Shown here: positions 1 through 64,000 of the stretch, in pieces
How positions within the stretch are numbered: the first letter of the stretch is position 1
How the letters are laid out: every line of letters starts with the position of its first letter
Assembly: GCF_015565955.1 (NCBI RefSeq)
Contig: NZ_CP064760.1
Span: 62,001 to 126,000, forward strand
Origin: Microbacterium schleiferi
GTDB taxonomy: Bacteria; Actinomycetota; Actinomycetes; Actinomycetales; Microbacteriaceae
DNA length: 64,000 nucleotides
Direction: 5' to 3'
The notes under the pieces: model-generated
Databases searched by the model: none
The model's input: the letters and a program-made list of their open reading frames with translations, nothing else
Told to the model about the DNA's origin: nothing
Program-made: the position numbers and the translations under genes

Positions 1-123
1 CGCGTCGGCCGTGGCGGCGGGGGCGTCGTCCGCGCTACCGTCGCCGGCGGTGCAGCCGGCGAGCAGTAGCGCGGCCAGGGCAGCGGCGGCGAGGGCGGTG
101 GCGGGGGAACGGTGCGCGAGCAT
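1..123 (-). CDS. Lipoprotein, N-terminal part only (gene runs off the window start)
   Basis: An ATG at 123 opens a 41-residue fragment with a basic start (MLAHR), an Ala/Leu-rich hydrophobic stretch and the lipobox LLAGC at about residues 20-24, followed by an acidic Gly/Ser/Ala linker. This is a typical lipoprotein signal peptide cleaved by signal peptidase II, so the mature protein should be anchored to the outer face of the membrane. The functional domain lies outside the window. A solute-binding protein is possible but cannot be shown from this fragment. Confidence 0.75.
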   Translation of the reverse strand, partial: MLAHRSPATALAAAALAALLLAGCTAGDGSADDAPAATADA

Positions 124-279
124 GGGTCTCCTTGGCTCAATGGCGACAGGGGCGTCGACCCGACCGTAGGGGCGCGGCACGTCAGCGTCGATGAGTAGAG
201 ATTGCCTACGACGAGCGAGCGGCGAGGGGCGAGGACGGCGTCGACGGCCGAGCCCACAACGCGCCCGTGGTGCAGTGAC

Positions 280-321
280 GGCAGAGGGGCTCCCGACCAT
301 CTGGCCGGGAGCCCCTCTGCC
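280..321 (-). terminator. Strong hairpin, probable terminator of the GntR-ABC operon
   Basis: Arms GGCAGAGGGGCTCCCG (280-295) and CGGGAGCCCCTCTGCC (306-321) are perfectly complementary over 16 bp with a 10-nt loop. It begins 15 bp past the stop codon of the ABC permease (336). There is no long T tract, which is common for actinobacterial terminators. Confidence 0.7.
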
Positions 322-335
322 GTGTGTTGTGCGGA

Positions 336-1022
336 TCAGGAGGTGACGCGCCGCAGCAGACCGTAGCCGATGCCGCTGAGTGCGATGAAGGCGATCACGA
401 GGCCGATCGCAAGTCCACCGGGCCCTTGGGTGGCGATCCACCCGAAGACCGGCGCCCAGGCATCCAGCTGACCGATGACCCAGAGCGCGCCGAGCAGCAG
501 GAGGGCGAGGCCGACGAGGATGACGGTCAGCACGAGCGGTCCGAAGCGGCGGTAGATCGTGCCGATCACGAAGCCCGAGACGAAGAACACCATCGTCAGG
601 GCGAACACGACGGCAGCTCCGACCAGGGGGCCGCCACTGACGAGCCAGCCCAGGGCGAAGAAGTAGCCGTTCATGCCCCAGCCGTTCGTTGCCTGCTCGA
701 TCAATCCGCCGACCAGGACGATCGCGCTGAGAATGAAGCCGGTGACCGCAGACGAGAGCAGCGTGCCCAGGAAGAACTCGCGGCGAGTGACGCTCATGGC
801 TTGCGAGAACGGGAAGGTCTGGGTCAGCGACAGGATGCCGAGCACGAAGAAGTACCACATCGGGGCCTGCGCACCGCCGCCGTACTTCATCGCCTCCAGT
901 GGCAGCATCGACCAGATCAGCAGCGTCACCAGGAATGCGCTGCCCAGGATGATCAGGGGAAGCCAGACGTAGGTCTGGCGGTTCACGAACTGCATCCTCA
1001 CGACATTTCCGATGCGGTTCAT
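336..1022 (-). CDS. ABC-2 type transporter permease, YtrC/D-like
   Basis: The 228-residue protein is almost entirely hydrophobic, with about six predicted membrane segments. The N-terminus (MNRIGNVVRMQF) resembles the cytoplasmic lead-in of ABC-2 permeases. Its ATG overlaps the stop of the upstream ATPase gene (ATGA, 1019-1022), so the two are translationally coupled and probably form one transporter. The GntR-ATPase-permease order matches ytr-type operons that respond to cell-envelope stress or peptide antibiotics. The substrate cannot be read from sequence. Confidence 0.8.
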   Translation of the reverse strand: MNRIGNVVRMQFVNRQTYVWLPLIILGSAFLVTLLIWSMLPLEAMKYGGGAQAPMWYFFVLGILSLTQTFPFSQAMSVTRREFFLGTLLSSAVTGFILSAIVLVGGLIEQATNGWGMNGYFFALGWLVSGGPLVGAAVVFALTMVFFVSGFVIGTIYRRFGPLVLTVILVGLALLLLGALWVIGQLDAWAPVFGWIATQGPGGLAIGLVIAFIALSGIGYGLLRRVTS

Positions 1023-1936
1023 TGCTGGGCTCCCTTCGACGTGGGGCGAGCTTCGGTGGCGGTGGTCGTCGACTCCGCCTCGTGCTGGGTCTTGCGAACG
1101 ATCAGTTGCTGCAGCGAAACCGGGCCGACCTCAAGGCCAGCTGCCGCCAGTTCAGCCCGCTCGGCAGGGCTCAGCGCGCCGAGCACTGTGACAGACACCA
1201 TGGGCCCGAGCGCCTCGCGGTGGAGAATGTCGCGCCCGGCGGTGAAGGCATCGACACGGGCCGCGTTACCGACGATCGAGGTAGCGCTGTTGCGGACGGC
1301 GTCAGTCTCTTCATCCAGGACGATCCGTCCCCGGTCGATGACGAGCACGCGCTCGAGGAGGTTAGCCACCTCATCGATCAGGTGACTCGACAGGATGATC
1401 GTGCGCGGATGCTCGCTGTAGTCCTCGAGCAGCCGGTCGTAGAAGATCTGGCGCGCGACGGCATCCAGGCCGAGGTACGGCTCGTCGAAGAAGGTCACTT
1501 CGGCCCGCGAGGCGAGACCGATGATGACGCCGACGGCCGAGAGTTGTCCGCGTGAGAGCTTCTTGATGCGCCGCTTCAGGGGCAGCTGGAAGTCCTCGAC
1601 GAGGCGATCTGCAAGGTTCTGGTCCCAGTTCGGGTAGAACAGCTTCGCGGTCGCGAACGCGTGGAGCGGCTTCGCGTCATCGGGGTAGCGCTGGCTTTCG
1701 CGCACGAAGCACAGCCGGCGCAGCACGCGGGCGTTCTCGTAGGGATGCTCACCGAAGACCCGCACGTCGCCCGACGTCGCGAAGTTCTGTGCGGTGAGGA
1801 TCGACATGACGGTGGTCTTGCCGGCGCCGTTGCGCCCGAGCAGGCCGTAGATGGTGTCTTTCTGGATCGAGAAGCTCACATCGTCGACCGCGACGGTGTC
1901 GCGGTAGCGCTTGGTGAGGTTCTTCACCTCGATCAC
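1019..1936 (-). CDS. ABC transporter ATP-binding protein, YtrB-like
   Basis: A 305-residue ATPase subunit. The Walker A motif GRNGAGKTT lies at about residues 34-42, a diverged signature LSRGQLSA near 128, Walker B VTFFDEP near 148, and an H-loop SSHLIDE near 185. A C-terminal extension of about 90 residues follows the nucleotide-binding domain. The start used is a GTG at 1936. The ATG at 1980, overlapping the gntR stop, is out of frame. It energises the permease encoded immediately downstream and is co-transcribed with the GntR regulator. Confidence 0.85.
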   Translation of the reverse strand: MIEVKNLTKRYRDTVAVDDVSFSIQKDTIYGLLGRNGAGKTTVMSILTAQNFATSGDVRVFGEHPYENARVLRRLCFVRESQRYPDDAKPLHAFATAKLFYPNWDQNLADRLVEDFQLPLKRRIKKLSRGQLSAVGVIIGLASRAEVTFFDEPYLGLDAVARQIFYDRLLEDYSEHPRTIILSSHLIDEVANLLERVLVIDRGRIVLDEETDAVRNSATSIVGNAARVDAFTAGRDILHREALGPMVSVTVLGALSPAERAELAAAGLEVGPVSLQQLIVRKTQHEAESTTTATEARPTSKGAQQ

Positions 1937-1976
1937 GGTTTCGCCGGCACCCGAGGGGGCGCGACATCGTTGATGG

Positions 1977-2357
1977 TCATTGGTCGCCTTCCGTTGTCGT
2001 GTTCTGCGCGTGCTCTCGGAGCAACTGCGCGAGGTCTTCGGAGCCGAGCCCGAGCTTGCGGGCCTCGGCGAGCAGGGGGGTCAGGTAGCGCTCGCGGAAC
2101 GCCGCGCGCCGTTCGGCCAGCAGCGTCTCGCGGGCACCGGGGGCCACGAACATTCCGATGCCCCGTCGCTTGTAGAGCACGCCCTTGTCGACGAGCATCG
2201 TCACTCCTTTCGCGGCCGTGGCGGGGTTGATGCGATAGAAGGCGGCGAGCTCGTTCGTCGATGGGGCCTGTGCCTCTTCGGCCAGGCTGCCGTCGACGAT
2301 CGAGTCCTCGACGCTCTCCGCGATCTGCAGGAAGAGGGCCTTGCCTTCTTCGATCAT
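1977..2357 (-). CDS. GntR-family transcriptional regulator, YtrA-like
   Basis: 126 residues: an N-terminal winged helix (PSTNELAAFYRINPATAAKG is the recognition region, about residues 31-50) with only a short C-terminal helical tail, which is the YtrA subfamily layout lacking a large effector domain. The ATG at 2357 is preceded by GGAGG at a normal distance. It heads an operon with the ABC ATPase and permease and probably represses it through the palindrome just upstream. Confidence 0.85.
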   Translation of the reverse strand: MIEEGKALFLQIAESVEDSIVDGSLAEEAQAPSTNELAAFYRINPATAAKGVTMLVDKGVLYKRRGIGMFVAPGARETLLAERRAAFRERYLTPLLAEARKLGLGSEDLAQLLREHAQNTTTEGDQ

Positions 2358-2385
2358 CCGCGCCTCCGGTGGTGTCAGTGGGTTA

Positions 2386-2403
2386 GTTACTCAAGTAGGT
2401 AAC
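2386..2403. promoter_or_regulatory. Candidate GntR (YtrA-type) operator
   Basis: The sequence GTTACTCAAGTAGGTAAC has inverted GTTAC/GTAAC arms separated by 8 bp. It sits about 30 bp upstream of the gntR start, in AT-rich DNA that stands out from its surroundings. Position and spacing suit an autoregulatory operator of the adjacent GntR protein. This assignment is inferred. Confidence 0.5.
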
Positions 2404-2553
2404 CACATAACAGAGGATGCGTCAAGCGCGGCATCGATCGCCTGTCCTCGCTCTGTGCCCGGCCGAGGCGAGGTGGGCGGATGAGGCGAGGGTTCCTCGC
2501 GGCGGGCGGGGTGCTCGCGCGGGCGGGTCCCCTCGGTTCGGGCGGGGGCTGGG

Positions 2554-3522
2554 TCAGGGTCGCTGCGTGCGGGAGGGAACGGGCCAGATGCCCGGAGAGG
2601 CGGGGGAAGCGGGCGGCTCGACGGCGGGTGACGTGGCTGCGGGTGGTGTGGGTGTCGGGCCGTCGGTGTCGGTGGCGGGCGCGGATGCCGGAGCCGCCGA
2701 ACCCTGTGCAGCGGCGGGAGCCGGGGACGAGGCGGGAAGTTCGAGCGCCACGCGCTCCTCGAGGACGGTGATGGCCTCATCCGACACGGCGAGCAGGCCG
2801 TCGAGCTCCTCGCGCACGCGCCGGTACGCGAGCTGCCGCTCGGCAGGCGTGGCGGCTTGGTCGATCGCGACGCTCAACAGCTGCTGGGCAGTGTTCAGTC
2901 GCTTGCGTTCCTCGGCGGTGAACGACGAGTCGCGAATGCGGCGGGCCTCGCGCTCGGCCAGATCAAACGCGACCTCATAGTCGGTCACCGCGTTGCGGTA
3001 CTCGGCGAACTGCTCCTTCGAGAGCTTCGCTGTCTCGGACTCGGGGCGCAGGCGATCAGCAACCTTCTTCGCACGCAGGAACGCAGCAGTCAGCGGCTGA
3101 CGGCCATCGCTCATGGCGGGGAAGGCGATGATTTTGGCGACGTCCAGCTCGTACTCCAGCCACCGCTTGGTCACCGCGTCGTGTGCCGCGAGGAGCTTGT
3201 GCAGCGGCGTCACGGATGCCGAACTCGATGCCGTCGCCGTCCGCGGTGCAGCGCCCATGCCGGCGGCAACCGCATCTTCGACGCGCTGCGCGAGGGGGTC
3301 CTTCGGTGCCTTCGCCCCGGGAAGGGTGACGCCGATGAGGGGACGGCCGCGGGCGGCGGCCTGTGCGGCGCGGATCTCGCCCTTGGCCTGCAGGATCTCG
3401 AGTCGGCGCTTGTGCCTGCGCCGCGCACCGCGCTCCCAGGCGCTGCCGATCATCCCCATGACGCCCATCAAGGGGAAGACGAGCCACCAGTAGCTGCCGA
3501 GGAATTGGAACAGCGGTTCCAC
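2554..3522 (-). CDS. Hypothetical protein with one N-terminal membrane segment and a Pro/Ala-rich tail
   Basis: 322 residues starting at a GTG (3522). The nearest upstream ATG is out of frame. One membrane helix (about 8-26) is followed by a basic stretch (ERGARRRHKRR), a long charged, helical and probably cytoplasmic region (about 110-250), and a low-complexity Pro/Ala/Ser/Thr tail of about 60 residues. I recognise no enzymatic domain. It lies between the GntR-ABC operon and the purL region on the same strand, 57 bp downstream of a small membrane-protein gene. Confidence 0.65.
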   Translation of the reverse strand: MEPLFQFLGSYWWLVFPLMGVMGMIGSAWERGARRRHKRRLEILQAKGEIRAAQAAARGRPLIGVTLPGAKAPKDPLAQRVEDAVAAGMGAAPRTATASSSASVTPLHKLLAAHDAVTKRWLEYELDVAKIIAFPAMSDGRQPLTAAFLRAKKVADRLRPESETAKLSKEQFAEYRNAVTDYEVAFDLAEREARRIRDSSFTAEERKRLNTAQQLLSVAIDQAATPAERQLAYRRVREELDGLLAVSDEAITVLEERVALELPASSPAPAAAQGSAAPASAPATDTDGPTPTPPAATSPAVEPPASPASPGIWPVPSRTQRP

Positions 3523-3579
3523 GCCCTCATGCTAACCGCGCTATCCCCCGCCGGGCACGGGCGAAAGCCGGAAGAGCGC

Positions 3580-3711
3580 TCAGCCGAACAGCAGCGCGAG
3601 GACGGTGGCGCCACCGCCCACGAGGATGAGCGAGACGATCACGACCCACGCGACGATCTTGATGCGGCGCTGTCGGGTCTCGCTGTAGACGTTGGTGTCG
3701 TCGTCGGACAT
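3580..3711 (-). CDS. Small single-pass membrane protein (43 aa)
   Basis: Reading from an ATG at 3711 gives a 43-residue protein ending at TGA 3580-3582. It has an acidic N-terminus (MSDDDTNVY), a basic patch (RQRRIK) and one membrane helix of about 22 residues (IVAWVVIVSLILVGGG onward). This acid-base-hydrophobic order is a sensible small-membrane-protein design, unlikely in random high-GC sequence. It starts 9 bp after the purL stop and may be co-transcribed with purL. Function unknown. Confidence 0.6.
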   Translation of the reverse strand: MSDDDTNVYSETRQRRIKIVAWVVIVSLILVGGGATVLALLFG

Positions 3712-3720
3712 GCGATCAGT

Positions 3721-6093
3721 CTAGAGGGCGGGTTCGGCGATCGTCGGCCCGAACGCGGCTGGCAACGTCGCCTGCGACACGTCGCGCAGCTCGGATGCCG
3801 ACACGGTGAACAGCCCCTGCACCTCGAGGCTCGGGCCGCTGCCGTCGCCGGGGGCGTCGGTCACGCCGATGCGCAGCACCGGGTAGCCACGGCCCTCGCA
3901 CAGACCGCGGAACTTGACGTCATCCTCGCGGGGGACCGAGACCAGCACGCGGCCGGTGGACTCCGAGAAGAGGGCGGATGCCGCATCCACGCCGTCGCGC
4001 TCGATGATCTCGTTCAGCCAGACGCGCGCCCCGACACCGAAGCGCATGACGCACTCGGCGAGGGCCTGCGCGAGTCCGCCACTGGAGAGGTCGTGCGCGC
4101 TGGAGATGAGCCCCTGCAGTGCGCCCGCGTGAAGGAGGTCTGCCAGGCGCCGCTCGGCGCCCAGGTCGACAGCCGGCGGGCGGCCACCGAGGTGATTGTG
4201 CACCGTCTGCGCCCACGCCGAGCCGCTGAGCTCATTGGCTGTCACGCCCAGGAGGTAGATGTTCTCGCCGGCATCCTGCCAGCCCGACGGGATGCGACGG
4301 GCGACGTCATCGATGATGCCGAGCACGCCGACGACGGGCGTGGGGAAGATCGGCTGGTCGCCGGTCTGGTTGTAGAACGACACGTTGCCGCCGGTGACGG
4401 GGACGCCGAGCTCGAGGCATCCGTCGGCGAGGCCATCCACGGCCTGCCCGAACTGCCACATGACCTCGGGGTTCTCCGGGCTGCCGAAGTTCAGGCAGTC
4501 CGTCACGGCGACCGGCTTGGCGCCCGTCACGGCGACGTTCCGGTAGGCCTCGGCCAGGGCCAACTGCGCGCCCTGGTACGGGTCGAGCTGGCAGTAGCGG
4601 CCGTTGCAGTCGGTCGCGATCGAGAATCCGAGACCCGACTCCTCATCGACGCGCACCATGCCGGCGTCGTCGGGGAACGAGAGAGCGGTGTTGCCGAGCA
4701 CGTAGTAGTCGTACTGGTTGGTGATCCAGGACGTGTCGGCGAGGTTGGGGCTTGCGACCAGGGCGAGGAACTGCTCGCGCAGCTCGTCCGGCTCGCTGGG
4801 GCGCTGCAGCGCTGCGGCTGAGTCGTCGCGGAGGGCGTCGATCCAGGTCGGGTAGGCGACGGGCCGCTCGTAGACGGGGCCGTCGACCGCGACCGTCGAG
4901 GGGTCGACATCCACGATCTGCTCGCCGTGCCAGAAGATCTGCAGGCGTCCGTCGCCGGTGACCTCGCCGAGCACGCTCGTCTCGACCTCCCACCGGCCGA
5001 CGACCTCGAGGAAGGCGTCGAGCTTCTCGGGAGCGACGATGGCCATCATCCGTTCCTGAGACTCGCTCATCAGGATCTCTTCGGGAGTCAGGGTCGGGTC
5101 GCGCAGCAGCACGTTCTCGAGGTCGACGCGCATCCCGCTGCCGCCGTTGGCCGCAAGCTCGCTCGTCGCGCACGAGATGCCGGCGGCGCCGAGGTCTTGG
5201 ATGGCCTCGACGAGGTCGTCGCGGTACAGCTCGAGGCAGCACTCGATGAGCACCTTCTCGGCGAACGGGTCGCCGACCTGCACGGCGGGGCGCTTGGTCG
5301 GGCCGCCGTCGGCGAACGTGTCGGAGGCGAGGATGGACGCTCCGCCGATGCCGTCGCCGCCCGTGCGCGCGCCGAAGAGCACGACCTTGTTGCCGGCGCC
5401 CGAGGCGTTCGCGAGCTTCAGGTCTTCGTGGCGCAGCACGCCCACGGCGAGGGCGTTGACGAGCGGGTTGCCCTGGTAGACGGAGTCGAACACGGTCTCG
5501 CCGCCGATGTTGGGAAGGCCCAGGCAGTTGCCGTAGAACGAGATGCCGCTGACGACGCCGTGCACGACGCGCGCGGTGTCGGGGTTGTCGATCGCGCCGA
5601 AGCGCAACTGGTCCATGACGGCGACGGGACGCGCGCCCATCGAGATGATGTCGCGGACGATGCCGCCCACCCCGGTCGCAGCTCCCTGGAAGGGCTCGAT
5701 GTAGCTCGGGTGGTTGTGTGACTCGACCTTGAAGGTCACCGCCCAGCCCTCGCCGATGTCGACGACGCCGGCGTTCTGGCCCATGCCGACCATGAGGCGC
5801 TCGCGCATCTCGTCCGAGACCTTCTGGCCGAACCGGCGCAGGTAGATCTTGCTGGACTTGTAGGAGCAGTGCTCGCTCCACATCACCGAGTACATGGCGA
5901 GCTCGCCGCTCGTGGGGCGACGGCCGAGGATCTCGCGGATCTGGGCGTACTCGTCATCCTTGAGGCCGAGAGCGCCGTACGGCTGCTCGCGCTCGGGCGT
6001 CGCGACGGCGTTGTCGACGGTGTCGGCTGCTGCTGCGCCTCTCGGCGCGGCGGTGTCGGCGACTGCTCGCGCGGGAGTGTTCGGGGTGCTCAC
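3721..6093 (-). CDS. purL: Phosphoribosylformylglycinamidine synthase subunit PurL
   Basis: 790 residues, the length of the small-type PurL that works with separate PurS and PurQ. It catalyses the ATP- and glutamine-dependent conversion of FGAR to FGAM in de novo purine synthesis. Visible family signatures include [12 protein letters not shown] (about 69-80), ESHNHPS (about 124-130), [29 protein letters not shown], and the second AIR-synthase-like half with [11 protein letters not shown] and [11 protein letters not shown]. The start is a GTG at 6093. No other pur genes are next to it, so it is isolated here, between a small membrane protein and a DUF4395 gene. Confidence 0.95.
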
Positions 6094-6205
6094 GAGGGGG
6101 GACTCCAGTGGTCGAGGATGCCGAGACCGGCGCCAGCGTGCGGGCGCATCCAGTCTATGCCGCGGCTGCTTTCGGGATCCGTGTCACCCGCTGCTCACCT
6201 TCGGT

Positions 6206-6285
6206 CGCAACGGCGCAGATCTTGCTCGACCCGCCGGGCGATGGATGCTGCGGGCGGGGTGTCGCGCAATCCGTGCGCCGTTGCG
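6206..6285. repeat. Palindromic repeat family 1, copy 1
   Basis: An 80-bp element bounded by the inverted 12-mers CGCAACGGCGCA (6206-6217) and TGCGCCGTTGCG (6274-6285). The interior contains gatcttgc and gtcgcgcaatcc, which also occur in copies 2 and 3. It lies in the 386-bp gene-free stretch upstream of purL, which otherwise holds only copy 2 and the presumed purL promoter region. Confidence 0.75.
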
Positions 6286-6357
6286 CGCCCGTGGGTGCTC
6301 TTGGCATCCGTGTCGATTCGGGCCGTTGTTTGGTCGCCGCGTTCGGTCACCTTCGGT

Positions 6358-6437
6358 CGCAACGGCGCAGATCTTGCCCGACACGCCGGGGGACGGGTGC
6401 TGCGGGCGGGGTGTCGCGCAATCCATGCGCCGTTGCG
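6358..6437. repeat. Palindromic repeat family 1, copy 2
   Basis: Same 80-bp layout as copy 1, with arms CGCAACGGCGCA (6358-6369) and TGCGCCGTTGCG (6426-6437). It is a nearly identical direct copy 152 bp from copy 1. It ends about 40 bp from the stop of the DUF4395 gene (6480), so it could also serve as a terminator for that gene. Confidence 0.75.
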
Positions 6438-6479
6438 CGCCCACGTGCGCAGGCCCGGTCTGCGTCGACCCCGACGACA

Positions 6480-7043
6480 TCACTCGATCGAGTGGCGCTC
6501 GCCGCGTGCCGGGGGTGTGTAGGTGCAGGTGTCGCCGGCGCACAGCTGGGGCTTGTGCCTCCCGAATCGGCGCGCGAGCTCGCACCCGACGCAGATGCCG
6601 AAGGCCGACTCCGCGAACAACAGCAGCAGGCATCCGGCGCAGATGGTCTGCGCGATCACCGCCGGGAGACCGAGCCATCCGAGAGACAGGCACCCGAGAA
6701 GCGCCATGACGAAGCCGAGTCCCCATGCGAACTGCTTCGGTGCGGCATCCACCCATTCGGGTCGCTGCGGACGGGTGATGAGGGTTCCGAGCAGGTGGGT
6801 CGGGGTAAAGCGGGTTCCGACGAACAGGCGCAGGAACATCTCGGCGGCGAACAGGATGCCGAATGCCCGCATCCACTGCAGGTCACCGGTGATCACGCCC
6901 GACAGCCACGCGGCGAAACCGAGCAGGAACAGGATGCCGGCCGAGGCGCGCACGGCGCGCTCATTGATGACCGGGATGTCTATGCCGTCGACCCACTCGC
7001 CGATGACGGGGCGGTCGGTGCGGTCAGCAGCGGGTGGAGCCAT
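6480..7043 (-). CDS. DUF4395 family membrane protein
   Basis: From an ATG at 7043 the protein has 187 residues (MAPPAADRTDRP...) with about four membrane helices and the DUF4395 hallmarks TRFTPTHLLGTLITRP and a C-terminal FGICVGCELARRF with its Cys-x-x-Cys pair. Longer readings up to 7112 would translate through a CsoR/CstR-type operator, so 7043 is preferred. DUF4395 proteins are often found with rhodanese or thioredoxin-like sulfur-handling genes, and the operator supports a role linked to copper or reactive sulfur. The biochemical function is unknown. Confidence 0.75.
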   Translation of the reverse strand: MAPPAADRTDRPVIGEWVDGIDIPVINERAVRASAGILFLLGFAAWLSGVITGDLQWMRAFGILFAAEMFLRLFVGTRFTPTHLLGTLITRPQRPEWVDAAPKQFAWGLGFVMALLGCLSLGWLGLPAVIAQTICAGCLLLLFAESAFGICVGCELARRFGRHKPQLCAGDTCTYTPPARGERHSIE

Positions 7044-7052
7044 GCCCAAATA

Positions 7053-7068
7053 ATACCCTAGGGGGTAT
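7053..7068. promoter_or_regulatory. CsoR/CstR-type operator
   Basis: ATACCCTAGGGGGTAT is a G/C-tract pseudo-palindrome with ATAC/GTAT ends, the form recognised by CsoR-family copper or persulfide sensors. It lies 10 bp upstream of the chosen DUF4395 start. No CsoR/CstR gene is present in this window, so the regulator would act from elsewhere. Confidence 0.6.
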
Positions 7069-7108
7069 AGCGCGTCGGACGCGTTCGACCCGCTTCCCTG
7101 GTTCGGTA

Positions 7109-7186
7109 GCAACGGCGCACGTCTTGCCCGACCCGCCGGGCCATGGATGCTGTGCGCGGGGTGGCGCGCAATCCGTGCGCCGTTGC
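7109..7186. repeat. Palindromic repeat family 1, copy 3
   Basis: Arms GCAACGGCGCAC (7109-7120) and GTGCGCCGTTGC (7175-7186). The interior shares cttgcccgacccgccggg and gcgcgcaatccg with copies 1 and 2. It is slightly more diverged and sits between the divergent DUF4395 and terC genes. Confidence 0.7.
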
Positions 7187-7248
7187 GACGGGCAGAGGGG
7201 GTGGGAGGGGGCGACGGATGCGGGATCCGCTGCCCCTACGCTGATCGC

Positions 7249-8157
7249 GTGGACTTCTCCTTCGCCTTCACCCCCGATCTGATCGCGGTCTTCGTCACGC
7301 TCTTCGTGCTCGAGATCGTGCTGGGCGTCGACAACGTCATCTTCATCTCGATCCTTGCCTCCAAGCTTCCGAAAGAGCAGCAGGCCCGGGCGCGCAACCT
7401 CGGCCTGACCCTGGCCATGCTCATCCGCGTCGGCCTGGTCTTCGCGGCGGGCTGGATCATCAGCCTCACCGAACCGGTCGTGTCGCTGTGGGGGATCGAC
7501 TTCTCGTGGAAAGACTTCATCCTCATCGCGGGTGGGCTCTTCCTGGTCTACAAGGCCGTCACCGAGATCCACCACAAGCTCGAAGGTGCCGAGGAGGAGC
7601 ACGGTGAGGGCGCGGGTGGCCGCACGGGAGTGACCTTCGGGTCGGTGATCGCACAGATCCTGTTGCTGGACATCGTCTTCTCGCTCGACTCGGTCATCAC
7701 GGCAGTCGGGATGACCTCGAACATGGTCATCATCATCACGGTCGTGGTGCTCTCGTTCGGCATCATGCTGTTCGCCTCGCGCTTCATTTTCGCCTTCGTC
7801 AACGCGCACCCGACCGTGAAGATGCTGGCGCTGTCGTTCCTCCTGCTGATCGGCGTTTTCCTCATCGCCGAGGGCTTTCACATCAAGATCGACAAGGCCT
7901 TCATCTATGGCCCGATGGCCTTCGCGATCTTCGTCGAGGCGCTGAACCTCACGTACTCGTCACGTAAGGCCAAGCGGGAGCAGAAGAAGCGCCAGGCCGT
8001 GCAGCTGCGGCCCCAGTACCCGGACGTCGACGAGTCGGTCGCCGTTGGCGCCGCGCTGTCGACGGACCCGGCATCCGGCTCGGTCGGCCTGTCGCGCAAG
8101 CCCGTGGCCGGGGACGGCGACGCCGGTTCCGCGCCGCACCGGGAGGGTCTGGGCTGA
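7249..8157 (+). CDS. TerC family integral membrane protein
   Basis: 302 residues from a GTG at 7249 (VDFSFAFTPDL). The frame stays open upstream, but that part would read through repeat copy 3. TerC features are clear: LEIVLGVDNVIFISILASKL near residue 20, and a matching second half LLLDIVFSLDSVITAVGM near 135, both carrying the conserved acidic residues of the DUF475/TerC fold. About seven membrane helices are followed by a charged cytoplasmic tail. The family is linked to tellurite resistance and metal (Mn) handling. The gene converges on the DsbA-like gene with a 3-bp gap. Confidence 0.85.
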   Translation: MDFSFAFTPDLIAVFVTLFVLEIVLGVDNVIFISILASKLPKEQQARARNLGLTLAMLIRVGLVFAAGWIISLTEPVVSLWGIDFSWKDFILIAGGLFLVYKAVTEIHHKLEGAEEEHGEGAGGRTGVTFGSVIAQILLLDIVFSLDSVITAVGMTSNMVIIITVVVLSFGIMLFASRFIFAFVNAHPTVKMLALSFLLLIGVFLIAEGFHIKIDKAFIYGPMAFAIFVEALNLTYSSRKAKREQKKRQAVQLRPQYPDVDESVAVGAALSTDPASGSVGLSRKPVAGDGDAGSAPHREGLG

Positions 8158-8160
8158 GGC

Positions 8161-8841
8161 TCAGTCCGAGGCGGCTTCGGCTACCGCAGCGGCGAAGCGC
8201 GCGGCATCCGTGCCGTCTTCGTGCACCTCGAATACGGTGCCGTCAATGACCAGCAGCGGGACGTGGTCGACCACCTGATCGGTGCCGGGGATGGGCGCGC
8301 CCAGCCAGGCGTCGTTTGCCGCGCTGGCCAGGCTCGCGTCGTCGGTGATCGCCGTCGAGAGATCGGATGTCGCGCCGGCGTCTGCCGCGTAGCCGAGGAG
8401 TTCCTCGTCGCTCGGCGAGTGTTCGGCGGTGACCTGGTGCCGCTGGATCAGACCGTACAGCGGCGCGATGGCATCGGTCTCGCCGGCAGCTGCCAGCCCA
8501 AAGAGAAGCGCGGCGGCGCGAGTCGAGTAGTCGGTCGTATCGCCGCGCTTGGCGCTCACGTACGTCATCGGATGCAGCGTCCACGTCACCGTGCCGTCGG
8601 AGACGAAGTCCGCCAGCTGGTCGCCGATCGCCTCGTCGAGGCTCATGCAGTGCGGGCATGACGGGTCGCTCCACAGCTGGATGTCGACCGCGCCGTCGCC
8701 GACGACGATTCCCGCGACCGGGTCCATGGATGCGGGCGTGGGCGACGTCGCTGCTGCGGGCGCGCACGCGACGGCGGCGACCGCGACGACGGGGAGGAGG
8801 GCGAGGCATCCGACGACGCGGTGCCGAGGCGAACCGAACAC
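8161..8841 (-). CDS. DsbA-like thioredoxin-fold lipoprotein
   Basis: 226 residues from a GTG at 8841. A signal segment (residues about 8-25) ends in AVAC, a plausible lipobox. A thioredoxin-fold domain follows, with the redox motif SDPSCPHCMSL at about residues 57-67. The sequence between fits the DSBA_oxidoredC/thioredoxin_4 family, which acts on extracytoplasmic disulfides. There is no operon partner; the gene is convergent with terC. Confidence 0.75.
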   Translation of the reverse strand: MFGSPRHRVVGCLALLPVVAVAAVACAPAAATSPTPASMDPVAGIVVGDGAVDIQLWSDPSCPHCMSLDEAIGDQLADFVSDGTVTWTLHPMTYVSAKRGDTTDYSTRAAALLFGLAAAGETDAIAPLYGLIQRHQVTAEHSPSDEELLGYAADAGATSDLSTAITDDASLASAANDAWLGAPIPGTDQVVDHVPLLVIDGTVFEVHEDGTDAARFAAAVAEAASD

Positions 8842-9037
8842 GATGCTGTTCTACGCCGCGAGGCCGAGCGCCGCCAATCGTTCAGCGAGACCTACGACAC
8901 CGAGCTCGAATGTGGTCAGACCATATGGTGGATTCCGCCAAACGCGCGGCCGGCACCCCAGAAGAGCGCCGCAGTGGCGGTATCCATGAGGGAGCGCGGC
9001 AATACCCGGTATGCATATCGCGCGCAGGGAGACACGT

Positions 9038-9646
9038 ATGTCGGTGAGACAGAGCCTGTTGGCGATCCTGGCCCAGGGGCCGTGCTACGGCTACCAGCTG
9101 CGGTCGGAGTTCGAGCGTCGCACCGGCTCGAGTACATCCCTCAACGTCGGCCAGATCTACAGCACCCTCGAGCGGCTTGAGCGCGACGGCTTCGTATCGC
9201 GGGGCGAGGTCGACAAGGACGGCCACACCTACTGGGAGATCACGGATGCCGGCCGGGCCGAGGCTGCCGCGTGGCTGGCGTCGCCGGTCAGCCGTAGCCT
9301 CGGGACGCGGGATGAGCTCGCGATCAAGCTCGCCCTGGCCGCGACGCTGCCGGGCGTGGACGTCATCGACCTCATCCGCGCGCAGCGGCGAACGTCGATG
9401 GCGCATCTCGAATCCCTGCGCCGTGCAACCTTCCGCGGCGACACTGGCGGCGGTCCCGAAGAACTCGCCTGGGCACTGGTCACCGAGTCGACGGTCTTCG
9501 CCGCCGAGGCGGAGGTGCGGTGGCTCGATCATGTCGAGGACCAGCTGATCGCCCATCCGGCCCGGACGATGGCGCTCGAGATCGAGACGCGGCGGCCCAA
9601 GCGGGGGCGGCCCGTCTCCTCGCGGCCGGCGCCGGTAGCCCCCTGA
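9038..9646 (+). CDS. PadR family transcriptional regulator
   Basis: 202 residues. The ATG at 9038 is preceded by AGGGAG at the right distance and is preferred over the in-frame ATG at 9011. The N-terminal winged helix reads SLLAILAQGPCYGYQLRSEF, the PadR hallmark, followed by IYSTLERLERDGFVSR. The long C-terminal helical region places it among Vir-type (PadR-like, about 180 aa) members. It stands alone, with no obvious target gene. A perfect ACCATATGGT palindrome lies upstream at 8920-8929. Confidence 0.85.
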   Translation: MSVRQSLLAILAQGPCYGYQLRSEFERRTGSSTSLNVGQIYSTLERLERDGFVSRGEVDKDGHTYWEITDAGRAEAAAWLASPVSRSLGTRDELAIKLALAATLPGVDVIDLIRAQRRTSMAHLESLRRATFRGDTGGGPEELAWALVTESTVFAAEAEVRWLDHVEDQLIAHPARTMALEIETRRPKRGRPVSSRPAPVAP

Positions 9647-9716
9647 TCCTGCCCGTAGGGCCGCGCGGGGGATGGTAGCTAGCGGTGTGCGCCGGGCTTG
9701 CGCAAGATCGCAGGGG

Positions 9717-9745
9717 TTGACGACGGTCTCTGGGCGTCGTAACGT
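9717..9745 (+). promoter_or_regulatory. Promoter of the ArsR-AHSA1 operon
   Basis: A -35 box TTGACG (9717-9722) and a -10 box TAACGT (9740-9745) are separated by exactly 17 bp. Transcription would start at about 9752-9754, on or next to the ATG at 9754, and no Shine-Dalgarno is visible, implying a leaderless transcript. Confidence 0.6.
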
Positions 9746-9763
9746 ACAATCAAATGGTTGTAC
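9744..9763. promoter_or_regulatory. Candidate ArsR operator overlapping the start codon
   Basis: GTACAATCAAATGGTTGTAC is a 20-bp imperfect palindrome with GTACAA/TTGTAC arms. It covers the -10 edge, the predicted transcription start and the first codons of the arsR-type gene, an arrangement suited to autorepression. Confidence 0.6.
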
Positions 9764-10125
9764 AAAAGGACCTCACCGATGACGAGATCGACCGCCTGTT
9801 CCATGCGCTCGCGGCCGCGACGCGACGCGACATCCTGCGGCGGACGATCGAGTCAGAGCACTCCGTGTCGGCGCTCGCGGGCGACTACGACATGTCGTTC
9901 GCCGCGGTGCAAAAGCACGTCGCCGTCCTCGAAGAGGCCGGCCTCATCATCAAACGGGCGGAGGGGCGCGAGCGTCTGGTTCGCGCCGATCCGACCATGA
10001 TCGCCCGGGCTCGCGCGCTTCTTGCACGATACGAAGACCTCTGGCGCGCCCGCATCCGACGGCTCGATGATCTCCTCGCCGAGCCAGCCGGACCCCCGAC
10101 ATCCGCCACCACGAAAGGGAACTGA
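9754..10125 (+). CDS. ArsR family transcriptional regulator
   Basis: 123 residues with a winged-helix domain: FHALAAATRRDILRRT, then the recognition segment MSFAAVQKHVAVLEEAGLI. No metal-binding Cys cluster is seen, which matches the ArsR subgroup paired with AHSA1/SRPBCC proteins. It is encoded 2 bp upstream of such a gene, so the pair forms an operon. The mRNA is probably leaderless, with the start ATG embedded in the operator. Confidence 0.85.
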   Translation: MVVQKDLTDDEIDRLFHALAAATRRDILRRTIESEHSVSALAGDYDMSFAAVQKHVAVLEEAGLIIKRAEGRERLVRADPTMIARARALLARYEDLWRARIRRLDDLLAEPAGPPTSATTKGN

Positions 10126-10127
10126 CC

Positions 10128-11108
10128 ATGCCCGTCACCTCTGTCACCACCGATCCGGAAGCGCTCACGATGACGCTCGTGGGCGACTTCGCCGCGCCCG
10201 TCGAGAGGCTCTGGCGCGCGTTCACCGAGCCCGCGCAGCTGGAGCGGTTCTGGGGGCCGCCCGGCTGGCCCGCGACCTTCACCGCGTTCGACCTCACTCC
10301 GGGTGGACGGGCGCAGTACCAGATGACCAGCCCGCAGGGCGAGGTCTCGCGGGGCGGCTGGGAGTTCATCGCCGTTGACGAACCACGGCGGTTCGAGGTG
10401 CTCGACTCGTTCCTCAACGGCGACGGAGAGGTGCTCGAGGGCACCCCCACGATGCGCGTCGAGTTCCTCTTCGAGGGCACCGCTGAGGGCTCGCGGCTCA
10501 CGAACATCACCTACTTCGATTCTCTCGATGCGCTCGAGCAGATCGTCGAGTTCGGTGCCGTTGAGGGCTCGACGCTCGCGATCAACCAGCTCGACGCCGT
10601 GCTGCAGGGCCTGCGCGAGCACGCACAGGGCACGGGCACGCGGACCGAGATTCTCAGCGACACCCATGTGCGGATCACCCGGCTGATCGACGGACCGCGC
10701 GAGCTCGTCTGGCGCGCCCACACCGAGCCCGAGCTGATGAAGAAGTGGCTGCTCGGTCCCGACGGATGGCGAATGACGGTGTGCGAGATCGACCCCACCG
10801 TCGGTGGTCGCTACCAGTACGAGTGGACGCCCGACGACGGTGTCGAGGGTGAGGCATTCGGGTTCGATGGCGAGACGTTGGTGAGCGAGGCTCCGAAGCG
10901 CGCGGTCACGACCGAGCACATGACCGGCACCGACTTCCCGCCGACGCTCAACGACCTCTCGCTCTATGAAGAGGACGGCGCGACGCTCATCACGGTGCTC
11001 ATCGAGTATCCCGACAAGGACACCCGCGACATGGTTCTCGCCACCGGCATGACTGACGGCATGGAAACCAGCTACGCCCGCCTCGAGAGGGAGCTTTTGC
11101 CGGCCTGA
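10128..11108 (+). CDS. SRPBCC/AHSA1 protein with two tandem domains
   Basis: 326 residues, about twice the usual single-domain length. Both halves carry the AHSA1 pattern: a starting strand plus helix of the type APVERLWRAFTEPAQLERFW (about 24-43) and PRELVWRAHTEPELMKKW (about 187-204), each followed by a GGR-containing strand region. The fold binds hydrophobic ligands or co-chaperone partners; the ligand is unknown. It is co-transcribed with the ArsR regulator. The fusion keeps one domain pair in a single chain. Confidence 0.85.
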   Translation: MPVTSVTTDPEALTMTLVGDFAAPVERLWRAFTEPAQLERFWGPPGWPATFTAFDLTPGGRAQYQMTSPQGEVSRGGWEFIAVDEPRRFEVLDSFLNGDGEVLEGTPTMRVEFLFEGTAEGSRLTNITYFDSLDALEQIVEFGAVEGSTLAINQLDAVLQGLREHAQGTGTRTEILSDTHVRITRLIDGPRELVWRAHTEPELMKKWLLGPDGWRMTVCEIDPTVGGRYQYEWTPDDGVEGEAFGFDGETLVSEAPKRAVTTEHMTGTDFPPTLNDLSLYEEDGATLITVLIEYPDKDTRDMVLATGMTDGMETSYARLERELLPA

Positions 11109-11180
11109 GTCGCCGCCCGCGGCATCCGCTGCGCCCGCCCCGCTGAGCCCGGCCCCGGTCCCCGCCCTGGCGTGGCCGCC

Positions 11181-11236
11181 GAGACACAACCTGGCGCGTG
11201 AGCCGCGGGTCCGTCCGTCGCGCGAGGTGGTGTTTC
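11181..11236. repeat. Palindromic repeat family 2, copy A
   Basis: Left arm GAGACACAACCTGGCGCG and right arm CGCGCGAGGTGGTGTTTC enclose a loop containing gcgggtccgtccg. The element is nearly identical to the one at 13748-13805. It lies after the AHSA1 gene, where it may act as a terminator. Confidence 0.7.
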
Positions 11237-11241
11237 ACGCG

Positions 11242-11295
11242 AAGGGTCATGACACGCCGTTGCCAACCGGCAGGGTGCGGCGTGTTGTGACCCTT
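11242..11295. terminator. Second hairpin downstream of the AHSA1 gene
   Basis: Arms AAGGGTCATGACACGCCG (11242-11259) and CGGCGTGTTGTGACCCTT (11278-11295) pair over 18 positions with two mismatches. It follows repeat copy A directly, so two long hairpins are stacked in 115 bp. It probably helps insulate the ArsR operon from the PadR operon. Confidence 0.5.
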
Positions 11296-11312
11296 CGGCG
11301 TTGGACGAGGGC

Positions 11313-11340
11313 TTGCGGACTCAGTACTCAGTGTTACTAT
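11313..11340 (+). promoter_or_regulatory. Promoter of the PadR-DUF1048-ABC operon
   Basis: A -35-like TTGCGG (11313-11318) and a good -10 box TACTAT (11335-11340) are separated by 16 bp, 38 bp upstream of the chosen PadR start. Confidence 0.45.
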
Positions 11341-11366
11341 CTACCAGTAGTAAGTAATGCTGAGTA
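11325..11366. promoter_or_regulatory. Candidate PadR operator
   Basis: An AT-rich dyad with TACTCAG (11325-11331) and CTGAGTA (11360-11366) as outer arms and TTACT/AGTAA inside. It overlaps the -10 box and the transcription start region of the downstream operon, as expected for PadR autorepression. Confidence 0.55.
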
Positions 11367-11378
11367 GTGAGGATGCCG

Positions 11379-11726
11379 ATGGGCAAGCAGATGACCGAGA
11401 TGCTCAAGGGCACGCTCGAGGGCATCGTTCTCGCACTTCTCGCCGTCGGGCCGGCGTACGGATACGAGATCACGGCGCGGCTGCGCGAGCGCGGCTTCAC
11501 CGACATCGCGGAGGGCACGATCTACGCACTGCTGGTGCGGATCGAGCAGCGCGGGCTCGTGGATGTCGAGAAGGTGCCGTCCGAGAAGGGACCTCCCCGC
11601 AAGGTGTACTCCCTCAACGATCGCGGGCGCGACGACCTCGAGGAGTTCTGGCGCACCTGGAGCTTCCTCTCGGAACGCCTCGATCAGCTCCACACCACCG
11701 AGGACCACACCGAAGGGAGCGACTAA
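11379..11726 (+). CDS. PadR family transcriptional regulator (short form)
   Basis: 115 residues from the ATG at 11379, chosen because GAGG lies a few bases upstream. GTG 11367 and ATG 11373 are also in frame. The winged helix includes GIVLALLAVGPAYGYEITARL and TIYALLVRIEQRGLV. It ends shortly after the DNA-binding domain, as in subfamily 2 PadR proteins that control drug-efflux ABC operons. It precedes a DUF1048 gene and an ABC ATPase/permease pair, a recurrent actinobacterial arrangement. Confidence 0.88.
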   Translation: MGKQMTEMLKGTLEGIVLALLAVGPAYGYEITARLRERGFTDIAEGTIYALLVRIEQRGLVDVEKVPSEKGPPRKVYSLNDRGRDDLEEFWRTWSFLSERLDQLHTTEDHTEGSD

Positions 11727-11728
11727 CC

Positions 11729-12118
11729 ATGGCCGCGAAGTGGATCGAGCTCGTGACGGGCTCACTGGATGACAAGCGCCGCTGGCGCGCGTACAAGGAA
11801 CGCGTGAAGCAGTTGCCGGCCCCGTATCGCACGGCAGTCGACGGCATCGAGCGCTATCTGATGTACGTCGGAGGAACGGCCGACGGCGGGCCCCTAATGC
11901 TCGCAATGGTCGACGACCTTGCCGACCTCTTCGAGCGCGCCGCCGTCGACGGAACGCCCGTGCGCGAGATCGTCGGCGACGACCCGGTCGCCTTCGTCGA
12001 GGACTTCAAAGCGAACTACGGACTCGGATCGTGGATCACGAAGGAACAGCGACGGCTCATCGACGCGATCGCCGAGGCAGAAGCTGCCGCCTCCACCGGC
12101 GCGGGGGATACGCCATGA
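11729..12118 (+). CDS. DUF1048 domain-containing protein
   Basis: 129 residues, helical and acidic, with the DUF1048 pattern: an N-terminal KWIELVTGSLDDKRRWRAYK and a central YLMYVGGTADGGPLMLAMVDDLADLFE. The family consists of small cytoplasmic helical proteins usually encoded next to PadR regulators. The molecular role is unknown. It starts 2 bp after the padR stop and overlaps the ABC ATPase gene by 4 bp (ATGA at 12115). Confidence 0.85.
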   Translation: MAAKWIELVTGSLDDKRRWRAYKERVKQLPAPYRTAVDGIERYLMYVGGTADGGPLMLAMVDDLADLFERAAVDGTPVREIVGDDPVAFVEDFKANYGLGSWITKEQRRLIDAIAEAEAAASTGAGDTP

Positions 12119-12942
12119 CCGCCGCAACAGCTGCCCCGGCATCCGCGATTCGCGTCTCGGGCCTCACGAAGTCCTTCGGCCCACTCGACGTGCTCCGCGG
12201 CGTCGACCTCGACGTGCCGACCGGGTCGATCGTCGCTCTGCTCGGCTCCAACGGCGCGGGCAAGACGACGCTCGTGCGGATCCTCGCGACCCTCACGCAC
12301 CAGGATGCCGGCGCCGCCGTGGTCGCGGGCGCCGATGTCACCGCCGATCCCGCCCGGGTGCGCGAGACGATCAGCCTCACCGGACAGTTCACCGCTGTCG
12401 ACGATGTGTTGACCGGTCGCGAGAATCTGGCGCTCGTGGCGCGGCTGCGTCACCTCCCCGATCCGCGGGGGATCGCCGATGCGTTGCTGGCCCGTTTCGG
12501 ATTGACGGATGCCGGAACTCGCCCCGCTGGCACCTACTCGGGCGGCATGAAACGGCGCCTCGACATCGCGATGAGTCTGATCGGCAACCCGCCGGTGATC
12601 TTCCTCGACGAACCCACCACGGGCCTCGATCCCCAGGCGCGGATCGAGGTGTGGGATGCGGTGCGTGAGCTCGCCGCCGGCGGAACCACTGTCTTGTTGA
12701 CGACCCAGTACCTCGACGAGGCCGAGCACCTCGCCGACCGGATCGCGATCCTGCACGAGGGACGGATCATCGCCGACGGCACGCTCGCAGAACTCAAGGC
12801 ACTTCTTCCGCCCGCCACCGTCGAGTACGTCGAGAAGCAGCCGACGCTCGAAGAGGTGTTCCTCGCCATCGTCGGCACACCCGCAGGCGCCCGCGCAGGC
12901 GCAACGGATGCCGACACCCCCGCGCCCGAGGAGGCGAAATGA
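12115..12942 (+). CDS. ABC transporter ATP-binding protein, DrrA-like
   Basis: 275 residues with Walker A GSNGAGKTT (about 43-51), signature YSGGMKRRLD near 140, Walker B VIFLDEPTTGLDP near 160, and the DrrA-type C-terminal segment YVEKQPTLEEVFLAIVG. Such ATPases drive daunorubicin/doxorubicin-resistance-type exporters. It overlaps DUF1048 upstream (ATGA) and the permease downstream (ATGA at 12939). Confidence 0.9.
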   Translation: MTAATAAPASAIRVSGLTKSFGPLDVLRGVDLDVPTGSIVALLGSNGAGKTTLVRILATLTHQDAGAAVVAGADVTADPARVRETISLTGQFTAVDDVLTGRENLALVARLRHLPDPRGIADALLARFGLTDAGTRPAGTYSGGMKRRLDIAMSLIGNPPVIFLDEPTTGLDPQARIEVWDAVRELAAGGTTVLLTTQYLDEAEHLADRIAILHEGRIIADGTLAELKALLPPATVEYVEKQPTLEEVFLAIVGTPAGARAGATDADTPAPEEAK

Positions 12943-13700
12943 CCACGCACGTGATCGCCGATACGACGGCGTTGACCACCCGGTCGCTCCGGCACATCCT
13001 GCGAAGCCCCGACACGATCATCACGACAGCAGTCATGCCGATCGGCATCCTGCTGCTGTTCGTGTTCGTCCTCGGAGGCGCGATCGATACCGGCAGTCAG
13101 TCCTATATCGACTACCTGCTCCCCGGCATCCTGCTCATCACGATCGCCTCGGGGGTGTCGTACACCGCCTATCGGCTGTTCCTTGACCTGCAGGGCGGGA
13201 TGTTCGAGCGGTTCCAGTCGATGCCGATCGCCCGCTCCAGTGCCCTGTGGGCGCACGTCCTGACCTCGCTCGCGGCGAACCTGGTGTCGCTGGCGATCGT
13301 CATCGGGGTGGCGTTCCTCCTCGGCTTCCGCTCCGGTGCCGGAGTACTCGCGTGGCTCGCCGTCGTCGGCATCCTGCTGCTGTTCACCCTGAGTCTCACG
13401 TGGCTCGCGGTGTTCGCGGGTCTCGCCGCGAAGTCCGCAGACGGCGCGATCGCGTTCTCCTACCCGCTGATCTTCCTGCCGTTCATCAGCTCGGCGTTCG
13501 TGCCGACCGACACGATGCCTGGGCCGGTGGCCTGGTTCGCCGAGTATCAGCCCGTGACGCCGATCGTCGATACGATCCGGGCTCTGCTCGCGGGCCAGCC
13601 CGTCGGCGCCGACATCTGGATCGCGCTGGCCTGGATGCTCGGCATCCTGATCGTCGGGTACGCGCTGGCGATGCTGCGCTACCGTCGCCGCACCCGCTGA
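12939..13700 (+). CDS. ABC-2 type transporter permease, DrrB-like
   Basis: 253 residues with six predicted membrane helices and the DrrB family segments QGGMFERFQSMPIARS and PTDTMPGPVAWFAEYQPVTP. It forms the membrane channel for the DrrA-like ATPase, presumably exporting a hydrophobic drug under control of the adjacent PadR protein. It is the last gene of the operon and is followed by palindrome copy B. Confidence 0.9.
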   Translation: MTTHVIADTTALTTRSLRHILRSPDTIITTAVMPIGILLLFVFVLGGAIDTGSQSYIDYLLPGILLITIASGVSYTAYRLFLDLQGGMFERFQSMPIARSSALWAHVLTSLAANLVSLAIVIGVAFLLGFRSGAGVLAWLAVVGILLLFTLSLTWLAVFAGLAAKSADGAIAFSYPLIFLPFISSAFVPTDTMPGPVAWFAEYQPVTPIVDTIRALLAGQPVGADIWIALAWMLGILIVGYALAMLRYRRRTR

Positions 13701-13747
13701 GCCCGGCCCGGCCCGCGGATGGCCGGTCTGGCCGCCGGTCTGGCCGC

Positions 13748-13805
13748 TGAGACACAACCTGGCGCGTGAGGCGCGGGTCCGTCCGTCGCGCGAGGTTGTG
13801 TCTCA
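13748..13805. repeat. Palindromic repeat family 2, copy B
   Basis: Arms TGAGACACAACCTGGCGCG (13748-13766) and CGCGCGAGGTTGTGTCTCA (13787-13805) are 19-bp inverted repeats with one mismatch. It lies between the convergent DrrB-like and sufU genes and can act as a bidirectional terminator. Its core is shared with copy A at 11181-11236. Confidence 0.75.
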
Positions 13806-13852
13806 CGCGGATGGCGGATGCGGCTGCGGCGGATGCGGCGGGTGCGGGGGCG

Positions 13853-14295
13853 TCAGGCGGTCTGGGCGAGGCCCTCTTCCAGGGCGACCCAGGCGAGCAT
13901 GGCGCACTTCACGCGGGCGCTGAACTTCGAGACGCCCGAGAGGGCTGCGGCGTCCTCGTAGATCTCCTCATCGAGGTCGATCGTGCCGCGTGAGCGCAAC
14001 GCCTCGCGGAAGCCATCGATCAGCTCGGTCGCCTTCTCGCGCGGGACGCCGTTGACGAGGTCGACGAGCATGGATGCCGAGGCCTGCGAGATCGAGCAGC
14101 CCTGACCTTCCCACGTCACATCGCGGATCGTCTGCCCGTCATCCGAGACGCGCACCCGCAGGGTGACTTCGTCGCCGCAGATCGGGTTGCGCTGGTAGCT
14201 CGTGCCGGAGTGGTCGTCGGCCTCGGCCAAACCGAAGCCGTGCGGACGCTTGGAGTGGTCCAGGATCAGTTCCTGGTACAGGGATTCAAGACTCA

Positions 14296-14296
<1 letters not shown>
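13853..14296 (-). CDS. sufU: SUF-type Fe-S cluster assembly protein SufU
   Basis: 147 residues with the three conserved cysteines of SufU at C40 (NPICGDEV), C67 (GQGCSISQ) and C131 (RVKCAMLAW), plus the conserved acidic D42 after the first. SufU is a Zn-dependent sulfurtransferase that accepts persulfide from SufS. The ATG at 14296 overlaps the sufS stop by one base. Here sufU and sufS stand apart from any sufBCD genes. Confidence 0.92.
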
Positions 14297-17714
<3,418 letters not shown>

Positions 17715-17768
17715 GGCGGGCGAGATTACGCCTGCGCGCGCGGGAGCGCAAGCGGCGAATATCCCTGA

Positions 17769-18782
17769 TCAGTCCCGACGTCGAGCGGTGCTGCCGCGTA
17801 CGACCAGCTCGTACGGCAACTCCTCGCGGTCGGGCACGGCGCCGGCGGGCCGTTCGAGTTCGTGCAGGATCGCGGCGGCGGCCCGAGCGCCCTGGCCCGA
17901 CGGGAACTGGTCAACCGTCGTGAGCTGGAAGAAGCGGCCGAGCTCGTGGCCGTCGATGCCGGCCACCGACAGGTCTTCGGGCACGCGATACCCGAGGTCG
18001 CGCGCGGCCAACATCGCCCCGATGGCCATCTCGTCGGATGCTGCGAAGATCGCTGTCGGGGTTGCTCCGGGGCGGCCGAGGAGCTGCTTCGCAGCGCGGA
18101 ATCCGCCTTCGATCGTGAAGTCGCCGGGTTCGAACAGTTCCGGTCGCGGGTCGACTCCCGCCGCGCGCAGCGCTAACTCGAACCCGTGCCGGCGGCTGGA
18201 CGGGATGTGGAAGTCGATGTCGAACTCGGGGTCGGCGCCGATATGGCCGATGTCGCGGTGACCCATCGCCAGCAGGTGCTCGGTGGCCAGACGCCCCAAC
18301 CCGACATCGTCGATCGATAGTGTCGGAAGCAGGGCGTTGGGTCCGCCGATCGCGATCACCGGCATCCCGAGCGACAGCAGCGCCCGCGACTCGTACTCGC
18401 CGAGCTCCAGCGCGACGGCGATGACCCCGTCGACGCGTTGCCGGCGCAGGAACGTGTCGAAGACCTGCCGTCGGTGCTCGAGGTCCGGGGTCACGTTGTA
18501 GAGCGTGATGTCGTATCCGGCACGAGTCACTTCGGTGGCGATGCCGCTGAGCAGCGTGCTGAAGAACCACCTGTCGATGTGGGGGATGACGACACCGATG
18601 TTGCGGGTGCGTCCGGATGCCAGGCTCGACGCCGACGAGGATACGACGTAGCCGAGTCGGCGGGCAGCCTCCTGGACCCGCTCACGGGTGGGTTCCGAGA
18701 CGTTGTGCTTCCCGCTCAGCGCGCGCGAAACGGTCGCCGTGGAGACGCCCGCCTCGCGGGCTACCTCATCGATTCCGACCAT
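17769..18782 (-). CDS. LacI family transcriptional regulator
   Basis: 337 residues: an N-terminal LacI helix-turn-helix (GIDEVAREAGVSTATVSRAL, then the hinge helix RRLGYV) and a periplasmic-binding-like effector domain (IGVVIPHIDRWFFSTLLSGI). It starts 15 bp after the alpha-glucosidase stop, so it is the second gene of that operon. It probably represses through the TGCAAGCGCTTACA site upstream of the glucosidase. Confidence 0.9.
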   Translation of the reverse strand: MVGIDEVAREAGVSTATVSRALSGKHNVSEPTRERVQEAARRLGYVVSSSASSLASGRTRNIGVVIPHIDRWFFSTLLSGIATEVTRAGYDITLYNVTPDLEHRRQVFDTFLRRQRVDGVIAVALELGEYESRALLSLGMPVIAIGGPNALLPTLSIDDVGLGRLATEHLLAMGHRDIGHIGADPEFDIDFHIPSSRRHGFELALRAAGVDPRPELFEPGDFTIEGGFRAAKQLLGRPGATPTAIFAASDEMAIGAMLAARDLGYRVPEDLSVAGIDGHELGRFFQLTTVDQFPSGQGARAAAAILHELERPAGAVPDREELPYELVVRGSTARRRD

Positions 18783-18797
18783 GGCGACCCCCGCGAC

Positions 18798-20482
18798 TCA
18801 CTCGCCGGTGAGCCACACCGCCTGGTCGACCGGCAGCATCCTGTCGGCGAGCGGGCCGCTGGAGACGACGATCCTGCCCGACGGAAGCTCGATGGGCTCG
18901 TCGCTCAGGTTGGCCACGGCAGTGATGGACCCGTTGCGGAACGCGATGACATCGGGGCCGAAACCGTCGACCCAGTCGAGAACCCCTGCACCCAGGCCGC
19001 GTGCGCGACGCTCGGCGAGGAGGTTCTTGTAGAGAGTGAGGGTCGATTCCGGATCGTCGCGCTGGGCGTCGCGAGCCAGGCCCGCCCACTCCGTGGGCTG
19101 CGGCAGCCAGGACTCGCCGGTGGTGTTGAAGCCGTAGGCGGGTCCTTCCGAGGTCCACGGCAGCGGCACGCGGCATCCGTCTCGGCCATACCGCTCACCC
19201 TTGGTGCGGAACCAGGTCGGATCCTGGCGCGCCTCGTCGGGAAGATCGATCACCTCGGGCAGGCCGAGCTCTTCTCCCTGGTAGAGGTAGGCAGATCCGG
19301 GGAGCGCAAGCATCAGCGTCGTCGCGGCGCGGGCACGGCGCAGTCCGACCTCGGGGATCGGCTTGCCGGGGACTTCGGCCCGATCCCCGCCCCCTGCGGG
19401 TTCTCGGCGGTCAGCGCAAGACGAGATGCATGGCGGACGACGTCGTGGTTGGAGAGCACCCAGGTGCTGGGGGCCCCAACCGCGCCGTAGCTCTCGAGCG
19501 AGTCGGCGATCACGGCGCGCAGCTTCTCGGCATCCCAGGGAGTCTCGAGGTACTCGAAGTTGAAGGCCTGGTGCATCTCGTCGGGCCGCACCCAGAGGGC
19601 GGTCTGGGCGATCGTGGGGAGCCACGCCTCCGCGCACAGCGCACGGTCGCCGTCATACTCGGCGAGCAGCGCATGCCAGTCGCGGTAGATCTCGTGCACG
19701 CCCTCCTGCCCCCAGTACGGGACGGCGGCCTCGCCGCCCCCCATCGAGCCCGCGTCCTTCGGCGGCGTGTAGTCGGGCAGGCCCTCCGCCTTCACGAGCC
19801 CGTGGGCGACGTCCACACGGAAACCGTCGACGCCGCGATCGAGCCAGAAGCGCAGGATGCGGCGGAACTCCTCGCGCACCTCGGGGTTGGACCAGTCGAA
19901 ATCCGGTTGCGAGGCATCGAACAGGTGCAGGTACCACTGACCGGGGGTGCCGTCGGGTTCGGTCAGGCGCGTCCAGGCGCCACCGCCGAAGACCGACTCC
20001 CAGTTATTGGGCGGTAGGTCGCCCCCGGCGCCGGTGCCATCACGGAAGATGTACCGCGCACGCTCGGGGCTGCCGGCGGGAGACGCGATCGCTTTCTGGA
20101 ACCACTCATGCTGATCGGACGAGTGGTTGGGGACGAGGTCGACGATGATCCGGATGCCGCGGGCGTGCGCCTGCGCGAGCATCTCGTCGAAGTCGGCCAG
20201 CGTGCCGAAGATCGGGTCGACATCGCAGTAGTCCGCGACGTCGTATCCGGCATCCTTCTGGGGCGAGCGCTGGAACGGGCTGAGCCAGATCGCGTCGACG
20301 CCGAGCGCCGCCAGGTCGCCGAGGTGGCTCGTCACACCGCGCAGGTCGCCGATGCCATCGCCCGACTGGTCGGCGAACGAGCGGGGGTAGATCTGGTAAA
20401 TAACGGCCGTGCGCCACCACTCGCCGCCGGGCGCGTCCTCGCGTGAGATCACGGGAGCAGTGACGGAGTCTGCAGAAGTCAT
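18798..20482 (-). CDS. GH13 alpha-glucosidase/oligo-1,6-glucosidase (frameshifted as sequenced)
   Basis: A family 13 glycoside hydrolase split into two frames. The N-terminal part carries VIYQIYPRSFADQSGDGIGD, DLVPNHSSDQ, the nucleophile in GVDGFRVDVAHG, the acid/base in CAEAWLP and LSNHDVVRH. The C-terminal part carries LMLALPGSAYLYQGEELGLP and the beta domain. Adding one G to the run at 19368-19371 (plus strand) joins PKSP to GKPIPEVGLRR and gives about 561 residues, the normal family length. It should hydrolyse maltose or isomaltose-type oligosaccharides in the cytoplasm. The start used is ATG 20482. It forms an operon with lacI. Confidence 0.85.
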
Positions 20483-20506
20483 GGAGCACACGATACTGCA
20501 CCGGTG

Positions 20507-20520
20507 TGCAAGCGCTTACA
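20507..20520. promoter_or_regulatory. LacI-family operator
   Basis: TGCAAGCGCTTACA matches the general LacI/GalR operator form (central CG, AAGCGCTT core, TG/CA ends). It lies 24 bp upstream of the alpha-glucosidase start and is probably bound by the LacI protein encoded second in that operon. Confidence 0.7.
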
Positions 20521-20599
20521 TGAGGATGGGCCGCCGGGTGGATCTGCTGCCGAGTTGTTACGACACGCGCCGGTTACGCGCACGCCGTAGTCTGTCCGC

Positions 20600-21121
20600 G
20601 TGCCCGACACCGCCGCCCTCGCCCGCGCCGAGTCCCTGATCCGGACGATCCCCGACTACCCGAGTCCGGGCATCCAGTTCCGAGACATCACGCCGCTGCT
20701 GGCGGATGCTGCGGCGCTGCGCGCCGTGACGCGCGCGCTCATCGAGCCGTTCGCCGCGGCGTTCGATGTCGTCGGCGGGATCGAAGCCCGGGGGTTCCTG
20801 CTTGCCGGGGCGATCGCCGCCGAGGCCGGGGTGGGCCTTGTGCCGATTCGCAAGGCGGGAAAACTGCCTCGACCTGCGGCATCCGTTTCGTATGCCCTCG
20901 AATACGGCGAGGCGGCCATCGAGGCACACGACGACCTCGCCCCGGGAACGCGGATTCTGCTCGTGGATGACGTGCTCGCCACCGGCGGGACCATCGCCGC
21001 GGCACGCGAGCTGATGACGACTCTCGGCGCCGAGGTTGTCGGTACGACGGTGCTCATGGAGCTTGAGGCACTGAACGGCCGTGCGCTCGCGGGCGACGTT
21101 CACGCCCTCTTCGTCATCTAG
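20600..21121 (+). CDS. apt: Adenine phosphoribosyltransferase
   Basis: 173 residues from a GTG at 20600. It carries the PRPP-binding motif RILLVDDVLATGGTIAAA (about 116-133) and the APRT segments PDYPSPGIQFRDITPLLAD and GGIEARGFLLAGAIA. It converts adenine and PRPP to AMP, the salvage alternative to the adenine deamination encoded further along. Single gene, convergent with hpxO. Confidence 0.93.
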   Translation: MPDTAALARAESLIRTIPDYPSPGIQFRDITPLLADAAALRAVTRALIEPFAAAFDVVGGIEARGFLLAGAIAAEAGVGLVPIRKAGKLPRPAASVSYALEYGEAAIEAHDDLAPGTRILLVDDVLATGGTIAAARELMTTLGAEVVGTTVLMELEALNGRALAGDVHALFVI

Positions 21122-21152
21122 CGGGTCGTCATCTAGCGCGCGTGCCCGCGGA

Positions 21153-22331
21153 TCAGAGGGCTCCGACGCCGAGGTTGATGGGGCTGCCCTCGATGTTGCC
21201 GACGATGCCGCGGATGATGTCTGACCCGTCGGTGCCGCGCAGGCTCTCGTACCAGGCCTCGGTCGCTCCCGGGACGAACCCGTGCGTCTCGGCGGCACGC
21301 TTGCGAGCGCGGTTCACGAGGTCACCGGCCCGGTCGGTGCGCGAGCGCTCGTAGCGCAGCAGAGCGTCTTCGACCGAGATCGTGTTCGTGGCCAGCGAGA
21401 TCGCCAGCGCGAAGGTGTCTTCCAGCGCCGAGCACGCGCCCTGGCCGATGTCGGGCGCCGTGTTGTGGGCGGCATCTCCGAGGATCGCGACGCGCCCCGT
21501 GACCCACGTGTCGAAGGGGTCGATGTCCCAGATCTCGACGCGATTGAGGGAGGCCGCGGGATCGATGGCGTCCAGCAGCGTCTGCACGCCGGGCGCCCAG
21601 CCATCGAAGGCCTCGCGCAGCTGCGCGACGGGATCGTCAGCGTCGGTGGCACGCCCCGCCGGCTGCGGGATGTCGACGAAGAAGTAGAAGCGGTCTCCGG
21701 CGACCGGCATGACGGCGCACCGCTTGCCGTCGCCCACGTAGGTCGTCCACTGGTTCGCCGGGCCGATCTCGGCATCCTGCGGGACGAGTCCGTTGAAGTT
21801 CGTGTAGCCCGAGTAGGTGCGTTCGATGCCACCGCCGGTGACGTGATCGCGCACCATCGACCTGGCACCGTCGGCGCCGATCAGCAGATCGCCGGTGTCG
21901 GTGGAGCCGTCGTCGAAGGTCACCGTCACGGTCTGGCCGTCCTGGGCCACCGACACCGCCTTGCGACCCAGATGGATGCGGTCCATGCCGACGGTCTCCA
22001 TGAGCAGTGCCTGGAGGTCGGCGCGCGCCACCGGATACGGGCGCTGGCCGGTCTGCTCGGTGACCGGGGCGAGGCTGAACTGGCACATCGTGTCACCGGT
22101 GCGCCCCTCGAGGTAGGCCATGTCATCCATCCGGCCGCCGAGCGCCGCGACCTCGTCGGCAAGGCCGAGCCAGTTGAGGACCTTCACCCCGTTGGACCAG
22201 AGGGACAGTGCCGCACCGACCGGCTTGTTCTCGCGCATCCGGTCATAGATGACGACGTCATGGCCCAGTCGTGACAGCGCGATGCCGGCGCTGGCGCCGC
22301 CGATTCCCGCGCCGATGATGATGATCTTCAT
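21153..22331 (-). CDS. hpxO: FAD-dependent urate hydroxylase HpxO
   Basis: 392 residues. The FAD-binding Rossmann motif GAGIGGASAG lies at 7-16, the DG/GADG motif LLIGADGARS near 150, and the second FAD motif VAILGDAAHNTAPDIGQGA near 275. Overall it matches HpxO-type flavin monooxygenases, which use NADH and O2 to convert urate to 5-hydroxyisourate. It is followed on the same strand by uraH and uraD sequences (which lie upstream in transcription order), supporting urate as the substrate. Confidence 0.9.
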   Translation of the reverse strand: MKIIIIGAGIGGASAGIALSRLGHDVVIYDRMRENKPVGAALSLWSNGVKVLNWLGLADEVAALGGRMDDMAYLEGRTGDTMCQFSLAPVTEQTGQRPYPVARADLQALLMETVGMDRIHLGRKAVSVAQDGQTVTVTFDDGSTDTGDLLIGADGARSMVRDHVTGGGIERTYSGYTNFNGLVPQDAEIGPANQWTTYVGDGKRCAVMPVAGDRFYFFVDIPQPAGRATDADDPVAQLREAFDGWAPGVQTLLDAIDPAASLNRVEIWDIDPFDTWVTGRVAILGDAAHNTAPDIGQGACSALEDTFALAISLATNTISVEDALLRYERSRTDRAGDLVNRARKRAAETHGFVPGATEAWYESLRGTDGSDIIRGIVGNIEGSPINLGVGAL

Positions 22332-22377
22332 GTGACGAACATTAGGGAGCGTGTGTCACGGCCGCGTTACGCGGGCC

Positions 22378-22701
22378 TCAGCTGCCCCGATACGTCGAGT
22401 AGGCGAACGGGCTCAGCAGCAACGGCACGTGGTAGTGGCGGGTGCCCGAGATCGTGAAGGTCACCGTCACGCTCGGGTAGAAGCAGTCGGTGCCCTGGTC
22501 GGCGAAGTAGGTGCCGGTGTCGAAGGTGAGCGTGTAGGTGCCCGCAGGCAGCAGCTCAGGTCCGAGGCCCGCGCGACCGTCGGCATCGGTCACGGCGTCG
22601 GCGATGCCCGCGCCGGATGCATCGCGCAGCGTCACCGCCACGCCCGGAGCCGGGGTTCCGGTCGTGGTGTCCAGGATGTGGGTTGTCAGGTGGGCGGTCA
22701 T
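22378..22701 (-). CDS. uraH: 5-hydroxyisourate hydrolase
   Basis: 107 residues, transthyretin-like. Diagnostic features are the N-terminal HLTTHILDTTTGTPA, a central HYHVPLLLSPFAYSTY, and the C-terminal tetrapeptide YRGS that defines HIU hydrolases. It converts 5-hydroxyisourate to OHCU. Its ATG overlaps the uraD stop by 4 bp (22698-22701), and hpxO follows 46 bp downstream. Confidence 0.95.
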   Translation of the reverse strand: MTAHLTTHILDTTTGTPAPGVAVTLRDASGAGIADAVTDADGRAGLGPELLPAGTYTLTFDTGTYFADQGTDCFYPSVTVTFTISGTRHYHVPLLLSPFAYSTYRGS

Positions 22702-23219
22702 GCGGGCTCTCCCGTCGACGTGTCGGAATCGATGTCGCCGCGCAGGCGCAGCATCGCGATCTGCCGCAGCTGGTCGAGGGCCTCGTCGACCTCGGCGTCG
22801 GCGGTGTTGTTCAGACGCCGCTGCAACTCCGCCAGGATCTCCTCGGGCGCTCGTCCGGCGGCACGGATGAGGAACACGCGCCCGAACCGCTCTTCGTAGG
22901 ATGCGTTGCCGGCGGCGATCTGCTCTGCCACGGATGCCGCGGCATCCGTCATCGCGGATTGCTCGCGCCGCGAGGCGTTGGCCTCCGCGCCCTCGCCGCG
23001 CGGGCGCTCGCCGATGCGCGGGTGGTGGGCGAGTGCGGCATCCAACTCGGGTCGGCGCCAGGCGCGCGCGAGCCGGTCCGCCGCGGCTTCGAGGTCCTCG
23101 ACCGACCCGAACGGCCGCGCGGCGACGACGGCCTCGGCCCACGCCGGAACGCGCGCCCAGACCGACACGACCTCGATCGCCTCGGCCGGGGGCAGGGCAT
23201 TGAACTGCGTCAGCTCCAT
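22698..23219 (-). CDS. uraD: 2-oxo-4-hydroxy-4-carboxy-5-ureidoimidazoline (OHCU) decarboxylase
   Basis: 173 residues, all-helical family. The catalytic-histidine motif HHPRIGER is near residue 65 and the conserved C-terminal YEERFGRVFLIRAAGR near 110. It produces S-allantoin, the substrate of the divergently encoded allantoinase. It is the first gene of the uraD-uraH-hpxO operon. Confidence 0.95.
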   Translation of the reverse strand: MELTQFNALPPAEAIEVVSVWARVPAWAEAVVAARPFGSVEDLEAAADRLARAWRRPELDAALAHHPRIGERPRGEGAEANASRREQSAMTDAAASVAEQIAAGNASYEERFGRVFLIRAAGRAPEEILAELQRRLNNTADAEVDEALDQLRQIAMLRLRGDIDSDTSTGEPA

Positions 23220-23319
23220 GCGGCCACCGTAACGCGCTTGACTCCGGGCGACGGCAGACGTGATCCGAAATGTTGGTACAGGTAACATGCGAGAAATGCG
23301 CGAATCATACGGTGACGGC

Positions 23320-24675
23320 ATGTCCCCGGCCCTCGCCCTCGCGTCACGCCGGGTGTTTCTCGATGGCGGCTTCTCTGCCGCGACAGTTCTCGTCCGTGAC
23401 GGTCGCATCGCCGGCCTCGCTCCGTTCGACCCGGATGCCGACCTCGTCCTCCCCGCGGACGAGGTGCTGCTGCCCGGACTCGTCGACTCCCACGTGCACC
23501 TCAACGAGCCGGGACGCACCGACTGGGAGGGGTTTGAGACCGGCACGGCAGCGGCCGCCGCGGGCGGCATCGCGACAGTCGTCGACATGCCGTTGAATTC
23601 GCTCCCCGTCACGACGACCGTCGACGCGCTCGCCGCCAAGCGGGCCGCAACCGTAGGCAAGCTCGCGGTGGACGTCGCGTACTGGGGCGGCGCCGTTCCC
23701 GAGAACCTCGGGTCGCTGCGTCAGCTGTTTGCGGCCGGGGTCGTGGGCGTGAAGTGCTTCCTCTCGCCCTCGGGGATCGATGAGTTCGGGCACCTGGATG
23801 CCGCAGCTCTTGAGTCCGCGCTGACAGAACTCGCCGCCTTCGACGGACTGCTCATCGCTCACGCCGAAGACCCCGCCCACCTGCACGATGACCCCGCCAT
23901 CGGTCGCAGCTATGCCCGATTCCTTGCGAGCCGGCCCCCGATCAGCGAGGAATCGGCGATCGCGGCCGTCGCCGCTGCCGCCAGCCGCACCGGAGCGCGC
24001 GCCCACATCGTGCACGTGTCGGACGGGCACGCGCTGGAGGTCATCCGCGAGGCGAAAGCTGCCGGCATCCGTCTCACCGCTGAAACCTGCCCGCACTACC
24101 TGACCCTCCGGGCCGAGGACCTGCCCGACGGATCGGGCACCGTGAAGTGCTGCCCGCCGGTGCGGGACGGTCACAACCAGGACCTCCTCTGGGAGGGGCT
24201 GCTCGACGGCACCATCGACGCCGTCGTGAGCGACCACTCCCCGGCGACCCGCGATCTGAAGGAACGCGAAGACGGCGACCTCGGCCTCGCGTGGGGTGGG
24301 ATCTCAGGGGTCCAGACCGGGCTGCGGGCCGTGTGGACCGAGGCCTCGCGTCGCGGCATCCCGCTCGAAACCGTGATCCCGTGGTTCACAACCGGACCCG
24401 CGGGGATTGCCGGGATCCCCGGCCGCGGCGTGATTCGAGAGGGAGCGCCCGCGCACCTGGTCTCGTTCGCGCCGGATGCGGCATCCGTCGTGCGCGCCGC
24501 CGACCTCGAGTACCGCAACAAGCTCTCGCCCTGGGACGGTGCGACCCTGCGCGGTGCCGTGCGCACGACCTGGGTCCATGGCGAAACTGCCTACACCGCC
24601 GATCGGGGGATCACGGGGCGGTACGGCCGTGAGATCCTTGCCCCCACCCCGATTCGGACACAGGAGTCTGTATGA
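23320..24675 (+). CDS. allB: Allantoinase
   Basis: 451 residues from ATG 23320, which matches the usual allantoinase length. In-frame starts at 23260 and 23287 are less likely. Metal-binding DSHVHLNEPGRT (H58, H60), the carbamylated lysine in GVVGVKCFLSPSG, and SDHSPATRD near residue 308 are the family's active-site landmarks. It hydrolyses S-allantoin to allantoate. It begins a co-directional operon of overlapping genes running through to the GuaD-like gene; the promoter region lies between it and divergent uraD. Confidence 0.93.
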   Translation: MSPALALASRRVFLDGGFSAATVLVRDGRIAGLAPFDPDADLVLPADEVLLPGLVDSHVHLNEPGRTDWEGFETGTAAAAAGGIATVVDMPLNSLPVTTTVDALAAKRAATVGKLAVDVAYWGGAVPENLGSLRQLFAAGVVGVKCFLSPSGIDEFGHLDAAALESALTELAAFDGLLIAHAEDPAHLHDDPAIGRSYARFLASRPPISEESAIAAVAAAASRTGARAHIVHVSDGHALEVIREAKAAGIRLTAETCPHYLTLRAEDLPDGSGTVKCCPPVRDGHNQDLLWEGLLDGTIDAVVSDHSPATRDLKEREDGDLGLAWGGISGVQTGLRAVWTEASRRGIPLETVIPWFTTGPAGIAGIPGRGVIREGAPAHLVSFAPDAASVVRAADLEYRNKLSPWDGATLRGAVRTTWVHGETAYTADRGITGRYGREILAPTPIRTQESV

Positions 24676-25763
24676 GCGTCCCGATCCTTCAGCCTGGCAC
24701 CGGGCCTCTGCCCGGTGACCACTACCTGCCCTCTCGCCCCGACACGGTGCTGTGGGGGCGGCTGCCGTGCGAGACGGATGCCGCGGTGCTGCGCATCCAG
24801 CCGGGTGAGACCGTCACGATCGACACCGTCAGCCACGAGGGCATCCTCGAAGACCAGGGCAAGGACCCGCGCGCCTACTTCGGCGGTCACGGCGTCGCCG
24901 ACGACGACGTGCTGACGGATGCCGTCGAGATCGCGGCGTCCCTGTCCCGTGACCCCGCTGCCGACGGGCCGCACGTCGTCACCGGCCCCATTCACGTGGC
25001 GGGTGCCGAGCCCGGCGACCTGCTGAAGATCACCGTCGTCGAGCTCGCGCTGCGCGCACCGTACGGGGTCATCTCCAACCGTCACGGCAAGGGAGCGCTC
25101 GTCGGTGAGCTGCCGCGTGCCGAAGGGAACGTCAGCGTCTTCGCGCCCGTCGAAGAGCGTGACGGCACCCTGTGCGGGGTGCTCCCGGTCGTCGAGGGCG
25201 GCGAGCGGATCGTCGCGTTCCCGCTTGCGCCGTTCCTCGGCACGATGGGGGTCGCGGTCGCCGGGTCCGAGCGGCCGCACTCGGTGCCGCCCGGCATCCA
25301 CGGCGGCAACATCGACATCAACCTCATGACCGAGGGCGCGAGCCTCTACCTGCCCGTGCAGGTCGCCGGAGCCCTCGCTTACGTCGGCGATCCGCACTTC
25401 GCGCAGGGTGATGGCGAGGTCGCGCTCACCGCGCTGGAGGCGCCGCTGCGCGCGACCCTGCGGTTTGACGTCGTGCCCCGGGAGGAGGCGCGCCGCGCCT
25501 TCGGTGCCGTCAGCGGCCCGCTCGTCCGCACCGACGAGTACCTCGTGCCGACGGGGATGGACCCCGACCTCAACGTCGCGATGCGGGCGTGCGTGCGGGC
25601 CGCGATCGACCTCATCCAGGCGCGCTGGGGCCTCGACGAGCACCTCGCGTACGCGTATCTGTCGGCCGCGACCGACTTCGACATCTCCCAGGTGGTCGAC
25701 ATCGTCTGCGGCGTCCATGCCCGCATCCGGGAGGCCGACTTCGCGGAGGTAGACCGTGGGTGA
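24672..25763 (+). CDS. Acetamidase/formamidase family protein
   Basis: 363 residues of the FmdA/AmdA family: the N-terminal beta-rich part with VTIDTVSHEGILEDQG, the central GVLPVVEGGERIVAFPLAPFLGTMG, and IHGGNIDINLMTEGA. Members hydrolyse formamide or related short amides. Its ATG overlaps the allB stop (ATGA, 24672). Placement inside an allantoin operon suggests a ureide- or formamide-derived substrate, which is inference. Confidence 0.85.
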   Translation: MSVPILQPGTGPLPGDHYLPSRPDTVLWGRLPCETDAAVLRIQPGETVTIDTVSHEGILEDQGKDPRAYFGGHGVADDDVLTDAVEIAASLSRDPAADGPHVVTGPIHVAGAEPGDLLKITVVELALRAPYGVISNRHGKGALVGELPRAEGNVSVFAPVEERDGTLCGVLPVVEGGERIVAFPLAPFLGTMGVAVAGSERPHSVPPGIHGGNIDINLMTEGASLYLPVQVAGALAYVGDPHFAQGDGEVALTALEAPLRATLRFDVVPREEARRAFGAVSGPLVRTDEYLVPTGMDPDLNVAMRACVRAAIDLIQARWGLDEHLAYAYLSAATDFDISQVVDIVCGVHARIREADFAEVDRG

Positions 25764-27362
25764 GATCCGGGGAGCGGATGCCGTTCCCGCCGACCTGTGG
25801 GACGCGTTCTGCGCGTACGAACGCGCGATCGTCGCGAACGACCTCGACGTGCTCGATGCCGCGTTCGCACCCGGCGCCGAGACGATGCGGGGAGATGCCG
25901 CGGGCCTGCTGGTCGGCCACGACGCGATCAGTGCTTTCCGGGGCGTCCGCGGCGGTGTTCCGGCTCGCGAGATCACGCGCGTCGAATACCGTCCGCTCAC
26001 TCCCGACACGGCACTGCTCGTCTCGATCTCGCGCTACCGGATCGGCGGATCGGGCCTGCAGACCCAGGTCTGGCAGCGCATCGACGGCACGTGGAAGATC
26101 ACCGCAGCTCACGTGACCGGCCGGGCCCAGGCCCTCGACCGGTCGGTGTGGCGCACCGTCGGCGACCCGCTGTGGCAGGGCGCGTGGGAGGGGCCGCTCG
26201 AGGGGCTCACGGTCGCCGTGAAAGACCTCTTCGCGATCAAGGGCTACCGGATCGGCGCGGGAAACCCCACCTATCTGGAGTCCTCCCGTCCCGAGCCCCA
26301 CACCGCTCCCGCCGTCAGCGACCTGCTCCGCGCAGGGGCGTCGCTGCGCGGCATCGCCCGCACCGACGAGTTCGCGTACTCGATCGCCGGCGACAACGCC
26401 CACTACGGCACCCCTCCCAACGGCGCTCTTCCCGGGGCGCTTCCCGGGGCTCCTCCAGCGGCCCCGCCACCGCCGTCGCCACCGGCCAAGCCGAGATCGG
26501 CCTGGCGACCGACACCGCCGGGTCCATCCGCGTCCCCGCCTCCTACCAGGGGCTCTGGGGTCTGCGCACGACCCACGACCTCGTCCCCCGGCAGGGCCTG
26601 CTGCCGCTGGCCCAGTCGTTCGACACGATCGGGTGGATCACCCGCGACGGCCAGACCCTGCAGCGGGTCGCCGATTGGTGCCTCAGCTACGACGGATCCG
26701 AATCCACCGAGAGCGTGTTCGGCGAATCCGGCGACGATCTCCCTTGGCGGTTCCGCGTCCCCCAGGAGATCGTCGAGGCCGCCGAGCCCGAGACCCGCGC
26801 GGCGTTCGAGACGTTGTGCGCGACGCTCGCGGGCCTGGCGAACGCCCCCGAGCTGAGCGAGGTCAGCATCGGAGACCTCGACGACTACTTCACGCCGTTC
26901 CGCACCGTGCAGGGAGCCGAGGCGTGGCGCAACAACCGCGACTGGCTGCGCGAGCACCCCGGCTCGACCGGCCCGGCGGTCGCGGAGCGGTTCCGCGGGG
27001 CATCCGAGATCTCGACGGATGCCGAACGTGCCGCCCGCGCCGCGCTCGAGCCCCTGCGCGAGAACCTGAACGACCTCGTCCGCGACCACGTCCTGATCCT
27101 GCCTACTGTCCCGGGGCCCGCGCCGCTGCGCACGCACCGCGGCGAGAAGATCGACCAGGTGCGCGCCGCGACGTTGCGAATGACGACGCCCGCCGCCATC
27201 GGCGGCCTCCCCGCCGTCTCGGTGCCGCTGTTGACCGTCCCCTCCTCCCTCGGCCCCGCGCCCGTCGGCGTGTGCCTCGTCTCGCGCGCCGGCACCGACA
27301 TCGCCCTCGTCCGGCTGGCTCGAAAGCTCGCCGACCTCCTCGCTGAAACGGATGCTGCATGA
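25756..27362 (+). CDS. AtzH-like domain fused to amidase-signature hydrolase (frameshifted as sequenced)
   Basis: Residues 1 to about 122 form an AtzH-like (SnoaL/NTF2-fold) domain, VWQRIDGTWKITAAHVTGRA marking its end. The rest is an amidase-signature enzyme with catalytic Lys in GLTVAVKDLFAIKG and the Ser-cisSer region GLATDTAGSIRVPA. The frame breaks at the GGGG run 26446-26449. One extra G restores LPGGSSSGPATAVATG, the canonical amidase loop, and a 535-residue protein whose stop overlaps pucG by 4 bp. It is related to AtzE/AtzH proteins of cyanurate and ureide breakdown. The probable substrate is a carbamoylated or amide intermediate of the purine pathway. Confidence 0.82.
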
Positions 27363-28590
27363 CCGCCCTGCCCGGACCGATCGCCCCGCCCGCCCGCCTG
27401 CTCATGGGCCCCGGGCCCATCTCCGCGTACCCCAGCGTGCTCACGGCCATGTCGGGCGCGCTCGTCGGGCAGTACGACCCGTTCATGACCGACACGATGG
27501 CCGAGACCCAGGATCTCTACCGCCGGGTGTGGGCGACGGAGAACGACGCGACGCTGCTGATCGACGGCACCTCGCGCGCCGGCATCGAGGCGGCGATCGT
27601 CTCGCTCGTGCGTCCGGGAGACCGCGTGCTCGTACCCGTCTTCGGCCGGTTCGGTCATCTGCTGGCCGAGATCGCCGAACGCGCCCTCGCCGAGGTGCAC
27701 ACGATCGAGGTCGAGTGGGGGCAGGTCTTCACCCCCACCGCCATCGAAGAAGCCATCGTCCGCGTCAAACCGCACCTGCTCGCGCTCGTGCAGGGCGACA
27801 CGTCGACGACGATGCTCCAGCCGCTCGACGAGGTCGGCGAGATCTGCGCCCGCCACGGCGTGCTCTTCTACACGGACGCGACAGCGTCACTCGGCGGCAA
27901 TGCCTTCGAGGCCGACGCCTGGGGACTGGATGCCGCCACCGCCGGCCTCCAGAAGTGCCTCGGTGGCCCGTCGGGCTCGGCGCCCATCACCCTCAGCGAG
28001 AGGGCTGTCGAGGTGATCTCGGCGCGCAAGAAGATCGAGGCGGGCATCCGCGAGCCCGGCGACCCGTCGGCGCCCGACTTCGTGCGCTCCAACTACTTCG
28101 ACCTCGGCATGATCCTCGACTACTGGGGTCCGCGCCGTCTGAACCACCACACCGAGGCCACCTCGATGCTCTACGGCGCGCGCGAGTGCGCCCGGCTCCT
28201 GCTGACCGAGGGACGCGAGAGCGTCATCGACCGCCACCGGGTCGCCGGCGCGGCCATGCTCGCCGGCGTCGAGGCGCTGGGACTGACCGTCTTCGGCGAC
28301 ACCGCCCACAAGATGAACAACGTCGTCGCCGTCTACATCCCCGAGGGTGTCCCCGGAGACGCGGCCCGCGCGGCGATGCTCGAAGACTTCGGCATCGAGA
28401 TCGGCACCTCCTTCGGGCCCCTGCACGGCAAGGTCTGGCGCATCGGCACGATGGGCTACAACGCCCGCAAGGATGCCGTGCTCACGACCCTCGTCGCCCT
28501 CGAATACGTGCTGCGCCGGTTCGGCGCCGCCGTCCCCGCGGGAGCGGGTGCCGAGGCGGCATCCGAGGTCTATCGGGGGCGAGCGCGTGA
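27359..28590 (+). CDS. pucG: Ureidoglycine/alanine-glyoxylate aminotransferase PucG (C-terminal frameshift as sequenced)
   Basis: A class V PLP aminotransferase with the PLP lysine in TAGLQKCLGGPSGSAP (near residue 200), ASLGGNAFEADAWG before it, and N-terminal LLMGPGPISAYPSVLTAM. It probably transfers the amino group of S-ureidoglycine to glyoxylate. As sequenced the frame runs on to 28831 inside allC. Adding one G to the run 28575-28579 gives a stop at 28588-28590 overlapping the allC GTG, the pattern used throughout this operon. I therefore end it at 28590 (about 410 residues). Confidence 0.88.
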
Positions 28591-29897
28591 CAGCCGCCCT
28601 GCTAGAGGTTTCCCCCGACCGCGTCGCCGCCGCCGCGCGGCGCGTGATGGCGCGCTGCGACGAGCTCGCCCGTGTCACCGCGACGCCCGGGCAGATCGAA
28701 CGTGTCTACCTCTCGCCCGAGCACGCCCGCGTGAACCGGCTCGCGGCCGAGTGGATGCGCGAGATCGGCATGCGCAGCCACCAGGATGCCGCGGGCAACC
28801 AGGTCGGCCGGCTCGAACGCGTCCGTGGTGACGCCCTCGACCCCGAGGCTCCCGCGCTCATGATCGGCTCGCACCTGGACACCGTGCTCGATGCCGGCAG
28901 GTTCGACGGCATCATCGGGGTGCTCATGGGCCTCGAGGTCGCGCGCCTGCTGCGGGTTCCCGTCGGCGAGAAGTTCGGTGTCGCCTTGCCCTTCGCCCTC
29001 GAAGTCGCCGCGTTCTCGGACGAAGAGGGCACGCGCTTCGGCAAGGCTCTGCTCGGATCCAGCGCCGTGGCGGGGCAGTGGCGCGAGGACTGGTGGACGC
29101 TGACGGATGCCGACGGCGTGAGCCTGCGGGAAGCCTTCCGCGAGTTCGGGCTCGACCCCGCCCGCGTGGGCGAGGCCGCCCGGCAACCCGATGAGCTCGT
29201 CGGCTACTTAGAAGCCCACATCGAGCAGGGCCCCGAGCTCGACCGTCGCGAGCAGCCGCTCGCCGTCGTCTCCTCGATCGCTGCGGCACGCCGCTTCCAG
29301 CTCGTCGTGGAGGGAGAGGCCCGTCACGCCGGCGGCACCCCCTACGACATCCGTCGCGACGCCCTGCTCGGCGCGAGCGAGGCCGCGCTCGCGGTCGAGC
29401 GCATCTGCGAGAGCGAGCACCACATCATCGGCACCGTCGGCCAGTTCGAAGCCTTTCCGGGGGCGGTCAACGTCGTCCCGGGCGAGACCCGCTTCTCCCT
29501 CGACCTGCGCGGCGAGTACGACGGTGAACGCGACAGGGTGTGGGAGGCGATCTCCCGTGAGCTCGACGAGATCATGGGTCGTCGTCACCTGCGGTGGCGC
29601 GCCCGCGAGGTGCACTCCGCGCCCGCCGTCATGTGCGCGCCGCTTCTGCAAGACGTCGTGCGCGAAGGCATCCGTTCCACCACCCCCCACACCGCCGACG
29701 ACCCCACGAGCCTGTTCAGCCCCGCGGGGCACGACGGCATGTCGATCGGGGCGATCACCGACGTCGGGATGCTGTTCCTGCGCAACCCCGATGGAATCAG
29801 TCACCACCCCGACGAGGCAGTCTCCGCCGCTGACGTCTCCCTCGGCATCCGTGCCCTCACCGAGTCCGTGCTGCACCTGGCCGCCGACCGCGCCTGA
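28587..29897 (+). CDS. allC: Allantoate amidohydrolase (M20 family)
   Basis: 436 residues from a GTG at 28587 overlapping the reconstructed pucG stop. Metal ligands are visible in GSHLDTVLDAGRFDG, FSDEEGTRFGKALLGS and EAHIEQGP, and the C-terminal motif in SPAGHDGMSIG. AllC hydrolyses allantoate to ureidoglycine, CO2 and ammonia. A ureidoglycolate or N-carbamoyl amino acid hydrolase is the alternative for this family, but the operon context favours allantoate. Confidence 0.9.
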   Translation: MTAALLEVSPDRVAAAARRVMARCDELARVTATPGQIERVYLSPEHARVNRLAAEWMREIGMRSHQDAAGNQVGRLERVRGDALDPEAPALMIGSHLDTVLDAGRFDGIIGVLMGLEVARLLRVPVGEKFGVALPFALEVAAFSDEEGTRFGKALLGSSAVAGQWREDWWTLTDADGVSLREAFREFGLDPARVGEAARQPDELVGYLEAHIEQGPELDRREQPLAVVSSIAAARRFQLVVEGEARHAGGTPYDIRRDALLGASEAALAVERICESEHHIIGTVGQFEAFPGAVNVVPGETRFSLDLRGEYDGERDRVWEAISRELDEIMGRRHLRWRAREVHSAPAVMCAPLLQDVVREGIRSTTPHTADDPTSLFSPAGHDGMSIGAITDVGMLFLRNPDGISHHPDEAVSAADVSLGIRALTESVLHLAADRA

Positions 29898-29911
29898 GAA
29901 AGAAGACCCCG

Positions 29912-31290
29912 ATGACCTCGCTGCTCGTGACGAACGCCCGCCTGATCACGGTCGCCGTCGGCGCCGCCGACCTCGGCTACCTCGACGAGGGCTGGATGCT
30001 CGTCGAGGACGGCATCATCGCCGCGACCGGCGCCGGCCAGCCGCCCGCGGGCACGACGGCCGACGAGACCCTCGATGTCGCCGGCGCGTTCGTCGCCCCT
30101 GGGTTCGTCTCGAGCCACAGCCACCTGTTCACGAGCGGCCTGCGGGGCCTCGGCGCGAACGAGACGCTCTACGGCTGGTGCGACTCCATGCTCGGGTTCA
30201 CCGCGAACCTCCGCCCCGACGACATGTACTGGTCGACGCTGCACGGCTCGCTCGATTTCCTCGCCAACGGTGTCACGACCGCCTACAACTTCACCGACCC
30301 GCTGCAGGCCTGGGAGTCGATGGTCGACGGCAAGCGCCTCGGGGCAACGCGCCGCTGCGGCCCGTCGAGTACCACACGCGTCAGGCCGATGGATGCCGCG
30401 ATGCCGGCATCCGGTTCGTCGACGCGATCGGGATGGATGTCTCCACCGGCACGGATGACGAGATCTTCGCCCGCTTCGCCGCCGAGGTCGCCCACACCCG
30501 CAGCATGGACTCTGCGCTCGCCCTCGGCGCCTCGATCATGGGCCAGGTGCAGTGGTCTCCGCGCCCCGAGGCGGCCGAGCTCGAGGTCGAGGCCATGCGC
30601 CGGTTCGGCGTGACCAACCAGGCACACTTCCTCGAGTCTCCCGAGGCCGTGCCGGTGCAGCAGGCGAAGTTCGCGCTGTACCAGGATGCCGGGGCTCTCG
30701 GTCCCGACATGATGTTCGGGCACTTCATCCAGACCACGCCCGAGATCATCGCCGCCACCGCCGAGGGCGGGGCGTCGATGTCGTGGCAGCCGGCGTCCAA
30801 CGGACGCCTGGCCTCGGGGGTCGCACTCGTTCCCGAGATGCTCGATCTCGGCATCCGGGTGGGGATGGGCCTGGACGACCAGGCCTGCACCGACCTCGCC
30901 GACCCGTGGGGCAACATGCGCGCGGGCATCTTTATGCAGCGCGCCCGCAAGAAGGACCCGCTGTCGATGACGCCCGAGACGGTGCTGCGGCTGCACACCC
31001 TCGGGGGCGCCGAGATCCTGGGCGTCGCCGACCGCGTCGGCAGCCTCGAGGTCGGTAAGTTCGCCGACTTCGTCGTCGTCGACCCGCGGACCCCGGATGT
31101 CGGGCCGCTGTGGCATCCGGTGCGCACCTACGTACTGTCCATGAGCCTGCGAAACCTCCGCCAGGTCTACGTCGGCGGGGTGCTCGCGAGCCAGGACGGC
31201 GTCTCGACGAACCCGCTGGCTACCGAGGCCTCCGCGCGCATCCACACCGATCTGCCGGCACGCGCCGCCGAGTTCGGCCACCCGCGCTGA
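29912..31290 (+). CDS. Amidohydrolase, GuaD/8-oxoguanine deaminase/AtzB-like (frameshifted as sequenced)
   Basis: A metallo-dependent hydrolase of the TrzN/AtzB/guanine deaminase group: FVSSHSHLFTSGLRG supplies H69 and H71, and GMGLDDQACTDLADPWGNM the C-terminal metal Asp region. The frame is lost at the GGGG run 30341-30344. One extra G restores KRLGGNAPLRPVEYHTRQA and a 459-residue protein. It ends the allantoin operon. Deamination of guanine, 8-oxoguanine or an s-triazine-like purine analogue is plausible; the exact substrate is not decidable. Confidence 0.8.
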
Positions 31291-31326
31291 CCCGAGCCGG
31301 GTGTCCGGGTTAGATCGAGGCGCAGG

Positions 31327-31659
31327 TTAGCGCGAGGCGCAGGGCACGCACATCGTCGCCGTCGGCACGACCTCCAGCCGGGCGGCCGGGATCGGCTGCC
31401 CGCACCGAATGCAGATGCCGTACGTGCCAGCGTCGATGCGGTCCAACGCGTCACTGACCGCCGCACGGTCGCGCAGCGCCGCGCCCCGGAGCGCCTCGAC
31501 CCGCTGCCACTCGCCCGACAGCGTCGATCCCTCGGGGTCGTGCTCATCGTCGGCCGTCGCGTCCGCGCGATCGGCGCGCAACGACGCGGCATCCGCGTCC
31601 AACCGTGCGAGCTGATCATCCAGCGCGCGCAGGCGCTCGGTCAGCACGGTGCGGTCCAC
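31327..31659 (-). CDS. DksA/TraR family zinc-finger protein
   Basis: 110 residues from a GTG at 31659. An N-terminal helical hairpin (TERLRALDDQLARLDADA) is followed by a C-terminal four-cysteine zinc finger, CIRCGQ...CVPC. Family members bind RNA polymerase through the secondary channel or are conjugative-element relatives. This one is monocistronic and convergent with the allantoin operon. Confidence 0.85.
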   Translation of the reverse strand: MDRTVLTERLRALDDQLARLDADAASLRADRADATADDEHDPEGSTLSGEWQRVEALRGAALRDRAAVSDALDRIDAGTYGICIRCGQPIPAARLEVVPTATMCVPCASR

Positions 31660-31769
31660 GCCCCGAGGCTACGCCGCGCCCGCGACATCCGGCCGCCTGG
31701 CGATGGGCAGCGTGCTGTCGCAATCTCGAAGAAACACCCGGATGATAGGCAGGAGCCCGGGAGGTGCGC

Positions 31770-32981
31770 ATGCGAGAGATCGTCGATCCGGCAGCGACCT
31801 GGGTCGCCCAGGAGCGACGGTTCGCGCTCGCGGTGCTCGTGTCGTCGCAGGCGAGCTCGCCCCGCGAACTCGGCGCGGCGATGATCGTGGATGCCGAGGG
31901 CGTCGTCTTCGGAAACGTCTCGGCCGGCTGCGTCGACGGCGACGTGCACGGTCTGTGCCTCCGGTCGATCGACACGGGAGAGGCGACCCGCGTCCGCTAC
32001 GGCATCTCGGATGAGACCGCCTTCGAGGCGGGACTCAGCTGCGGCGGCATCATCGAGGTGCTCGTGCTCCCCGTCCTCCCCGGCACGCCAGCGGCCTCCG
32101 CGATCAGCGACCTGCACGCCGCGATCCTGCGCCGCGAGCCCTGCTCCCTCGGTGTCGTCACCGCCGGATCCGCCAGTGGTGCCCTCCTGTTCGCTCGTGA
32201 GGGCGAGGATGTCGACCCGCCGGCCGACCACGCCCTGGCGCTCACCGATCCCGGCATCCGCGCAGCCCTCGCCTCCGATCTCGAGCGCCTCCGCACTGAC
32301 GCTCACGCCCTCACCCTGCGCTACGGGACTGACGTCGACGCGATCGAGATCCTCGGCCTGCCCTTCCCGCACGCTCCGCGGCTGATCATCATCGGCGCCG
32401 TCGAGTTCTCGGTGGCCCTGACGAGGCTCGGCGCGGCATCCGGTTTCGAGGTCACTGTCTGCGACCCGCGTGATGCCTTCGCGACGCCGGCGCGCTTCCC
32501 CGGCGCTCACGAGATCGTCCACGCCTGGCCGAACGACTACCTCGCGCACACCCCGATCGATGAGCGCACCGCGATCTGCGTCCTCACCCACGACCCCCGG
32601 TTCGACGTGCCGGCGCTGGCGCTGGCGTTGCGCAGCCCGGCCGGGTATGTCGGCGCGATGGGCAGCCGACGCACGCACGATGACCGCGCTCGCCGGCTTG
32701 CGGAGGCGGGCGTGACGGATGCCGAGACCGAGCGACTGCGCTCCCCGATCGGGCTGGCGCTCGGCGGACGCACTCCCGAACAGACGGCTCTGTCGATCCT
32801 TGCCGAGATCGTCATGGTGCGATCCGGCGGCCGTGGCGGACCGTTGCGGGACGCGACGGGTCCGGTGCATCCGGCGCTGACAAGTCCTGAGGAGCCGGAG
32901 CGTCGGCCGGGCGCCGACGAGGGCATCGCGTGCGCGCCCAGCGCCCGCACGATCGTCTCCTCCGCGCGACAGCCGCGCTGA
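31770..32981 (+). CDS. XdhC/CoxI family protein (Mo-hydroxylase maturation factor)
   Basis: 403 residues from ATG 31770, preceded by GGGAGG. The N-terminal XdhC_CoxI domain is seen in SSQASSPRELGAAMIVDAEG and GNVSAGCVDGDV, and the C-terminal Rossmann XdhC_C domain in LIIIGAVEFSVALTRLG and GYVGAMGSRRTHDDR. XdhC binds molybdenum cofactor, promotes its sulfuration and inserts it into xanthine dehydrogenase. A likely client is the Mo-hydroxylase encoded at 55.9-59.5 kb. Confidence 0.87.
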   Translation: MREIVDPAATWVAQERRFALAVLVSSQASSPRELGAAMIVDAEGVVFGNVSAGCVDGDVHGLCLRSIDTGEATRVRYGISDETAFEAGLSCGGIIEVLVLPVLPGTPAASAISDLHAAILRREPCSLGVVTAGSASGALLFAREGEDVDPPADHALALTDPGIRAALASDLERLRTDAHALTLRYGTDVDAIEILGLPFPHAPRLIIIGAVEFSVALTRLGAASGFEVTVCDPRDAFATPARFPGAHEIVHAWPNDYLAHTPIDERTAICVLTHDPRFDVPALALALRSPAGYVGAMGSRRTHDDRARRLAEAGVTDAETERLRSPIGLALGGRTPEQTALSILAEIVMVRSGGRGGPLRDATGPVHPALTSPEEPERRPGADEGIACAPSARTIVSSARQPR

Positions 32982-33168
32982 GTCCGGCGCGCCGTTCGCC
33001 GAGACGGCGTCTATCGACGCATCCGGCAATTCGGTAACGCGGACGAAACAGTCCGGCGAGTGTTCATGAAATCTACATCTCGTAGCGTCGGACTCGACGA
33101 ACCGACGAGTCCCGCAGTCGTGCGTCACCGAGTGTCCCATTCACCCGCAATCAGGAGACGCAGCAACC

Positions 33169-34251
33169 ATGACATCTCTTTCCTCTCGAATCGTGCGCCG
33201 GTCTGCCATGACCGTCGCCGCCGTCGCCGTGTCGGCGCTCGCGCTGAGCGCCTGCGCCAGCGGTGGCGAATCCACCCCGGCCGAATCCACCAGTGGCGAA
33301 GCCATGGAGGGCTTCGGCAGCCTCGCCGTTCAGCTCAGCTGGATCAAGAACGAAGAGTTCGCCGGCGACTTCTTCGCCATGGAGAACGGCTACTACACCG
33401 AGGCCGGCTTCGACGAGGTCACCCTCACGCCGGGTCCGACGACCGGTGCTGCCGAGCTCATCTCGGGAACGGCTGATGTCGCGTTCTCCGACGCGGTCTC
33501 GATCGGCTCGGTCGTGGCAGCCGAAGGCGCGCCGCTGAAGATCATCGGTTCGGTCTACCAGAAGAACCCGTTCACGATCCTCTCGCTGGCAGACGGCGGC
33601 AACATCACGACGCCCGAAGACCTCAAGGGCAAGAAGATCGGTGTGCAGGACTCCAACACCGCCCTGTTCAAGGCGCTGCTGGCAGCCAACGGCATCGAGG
33701 AGTCCGAACTCGAGATCGTGCCCGTGCAGTACGACCCGGCACCGCTGACCAACGGCGAGGTCGACGGCTTCATGGCGTACCTCACCAACGAGTCCATCAC
33801 CGTCGCCGCAGCCGGCTTCGACGTCGCGAACCTGCCGTTCGCTGACAACGGTCTGCCGTTCGTGGCCGAGACGATCACGACGACCGACGACATGATCGCG
33901 AACGACCGCGAGAAGCTCAAGGCGTACCTGGTTGCCGAGATCAAGGGCTGGACTGACGCGGTCAACGACCCCGAAGAGGGAGCACGCCTGGCCTACGAGG
34001 TCTACGGCGCCGACCTCGACCTGAACCCGGAGAACTCGATCGCCGGCTCGATCGCGCAGTCCGAGGAGCTCGTCGTCTCGGCCGACACCGAGGAGTTCGG
34101 TCTCTTCTGGATCACACCGGAACTGCAGGAAGCGACCCTCGCGAGCCTCGCCGGTGCCGGCATCGAGCTCACGGCAGCCGACCTGTTCGACCTGTCGCTG
34201 CTCGAAGAGGTCTACGACGAAAACCCCGACCTGGTCGCCTACGCGGGCTGA
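33169..34251 (+). CDS. ABC transporter substrate-binding lipoprotein, NMT1/THI5-like
   Basis: 360 residues. A signal peptide ends in the lipobox LSAC (C29). The binding domain has the NMT1/SsuA pattern: [21 protein letters not shown], then [19 protein letters not shown]. This family carries pyrimidine precursors, sulfonates or nitrate/taurine-type solutes. It starts an operon with an ATPase-permease and a second permease, then deaminase genes, so a nucleobase-like solute is likely. That substrate is inferred from context. Confidence 0.88.
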
Positions 34252-34277
34252 TCAGAAACACACAAGGAGAATCCATC

Positions 34278-35954
34278 GTGACCGAACCCACCGCATCCGG
34301 TTCTGTACTCACGACGGGCTCTGTAGAGACCGGTGCCCAGGGCGAGTCCCTGGGCACCGGCCTGCAGATCTCCGGACTGAACAAGGTCTTCACGACGGGA
34401 AGAAAGTCCGTCACGGCGCTCCAAGACGCCAATCTTCATACCGAGCAGGGGACCTTCCTGTCCCTCCTCGGTCCGTCAGGATGCGGAAAGTCGACGATCC
34501 TGCGCATCCTCGCGGGCCTGGAACAGCCCACCAGCGGCACGACCCGCGTGGACGGCAAGAGCCCGAAGGAACTCCGCAAGGAGAACAAGCTCGGCATCGC
34601 GTTCCAGGACTCGGCGCTGCTGCCCTGGCGCAGCGTCCTGTCCAACATCCGTCTCCCCTTCGAGATCGCGGGAGCGTCCGTCGACAAGGCCTACGTCGAC
34701 GAGATGATCGCCCTGGTCGGCCTCAAGGGTTTCGAGAAGGCCAAGCCCGCACAGCTGTCGGGCGGGATGCGCCAGCGCGTCTCGATCGCCCGGTCGCTGA
34801 TCATGAAGCCCGAGGTGCTGCTCTTCGATGAGCCCTTCGGCGCTCTTGATGACATGACCCGGCAGAAGCTCAACCTCGAGCTGCTGCGCATCTGGACGGA
34901 GAAGCCGGCGACCACGCTGCTCGTGACCCACGGCATCTCGGAGGCGATCTTCCTCTCCGACCAGGTGGCCGTGATGAGCCCGCGCCCCGGCCGGGTCAAG
35001 GAGGTCATGACCATTGACCTTCCTCGTCCGCGGACCCCCGAGATGATGCGGACCCCCGAGTTCCACGCGTACGTCGACCAGGCATCCGAGTTGCTGTTCG
35101 GTGCCGGGGAGCAGCGGCGGATGACCACTGAGAACCCCACGCGCGGGCGCGCGATCGAGTGGGAGGACTTCCGTCTTCCCCCGTGGCTCATCGGCGTCAT
35201 CGGCGGCATCGGCATCGTCCTGCTGTGGTGGATCCTGGCAGCTACGGTCTTCTCCAACGTCGGGCCCTCCGGTGCCAGCGCAATCCCCACGCCGTTCCAG
35301 GTCATCCAGATCATGGTCGAGACGGGTCCGCAGTACTACCTGAACAACTTCGCCGTCACCCTCGCCGAGGCGGGCATCGGCTATCTCTGGGGCAACGGCC
35401 TTGCGCTTCTGCTGTCGGGATTCGTGCTGCTCGTGCCTCGGCTGGAGGGAGTCGCGATGCAACTCGCGATCCTCACCTACTGCATCCCGATCGTTGCGAT
35501 CGGCATGCTCGCGGTCGTCGTCATCACGCCCCCCAAGGTGGGCGAGCCGAGTGGCACCGCCATCCTCCTGGCTGCCCTGTCGGTGTTCTTCACGACTGTC
35601 GTTGGAGCGCTTCTCGGCCTCAAGTCCGCAGACAAGTCGAGCCTTGACCTGGTGACCGTCTACGGTGGCTCGAAATTCACCCAGCTCATGAAGGTGCGAC
35701 TGATCGCGGCGCTTCCCGCAACGCTCAGCGCGCTGCAGATCGCTGTTCCGGCAGCCTTCCTCGGGGCCGTGCTGGGAGAGTTCTTCGGCAAGATCGAGGT
35801 CGGTGTGGGCCTGGCGATGATCCTCGCGCAGCAGGCCTCGAACGGGCCGCAGGTGTGGGCGCTCGCGCTTCTTTCTGGCGGTGTCGCCCTTCTCGGTTTC
35901 GCGCTCGTCGGGTGGATCGCCAAGGCGATCGCCCCCTGGTCGAAGGGACGGTGA
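34278..35954 (+). CDS. ABC transporter ATPase fused to permease (SsuB-SsuC-like), one frame as sequenced
   Basis: 558 residues. Residues about 28-275 are an SsuB/TauB-type ATPase (Walker [10 protein letters not shown] 65-73, signature LSGGMRQR 160-167, Walker B LLFDEP near 181). From Met282 (MTTENPTRG) a normal SsuC-like permease begins, with about six helices and the EAA-loop region [15 protein letters not shown]. Removing one G from the run 35106-35109 would end the ATPase at a TGA overlapping the permease ATG at 35121. The fusion may therefore be an artefact of a single inserted base. Confidence 0.82.
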
Positions 35955-35956
35955 CG

Positions 35957-36844
35957 ATGGCTCTGCAGACACCCTCCGTCGCGACCGGAACCACGCAGTT
36001 CGCGGAGATGAACGCGCTCAGCCAGAAGCTGCGCGCCCAGTCCAGCCGGGCCGTGCTTCGGGCGCTCGGCTGGTCGACGCTCACCCTTGTGCTCACCATC
36101 GTCGCCGTTCTGGTGATCTGGGTGGGCCTGCTGTGGGCGCTTCAGCTCTCGCCCTTGATCGCCAAGGGACCCATCGACGTCTGGAACTGGCTGTTCATCG
36201 TTCCGGCTGCCGAGGCCAACCGTACGATGCTCCTCGGCAACCTCATGGTCACCCTGGGCGATGCCGCGATCGGCTTCGTCGCGGGCCTGGTCGTCGCTCT
36301 CCTTGCCGCCCTCGCGTTCGAGTTGAACAAGGGCATCGAACACGCCCTGATGCCGGTGGCTATGCTCCTGCGGTCGGTGCCGCTGATCGCCATGGCGCCG
36401 GTCATCATCCTGATCTTCGGTCGCGACTTCTGGACCGTCGCCGTCATCGGCGGGATCGTCGTGCTCTTCCCGGCGCTCGTGAACATCTCGTTCGGACTCA
36501 AGTCCGCACCGCCCCAGATGAACGACCTCGTCGATGTGTACGGCGGCGGGGCTCTCACCAAGCTCCGCAAGGTCGCCTTCCCCTCCTCGCTTCCCGCGTT
36601 CTTCGCGGCAGTTCGCATCTCCGTTCCCGGCGCGATCACCGGAGCGCTGCTGGCCGAATGGCTCGCTGTCGGCGGCGGCATCGGAGGGTCGATCGGCGGA
36701 TACATCCCGCAGGCGCAGTTCGCGGCACTCTGGGCATCCGTCGTCGCCGTCACTGGCGCATCACTCGTGCTCTACAACCTCATCCAGATCGTCGAGGATG
36801 TCGTGCTGGCGCGCATGGCGATGCACCCCCAGAAGGGCGTGTGA
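35957..36844 (+). CDS. ABC transporter permease, SsuC/ThiX-like
   Basis: 295 residues from ATG 35957, 3 bp after the preceding stop. It has about six helices and the conserved cytoplasmic loop VDVYGGGALTKLRKVAFPSS. It is the second membrane subunit, so the importer is a heterodimeric channel with the permease half of the previous gene. An adenine-deaminase-like gene begins 8 bp after it, tying uptake to purine-ring deamination. Confidence 0.88.
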   Translation: MALQTPSVATGTTQFAEMNALSQKLRAQSSRAVLRALGWSTLTLVLTIVAVLVIWVGLLWALQLSPLIAKGPIDVWNWLFIVPAAEANRTMLLGNLMVTLGDAAIGFVAGLVVALLAALAFELNKGIEHALMPVAMLLRSVPLIAMAPVIILIFGRDFWTVAVIGGIVVLFPALVNISFGLKSAPPQMNDLVDVYGGGALTKLRKVAFPSSLPAFFAAVRISVPGAITGALLAEWLAVGGGIGGSIGGYIPQAQFAALWASVVAVTGASLVLYNLIQIVEDVVLARMAMHPQKGV

Positions 36845-36851
36845 TCGCCCG

Positions 36852-37886
36852 ATGGCACCGACCGAGCTGGCGAGCTTTGCCCGCGGGCTTCCGAAGGCCG
36901 AGCTTCACCTGCACCTGGAGGGCACGCTCGAGCCCGAGATGATGTTCACGCTCGCGCAGCGCAACGGCCTGCCGCTGCCCTACAGCGATGTCGCGGAGGT
37001 GAAGGCGGCATACGACTTCACCGACCTGACGAGCTTTCTCGCCGTGTACTACCCGGCGATGTCTGTGTTGCAGACCGCCGATGACTTCCACGATCTCGCC
37101 TGGGCGTACCTGCTTCGGGCGAAGGAGCAGGGCGTCGTCCACGCCGAGCTGTTCTTCGATCCGCAGGCTCACACCGGTCGGGGCGTCCCCTTCGCGACAG
37201 TGGTCGGTGGCTATCGTCGGGCGATCGTGCGGGCTCAGGCTGAGCTGGGGATTTCGGCGGAACTGATCCTGTGCTTTCTGCGCGACCTCTCGGCCGAACA
37301 CGCGATGTCGACGCTGCTTGAGGCGCTGCCCTATCGGCACTGGATCGTCGGGGTGGGGCTCGACTCCGACGAGCGCGACAACCCGCCGACGAAGTTCGCT
37401 GCCGTGTTCGAGAGGGCGCGCGCCGAAGGGTTCCTGGTCACGATGCACTGCGACATCGACCAACCCGGCTCGATCGATCACATCCGTCAGGCGCTGGAGT
37501 TTGGTGTCGACCGCATCGACCACGGCACCAACATCGTCGAAGATCCCGAACTCGTCGCCACCGTGCTCGAGCGCGGCATCGGGCTCACCTGCTGCCCCGT
37601 GTCGAACTCGTTCGTCACCGAGCAGATGAAATCCGACGAGATCGTGTCGCTGCTGCGTTCCGGCGTGCGAGTGACCATCAACTCCGACGACCCGGCGTAC
37701 TTCGGCGGCTACGTCGCTGACAACTATGTCGCGCTGGCCGAGCAGGCAGGGCTCTCGGCATCCGACCTCGCAGAGCTTGCCCGAAACTCGTTCCATGCCT
37801 CGTGGCTCACGCCCGCGCGCCGGTCCGCCTACCTCGCGCAGGTCGACGAGTACGCCCGCGCGGGAGGGGTACGCTCGGGCGCATGA
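36852..37886 (+). CDS. Adenosine/adenine deaminase family protein with altered catalytic motif
   Basis: 344 residues closely resembling bacterial adenine deaminases of COG1816: metal site KAELHLHLEGTLEPE (H19, H21), RIDHGTNIVEDP, and the C-terminal INSDDPAYFGGYVADNY. The usual HAGE motif that carries the proton-relay glutamate reads HCDI at residues 199-202. The metal site is intact, so it is probably an active hydrolase with a changed relay or substrate, for example an N6-modified adenine. It is co-transcribed with the ABC importer, and its stop overlaps the regulator ATG by 4 bp. Confidence 0.83.
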   Translation: MAPTELASFARGLPKAELHLHLEGTLEPEMMFTLAQRNGLPLPYSDVAEVKAAYDFTDLTSFLAVYYPAMSVLQTADDFHDLAWAYLLRAKEQGVVHAELFFDPQAHTGRGVPFATVVGGYRRAIVRAQAELGISAELILCFLRDLSAEHAMSTLLEALPYRHWIVGVGLDSDERDNPPTKFAAVFERARAEGFLVTMHCDIDQPGSIDHIRQALEFGVDRIDHGTNIVEDPELVATVLERGIGLTCCPVSNSFVTEQMKSDEIVSLLRSGVRVTINSDDPAYFGGYVADNYVALAEQAGLSASDLAELARNSFHASWLTPARRSAYLAQVDEYARAGGVRSGA

Positions 37887-38500
37887 GCGTGCCCGACGGT
37901 CTCGACGAGCGTGCCGCAGGCGCTCGGCTGGGAAGCCACATCCGGATGCTGCGCAAGACGCGCGGGCTGACACTCGTGCAACTGGCCGAGCGCACCGAAC
38001 TCTCGCATCCGTTCCTCAGTCAGCTCGAACGGGGGCTCGCGCAGCCGAGCCTGGGGTCGCTGCGGCGCATCGCGCTCGCGCTGGAGACCAGCCCGATCGA
38101 GCTCATCGCCGCGACGGACGAGCCCGACGAGTCGGGGTCCTTCGTCGAGGTCAGCCGCCCCGGTGAGGGGGAGATCCCCGAGGGTTTCGCCTCGGGAACG
38201 GCGCGGATGCTGGCCCAGCGCGCGCGCACCTTCCACCCCCTCGAGGTCGTCTCTGACAGCCTCGAGCCGGGTGAACCCTTCGTTCACGCGGAGGACGAGT
38301 TCCTCTATGTGATCGAGGGGCGCGTGCGTATCGAACTGGGCGACCAGACGTGCGACCTCGATCCCGGAGCATCCGTCTACTACACGGGCGGCACCACGCA
38401 CCGATGGTGGTCGGCTGACGGGAATCCGTACCGGCTGCTCGTGGTGAAACAGGTTCCCGGGCGCACGGCGCCCCAAGCTCCAGGAGGGGCGAACGCGTGA
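37883..38500 (+). CDS. XRE family regulator with C-terminal cupin domain
   Basis: 205 residues: an HTH of the Cro/CI type (LGSHIRMLRKTRGLTLVQLA, SHPFLSQLERGLAQPSLGSL) and a cupin sensor domain (EPFVHAEDEFLYVIEGRVRI, TTHRWWSADGNPYRLLVV). It sits between two deaminase genes with 4-bp overlaps on both sides, so it is the built-in regulator of the importer-deaminase operon and probably senses a small purine-derived ligand. Confidence 0.9.
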   Translation: MSVPDGLDERAAGARLGSHIRMLRKTRGLTLVQLAERTELSHPFLSQLERGLAQPSLGSLRRIALALETSPIELIAATDEPDESGSFVEVSRPGEGEIPEGFASGTARMLAQRARTFHPLEVVSDSLEPGEPFVHAEDEFLYVIEGRVRIELGDQTCDLDPGASVYYTGGTTHRWWSADGNPYRLLVVKQVPGRTAPQAPGGANA

Positions 38501-39552
38501 TCTCGTACGTCGACTACTTGCGTCTGCTGCCGAAGACCGAGCTGCACTGTCACTTCGCGTCGACGATGAGTGCCGAGCTGTTCATCGAGCTGGCCGCCAA
38601 GTACGGCGTGGAGTTGCCGACGACCGATCCGGAGGAGCTGTTCGACTTCGCCGATCTGGTCGACTTTCTGGTCGCATTCCGTTACGCGCATGATGTGCTG
38701 CGCGAGCCGTCGGACTTCGAACGGGTCGCCTACGACGGGGTCGCCGCCGCCGTCGCGGAGGGGAACCTGCGGTACCGCGAGTACTACGTCAACCCGCAGT
38801 ACTTCGCCGACCGCGGTCTGTCGTACCCCGACGTGATCGATCCGATCATTGCGGGGCTCGCACGCGCCGAGCGTGACTTCGGCGTGGGGTTTCGCGTCGT
38901 CGTCGCGATCAATCGCCGGGCCGGTGCAGCCGAGGCGGTCTCGCTCGTGCGCGAGATGATCGCGCATCCGCGTCCCGAGGTCGTTGGGCTTGGCCAGGAT
39001 GATCTGACGCCCGAGAACACGGAGGACCCGGGTCGGTTCGTTGAGGCCTACGCGCTCGCGCGGGAGCACGGGTTCCTCCTGACGGCCCATGTAGGTGAGA
39101 CCGACCACGCGATCCCGGATGCCGTCCGTGTCGCCATCGAGGAACTCGGCTGCGACCGGCTCGACCACGGATACCGCATCGTCGACGACCCCGCGATCGT
39201 GGAGCTGGCCCGCGAACGGGGCATCGGTTTCGCCGCGACGCCGCTGTCGACGACGATCTGCTCCGGCTGGCAGATCGATGCCGCTCACCGCATCCGCCGC
39301 ATGATCGACGCCGGGCTCGCGGTGAACGTGTCGACCGACGACGCGATGTTCTTCCGCACCGATATCGGCCGCGAGTACACCGACGGGCTGCGGCTGATGG
39401 GCGTGAGTGCCGACGAGGCCAAGCAGATCTCGCTGAACGGCATCGACGCTTCCTTCTGCGACGACGAGCAGAAGGCCCGCCTGCGTGCCGAGTTCCGAGC
39501 CGCATTCGCGGCGCTGGATGCCGTGCTCGAGCCGGTGACCGAGTCCGCGTAG
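38497..39552 (+). CDS. Adenosine deaminase family protein
   Basis: 351 residues from a GTG at 38497. The metal site KTELHCHFASTM (H17, H19), the intact relay motif LTAHVGETDH and STDDAMFF near the C-terminus are all present, so this paralogue keeps the canonical catalytic residues that the gene at 36852 lacks. It should deaminate adenosine or a related purine. It is the last gene of the operon. Confidence 0.88.
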   Translation: MISYVDYLRLLPKTELHCHFASTMSAELFIELAAKYGVELPTTDPEELFDFADLVDFLVAFRYAHDVLREPSDFERVAYDGVAAAVAEGNLRYREYYVNPQYFADRGLSYPDVIDPIIAGLARAERDFGVGFRVVVAINRRAGAAEAVSLVREMIAHPRPEVVGLGQDDLTPENTEDPGRFVEAYALAREHGFLLTAHVGETDHAIPDAVRVAIEELGCDRLDHGYRIVDDPAIVELARERGIGFAATPLSTTICSGWQIDAAHRIRRMIDAGLAVNVSTDDAMFFRTDIGREYTDGLRLMGVSADEAKQISLNGIDASFCDDEQKARLRAEFRAAFAALDAVLEPVTESA

Positions 39553-39612
39553 GAACCGCTCCCAGGGCAGAATGGGACGCGTTTGGCAGGTACGCGTCGA
39601 AGGGAGTGTCGG

Positions 39613-40152
39613 GTGGGTGATTCCACGCAGACGTTCCGCAGCCCGGGGCGACACCCGACAGGGGACTACCCCCGCCATGACACTGCCCTTCTCGATCGGC
39701 TGCGGGCGGGTGATGACTCGGCGCTGAGCGCGCTGCATGAGCGACACGTGCGCGCCGTGTACGGCGTCGTCACCGACCGCCTGGGAGCGCAGCCCGTCGC
39801 CGTGGACGTCACCCACGATGTCTTCTTGGTGCTCTGGCGCAAAGCCCGGCGCATCAAGCTCGCGGGCACCTCCTGCCTGCCGTGGCTGGTGATCACCGCC
39901 GACTCTCTGGCGCGGGACCTCTCGCGCGGCGACCGGCAACGCCGAAAGAAGAGCGCGAGCGCGGGAGGTGGGGGCTCGGATCCCGGCGCCCACGGTTGCC
40001 GGTCAGCCGGATGGCGTGAGGTCGAGCGAATCGTCTCGACCTTCATGTGGGCAGATCGGGAGGTGTTCCGGCTCTGCGCTGACGAGGGCCTCAGCTATCG
40101 TGAGGCCGTCCGCCGCGTGGTGGATATCGAGGCAGAGCGGAGGGTGCGGTGA
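39613..40152 (+). CDS. Sigma-70 family (ECF-like) RNA polymerase sigma factor, degenerate
   Basis: 179 residues from a GTG at 39613 with AGGGAG upstream. Region 2 is recognisable (LLDRLRAGDDSALSALHERH, VAVDVTHDVFLVLWRKA). A weak region 4 follows a Gly/Ser linker (DREVFRLCADEGLSYREAVR) but lacks its second HTH half, so promoter recognition at -35 may be altered. A 4-bp overlap links it to a small membrane protein that could be its partner. Confidence 0.65.
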   Translation: MGDSTQTFRSPGRHPTGDYPRHDTALLDRLRAGDDSALSALHERHVRAVYGVVTDRLGAQPVAVDVTHDVFLVLWRKARRIKLAGTSCLPWLVITADSLARDLSRGDRQRRKKSASAGGGGSDPGAHGCRSAGWREVERIVSTFMWADREVFRLCADEGLSYREAVRRVVDIEAERRVR

Positions 40153-40616
40153 CGGCAACGGAGCCGGACTTCGACCGCATGCGGACGACACTCCTGCGTG
40201 ACGTAGAGCGCTTACGGGCGCGGTCCCGGGCGCGAAGGAAGGTCGGGGTCTTCCTGGGCGCGGGGGTTCTCGTTGCCGCGACGACCGCGGGGACGCTCCT
40301 GGTGCTTGCCTCGACGGAGCTGCGCCAGAACTCGGCATCCTGTTTCGAGGCGGCATCCCTCGACAGTGTCGTGCAGCAGGTGGGTGACCCGTCGGCGGAC
40401 GACGGCGACAGGGTCGCGCGGGCGACCGATCTGTGCGCGTCGGTCTGGAGTGTCGGGCTGCTCGGCGCCGACCTCGATGGCCCGCCTCCGAACGATGGTC
40501 AGGCGTATCCGGTGCCAGATCTGTTCGCGTGCGTGCAGCGCGATGACACGCTTGCCGTCTTCCCCCAGACCGCCGGCGTCACCTGCGACGACCTCGGACT
40601 TCGCCCGCCTGACTGA
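40149..40616 (+). CDS. Single-pass membrane protein, possible sigma partner
   Basis: 155 residues from a GTG overlapping the sigma-factor stop. A charged N-terminus (residues 1-31, rich in Arg) is followed by one membrane helix (about 33-54) and an extracytoplasmic domain with four cysteines. No zinc-binding anti-sigma motif is seen. The coupling to a sigma-like gene suggests an anti-sigma or sensor role, but this is context only. Confidence 0.6.
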   Translation: MTATEPDFDRMRTTLLRDVERLRARSRARRKVGVFLGAGVLVAATTAGTLLVLASTELRQNSASCFEAASLDSVVQQVGDPSADDGDRVARATDLCASVWSVGLLGADLDGPPPNDGQAYPVPDLFACVQRDDTLAVFPQTAGVTCDDLGLRPPD

Positions 40617-40627
40617 TCGACCGGTGG

Positions 40628-41260
40628 TCAGGACTTCGATCCGGTGAGCGCGAGCGCGCCGCCCAGGCCGATCATCATCACGCCGCCCGTTGCCGACAGG
40701 GTCGAGATGCGACGAGGGGAGCGCGCGAACCATGCGCGTGCCGTGCCGGCCGCGAGCGCCCAGATGCTGTCGGATGCGAGGGCGATCGCTTCGAAGATGA
40801 GTCCGAGGAGAAGGAGCTGAGCCCAGACCGGTCCTGCCGCGGGGTCGACGAACTGCGGGAGCACTGCCACGAAGAACGCGATCGTCTTCGGGTTGGTGAG
40901 CCCGACGATGAAGCCCTCAGCGAGGAGTCTGCGGGTTCGCGTGGGTCGCTGCTGGATGCCGGGGATGTGTGCGTGGCGATGGCGGATCGCCTGCACGCCC
41001 AGGTAGACGAGATAGAGCGCCCCGGCGATCTTGATGACGGTGAACGCGACGACCGATGACGCGATGATCACACCGACGCCGGCTGCCACCGCGATGAGCG
41101 CGGGAAGTGTGCCGAGGGCGTTTCCGACGACGCTGAGAATGCCAGCGCGACGGCCGAGCGCGATAGCGCGGCCGATGACGAACAGCACGCTCGGCCCCGG
41201 AATGACGATGATCACAAACGACGTGAGCATGAACGCCAGAAGGTTCTCGATCGGGATCAT
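40628..41260 (-). CDS. LysE family translocator
   Basis: 210 residues from ATG 41260, with six predicted membrane helices and the LysE/RhtB pattern (FVIIVIPGPSVLFVIGRAIA, LYLVYLGVQAIR, GLTNPKTIAFFVAVLPQF). It probably exports amino acids or related metabolites. Single gene, convergent with the sigma-factor pair. Confidence 0.87.
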   Translation of the reverse strand: MIPIENLLAFMLTSFVIIVIPGPSVLFVIGRAIALGRRAGILSVVGNALGTLPALIAVAAGVGVIIASSVVAFTVIKIAGALYLVYLGVQAIRHRHAHIPGIQQRPTRTRRLLAEGFIVGLTNPKTIAFFVAVLPQFVDPAAGPVWAQLLLLGLIFEAIALASDSIWALAAGTARAWFARSPRRISTLSATGGVMMIGLGGALALTGSKS

Positions 41261-41359
41261 GAAGGAACGGTAGCGCCTCGGTGTTTCGCGGAGTGTGCGC
41301 TCGCGCACGAGGGGCGTAGCGCCGACCGCTGGGTGCGCGGCTTGGCCGAACGTCGGTGG

Positions 41360-42924
41360 TCAGTCAGCGGCGATGAGCTCGGCGGCGCGCTCGGCGATCG
41401 CGACGGTCGGGGCTTGCGTGTTCGCAGTCGGAATGATCGGCATGACCGAGGCATCCGCGACCCAGAGCCCCTCCAGCCCTCGCACCCGCAGGGTCGGGTC
41501 AACGACAGCGAGCTCGTCCGTACCGATGCGCGCGGTGCCGACGCCGTGGAAGAAGCTCCCGACGTTCTCGCGCACGAACTGCACGCGTTCGGCGCGATCG
41601 GTCATCGCGGGCGGCGGAGTGAGCGGTTCCGGATGCAGGTCGGCGTACGCGGGACCCGCGACGAGCTCTTGTGCGACATCCATGGCCTCGACCATCGCGA
41701 CGAGGTCTTTCGGGTCGGCGAGGTAGTTCGGTTGAAACTCCGGCGGCACCGTCGGGTCGGCCGATTGCACCCGCACCCACCCGATCGAGCGGGAGCCGTA
41801 GAGCCCTGGCACGAGGGCGAACATCCGATCGCCGCCGAGGTCGTAGCGGGCGTGCAGCGCCTCGTCGCCGCGGGAGCCGTGCGCGATGACAGTGTGCAGG
41901 TCGGGCCCGCGTTCCGCGTAGGAGCTCCGCCAGTTGAGCATCGTCCCGCCGCCGTTGCCGATGACCGGTCCGAGCCCGTCGCGGGCACGGAAGTTCACCC
42001 CGAGCACGAGCGGGTGGTCTTGGAAGTTCTCGCCGACGCCCGGCAGGTCGTGCCGGGCACGGATGCCGACACCAGCCAACCGGTCGGCATCGCCGATCCC
42101 CGACAGCTGCAGCAGTCGCGGGGTATCCATGGCGCCGGCGGCGAGCACGACGCGGTCCGCAGTGGTGGTCGCTTCGCGTCCGTCGATGAGGTGCGTGACA
42201 CCGGTGACGCGAGTGCCGGTGAAGTCGAGGCGGTGAACGGAGCTGTCCACGAGGATGTCGAGGTTCGGTCGCCCCAGCGCCGGTTCGAGGTAGGCGCGGG
42301 CGGTGCTCCATCGTTCGAACGATCCGCCGGGACCCTCCACCGCGTTGTAGTCGGCGAGCACCGCGCCTTCGTTCGAGGGGCCGTTGGCGTCATCGAGCAC
42401 CGGCAGCCCGCGGGCGGCGGCAGCATCCAGGAGCGCGGTCGCGATCGGATGCACGCGCGAGAGCGGCGCGACGCGGACCGGCCCGTCGAGGCCCCGGTAT
42501 TCCGGGTCGCCGCCCGGCCGCGCCTCGGATCGACGGAAGTAGGGCAGCAGGTCGTCGTAGCCCCAGCCGGTGGCGCCGGCATCCGCCCACGCGTCGTAGT
42601 CGGCGCGCGCGCCCCGGTACCAGAGCATCGCGTTCGTACTCGAGCTTCCCCGAGAACCCTGCCGCGGGGCATCGCGATCGACCGCCCCAGCACGTGCGGG
42701 GTCGGAGCCGACCGGTAGCCGTAGTCGAACCGTCCGCCGATGAGCGCGTCCCAGTGCGCGGCCTCCAGGATCTCCCGGATGCCGCGATGATCCGGCCCCG
42801 CTTCGATCAGCAGCACGCGCGCGTCGGGGTTCTCACTCAGGCGCGCCGCGAGGACGCATCCGGCAGCCCCGGCGCCGACGACGATCAGGTCGTAGTGCGC
42901 CGCCGGGACGCGGACCACGCCCAT
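41360..42924 (-). CDS. GMC family FAD-dependent oxidoreductase (frameshifted as sequenced)
   Basis: A choline-dehydrogenase-like GMC enzyme: an N-terminal FAD motif YDLIVVGAGAAGCVLAARLS and, in the second frame, the GMC signatures VVLAAGAMDTPRLLQLSGIG and a C-terminal HGVGTARIG (His) with VADASVMPIIPTANTQAP. The break is at the CCCC run 42648-42651 (plus strand). One extra base restores MPRGRVLGGSSSTNAMLWYRG, the classic GMC motif, and 521 residues. It oxidises an alcohol to an aldehyde. Its ATG overlaps the stop of the decarboxylase beta subunit. Confidence 0.83.
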
Positions 42925-43541
42925 CAGTTGTGCTCGCTGGGGCCCATGATCGTGGTGCCCTCGATCTTCTCGACGTGCCGCACGAAGATGTACTTGTCTT
43001 CGCGGCCGTCGGAGTGCTTGCGCTTGATGCCCGGCTGCAGGATGCCGTCGGTCTTCGCGACGACGATGTAGGGCTCGGATGCGGCCAGGCCCGCGGCGCA
43101 GTGCGCGTCGAACTCTTCGAGAGTCTCGGCCGTGAAGGCCTTCTCGACGCCGGCACCGCGGGCGATGGCGGCGAGGTCGACGCGTCCCTTGGCCGTGTGG
43201 GTCGCGGGGCCGCCGATGGACTGGTACTGCTCGTTGTCCCACACGACGATGAAGAGGTTCTCGGGCTGTTCATTGCCGAGGGTGGCGAGGATGCCGAGGT
43301 TGAACAGCAGTCCGCCGTCGGTGTCGAGCGAGACGATCTGGCGGTGGGGCAGGCCGACCGCGAGTCCAAACGCTTCGCCGCTGACGCATCCGAGTTGCTG
43401 CTGGAACAGGCTTGCCTCGCGCATGTGCGGGGCCGCGTTGTACCACTCGTCGACGGCGCCGCCGAGGGAAAGGATGACGAGAGCGTCCTCGGTGAGGCGC
43501 TTGCCGAGAAGCTCCATGGCCTCGAATCTGCTGTAGCTCAT
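42924..43541 (-). CDS. Thiamine-diphosphate decarboxylase beta subunit, sulfopyruvate/phosphonopyruvate decarboxylase-like
   Basis: 205 residues from ATG 43541. It is the cofactor-binding half of a ThDP enzyme: SLDTDGGLLFNLGILATLGN is the Mg/ThDP motif and QQQLGCVSGEAFGLAVGLP precedes it. It matches ComE-like and phosphonopyruvate-decarboxylase-like beta subunits. Its start overlaps the alpha-subunit stop (ATGA), so the two form a heteromer that decarboxylates a 2-oxo acid to an aldehyde. The substrate is unproven. Confidence 0.83.
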   Translation of the reverse strand: MSYSRFEAMELLGKRLTEDALVILSLGGAVDEWYNAAPHMREASLFQQQLGCVSGEAFGLAVGLPHRQIVSLDTDGGLLFNLGILATLGNEQPENLFIVVWDNEQYQSIGGPATHTAKGRVDLAAIARGAGVEKAFTAETLEEFDAHCAAGLAASEPYIVVAKTDGILQPGIKRKHSDGREDKYIFVRHVEKIEGTTIMGPSEHN

Positions 43542-44038
43542 CGGACGAGCCCTCCTCCCAGGACGACGGCGGCGTGGTAGTACGACGAGTAGGCGGTTTC
43601 GTAGGCATCCACGACGGCCTGTTCGACTTCGTCGACCTCGCGCACGATGCGGTACGGGGTGCGGAGGGCCCCGAGGAGTGGCTCCATCGTGATGCCGTGC
43701 GGAATCGCCCACCAGTTGTTCTCGCCGAGTTCGCCGCGGTAGCTCATGATCATGACGACGGGGATGCCGGCACCCAGGCCCAGGCGCGCGAGGTGTTCGG
43801 TCGCGGCGCGCAGGCCCGAGTTCTCCATGACGAGCACGGCGCGCTTGCCTGAGAGGAACACGCCGCCGGCGATCGCGGCGCCCTCGCCCTCGTTGGTGAC
43901 GGGGATGGTGCGGATGTCGGGGTCGGCATCCAGCGCGGGATAGAGCTCCTTCAGGAGCGAGTCGGGCAGGTAGGTCGCCACGGAGACCCCGGCGCGTTTG
44001 AGGCCGCGGATCACCGCCTCGACGGCTTCGGCTTTCAT
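43538..44038 (-). CDS. Thiamine-diphosphate decarboxylase alpha subunit, sulfopyruvate decarboxylase-like
   Basis: 166 residues equivalent to the pyrimidine-binding half: VATYLPDSLLKELYPAL, then PVTNEGEGAAIAGGVFLSG with the catalytic glutamate (E50 region), and MENSGLRAATEHLARLGLG. It matches ComD-like alpha subunits. It is the first gene of a three-gene unit with the beta subunit and the GMC oxidoreductase, preceded by a long palindrome. Confidence 0.83.
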   Translation of the reverse strand: MKAEAVEAVIRGLKRAGVSVATYLPDSLLKELYPALDADPDIRTIPVTNEGEGAAIAGGVFLSGKRAVLVMENSGLRAATEHLARLGLGAGIPVVMIMSYRGELGENNWWAIPHGITMEPLLGALRTPYRIVREVDEVEQAVVDAYETAYSSYYHAAVVLGGGLVR

Positions 44039-44084
44039 ACGGTGGCTCCTTCGTGGTGGCGGTGCCCGTTCGACGTGGGGCTTA

Positions 44085-44149
44085 CCGCTCCGCTGTCACA
44101 GAACGCGGCGTTCGGGCGCCGTGAAGTGCAGTGTGTGACAGCGGAGCGG
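44085..44149. terminator. Long palindrome between the LLM gene and the decarboxylase operon
   Basis: Arms CCGCTCCGCTGTCACA (44085-44100) and TGTGACAGCGGAGCGG (44134-44149) are perfectly complementary over 16 bp. The 33-nt loop itself contains smaller GC-rich hairpins. On the minus strand it follows the flavin-monooxygenase stop (44163) and precedes the decarboxylase alpha subunit, so it could terminate one unit and separate it from the next. Confidence 0.6.
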
Positions 44150-44162
44150 GGGCGGGTGGGGG

Positions 44163-45586
44163 TCATGACGCGGCGAGGGCGGGCGCGGTGACGGATGCCT
44201 CGGGTGACGCATCCGCGGCGCTCGCGGTCAGTCGGTGCGCGCGGTGGGTGGGGGCGAGGCGCGGCGAGCCCGAGAAGCGTTCGCGCAGGGTCGCGCCATC
44301 CGGGGTTCCCGCGCGTCCGCGCTCGATGAGGATCGGCAGCACGAGTTCGATGAACGCCTCGTAGGCGCCGGGTCCGCCGAAGGTCGGCTCGAGCATGATG
44401 CCGTCGATGCCGGATCCGTCGACGGTCGCGATGATCTCGTCGGCGACCTGCTCGGGCGAGCCGGTGATCTGGAAGCCGCGGATCGCCTTCGTGCGGAACT
44501 GGTCGAGCACGGCGCGCACCCGGATGTCGGGATCGGTCCGTGCGTACCGGTTGATGAGCGTCTGCCCGAGGTCGGTCTTGAGGTCCGCGACACGGGTGTC
44601 GGGGTCAATGCCGGTGAGGTCGATGCCCGTGATGCCGGCGAACATGACCGCCGCGTCATCCAGCCCCAACACGGCCTCGTACTCGGCGCGCAGGGCGCGG
44701 GCCTCGGTCTCGGTGGGCGCGACGGTGACCGTCATGCCGGTGATCACCTTGACGTCGTCGGGGTTCCGACCCTGCGCGACGGCCTGGGCGCGGATGTCGG
44801 CGACGTGGGCTGCGGCGGTCGCGATCGTCTGGCCCTGGATGAAGACGGCTTCGGCGTTGCGGGCGGCGTAGGCGCGGCCGCGGTCGGAGGTTCCGGCCTG
44901 AAACAGCACGGGTGTGCGCTGCGGCGTCGGGGGCACCGCGAAGATGCCGCGGGCCCGCTGGTAGGTGCCGTCGACCTCGACCCGGTGCAGCATGCTCGGA
45001 TCGGCATAGACGCCCGCGGTGCGGTCGCGGCGTTCGGCATCCTCGTCCCAGGAGTGCTCCCAGAACCGCAGGCACGTGTCGAGAAACTCGTCGGCCGCGT
45101 CATAGCGCTCGTCGTGCGAGAGCTTCTGCGTGACCCCGAACAGCTCGTCGGTGGTGGCCTGCGAGCTGCCGGTCACGACGTTCCAGCCGATGCGGCCGGC
45201 GGTGAACCGGTCGAGGGTCGCGAACCGGCGCGCCGTGCCGTAGGGCTTTTCGACCGTCGTCGGCGAGGTGACGACGAACCCGAGCTGGCTGGTCGCGTGG
45301 GCGAGGGCCGGGATCGCGAGCATCGGGTCAAGCGCGGGGAACTGGATGCCGTGGGCGGCGACCTCGTCGGGCATCCGTCCCTCGAGGGTGGCGTAGCCGT
45401 AGGTGTCGGCGAAGAAGAGGAAGTCGAAGCCCGCGGCATCCAGCGTGCGAGCGAGCCCCAGCCAGTAGTCGAGGTTGTCCCAGTCGTCGCCGCGGCCGCG
45501 CGGGTCGGTCCAGGTCGGCATCCCGTTGTTGGGTTCATCATTTCGAACGCACCCAAGAGGATGCGCTTCGGGGACCTGTCGCTCAC
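44163..45586 (-). CDS. LLM-class flavin-dependent monooxygenase, NtaA/SnaA/DszA-like (frameshifted near start)
   Basis: About 474 residues. The main body carries the NtaA/SnaA pattern: FDFLFFADTYGYATLEGR, TSPTTVEKPYGTARRFATLD, GWNVVTGSSQATTDEL and PVLFQAGTSDRGRAYAARNAEAVF. The N-terminus VSDRSPKRILLGAFEMMNPTTG is in another frame and joins MPTWTDPRGRG if one base is added to the CCC at 45522-45524 (plus strand). The GTG at 45586 then overlaps the aldehyde dehydrogenase stop (GTGA). These FMNH2-dependent enzymes cleave C-N or C-S bonds or hydroxylate. Substrate unknown. Confidence 0.83.
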
Positions 45587-47085
45587 AGCACCATCACCAC
45601 CGTCTTCGTCTCTAGATAGTTCTCGAGGCCCTGCGGGCCGTTTTCGTAGCCCCAGCCCGACTCCTTGTGGCCGCCCTTGGGCAGTTCGGGGCCAAGGAAG
45701 GAGTGGCAGTTGACCCACACGGTGCCGGCTTCGAGCTGCGCGGCGATGCGGTGTCCGTTGCTGAGGCCTTCGGTCCAGACGCTCGCGGCCAGCCCGTAGG
45801 GCGAGTCGTTGGCCCACCCGACCACCTCATCGAGGTCGTCGAAGGGGGTCACCACCGCGACGGGGCCGAAGATCTCTTCGCGCATGAGGCGCATCTCGGG
45901 GGTGACGTCGGTGAGGACGGTCGGCGTATAGAAGGTGTCGCCGGAGCGCGTGCCGCCGCTGACGACGCGAACTCCCTCGGAACGTCCTTCGTCGATGAAC
46001 CCGGCGACGCGGTCGGTTTGCGCTTTGCTGACGAGCGGCCCGAGGTCGGTGCCGGCGGCCAGGCCGTGGCCCATCGCGAGGCCCTCTCCCGTAGCGGCCA
46101 TGCCGGCGATGACCTCTTCGTAGACATCCCGGTGCGCGTAGATGCGGGCGCTCGCGACGCACACCTGGCCGCCGTTGTCGAAGATGCCGCGCGAGACGCC
46201 TTCGATCGCGGAGGGCAGGTCGGCGTCGGGCATGATGATCGACGGTGACTTGCCTCCCAGTTCGAGGGTGAGACGGGCAAGGCGCGTGCCAGCGGATTGC
46301 ACGAGGCGCTTGCCGACGGCGGTCGAGCCGGTGAAGGCGATCTTGTCGACATCCGGATGCTCCGCCAGGGCCTGCCCGGCATCGTGGCCGTAGCCGGTCA
46401 CGATGTTCACGACGCCGTCGGGCAGGCCCGCTTCTTGCAGGAGCTGGCCGAGGTAGATCGCGGTGAGGGGCGTGTTCTCGGCGGGTTTGAGCACGATCGT
46501 GCAGCCGGCCGCGAGGGCGGGGGCGAGCTTCATGGCCGTCATGATGAGCGGCGAGTTCCAGGGCACGATCGCCCCGACGACGCCGACTGGTTCGCGGCGC
46601 GTGTACGCGAAGACCTCTTTGCCGGGTGGGGTGCGCGAGAGTGACGTGGGGATGGTGTCGCCGAGGATCTTGGTGGGCCAGCCTGCGTAGTAGCGGAACT
46701 GGTTGATGGCCGCGGGCACCTCGCCGAACCGCGAGGTGCGCAGCGACTTGCCCTGATCGAGCGTCTCGAGTTGCGCGAGGTCGTCGAGGTGTTCGGTCAT
46801 GAGATCGGCGATGCGCCACAGCAGCGCGCCGCGCTCGGCGGGCCGCATCTCACGCCAGGCCGAGGAGCGCAGCGCGCCCTTCGCGGCCCGGACGGCCTTG
46901 TCGACATCGGGAGCGGTGGCGCGGGCGACCTCGGCGATGGCGGTGCCGGTGGCCGGGTCGATCGTGGTGAACGTCGAGCCGTCGGATGCCGGGAGCCAGT
47001 CGCCGTCGATCAGCAGATCCGTGCGCCCCGACGCCAGAAACGCCTGCACGCGCGGACGCAGGGTGAAGTCGTCAGTCTTCGTCAC
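45583..47085 (-). CDS. NAD(P)-dependent aldehyde dehydrogenase
   Basis: 500 residues from a GTG at 47085. The catalytic glutamate lies in LTLELGGKSPSIIMPD and the cysteine in FDNGGQVCVASARIYA. The cofactor-binding FTGSTAVGKRLVQSAG and C-terminal PKGGHKESGWGYENG also fit the family. It oxidises an aldehyde to the acid, possibly the product of the decarboxylase or GMC enzyme nearby. It is the first gene of a two-gene operon with the flavin monooxygenase, behind the TGATAGC palindrome. Confidence 0.92.
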   Translation of the reverse strand: MTKTDDFTLRPRVQAFLASGRTDLLIDGDWLPASDGSTFTTIDPATGTAIAEVARATAPDVDKAVRAAKGALRSSAWREMRPAERGALLWRIADLMTEHLDDLAQLETLDQGKSLRTSRFGEVPAAINQFRYYAGWPTKILGDTIPTSLSRTPPGKEVFAYTRREPVGVVGAIVPWNSPLIMTAMKLAPALAAGCTIVLKPAENTPLTAIYLGQLLQEAGLPDGVVNIVTGYGHDAGQALAEHPDVDKIAFTGSTAVGKRLVQSAGTRLARLTLELGGKSPSIIMPDADLPSAIEGVSRGIFDNGGQVCVASARIYAHRDVYEEVIAGMAATGEGLAMGHGLAAGTDLGPLVSKAQTDRVAGFIDEGRSEGVRVVSGGTRSGDTFYTPTVLTDVTPEMRLMREEIFGPVAVVTPFDDLDEVVGWANDSPYGLAASVWTEGLSNGHRIAAQLEAGTVWVNCHSFLGPELPKGGHKESGWGYENGPQGLENYLETKTVVMVL

Positions 47086-47109
47086 ACCGCGATGCTAGAC
47101 GGCAATCAT

Positions 47110-47128
47110 TGATAGCTCATGGCTATCA
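47110..47128. promoter_or_regulatory. Candidate operator upstream of the aldehyde dehydrogenase operon
   Basis: TGATAGCTCATGGCTATCA has perfect 7-bp inverted arms (TGATAGC/GCTATCA) around 5 bp, 24 bp upstream of the aldehyde dehydrogenase GTG in locally AT-rich sequence. The cognate regulator is not evident. The rest of the gap 47129-47288 shows no gene. Confidence 0.5.
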
Positions 47129-47288
47129 CGTTTCGAGGGTGTTTCGGGGCGCGTCGGGACCGAAGCGCAATGCTCCATTTGACCCCCGGCGCGCCTAGAC
47201 AGAGCTACGCGTTTGGTCCTCTGAACGTATTGGCTTCACGGCCCAGACCGAAGTCCCGCTGTTGCCGCTCGCACAGAAATCAGCACGA

Positions 47289-48925
47289 CTAAACCGGGAG
47301 CGTCCCCAGCGTGGCGCGTACGACAGCACGCAGATCATCGTCCTCAGCGATCCGGGCCCGAGCTGCGCGTTCGTACATGACAATTGACGCGAATTCCATG
47401 GCTCGCGCGGTGAGCACTCGCGCCGCGCTATCCCGGATAGAGACCGTCTTGACCATGCCCTCGTAGTCGCGTCTGGCAAGCATTTCCTGCAGATTGGAAA
47501 GGACCTTCGGGTACGGCGAGGGAATCGAGATCTCGATGTTCTCATCGCCGATCGCGCCAGGGATGTGGTCGGCCAGCTTGCGATTCACCTCATCCCTGGC
47601 CATCTTTCGAGCCAGCCGCTCAAGCGTCCCCGCTTCCCCCAGCGCCTTTAGGAAGGCGGCCTTCCCTCGACTAGCAAGCGCCTCAGAGGACTCCCCCAGC
47701 AGATCGGCCTGGGCCCGTGCGACTGACTGGACGACGGCAGGAAGGTAGTAGAGGCTCTCTATCTCGTTCACCGGCAATGAGAGAACGCCTCGCCTGTAAA
47801 GCGAATCCCGCTCTTCCGGGGATCTGCCATCCCCGTCAACCAGGCCCACGGCATGCACCCAGTGAAAGCCCTCGCTCGCCCTTATGCCAGTCACAGACTT
47901 GATTACGGCCTCGCATCCACCGACCGGTGAGCAAGTCCATTCTGGAAAGAGCAGACGGTAGAGCGAGAGATCGATGCTCGCCGCGTCTCCCTCTATGAAC
48001 ATGACCTCTCTTCGTCCACCCAAGAGGGCACGACGCGTCACCTCCGGTAGCGATTCTCCTCGGGGGACTTCGCGCAAATCCCAGGAGAAAACGGCGCTCT
48101 CCTTCCAAGTGCACCCAGAAAGGGAATACACGTCACCTCGCGCTGCGAGTGTCGCGGCAAGATCTAGATCGTGAGTGAGAACCACAAAGGCGCAATCAGG
48201 GCGTGCCGCAATGACCGCCTCCACAAGCCCTGCGGAGATTGAGCGATGCAGGTGGCGCTCGGGTTCATCGACGATGATCGTCATCCCCTCGCAGCAGTCA
48301 GCACCTCCGCAGCGAGTAGGAGAGCGCTCTTCTCGCCGTCCGACATCTGATAGATCGGATACTCGACACCTAGACCGGCATGACGGGCCGAGAAGGTTTG
48401 TACCGGCGTCACGCTCATAGCCACGTGCAGGCCAGCGTTTGCGAGTATTCGGTTCAGCCTTGGAAGCAAGCGCTCGCCGGTAACGCTGCGCACGACCTCA
48501 GTCGAGCTGCCGTCGTCATAGAGCTCAACCGCCTGCCGATTCTGATCGTTGATCATGCCGAGCAGGTCGAAGAGCGCGATGCTCGCACGTTGACCGTCCA
48601 AGTGGTCCAGGTATCTCGACTCATTCTGGCGGTCCCATATGTCCGCGTTCTTGCTCTGGGACTCACGTTGAGCCGGGCTTATCTCGGGCCCCGATGACGA
48701 GAACCAAATTCTGCGGTGGGCGATCAGCCGCTTGACCGTCCCCGCAGGTCGACGTGCCACCATCCAGGTTGCGAGCGCGGACTTGCCCGCCCCGTTGGCG
48801 CCAACAATGGTGACGGCGTGACCGGAGAACGCATCGATCCGAATCGTGCCACCGGGAGGAAGCGGAATCGCCCATTCGGCGAGCGGCGCTAGCTGAGGCT
48901 CGGATTCGGATTCGACTCTGCTCAT
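47289..48925 (-). CDS. AAA (ABC-type) ATPase-DUF4435 fusion, PARIS-like (frameshifted as sequenced)
   Basis: Read as one gene of 545 residues. Walker A GANGAGKS is at 42-49 and signature-like MSDGEKSALLLAAE near 194. After the frame break come Walker B TIIVDEPERHLH near 216 and the switch VVLTHD. A DUF4435/TOPRIM-like domain follows: EVMFIEGDAASIDLSLY (E312), VGLVDGDGR (D364, D366) and VNEIESLYYLP. One extra base at the CCCC run 48285-48288 joins signature and Walker B into one ATPase domain. ATPase plus DUF4435 is the AriA-AriB composition of PARIS anti-phage systems, here as a merged chain. GC and codon use are lower than in its neighbours. Confidence 0.75.
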
Positions 48926-49359
48926 GGAGGTGATGGTACGGGGTCAGCCGACATCGATGATGCCCGTTTGTTCGCCGGCGGCTTCAAAGCCGGGTGCCCA
49001 CGTTGTATCCGGTGCTCGAGAGTCGGGTCGTGAGGCGGACTGGTAGCCGCCCCACGACCCGGACCTCGGGAGCCCTCAGCGCGAGATCCACCCGGGGCGG
49101 GGTCCTCTGCATCCTGTATCGCCCGAGTCGTCATCACGGCCGGGGCCGACTATCGTGCCTCGACTTCAATCCATAGCTAGCGCATGGCGCCTCAGCCAAG
49201 GGCGCGAGATCCTGTCCCTTATCCGCGATCCTGAGGAGTCGTATACCGAGTGGTGCCAGCGTCGTTCGATATCACGCACTTCGTGTCGAGCAGAACGGCT
49301 GACAATGCAACTCGCGAGTTTCGCTTTCGAGCAGGATGACCAGTATGCACCTCGCGCTG
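48926..49359. other. 434-bp intergenic stretch without a confident gene
   Basis: It holds one strong hairpin (49024-49061) and otherwise unassigned, lower-GC sequence. A plus-strand open frame from 49155 encodes nothing recognisable and overlaps the antisense end of the DUF4041/T5orf172 gene. It may contain the promoter of the ATPase-DUF4435 gene and the terminator of the upstream operon, or gene remnants from island assembly. Confidence 0.5.
49024..49061 (-). terminator. Hairpin between the two putative defence units
   Basis: Arms CGGGTCGTGAGGCGG (49024-49038) and CCGCCCCACGACCCG (49047-49061) pair over 15 bp with one mismatch and an 8-nt loop. It could terminate transcription coming from the T5orf172 operon before it enters the PARIS-like gene. 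Confidence 0.5.
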
Positions 49360-50751
49360 TCAAGGAAGCACGGGGTGGTCCCCCCGCGCCCGCTTTCCAT
49401 CGGCCGGACCCAAGCGCAACTGTTGAGCGTGCTCGGGCCATTCTGCGAGCGACTGCATGAACTCGATGCCCTCAGCCTCAGCGTTGAACTCGAGGATGTC
49501 GCCGACTTTGTCGAGGAGGACCTCCCTCACCTCGGAGGGCGAGGCAAAGAAGAACTCCTTGCGCGCATTGATGCGGTTGAGTGCGCGGTCGCTGAAGTGC
49601 CGGTGCAGTTCGTTCTCAAGAGTCACGGCGTCTTCCGAGAAGAAGAGCGCGTGCACTTCGAACTTGAAGGGCACCGCTGCGCCGCTCAGTTCGGCGATGC
49701 GGTCTCTCGGTTCGAGCCGTCGGGTGAGGCCGATCTTGACGACGTCAGGTCCGAAGGCGCCAGGGTTGGAGATGACATACACGTAACCGGCCCGGATGTT
49801 CGCGGCGCGGAAGTCGTTGAACGCAATCGCGTCGTCGATCTCGAGCAGGCGGGCCTCAAGTTCAGCGTTCGTCTGACCTTGCCTCGCCAAAGCGGCGAGC
49901 GTGTTCACCAGGTGTGCTCGCTCCTTGTCGAGGAGTGCGCGTTCAGCGGCGAGTTCTTGTTCGACCTTCGCCTGCTCCCGTAGTTCGGCGCGGCGGTCCC
50001 GCTCGGCTTCACGCTCCTCCTGCTTCTTCATGAGCCAGTCCGACGTAAGCTCAAGCTCGCGCATCCGGAGCGAGTGATATTCCCGGCTGATCTCCATCTC
50101 CATGAGCGCCGCAAACCGAGCGATCGCGTCTCGTGAGGCCTCGACGCGGCGCTTCGCGCGCGCGAGATTCCCTGCGCGCAGCGCTCTCAGCGCGTTGTCG
50201 ACCTCGGCGTTGTAAGCCCTGAGCATCAGCTTCGACAGGTCGCCTGACAGCTTCTTGCCCTGCGCGAGCGAGTTGTTGAAGGTGAACAGCTCAGACTTCT
50301 CGATTGCCTTGCCTGACTTTATGAACTGCAGTGTCTCGGCAGAGATGTCGTCGAGGCGCTCCTTATACGCGGCGGCTGTGTCGAGGGGGTGGTTGTATCG
50401 GTAGATGCCGACATCTTGAAGAATGTCGAGATCGCTCTCCCTCGGTGAGGGTTCGGCAGCATTGACGCTAAGCCGTGCTCTGAGGGCCGCAACCTCGGTG
50501 TCGAGCGCTGCCAGGCGCTCGCGGTCGGATTGCTCGGAGCCGTCGGCATCGGGCTCCGGCTCATCAGAGACCGACAGATTGCTCCGCTCCGGGTCATTGG
50601 TGAGGGGTGGCGTCTCGGGTAGCCATAGCTGCCATCCCGCGGGAGGCTCCGGCCAGGACGGGTCGGGTTCCCATCCAGCGGGAGGAACCCACCCAGCTGG
50701 TGGCTTCGGCCAACCTGGAGGCGGATTGAACTCCACGTCAGGACACCTCAC
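49360..50751 (-). CDS. DUF4041-T5orf172 (GIY-YIG) domain protein
   Basis: 463 residues from a GTG at 50751. Residues 9-43 are Trp-rich PxGW repeats (PPGWPKPPAGWVPPAGW). About 110-320 is a DUF4041-like helical and coiled-coil region with very charged helices. Residues 322-410 are a T5orf172 domain of the GIY-YIG superfamily: GYVYVISNP, VVKIGLTRR, RIAELSGA and a conserved E in LENELHRHF. DUF4041/T5orf172 proteins occur in phages and genomic islands and are suspected nucleases. The start overlaps the stop of the preceding coiled-coil gene by 4 bp, so the two are coupled. Confidence 0.78.
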   Translation of the reverse strand: MRCPDVEFNPPPGWPKPPAGWVPPAGWEPDPSWPEPPAGWQLWLPETPPLTNDPERSNLSVSDEPEPDADGSEQSDRERLAALDTEVAALRARLSVNAAEPSPRESDLDILQDVGIYRYNHPLDTAAAYKERLDDISAETLQFIKSGKAIEKSELFTFNNSLAQGKKLSGDLSKLMLRAYNAEVDNALRALRAGNLARAKRRVEASRDAIARFAALMEMEISREYHSLRMRELELTSDWLMKKQEEREAERDRRAELREQAKVEQELAAERALLDKERAHLVNTLAALARQGQTNAELEARLLEIDDAIAFNDFRAANIRAGYVYVISNPGAFGPDVVKIGLTRRLEPRDRIAELSGAAVPFKFEVHALFFSEDAVTLENELHRHFSDRALNRINARKEFFFASPSEVREVLLDKVGDILEFNAEAEGIEFMQSLAEWPEHAQQLRLGPADGKRARGDHPVLP

Positions 50752-51998
50752 GCACGGCGCACGCCGGTCGTGGCGACGGGCACTAGCCCCATCGGGTTCT
50801 TTGATACGACTGCCCCCAAGTGTTCAAGGGTCGCAGCCGGAACGACGCCTGTGAGGTCCAGTTCGGCGAACCCGTCTCGAGAGACCGTCGCGACGACGAA
50901 CGGGACATAGGTCAGCTGGCCCGTCGCTGGACTTGTAGTCTCCGTGCCGACCTCGAGAGAGATGTTCCGGATGATCCCTCGCCTGTCGGCCTCGAATACC
51001 TCGTGCAGGGAGCGAAGAGCAATGTTGTGGACAATGGCCGCGTAGCGCTCCTTGAGTTCCTTCTGCGAAGCAGCCACCGGCGACACCTCATCCGATGCCT
51101 TGACGTATCGGTAGTGTTTCGCGGTCGGAACGATGTCGGGTCCTGGGATGCGGACGCGGAGGCCTAGTTCCGCCGTTGAGGGCTCGAAGCTGGCTTGATG
51201 CTCAACCTCGAACCACTCGGGGTAGACCGAATTCGCAAGAACGATGCCTACGTACTCCTGGACGGCCTCGACTGTGCCGTATGCGAGTCCGTTGATGAGT
51301 TCATCAAGCTCCGCGTTCTGCTCCGCGGCTTGCTTCTCGCGCTCCGCGCACTCTTCCTCGTACTGAGCCGTTGCCTCGGCAAGCTGTGCGAGACGGGTGC
51401 GTTCGGCTTCCTCGTAGGCTGCGGCTTGCGCGGCTCGTCGAGCCGGGAGGGTCTCTGTAGCGTCCTTCCACGCGTAGTAGTCAGTTGCGTACTGCTGCTC
51501 AGCTGCGGCCGCAGCTTCCGCGGCTTTCTGCTTACGGCCGAAGAGCCCCTTGACTGGCGTTGGCTCCTGCTTGACAGGCAGCGGTGGCTCGGGGATTGGC
51601 GCCGGTTCGCGGGTTGGCACCCGAAGCGCGACGTGAGGGAAGGGCGGATGCTCGGCCGTCGTCCGCAAAGTCTCAAGATCGACGAAGTCGTCGACAGCGA
51701 GCGTTGCACTCAGTAACTCGTCGAGTTCGGCGACGCGATGTGCGACCTCCTCCGTGAGGGCGGAGGCCTCGGCCTGCCGGGCGGCGACGTACGCAGCCGC
51801 TGCTTCCTTCTCGAGACGTTTCCTGTCAGCCTCTGACGCGCGCGCCGCGGCGACCTGCGCTCGTTCTGCGCTTCGTTGCGCCGCCTGCGCTCGCCTCAGA
51901 TCTGCTTCGTAGGCGCGCTGGGCCGCGCGTTGACGCTGCTCGGCCAGCCGCGCCTGGTGCTGAATCTCAGCGAAGAACCCCCGTCGTCTCGCCATCAA
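50748..51998 (-). CDS. Coiled-coil protein of the actinobacterial 'restriction system protein' family
   Basis: 416 residues. An N-terminal coiled coil rich in Ala/Arg/Glu/Gln (residues about 5-100, starting RRRGFFAEIQHQARLAEQ) and a second one (about 180-230) flank a Pro-rich linker. The C-terminal globular part contains VQEYVGIVLANSVYPEWF and RSLHEVFEADRRGIIRNISL. I recognise this as the family usually labelled restriction system protein in actinobacteria, but no catalytic motif is evident and the function is unknown. It is transcribed with and overlaps the T5orf172 gene. Confidence 0.7.
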   Translation of the reverse strand: MMARRRGFFAEIQHQARLAEQRQRAAQRAYEADLRRAQAAQRSAERAQVAAARASEADRKRLEKEAAAAYVAARQAEASALTEEVAHRVAELDELLSATLAVDDFVDLETLRTTAEHPPFPHVALRVPTREPAPIPEPPLPVKQEPTPVKGLFGRKQKAAEAAAAAEQQYATDYYAWKDATETLPARRAAQAAAYEEAERTRLAQLAEATAQYEEECAEREKQAAEQNAELDELINGLAYGTVEAVQEYVGIVLANSVYPEWFEVEHQASFEPSTAELGLRVRIPGPDIVPTAKHYRYVKASDEVSPVAASQKELKERYAAIVHNIALRSLHEVFEADRRGIIRNISLEVGTETTSPATGQLTYVPFVVATVSRDGFAELDLTGVVPAATLEHLGAVVSKNPMGLVPVATTGVRRA

Positions 51999-52215
51999 TG
52001 ACCTCCCCAGGTGTCGTCAGCTTCAGACTCCGCGCTTCAAGTACAGCTTCTACGTACGACTGAAGCCTGCGCAAGCAGTCTCGGTCTCTCACCACGACGC
52101 TCCAGCCCCCATTTTGGGGAACGTTTGCAGTGGTTGACGCCGGTGTGCGCGATACCGACCCGCGTCGCGCCCCGCGCGACCGCCGCGGTACCAGGTGAGA
52201 CCTAGGATCTGGACG

Positions 52216-52821
52216 ATGGCCATGAACGTTCAGGCGGCGTACGCGGACCGCGCCGATGAGTACATCGCGCTCCTCGGCTCGATGCAGAGCGTGCATCCTT
52301 CGGACGAGCACCTGGTTTCCGGGTGGTCGGCCCAGGTCGAAGGCCTCGTTCTCGATGCAGGCTGCGGTCCGGGCCACTGGGCGGGCCATCTCGCAGCGCA
52401 GGGCGTCCGCGTGCTTGGTATCGACCAGGTCGCAGCGTTCCTCGAACACGCTCGCGCCGCACACGAAGGCGTCTCCTTCCTTGAAGGCAGCATCGACGAG
52501 CTGCCTCTCGCAGATGGCAGTGTCGCCGGCGTGCTCGCCTGGTACTCGCTGATCCACCACGATCCCGACACCATTCACCGCGCACTCGATGAGTTCGCGC
52601 GCGTTCTCGAGCCTGGCGGAGCGCTCCTTATCGGATTCTTCGTCGGCGCCGACGTTGAGCCGTTCGACCACGCCGTTGTCCGTGCTTGGCATTGGTCACC
52701 CGATGCCTTGGGGGAACGCCTTGCCGCGGCGGGCTTCGAGGTCATCGAGACGCATACTCGGTCCGTCCCGCAGCCGCAGCCACGGCCGCACAGCACGATT
52801 CTTGCTCGTCGATCAATCTGA
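52216..52821 (+). CDS. Class I SAM-dependent methyltransferase
   Basis: 201 residues from ATG 52216 (MAMNVQAAYADRADEY); ATG 52222 and GTG 52195 are alternatives. The SAM-binding motif I is VLDAGCGPGHWAGHLA (about 45-60), motif II LGIDQVAAFLEHAR, and the motif near 105 AWYSLIHHDPDTI. A small-molecule methyltransferase; the substrate is not predictable. It stands alone at the island edge, divergent from the coiled-coil gene. The 217 bp between them shows no further gene. Confidence 0.85.
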   Translation: MAMNVQAAYADRADEYIALLGSMQSVHPSDEHLVSGWSAQVEGLVLDAGCGPGHWAGHLAAQGVRVLGIDQVAAFLEHARAAHEGVSFLEGSIDELPLADGSVAGVLAWYSLIHHDPDTIHRALDEFARVLEPGGALLIGFFVGADVEPFDHAVVRAWHWSPDALGERLAAAGFEVIETHTRSVPQPQPRPHSTILARRSI

Positions 52822-52929
52822 TCGTTGACACTCTCGACGCGGGTGGTAGACGCCCTGTCGGTGCTCGATGGTGACGGGTGGATGACTTCCGCCAGCCGTT
52901 TCGCACAAGCCGGTGCCTCGGCCTGCCTC

Positions 52930-53280
52930 CTAGCCGGAGGGCGAGATGAAGGTTCCTTGGTGGAATCGGATCTGGAGTTCTCCGTCGCGCATGGTCCAGA
53001 GAGAGGAATGGCGACTGTCGCCCTCTGGCCTCGAAATGACGTAGGTGACGAGGGTGAACCCAGGAGCCACCGACTGAAAGGCCCACTCACTCGTAGCCGG
53101 AGTGTCGCGGTCCGGTTCATGAGCCAGCGCGGCGATCGTCTCGTCGCGCGACCACAACCTCCCTGAGCGGCCGACTTCGACGAACTCTGGATGCAAGAGT
53201 TCACCCAAGAGTGCCGAGTCGCGCCGCACGGCTGATGTCAGCAGTTCGATTTCCGCACGCCGGATCTCATCAAGCTCCAT
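52930..53280 (-). CDS. DUF4440/NTF2-like small protein
   Basis: 116 residues from ATG 53280. The NTF2-like fold pattern is seen in IELLTSAVRRDSALLGELLHPEFVEVGRSG (first helices and strand) and the C-terminal SSLWTMRDGELQIRFHQGT. Such proteins bind small ligands or act as isomerase-like enzymes. It lies 44 bp downstream of the XRE-cupin gene on the same strand and is probably co-transcribed. Confidence 0.75.
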   Translation of the reverse strand: MELDEIRRAEIELLTSAVRRDSALLGELLHPEFVEVGRSGRLWSRDETIAALAHEPDRDTPATSEWAFQSVAPGFTLVTYVISRPEGDSRHSSLWTMRDGELQIRFHQGTFISPSG

Positions 53281-53324
53281 GCAGGAAGATTCGCACAAAG
53301 GAGCAAGGAACTGACGAGAGTCTC

Positions 53325-53928
53325 CTACGCCCCGCCGGTGTAGACGAACGCGACCCGGGCCGACCCATCCCGCGAAGGTGCCACCGGTTCCGCAGCGCAC
53401 CGGGATGCGCCACGGCATCCCCGGCGCCGAGTTCCCAGATCCCGAGTCCTTCGATCTCGAGCGCGATGGTGCCTTCGATGACGTAGTGGATGACTTCGCC
53501 ATCCGTCTCGAACCAGTCCCCGACCTGCTCGCCGGGGCGGATGACGTACTCCTGCAGCGAGGTCTCACCGGCGTGGATGACGCGGGTGTGGGCGGTGTCG
53601 GATGCCTCAGAGACCGGCACCCACGTGGCATCCGCTGCCCGCGAGACGTGGACGACCTCGGGTCGGGGTCAGTGGGGAGGAGCGCGGAGGGCGAGATGTC
53701 CAGGGCGTTCGCGATCCGGTACAGGGTCAGCAGCGACGGCATCGTCTGGCCCGACTCGATCTGGCTCAGAAACGGCTGGCTGATCTCGGCTGCCGACGCG
53801 AGCGCCCGCATCGACAGCTTCTTCTCGGTGCGCGCTTGCCGCACCTGTCGCCCGATGCCGACACCGATCTGCGTCTCATCGGATGCCGCACTCGGCCCGT
53901 CGGCGGACGTGCGAGCGGGAGTGGACAC
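53325..53928 (-). CDS. XRE family regulator with cupin domain (two frameshifts as sequenced)
   Basis: Three frames together encode one 201-residue XRE-cupin regulator: the HTH part (IGRQVRQARTEKKLSMRALA, SQPFLSQIESGQTMPSLLTL), the cupin (QEYVIRPGEQVGDWFETDGE, VIHYVIEGTIALEIEGLG) and the C-terminal strand ARVAFVYTGGA. One base must be added near 53660-53667 (GGG or GGGG, plus strand) and one at CCC 53369-53371. With both restored, the TAG at 53325 ends the protein correctly. The start used is the GTG at 53928, with GGAG just upstream. Confidence 0.75.
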
Positions 53929-53968
53929 GGCTCCAGGATACGGCGCGGCCCGCATCCGCCCCGCGTGG

Positions 53969-54496
53969 CTACTCGGAGGTGAGGGAGCCCACGAGATGGG
54001 CGATGCCATAGTCGTAGGCGTCGTCGAGATCACCGCCGAGGCGGAAGGCGCCGGCGAGCTCCATCGTGACGAACCCGGTAGCCCACGCCGTCAGCAGCCG
54101 CGCGGCGTCGAGTGCGTGCTCCGGGCCGACGGCCGCGGTGGTCGCGCGCAGGACGGGCGCGCTCGTGGCGGCGAGCTTCTCGGCATCCACCGTCGCGCTG
54201 AACAGCAGCCGAAAGGCCTCGGGACGCTCGTGGGCGAAACGGCGGAAGACGAGCAGCAGGTCTTCGATGCGCCCGGATGCCGCATCCAGCAGCCCCGTGA
54301 GGTCATCTGCGGCCGCACCGCCGACGAGCGCGAGCAGTGTTTCGCGATCCCGCACGCGCTTATAGAGCGAGGGCGCTTTGACGCCCACGTCCTGCGCGAC
54401 GGCCTGCATCGTGACCGCGGTAACACCTCCGGTTTCGAGCAGACGCGCTGCCGCGCTGACGATCTCGTCGAGCGATGTTCTCTCCGGTGTCGGCAT
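53969..54496 (-). CDS. TetR family transcriptional regulator
   Basis: 175 residues from ATG 54496, preceded by GGAGG. The HTH reads IVSAAARLLETGGVTAVTMQ, then VGVKAPSLYKRVRDRETLL. The C-terminal ligand domain resembles the TetR_C_33/WHG group (HERPEAFRLLFSA). It is divergent from the MBL-fold gene and probably controls both genes from the palindrome between them. Confidence 0.88.
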   Translation of the reverse strand: MPTPERTSLDEIVSAAARLLETGGVTAVTMQAVAQDVGVKAPSLYKRVRDRETLLALVGGAAADDLTGLLDAASGRIEDLLLVFRRFAHERPEAFRLLFSATVDAEKLAATSAPVLRATTAAVGPEHALDAARLLTAWATGFVTMELAGAFRLGGDLDDAYDYGIAHLVGSLTSE

Positions 54497-54508
54497 CGAA
54501 CCTCCAAG

Positions 54509-54545
54509 GCTACGAACATAAGCTATCATGGCTAACATTCGTAGC
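54509..54545. promoter_or_regulatory. TetR operator in the divergent promoter region
   Basis: GCTACGAA (54509-54516) and TTCGTAGC (54538-54545) form perfect 8-bp inverted arms. The AT-rich interior contains a second, smaller dyad AGCTATCATGGCTA. It lies between the tetR (54496) and MBL-fold (54567) starts. Confidence 0.6.
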
Positions 54546-54566
54546 TATCCTCGGGAAAGGCCCGCT

Positions 54567-55278
54567 GTGAAACTCTCCCCTCGCTCCACCGCATCGGCAA
54601 TGACATCGTCGCCGCCTACCTCATCGTCACCCCCGACGGCATCACGCTCATCGACGCTGGCCTTCCGGGCATGTACAGCGACCTCACGCGCGAGCTGGAT
54701 GCCCTCGGGCGCTCCCCCGACGACATCCGCGGCATCGTGCTCACCCACGGTGACAGCGACCACGTCGGGTTCGCCGAACGCCTGCGCGCCGAGCGCGGCA
54801 TCCCCGTGTTCGTCCACGCCGCCGACGCCGACCGCGCTCGCGGTGGCGACAAGCCCAAGACCCCGTGGGCCCGACCCGGATCGGCCCCCTGCTGCAGTTC
54901 GCCGCCTACGGCATCCGCAAAGGCATGCGGCCGCACTGGCTCACCGAGGTGCGCGAGATCGCCGACGGTGACACGCTCGACCTTCCCGGACGCCCGCACG
55001 TCATCGGAACGCCCGGCCACTCGCCGGGCAGCATCGCCGTCTTCTCGCCCGAGGTGCGCGCCGTCTTCGTGGGCGACGCGCTCACGACGCGTCACGTGTT
55101 GACCGGACGCACGGGGCCCGGACCGGCGCCGTTCACCGACGAGCCCGCTGAGGCCCTCGCCTCGCTCGACCGCATCGCAGAGCTGGATGTCGACTGGGTG
55201 CTGCCCGGACACGGCCCGGCGTTCCACGGCTCACCGGCCGCCGCCGTCGAGGCCGTGCGTGCGGCGGCGCGGGGCTAG
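54567..55278 (+). CDS. MBL-fold metallo-hydrolase (two frameshifts as sequenced)
   Basis: A metallo-beta-lactamase-fold protein of about 237 residues once two bases are restored, at CCCC 54577-54580 and CCCC 54861-54864. The rebuilt protein reads from a GTG with AAAGG upstream through DIVAAYLIVTPDGITLIDAG, GIVLTHGDSDHVGFAE, VIGTPGHSPGSIAVF and DWVLPGHGPAF. The metal motif is HGDSDH, an HxDxDH variant of the usual HxHxDH. Substrate unknown. It is divergent from tetR. Confidence 0.8.
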
Positions 55279-55323
55279 ATCCCCGTCAGCACGCTTCTGC
55301 CTGGAGTGGCCGTGCCCCGGACC

Positions 55324-55908
55324 TCACTCGCCCCGGGCGTTGTAGACGAGGGCGTCGCTGGAACCGTAGGCGCGGTAGACCTCCAGGGCCTCGTCGCGGC
55401 CGACATTCTGGGTCACCCGGATGCCGCGGGCCTCGAACTGCTCGGCCCAGTCAGCAACCATCGGGCCCTCGTCGAACCCCGAGAGCTCCTCGAGCTCGGG
55501 GCCGGATCCGGCGACGACCAGCGACCGCACGCCGCTCCACATCGTCGCGCCGTAGCACTGCACGCACGGGCGCCAGTTGACGACGAGCGAGAGGGTCGCG
55601 CCATCAGCGCCGAGGTCCCAGCGGCCGAGGCGCTGCTGCGCGAGGCCGAGCGCCATCACCTCGGCGTGCCCCGACGACTTTTCGGTCGAGAGCACGACGT
55701 TCACGCCCGCCGACACGAGCTCGCCGGTGGCGTCATCCACGACGATCGCCGCGAAAGGACCCCCGTTGCCCTCGCGCCAGTTGCGGTCGGCGAGGCGATT
55801 CACGAGCGCCATTCGCTCCTCGAGCGTGGGCAGCACAGCGGGCAGCTCATCTGCCTCGTCGACGAGCCAGGTGGGCAGGGTCATGGTGAAGGATGTCGCG
55901 ATCGGCAT
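55324..55908 (-). CDS. CMP/dCMP-type deaminase, probable guanine deaminase
   Basis: 194 residues. Zinc-binding HAEVMALG (His plus catalytic Glu) near residue 80 and RPCVQCYGATMWSG near 113 are the cytidine-deaminase-fold signature. GGPFAAIVVDDATGELVSAG is typical of GuaD-like enzymes. It begins 3 bp after the Mo-hydroxylase stop, so guanine to xanthine to urate would be encoded side by side. A tRNA adenosine or other nucleobase deaminase is less likely in this context. Confidence 0.82.
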   Translation of the reverse strand: MPIATSFTMTLPTWLVDEADELPAVLPTLEERMALVNRLADRNWREGNGGPFAAIVVDDATGELVSAGVNVVLSTEKSSGHAEVMALGLAQQRLGRWDLGADGATLSLVVNWRPCVQCYGATMWSGVRSLVVAGSGPELEELSGFDEGPMVADWAEQFEARGIRVTQNVGRDEALEVYRAYGSSDALVYNARGE

Positions 55909-55911
55909 GGC

Positions 55912-58676
<2,765 letters not shown>

Positions 58677-58680
<4 letters not shown>

Positions 58681-59513
58681 GCGTCGGCCTCCTTCGCGAG
58701 GTCGGCGACCAGGCGTTCGGCGAGCACGGCGGTGACCGCGCGTCGCCAATCCGCCTCTCCGAGCGCGTCGGTGAAGAAGTCGGTCGGGCTCGTGACATCC
58801 GTGCGCAGCTGCGCGGGGTCGGGAAGATCGTCGTACCGGAAGACATGGGGGACGAGGGTGGATGCCGTCACGGCGACCACGGTCGAACCGTCGCGTTCGC
58901 GGCGCCCGCTCACGACGATGCCAGAGCGGCCGAGCTCGGCCAGCGCCATCTTGTGCAGACTGACCCGGGCCCGCATCGCCTCGGTGGGCACCTCGAGTGC
59001 GCGCAGCACCTCGCCGGGCTGCAGCGTGTTGCGCGCCTGCCCCGTCACGAACTCTGCGACCGGCTGCCGGCGCTCACCGCCGTCCGGTGTCCAGATCACT
59101 GCTTCTCCGTCGAGCGCAGCCAGCAGGGACACCATCGCTGCCGCGGTAAACGACTGACAGACGTTGCCGCCGACCGTCGCGGTGTTCCATACCTTGAACG
59201 ACATGAGCAGGGCGTGCGCCGCATCCGGGATCGCCGCCGCCGCGCTCCAGCCGTCAGGAACCGGTGCATCGAGCTCTCCTCGAGACCACGCGACGAAGCG
59301 CGCGATCGTGCAGGTCGCGGCGATGCGAAGCCCGGCATCCGTGATCTCGACATCCGGCCAGCCCATCCGGGTGATGTCGACGAAACCGGTCACCTCGGGC
59401 TGCGGTTCGCTCATGAGCCACGTCCCGCCCGCGAGGATCCTCTCCCCCGGCGCGAGCGCGAGGTCTGCTCGGGTGTGGGCGAAGCGGTAGGAGGTGACAG
59501 ACGTGACGTCCAT
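58677..59513 (-). CDS. Mo-hydroxylase FAD-binding subunit
   Basis: 278 residues of the CoxM/XdhB family: LAPGERILAGGTWLMSE near residue 21 (FAD pyrophosphate loop), TVGGNVCQSF near 112, and the C-terminal CO_deh_flav_C part. It passes electrons from the 2Fe-2S clusters to NAD or O2. It is the first gene of the operon FAD subunit, fused Fe-S/Mo subunit, guanine-deaminase-like gene. Confidence 0.87.
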
Positions 59514-59549
59514 CGCGCCCTCCCTCCAGCAGCCGATGTTGACTCAGCG

Positions 59550-59588
59550 AACACTCCGAGTGAATCAGGCGAGGATTTCGCGAGTGTT
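59550..59588. promoter_or_regulatory. Dyad in the divergent promoter region of the Mo-hydroxylase operon
   Basis: AACACTC (59550-59556) and GAGTGTT (59582-59588) form inverted arms, extendable outward to GCGA and TCGC. It lies between the divergent FAD-subunit and DUF1304 starts. A regulator site is plausible, but the binding protein is unknown. Confidence 0.35.
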
Positions 59589-59632
59589 TCGCCGCGGCTC
59601 GTGCCAGGCTAAGCGAGTCGAGAGGAACCCGG

Positions 59633-60025
59633 ATGCTCATCACCGGAATGGTCTTCGCCGCGCTGGCGGGGCTGCTGCACGTCTACATCTTCTGGCTCGA
59701 ATCCCTCGCGTGGGGCAGCGCTCGCAGTCGGGCGACCTTCGGGGTGCGTAATGACGCCGAGGTCGAGATCACCCGCGCCTTCGCGTTCAACCAGGGCTTC
59801 TACAACCTGTTCCTGGCGATCGCCGCGATCCTCGGCATCGTGGTCGCCGCCGCCGGATCGGTGGCAGTCGGCGTGACCCTCATGCTCGTGGGAACCGGGT
59901 CGATGCTGGCCGCCGCCCTCGTCCTGTTCGTCACGTCGCCCGACAAGCGTCGCGCCGCGACCACGCAGGGGCTCTTCCCGCTGCTGGCCGTCATCAGCCT
60001 GGTGATCGCCCTGGTGATCGGCTGA
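59633..60025 (+). CDS. DUF1304 family membrane protein
   Basis: 130 residues with four predicted membrane helices and the DUF1304 pattern AALAGLLHVYIFWLESLAWG at the start and ITRAFAFNQGFYNLFLAIAA in the middle. Function unknown; the family is widespread and usually monocistronic. Confidence 0.85.
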   Translation: MLITGMVFAALAGLLHVYIFWLESLAWGSARSRATFGVRNDAEVEITRAFAFNQGFYNLFLAIAAILGIVVAAAGSVAVGVTLMLVGTGSMLAAALVLFVTSPDKRRAATTQGLFPLLAVISLVIALVIG

Positions 60026-60127
60026 CGCGGGACTAAAACGCGACACTCTCGACGTTGTGGTTCGGGTGCGCTCGTCCCGGGTGATCCTCGAAGAGCGCCG
60101 CACCCGACATCCGTACAAAGGAGAATC

Positions 60128-61105
60128 ATGCGCGCACTCGTGCAGCACCAGTTCGGCGACCCGGCAGAGGTCTTGGCAGTCGAGGAGGTCGACCTCCCCG
60201 AACCGGGACCCGGACAGGTGCGCCTGAAGGTCGTGCTCAGCCCCATCCACAACCACGACCTGTGGACCGTCAGCGGAAACTACGGCTTCAAGCCCGAGAT
60301 GCCCGCCCGCGCCGGTACCGAAGCGCTCGGCACCGTCGACGCGCTCGGTGAGGGCGTCGACGGACTGACCGTCGGTCAGCGCGTGGTCAGCGCCAGCACC
60401 TTCGGGGTCTGGGCCGAATACGTTGTCGTGCCCGCACGCGCCGTGGTTCCCGTGCCGGATGCCGTCACCGACGAGGCAGCCGCGCAGCTGGTCTCCATGC
60501 CGGTCAGCGCCATCAGCCTCCTCGAGTACCTCGACGTGAACGAGGGCGACTGGATCGTGCAGAACGCCGCCAATGGCGCGGTCGGCCGCATCGTCGCGCA
60601 GCTGGCCGCGGGCCGGGGCGTCCGCGTGCTGGGCCTCGTGCGTCGCGCCGCAGGCGTGGAGGAGTTGGCTGCTGTCGGCATCCACGATGTCGTCGCGACG
60701 GATGACGAGAACTGGCGTGAGCGCGCCGCCGAGATCACCGGCGGCGCATCCATCCGCGCCGGTGTTGACTCGGTCGGCGGTGCCGCCAGTGGTGAGGTCA
60801 CCTCGCTCCTGGGCGAGAACGGTCTGCTCGTCGTGTTCGGCGCGATGGCGTCGCCGACGATGGAGATCGCCTCGGGCGACGTCATCTTCCGTCAGCTGAC
60901 CATCCGCGGATTCTGGGGCAGCAAGGTCAGCGCCGCGATGGACCCCGCGCACCGCGTCGAGCTCATCGGCGAGATCGTCCAGCGCGTCGCGCAGGGAAAC
61001 CTCGACCTGCCGGTGTCGCAGATCTTCTCGCTGGAGCAGATCGCCGACGCCTCGCGCGCCAACTTCGAGCCCGGCCGCGTCGGCAAGGTCCTCCTGCGCC
61101 CGTAA
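60128..61105 (+). CDS. MDR-family zinc-free quinone oxidoreductase-like dehydrogenase
   Basis: 325 residues from ATG 60128 with AAAGGAG upstream. The N-terminal GroES-like domain (VDLPEPGPGQVRLKVVLSPI) and the NAD(P)-binding domain (IVQNAANGAVGRIVAQLAAG) are clear. The structural zinc cysteines of alcohol dehydrogenases are absent, which places it among quinone/enoyl reductases. It ends at a strong hairpin. Confidence 0.87.
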   Translation: MRALVQHQFGDPAEVLAVEEVDLPEPGPGQVRLKVVLSPIHNHDLWTVSGNYGFKPEMPARAGTEALGTVDALGEGVDGLTVGQRVVSASTFGVWAEYVVVPARAVVPVPDAVTDEAAAQLVSMPVSAISLLEYLDVNEGDWIVQNAANGAVGRIVAQLAAGRGVRVLGLVRRAAGVEELAAVGIHDVVATDDENWRERAAEITGGASIRAGVDSVGGAASGEVTSLLGENGLLVVFGAMASPTMEIASGDVIFRQLTIRGFWGSKVSAAMDPAHRVELIGEIVQRVAQGNLDLPVSQIFSLEQIADASRANFEPGRVGKVLLRP

Positions 61106-61116
61106 GGCTGGCTGAG

Positions 61117-61156
61117 GTGAGGCCGCCGCCGAGTTCGAACTCGACGGCGGCCTCAC
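61117..61156. terminator. Bidirectional terminator hairpin
   Basis: A 40-bp near-perfect palindrome: GTGAGGCCGCCGCCGAGTTC (61117-61136) against GAACTCGACGGCGGCCTCAC (61137-61156), with one mismatched pair. It lies between the convergent MDR and nucleoside phosphorylase genes. Part of it repeats sequence from the end of the phosphorylase gene. Confidence 0.7.
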
Positions 61157-61194
61157 GTCTGCATCCGGGGTGTCGTTTGGCTTTCGGGTCGGTG

Positions 61195-61959
61195 TCAGAG
61201 TTCGAGCTCGACGGCGGTCTCGAGCGCAGCCTCGATCGACCGCATCCAGCCCGCCTGCAGGTCTGCCTTCGTGCCCGAATAGAGCGATGCGCCATCGACG
61301 AGGTTGCTCGAGCACGCGCACACCATGCCCGCGCGCAGGCCGCGGAGGCGCGCGACGATGTAGAGCGCGGATGCCTCCATCTCGACGTTCAGGATCCCCA
61401 TTGTGTTCAGCTGTGCGATCCACTCCGGGGTCTCGGCGTAGAACGCGTCATCGCTCACGCTGATCCCGCGGAAGGAGTTGGTTCCCGCGGCGCCCGCAAT
61501 GCGCTCCGCGTGACGGGCCAGCGCGGTGGTGAGCTCCAGGTCGGGGACCGCGGGGAAACCCTTCGGAAGATAGGCATCCGTCGTCCCGTCGTTGCGGAAG
61601 CTGCCTTCACTCACGAGCAGGTCGCCCGGCGCAATGCCCGGCTGCAGGCCCGCCGAGCTGCCGACGCGGATGAACGAGGTCACGCCGACGCGGGCGAGCT
61701 CTTCGACCGCGATCGCGGTGGAGGGGCATCCCATACCGGTCGAGGTCGCCGTGATGTGGCGGCCCTTGTACCAGCCAGTCATGGTGCGGTGCTCGCGGTT
61801 GTGCGCGACTTCCTTCACGTCGGTGAGGAACTCGGCAACCAGCGGCACCCGGAACGGATCCCCGGGAAGCAACGCGACGCTGGAGACCTCGCCGGGCGCA
61901 ATCGCGATGTGATACTGGCGGGCGTCGAGCCCTGCTGCTGACTTGTCGACGACGGACAT
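61195..61959 (-). CDS. Nucleoside phosphorylase (uridine/purine, PNP-UDP family)
   Basis: 254 residues from ATG 61959, preceded by a strong AGGAGG. Landmarks are ALLPGDPFRVPLVAEFLTD (phosphate-site Gly/Asp/Arg), STGMGCPSTAIAVEEL, FIRVGSSAGLQPG and NVEMEASALYIVARL (substrate-binding Glu-Met-Glu). It splits a nucleoside with phosphate into base and ribose-1-phosphate. The GMGCPS motif leans to uridine phosphorylase; the purine-rich context would allow a purine nucleoside. Confidence 0.88.
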   Translation of the reverse strand: MSVVDKSAAGLDARQYHIAIAPGEVSSVALLPGDPFRVPLVAEFLTDVKEVAHNREHRTMTGWYKGRHITATSTGMGCPSTAIAVEELARVGVTSFIRVGSSAGLQPGIAPGDLLVSEGSFRNDGTTDAYLPKGFPAVPDLELTTALARHAERIAGAAGTNSFRGISVSDDAFYAETPEWIAQLNTMGILNVEMEASALYIVARLRGLRAGMVCACSSNLVDGASLYSGTKADLQAGWMRSIEAALETAVELEL

Positions 61960-62113
61960 AGGACCTCCTGGGTTCTGAGACGATCGGGTCGTCGCAGTCC
62001 CCGCCCTGGCGCCAGAGCCATGGTTGATAGGACGTGCTCTGCGAGCGAGCCTACCCACGCGCTGTTTCGCGGCTGTTTCTCGCTGCGGCAAGACCCCCGG
62101 TACGCTCGCCGGC

Positions 62114-62674
62114 ATGACGGCGTGCGGAATCGTGCTGGCCGCTGGTGCGGGAACCCGCTACGGACAGCCGAAGGTGTTCGCCCGCGATGCGGTCGGGACG
62201 CCGTGGCTCGTGTCGGTGGTCGCCGCGCTCCGGGACGGCGGGTGCGACGAGGTGCTGGTCGTCATCGGCGCCGAAGCAGTTCGGGCGCAACGCCTGGTTG
62301 CCACCGTCGACGGCGCCCGGCCCGTGGTCGCCACAGACTGGGACACCGGGCTGTCAGCATCCGTTCGCGCCGGGCTTGCGGCGGTAGCCGCGACCGATGC
62401 CGACCTCGCGGTGATCGCCCCGGTCGACGTTCCCGGGATGCCCGCGTCGGTCGTGGCGCGGGTTCTGCAGGCCGCGGTCGGGCCTGGCTCTCTCGCGCGG
62501 GCAACCTACGACGGCCGGCCCGGTCATCCGGTCGCCATCGGGCGCGAGCACTGGGCGCCGGTGTCGGCATCCGTTCACGGGGATTCGGGCGCGAACCGCT
62601 ACCTGTCGACGCACGCGGCCGTTGCGGTCGAGTGCGCCGACCTCTGGGACGGCGCGGATCTCGACACCCGATAG
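62114..62674 (+). CDS. MobA/MocA-like nucleotidyltransferase (probable molybdopterin cytidylyltransferase)
   Basis: 186 residues from ATG 62114. The nucleotide-binding start GIVLAAGAGTRYGQPKVFA, the acidic metal site LAVIAPVDVPGMPAS, and GRPGHPVAIGREHW fit the NTP_transf_3 family that makes MCD cofactor for xanthine-dehydrogenase-type enzymes. This agrees with the nearby Mo-hydroxylase and XdhC genes. A generic NTP transferase cannot be excluded. Confidence 0.8.
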   Translation: MTACGIVLAAGAGTRYGQPKVFARDAVGTPWLVSVVAALRDGGCDEVLVVIGAEAVRAQRLVATVDGARPVVATDWDTGLSASVRAGLAAVAATDADLAVIAPVDVPGMPASVVARVLQAAVGPGSLARATYDGRPGHPVAIGREHWAPVSASVHGDSGANRYLSTHAAVAVECADLWDGADLDTR

Positions 62675-62763
62675 CGGCGGCATCCGTCCCGATCGCAGGA
62701 TGGATTGGGGTGGCGGCCTGGTTTCGGGCGCCGGATTGGCGTTTGCTCCTGCGTTCGGTCCGG
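62673..62763. repeat. Direct repeat family 3, unit 1
   Basis: The first of three units of about 90 bp with period about 130 bp. Shared blocks are cgatcgcaggatggatt, ggtggcggcc and gtttgctcctgcgttcgg. It begins at the mocA stop. The whole gene-free gap 62675-63056 consists of these units and their spacers. Confidence 0.7.
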
Positions 62764-62803
62764 GATGGGCCGGGGACGGGGCAAGAAGAGTCCGCGATCG
62801 CGC

Positions 62804-62893
62804 AGTGGCGGCATCGTGCCGATCGCAGGATGGATTCGGGTGGCGGCCCGCCTGCGGGCGCCGGATTGGTGTTTGCTCCTGCGTTCGGGCCGC
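62804..62893. repeat. Direct repeat family 3, unit 2
   Basis: Second unit, 131 bp after unit 1, with the same blocks (cgatcgcaggatggatt, gggcgccggattgg, gtttgctcctgcgttcgg) and a short internal hairpin gcccgcctgcgggc. Confidence 0.7.
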
Positions 62894-62931
62894 GGCAGGC
62901 CGGGCAATGCCGGGAGGAAGCCGTGACCGGT

Positions 62932-63021
62932 AGCGGCCGGTGTTCGTGCCGATTGCAGGATGGATTGCGGTGGTGGCCTGGTTTCGCGGGTCGGACTGGT
63001 GTTTGCTCCTGCGTTCGGGCC
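62932..63021. repeat. Direct repeat family 3, unit 3
   Basis: Third unit, 128 bp after unit 2, somewhat diverged (cgattgcaggatggatt, ggtggtggcctggtttcg, gtttgctcctgcgttcgg). It ends about 35 bp before the stop of the hydroxyacid dehydrogenase. Confidence 0.7.
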
Positions 63022-63056
63022 GCCGGACCGGTCGGTGGTCGAATGGGACGGGCGAC

Positions 63057-64000
63057 TCAGGTGCGGAGAACGACGTTGATCGGGTCCTCGCCGCGGCGCA
63101 TCCGTTCAGCCTGTGTGCGGACGAGCGCGGCGATGCGCGGCCGCATGGCAGTCGACGCGCCTCCCACGTGCGGGGTGAGCAACAGGCCCGGAGCCGCCCA
63201 CAGCGGGTGATCGGCCGGCACCGGTTCGGGGTCGACCACGTCCAGCGCCGCGCGAATGCGGCCAGCGTGCAGGTGGCGCAGCAGCGCGTCGGTGTCCACG
63301 AGGCTGCCACGACCAACGTTGACCAGCAGCGCGGCATCCGGAAGCGCGGACAGGAACGCGTCGTCGACGAGCTTTGCCGTCTCGTCGCCACCGGGCAGCG
63401 CGAGGATGACGATGTCGGTGTTCGGGAGGAGTGCCGGCAGGTCTTCCAACGCGTGGACGATGGTGTCGTCCTCGGTTCTGGCGTGTGTCGCCACCGCCTC
63501 AACGTGGGCCTCAAACCCGCGGAGCCGCGTCGCGATGGCCTTGCCCACGCCGCCGAACCCGATGATCAGGACGCGCCGGTCCGCGAGGCTCGGGATGGGC
63601 GCGTCACCCTCCCGAGGCCCGGCCCAGCGGCCTTCGCTCTGCGCCGCGACGAAGCGCGGAATATCCCGCTGGGATGCCAGGGTCAGCGCGACCGCGAGCT
63701 CCGCGGTCGACCCCTCGTGCACGGATGCGGCGTTCGCGTACACGATCCCGGGCGGCAGAAAGCGGGCGGCAGCTTCATAGCCGATCGACTGGCTCTGCAC
63801 CAGACGCACCTCGATGCCCTCGAGCCGCGCCAGCACGCGGGGACTGCGGAGGTACGGCTGAACCACGATGTCGAACGCCGTGCGCGGCGCCGTATCGCCC
63901 ATGTCCCACCGCACGACCTCGACGCCCGGAAGCCCCGTGAGGTCTTCCTCGAGCATGTCGTCGGGAACGGAGATCACCAGAGTGCGCGCGTCGGAGTCCA
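63057..64000 (-). CDS. D-2-hydroxyacid dehydrogenase (start just outside the window)
   Basis: A NAD-dependent dehydrogenase of the 2-hydroxyacid family: the Rossmann motif VLIIGFGGVGKAIATRL near residue 145, LLVNVGRGSLVDTDALL, ALDVVDPEPVPADHPLW, and the catalytic His region LLLTPHVGGAS. The frame remains open past the GTG at 63977 to the window edge as DSDARTLVISVPDD. The last two bases (tg when read on the minus strand) would complete a start codon with the next base, so the true start is probably at 64001. It reduces 2-oxo acids or oxidises 2-hydroxyacids, possibly glyoxylate from the purine pathway. Confidence 0.85.
   Translation of the reverse strand, partial: DSDARTLVISVPDDMLEEDLTGLPGVEVVRWDMGDTAPRTAFDIVVQPYLRSPRVLARLEGIEVRLVQSQSIGYEAAARFLPPGIVYANAASVHEGSTAELAVALTLASQRDIPRFVAAQSEGRWAGPREGDAPIPSLADRRVLIIGFGGVGKAIATRLRGFEAHVEAVATHARTEDDTIVHALEDLPALLPNTDIVILALPGGDETAKLVDDAFLSALPDAALLVNVGRGSLVDTDALLRHLHAGRIRAALDVVDPEPVPADHPLWAAPGLLLTPHVGGASTAMRPRIAALVRTQAERMRRGEDPINVVLRT

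Follow-up and report, generated by a model that had tools for sequence, protein, structure and literature searches.

We examined a window of 64,000 nucleotides from Microbacterium schleiferi (contig NZ_CP064760.1, positions 62,001 to 126,000), in which two adjacent open reading frames, ORF1 and ORF2, together encode an ABC ATPase followed by a DUF4435/TOPRIM-like domain (Table 1). The Walker A, signature, Walker B and H-switch motifs described in an earlier note on this DNA were all found across the two ORFs: ORF1 carries GANGAGKSAL at residues 42–51 and MSDGEKSALLLA at residues 194–205, and ORF2 carries TIIVDEPERHLH at residues 2–13 and LTHDLDLA at residues 36–43. The acidic residues which had been numbered E312, D364 and D366 on a repaired chain are E98 (in FIEGD), D150 and D152 (both in VDGDGR) of ORF2 once the 214 residues of ORF1 are added. 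The ORFs lie in different frames and meet in an ATGA overlap, with the ATG of ORF2 exactly at the overlap. The frame break is inside the ATPase, between the signature and Walker B, and on alignment to single-chain relatives 0 residues are missing at the junction.

Table 1 Features of the locus and its surroundings (window positions, unless another record is named).
Feature	Coordinates	Strand	Description
ORF1	48281–48925	-	214 aa; ABC ATPase N-terminal part, Walker A to signature
ORF2	47289–48284	-	331 aa; Walker B, H-switch, DUF4435/TOPRIM-like (AriB-like) domain
ATGA overlap	48281–48284	-	ORF1 stop meets ORF2 start; frame shifts
Walker A GANGAGKS	48779–48802	-	G, K and S invariant (10 aligned sequences)
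ABC signature MSDGEK	48329–48346	-	S, D, G and E invariant across 97 relatives
Walker B TIIVDEPE	48258–48281	-	DEPERH invariant across 97 relatives
H-switch LTHDLDLA	48156–48179	-	THDL invariant across 97 relatives
AriB-like domain	47292–48014	-	ORF2 aa 91–331
ORF2 E98	47991–47993	-	
ORF2 D150 and D152	within 47829–47837	-	
PD-Lambda-1 homologue	49360–50751	-	DUF4041 and T5orf172/MUG113; PDLC03976, E = 9e-90
mREase_IV-matching protein	50748–51998	-	PDLC03663, E = 4.4e-39, model 19–380 of 544
Aldehyde dehydrogenase gene	45583–47085		Left neighbour
HTH-cupin regulator gene	near 53.3–53.96 kb		Right border
Insertion relative to related genomes	47190–53331		Borders approximate
Duplicate HTH-cupin parts in G235	L136 8428–8756 and 13031–13648		

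Far beyond what chance would give, both ORFs matched the PADLOC model AriAB (PDLC02982), judged by E value and not by a curated PADLOC cut-off: ORF2 at E = 1.1e-47 and 161 bits (model 241–529 of 570) and ORF1 at E = 1.3e-7 (model 45–237 of 570). AriAB was the top model on ORF2 and the two matches are collinear, end to end, as are those to a family profile made from relatives (ORF1 at 5–210 with 290 bits, ORF2 at 213–542 with 481.5 bits). Among Pfam families, ABC_tran was found on ORF1 at 27.3 bits (cut-off 25), AAA_21 fell slightly under its cut-off on the same ORF (25.3 bits, cut-off 27) and DUF4435 was barely over its own on ORF2 (27.1 bits, cut-off 27). The E and both D residues of the TOPRIM site are invariant in 29 aligned domains, and in two entries the alignment begins such that ORF2 E98 falls on AriB position 26, provided that the first residues align without a gap. 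Structure comparison of an intact relative gave an AriA-like ATPase fold, and all 50 best Foldseek matches of a full-length relative were ABC domains. Plain Foldseek with ORF2 returned nothing at E ≤ 0.001, an OLD nuclease being best at 0.015; the AriB match of ORF2 comes from a second look with VIA-align, in which AriB was the best fold (10.3 and 9.0, against 6.5 for OLD). The AriB chain in the PDB set was not found by sequence with ORF2 alone, nor with a 29-row profile of the DUF4435 region (28 of the 80 loci described below plus the window); it came up by fold comparison alone.

The earlier note had read this gene as PARIS with a DUF4435/TOPRIM-like C-terminal half, and had proposed a PADLOC run and a structural comparison with AriA–AriB; both agree with that reading. 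The order of the domains and the conservation of the motifs are shown, as are folds like those of AriA and AriB. Other defence proteins share parts of this plan: OLD nucleases and Gabija GajA have an ATPase and then a TOPRIM-type domain on one chain, as in the window family, and a PtuA-like ATPase feature of Septu is present in the window gene. It is nevertheless very unlikely that the gene encodes an ATPase–TOPRIM or nuclease defence protein other than PARIS (OLD, Gabija GajA, Septu PtuA or ATPase-Toprim_I-B), as the next-best PADLOC model on ORF2 reached 28.4 bits against the 161 of AriAB, the VIA-align scores favour AriB over OLD and neither of the two tested neighbouring genes is GajB- or PtuB-like. 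The partner of PtuA in Septu and in retrons is the HNH protein PtuB, whereas the effector in the window is TOPRIM-like and in cis; PtuB is absent here, the effector being DUF4435/AriB-like and the two tested neighbours PD-Lambda-1 and mREase_IV-like. Sequence and model comparisons thus support the window gene as a member of the known single-chain PARIS (AriAB) family, in broken form, and the locus is most likely an ordinary member of that family, with no claim to be a novel type.

When ORF2 was searched against proteins, with scoring of only the 7,996 candidates that had the most words in common with it and exclusion of any longer than 1.75 times the query, there were 703 matches at E ≤ 0.001, the top relatives being 59% identical over 99% of ORF2. 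Among the matches listed, 104 of the 119 non-self relatives are 494–577 aa long; the other 15 are shorter than 490 aa and 12 of these, which were aligned, start inside the ATPase and may owe their length to a start call or a contig end, or be broken copies. The AriAB of Agromyces cerinus (539 aa, P0004, L004) resembles the window copy in domain order, length and motifs and is 56% identical to ORF2, but it is one ORF where the window has two frames. In a midpoint-rooted tree of 95 rows (80 loci, 14 database proteins and the window), the window grouped with two loci from Agromyces, also in the Microbacteriaceae, and three other relatives (support 100/98), and a supported 27-row clade around it takes in 12 of the 13 actinobacterial loci.

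The single chain put forward in the earlier note holds for the relatives and fails for the window as sequenced: a single ORF covers the whole family profile in 80 of 80 named-genome loci (the best 80 of 150 confirmed), and the two-gene split in all relatives which the note had named as contrary evidence was found in none of these loci. This bears on whether the two ORFs could be a functional pair, expressed by ATGA translational coupling or by programmed frameshifting and building the ATP site from two chains. ATGA overlaps are a common translational-coupling arrangement, and the position of the ORF2 ATG exactly at this one and a junction without loss of residues would suit such a pair. We regard it as extremely improbable, as the 80 relatives are all single ORFs, the cut runs through one fold, a well-spaced Shine-Dalgarno sequence is absent ahead of ORF2 (by eye) and the junction sits at a short homopolymer, like most other frame changes in the assembly. 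The two fragments, each with part of the ATP site, are unlikely to be functional as sequenced.

The AriAB copy on plasmid p1 of Rothia terrae (L139 2362–4007) is annotated as two genes, of 359 and 188 aa, and its break lies at the DxD motif of the TOPRIM domain, outside the ATPase. Broken AriAB copies may occur in nature, or the Rothia terrae record may be erroneous too.

The genome is one contig with 95.31% completeness. We compared the window to two close relatives, G232 and G235 (purL 92% and 91%), which are syntenic with it up to 47.15–47.19 kb. Relative to both, the window has 8 isolated one-base frame-changing differences per 41,780 bp, 6 of them at runs of at least 4 equal bases, while the same count gave 0 in 41,701 bp for G232 and 1 in 41,630 bp for G235. 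A looser pairwise count in likely genes gave 20 for the window against G232 and 15 against G235, compared with 3 between those two genomes. Multi-frame in the window were 6 of 42 G232 ORFs and 5 of 37 G235 ORFs, including four genes common to both (one of which aligns at only 70–74%), against 3 of 46 and 2 of 45 in the G232–G235 controls; two of the six G232 cases were also multi-frame in the control and are uninformative for the window. In the reverse direction 12 of 46 window ORFs were multi-frame in G232 and 8 of 42 in G235, and of the 6 G235 ORFs tested on the island's right side, 2 are split in the window. Frame-split genes, several of them metabolic, lie at 1–47190 and 53300–64000 of the window and include an amidohydrolase at 29.9–31.3 kb, a gene at 44.2–45.8 kb, a GMC oxidoreductase, the HTH-cupin regulator and others.

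Because of this excess of one-base frame changes over G232 and G235, an assembly error is the likeliest origin of the break, and we consider it probable; at 8 events per 41,780 bp, a gene of 1.64 kb is expected to hold 0.31, and the probability that it holds one or more is about 27%. Self-toxic immune genes are loss-prone, and a true inactivating frameshift, which would make this a real AriAB gene that recently became a pseudogene in the strain, fits that tendency as well as the split Rothia terrae copy, although the latter is broken at a different place. Such a frameshift is unlikely here: a cost specific to immunity gives no explanation for the like one-base differences in the window's metabolic genes, and ORF1 and ORF2 are otherwise open and conserved. 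As an uninterrupted chain is absent from the window, which we take as damage or error, we assign this copy to the family through its descent, without counting it as functional. Frame splits in this assembly should not be taken as biology without read data, a caution which is the finding's main practical value.

The gene lies in lower-GC DNA, as had been noted, with 61.4–61.5% at 47–49 kb (the minimum of the window) and 61–63% over 47–50 kb, compared to 70% at 46–47 kb, 72% at 55–56 kb and 70–72% over 55–58 kb. Low GC by itself counts for little as evidence, since values of 63.5% at 7–8 kb and 64–67% at 33–38 kb occur elsewhere in the window. The flanking aldehyde dehydrogenase gene has a third-position GC of 0.89, compared with 0.71 and 0.68 in the AriAB ORFs. 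The second suspected defence locus alongside corresponds to a PD-Lambda-1 homologue and an mREase_IV-matching protein, the latter without the end of its model; their genes share a 4-base overlap and could be a two-gene unit. DNA synteny stops at 47153 in G235 and at 47189 in G232, near the end of its contig, and restarts with G235 at 53332.

The host's purL DNA is 81% identical to that of Agromyces cerinus, 79% to that of Leucobacter edaphi and 72–76% to those of three more distant genomes, which makes Microbacteriaceae likely. The genus is a large one (295 genomes, one per species, came from a still larger group), and this points to Microbacterium. Orthologues were sought in a sample of 198 genomes of the genus, with the 7 best candidates scored in each. 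No strong orthologue was found in these apart from the window's own (429 and 298.6 bits), the next match scoring 37.5 bits. Matches at E ≤ 0.001 occurred in 156 of the 198; those listed for other genomes, which cover about 60 to 220 residues, mostly at the signature and Walker B, were rejected as orthologues and are generic ABC ATPases. The restriction of a strong match to the window's genome, together with the insertion relative to its relatives, suggests horizontal gain, and it was probably by horizontal transfer that the AriAB gene reached its present place, a variable site in a Microbacteriaceae genome.

A full-length match to the aldehyde dehydrogenase gene was present in 28 other genomes of the genus. 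We surveyed the same site in 18 of these, and the cupin gene, whole or in part, was near the aldehyde dehydrogenase gene in 17 of the 18, three of them with a short match only. Between these flanks we found, by eye, an amidohydrolase-like gene in three loci and apparently a fourth (L124, L127, L129 and L126, respectively), a 12-kb stretch of metabolic look with a transposase-like gene in G109, and small genes without assigned function in G274, a close relative. In G235 the site (L116 8965–18259) holds PD-Lambda-2_B-like, Multi_ubiq, ThiF (E1-like), AbiD/Abi_2 and AbiEi/AbiEii genes, while 2 of the 8 proteins tested there had no match in either profile library. As the varied contents between the aldehyde dehydrogenase and cupin genes indicate, the site takes up foreign genes, with defence genes among them in at least two genomes of the group; the contents in G109 and G274 argue that it is no defence hotspot in general. 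G235 has two copies of that part of the HTH-cupin gene which corresponds to window positions 53333–53659, one on either side of the AbiE genes, and this duplication may point to the way in which segments enter the site.

PARIS, in all forms together, was found in 5.2% of genomes, and single-gene fusions were described together with the system (PMC9122126). The AriA ATPase is a hexamer which keeps AriB inactive; AriB is a TOPRIM RNase which, on sensing of Ocr, is released, dimerises and cleaves tRNA-Lys (PMC11455837; PMC12409363). Two-gene PARIS (PDB 8ux9, 8v46) shares with the window family the AriA-like ATPase fold, as seen in an intact relative, and the AriB-like TOPRIM fold, and the acidic E and DxD of AriB are matched, although the effectors are only about 10% identical. 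It differs in having separate AriA and AriB genes where the window's relatives have one, and ahead of the signature the ATPase half of the window family has about 175 aa fewer than AriA (profile positions 147–254 align to AriA 323–430, and residues 7–269 of the relative's model to AriA 3–444).

An intact window protein would have about 540 aa, with an ABC/AriA-like ATPase head joined to an AriB-like TOPRIM RNase. The head would oligomerise and sense infection, presumably by way of an anti-restriction protein, and the RNase is proposed to be kept inactive until the trigger arrives; the triggered effector would then cleave tRNA and stop translation, resulting in abortive infection. We put the probability at roughly 0.78 that the gene belongs to single-chain PARIS, was gained horizontally and, when intact, has a PARIS-type mechanism. 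Activation of the fused effector would have to differ in detail from release, since it cannot leave as a separate subunit. Actinobacterial single-chain PARIS could even be a distinct, deeply separated branch, given the clade that takes in 12 of its 13 loci; as the ATPase lacks about 175 aa of AriA and the effector is tethered, this branch would have other triggers, as the earlier note had suggested, and activation by rearrangement or subunit-to-subunit pairing in place of nuclease release; we hold this view only tentatively and think it somewhat doubtful.

Among the matches listed in a literature search, we found no publication on actinobacterial single-chain PARIS, and in the portion of the main text of an Actinobacteria defence survey (PMC10482375) that we used, "Paris" occurs in the funding text only. 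The window adds a Microbacteriaceae copy, with intact relatives close enough for experiments, to a system elucidated in E. coli. The published release model appears to leave the control of fused forms open and, if tethered activation is true, the single-chain form would be an example of control over a toxic tRNase that needs no release.
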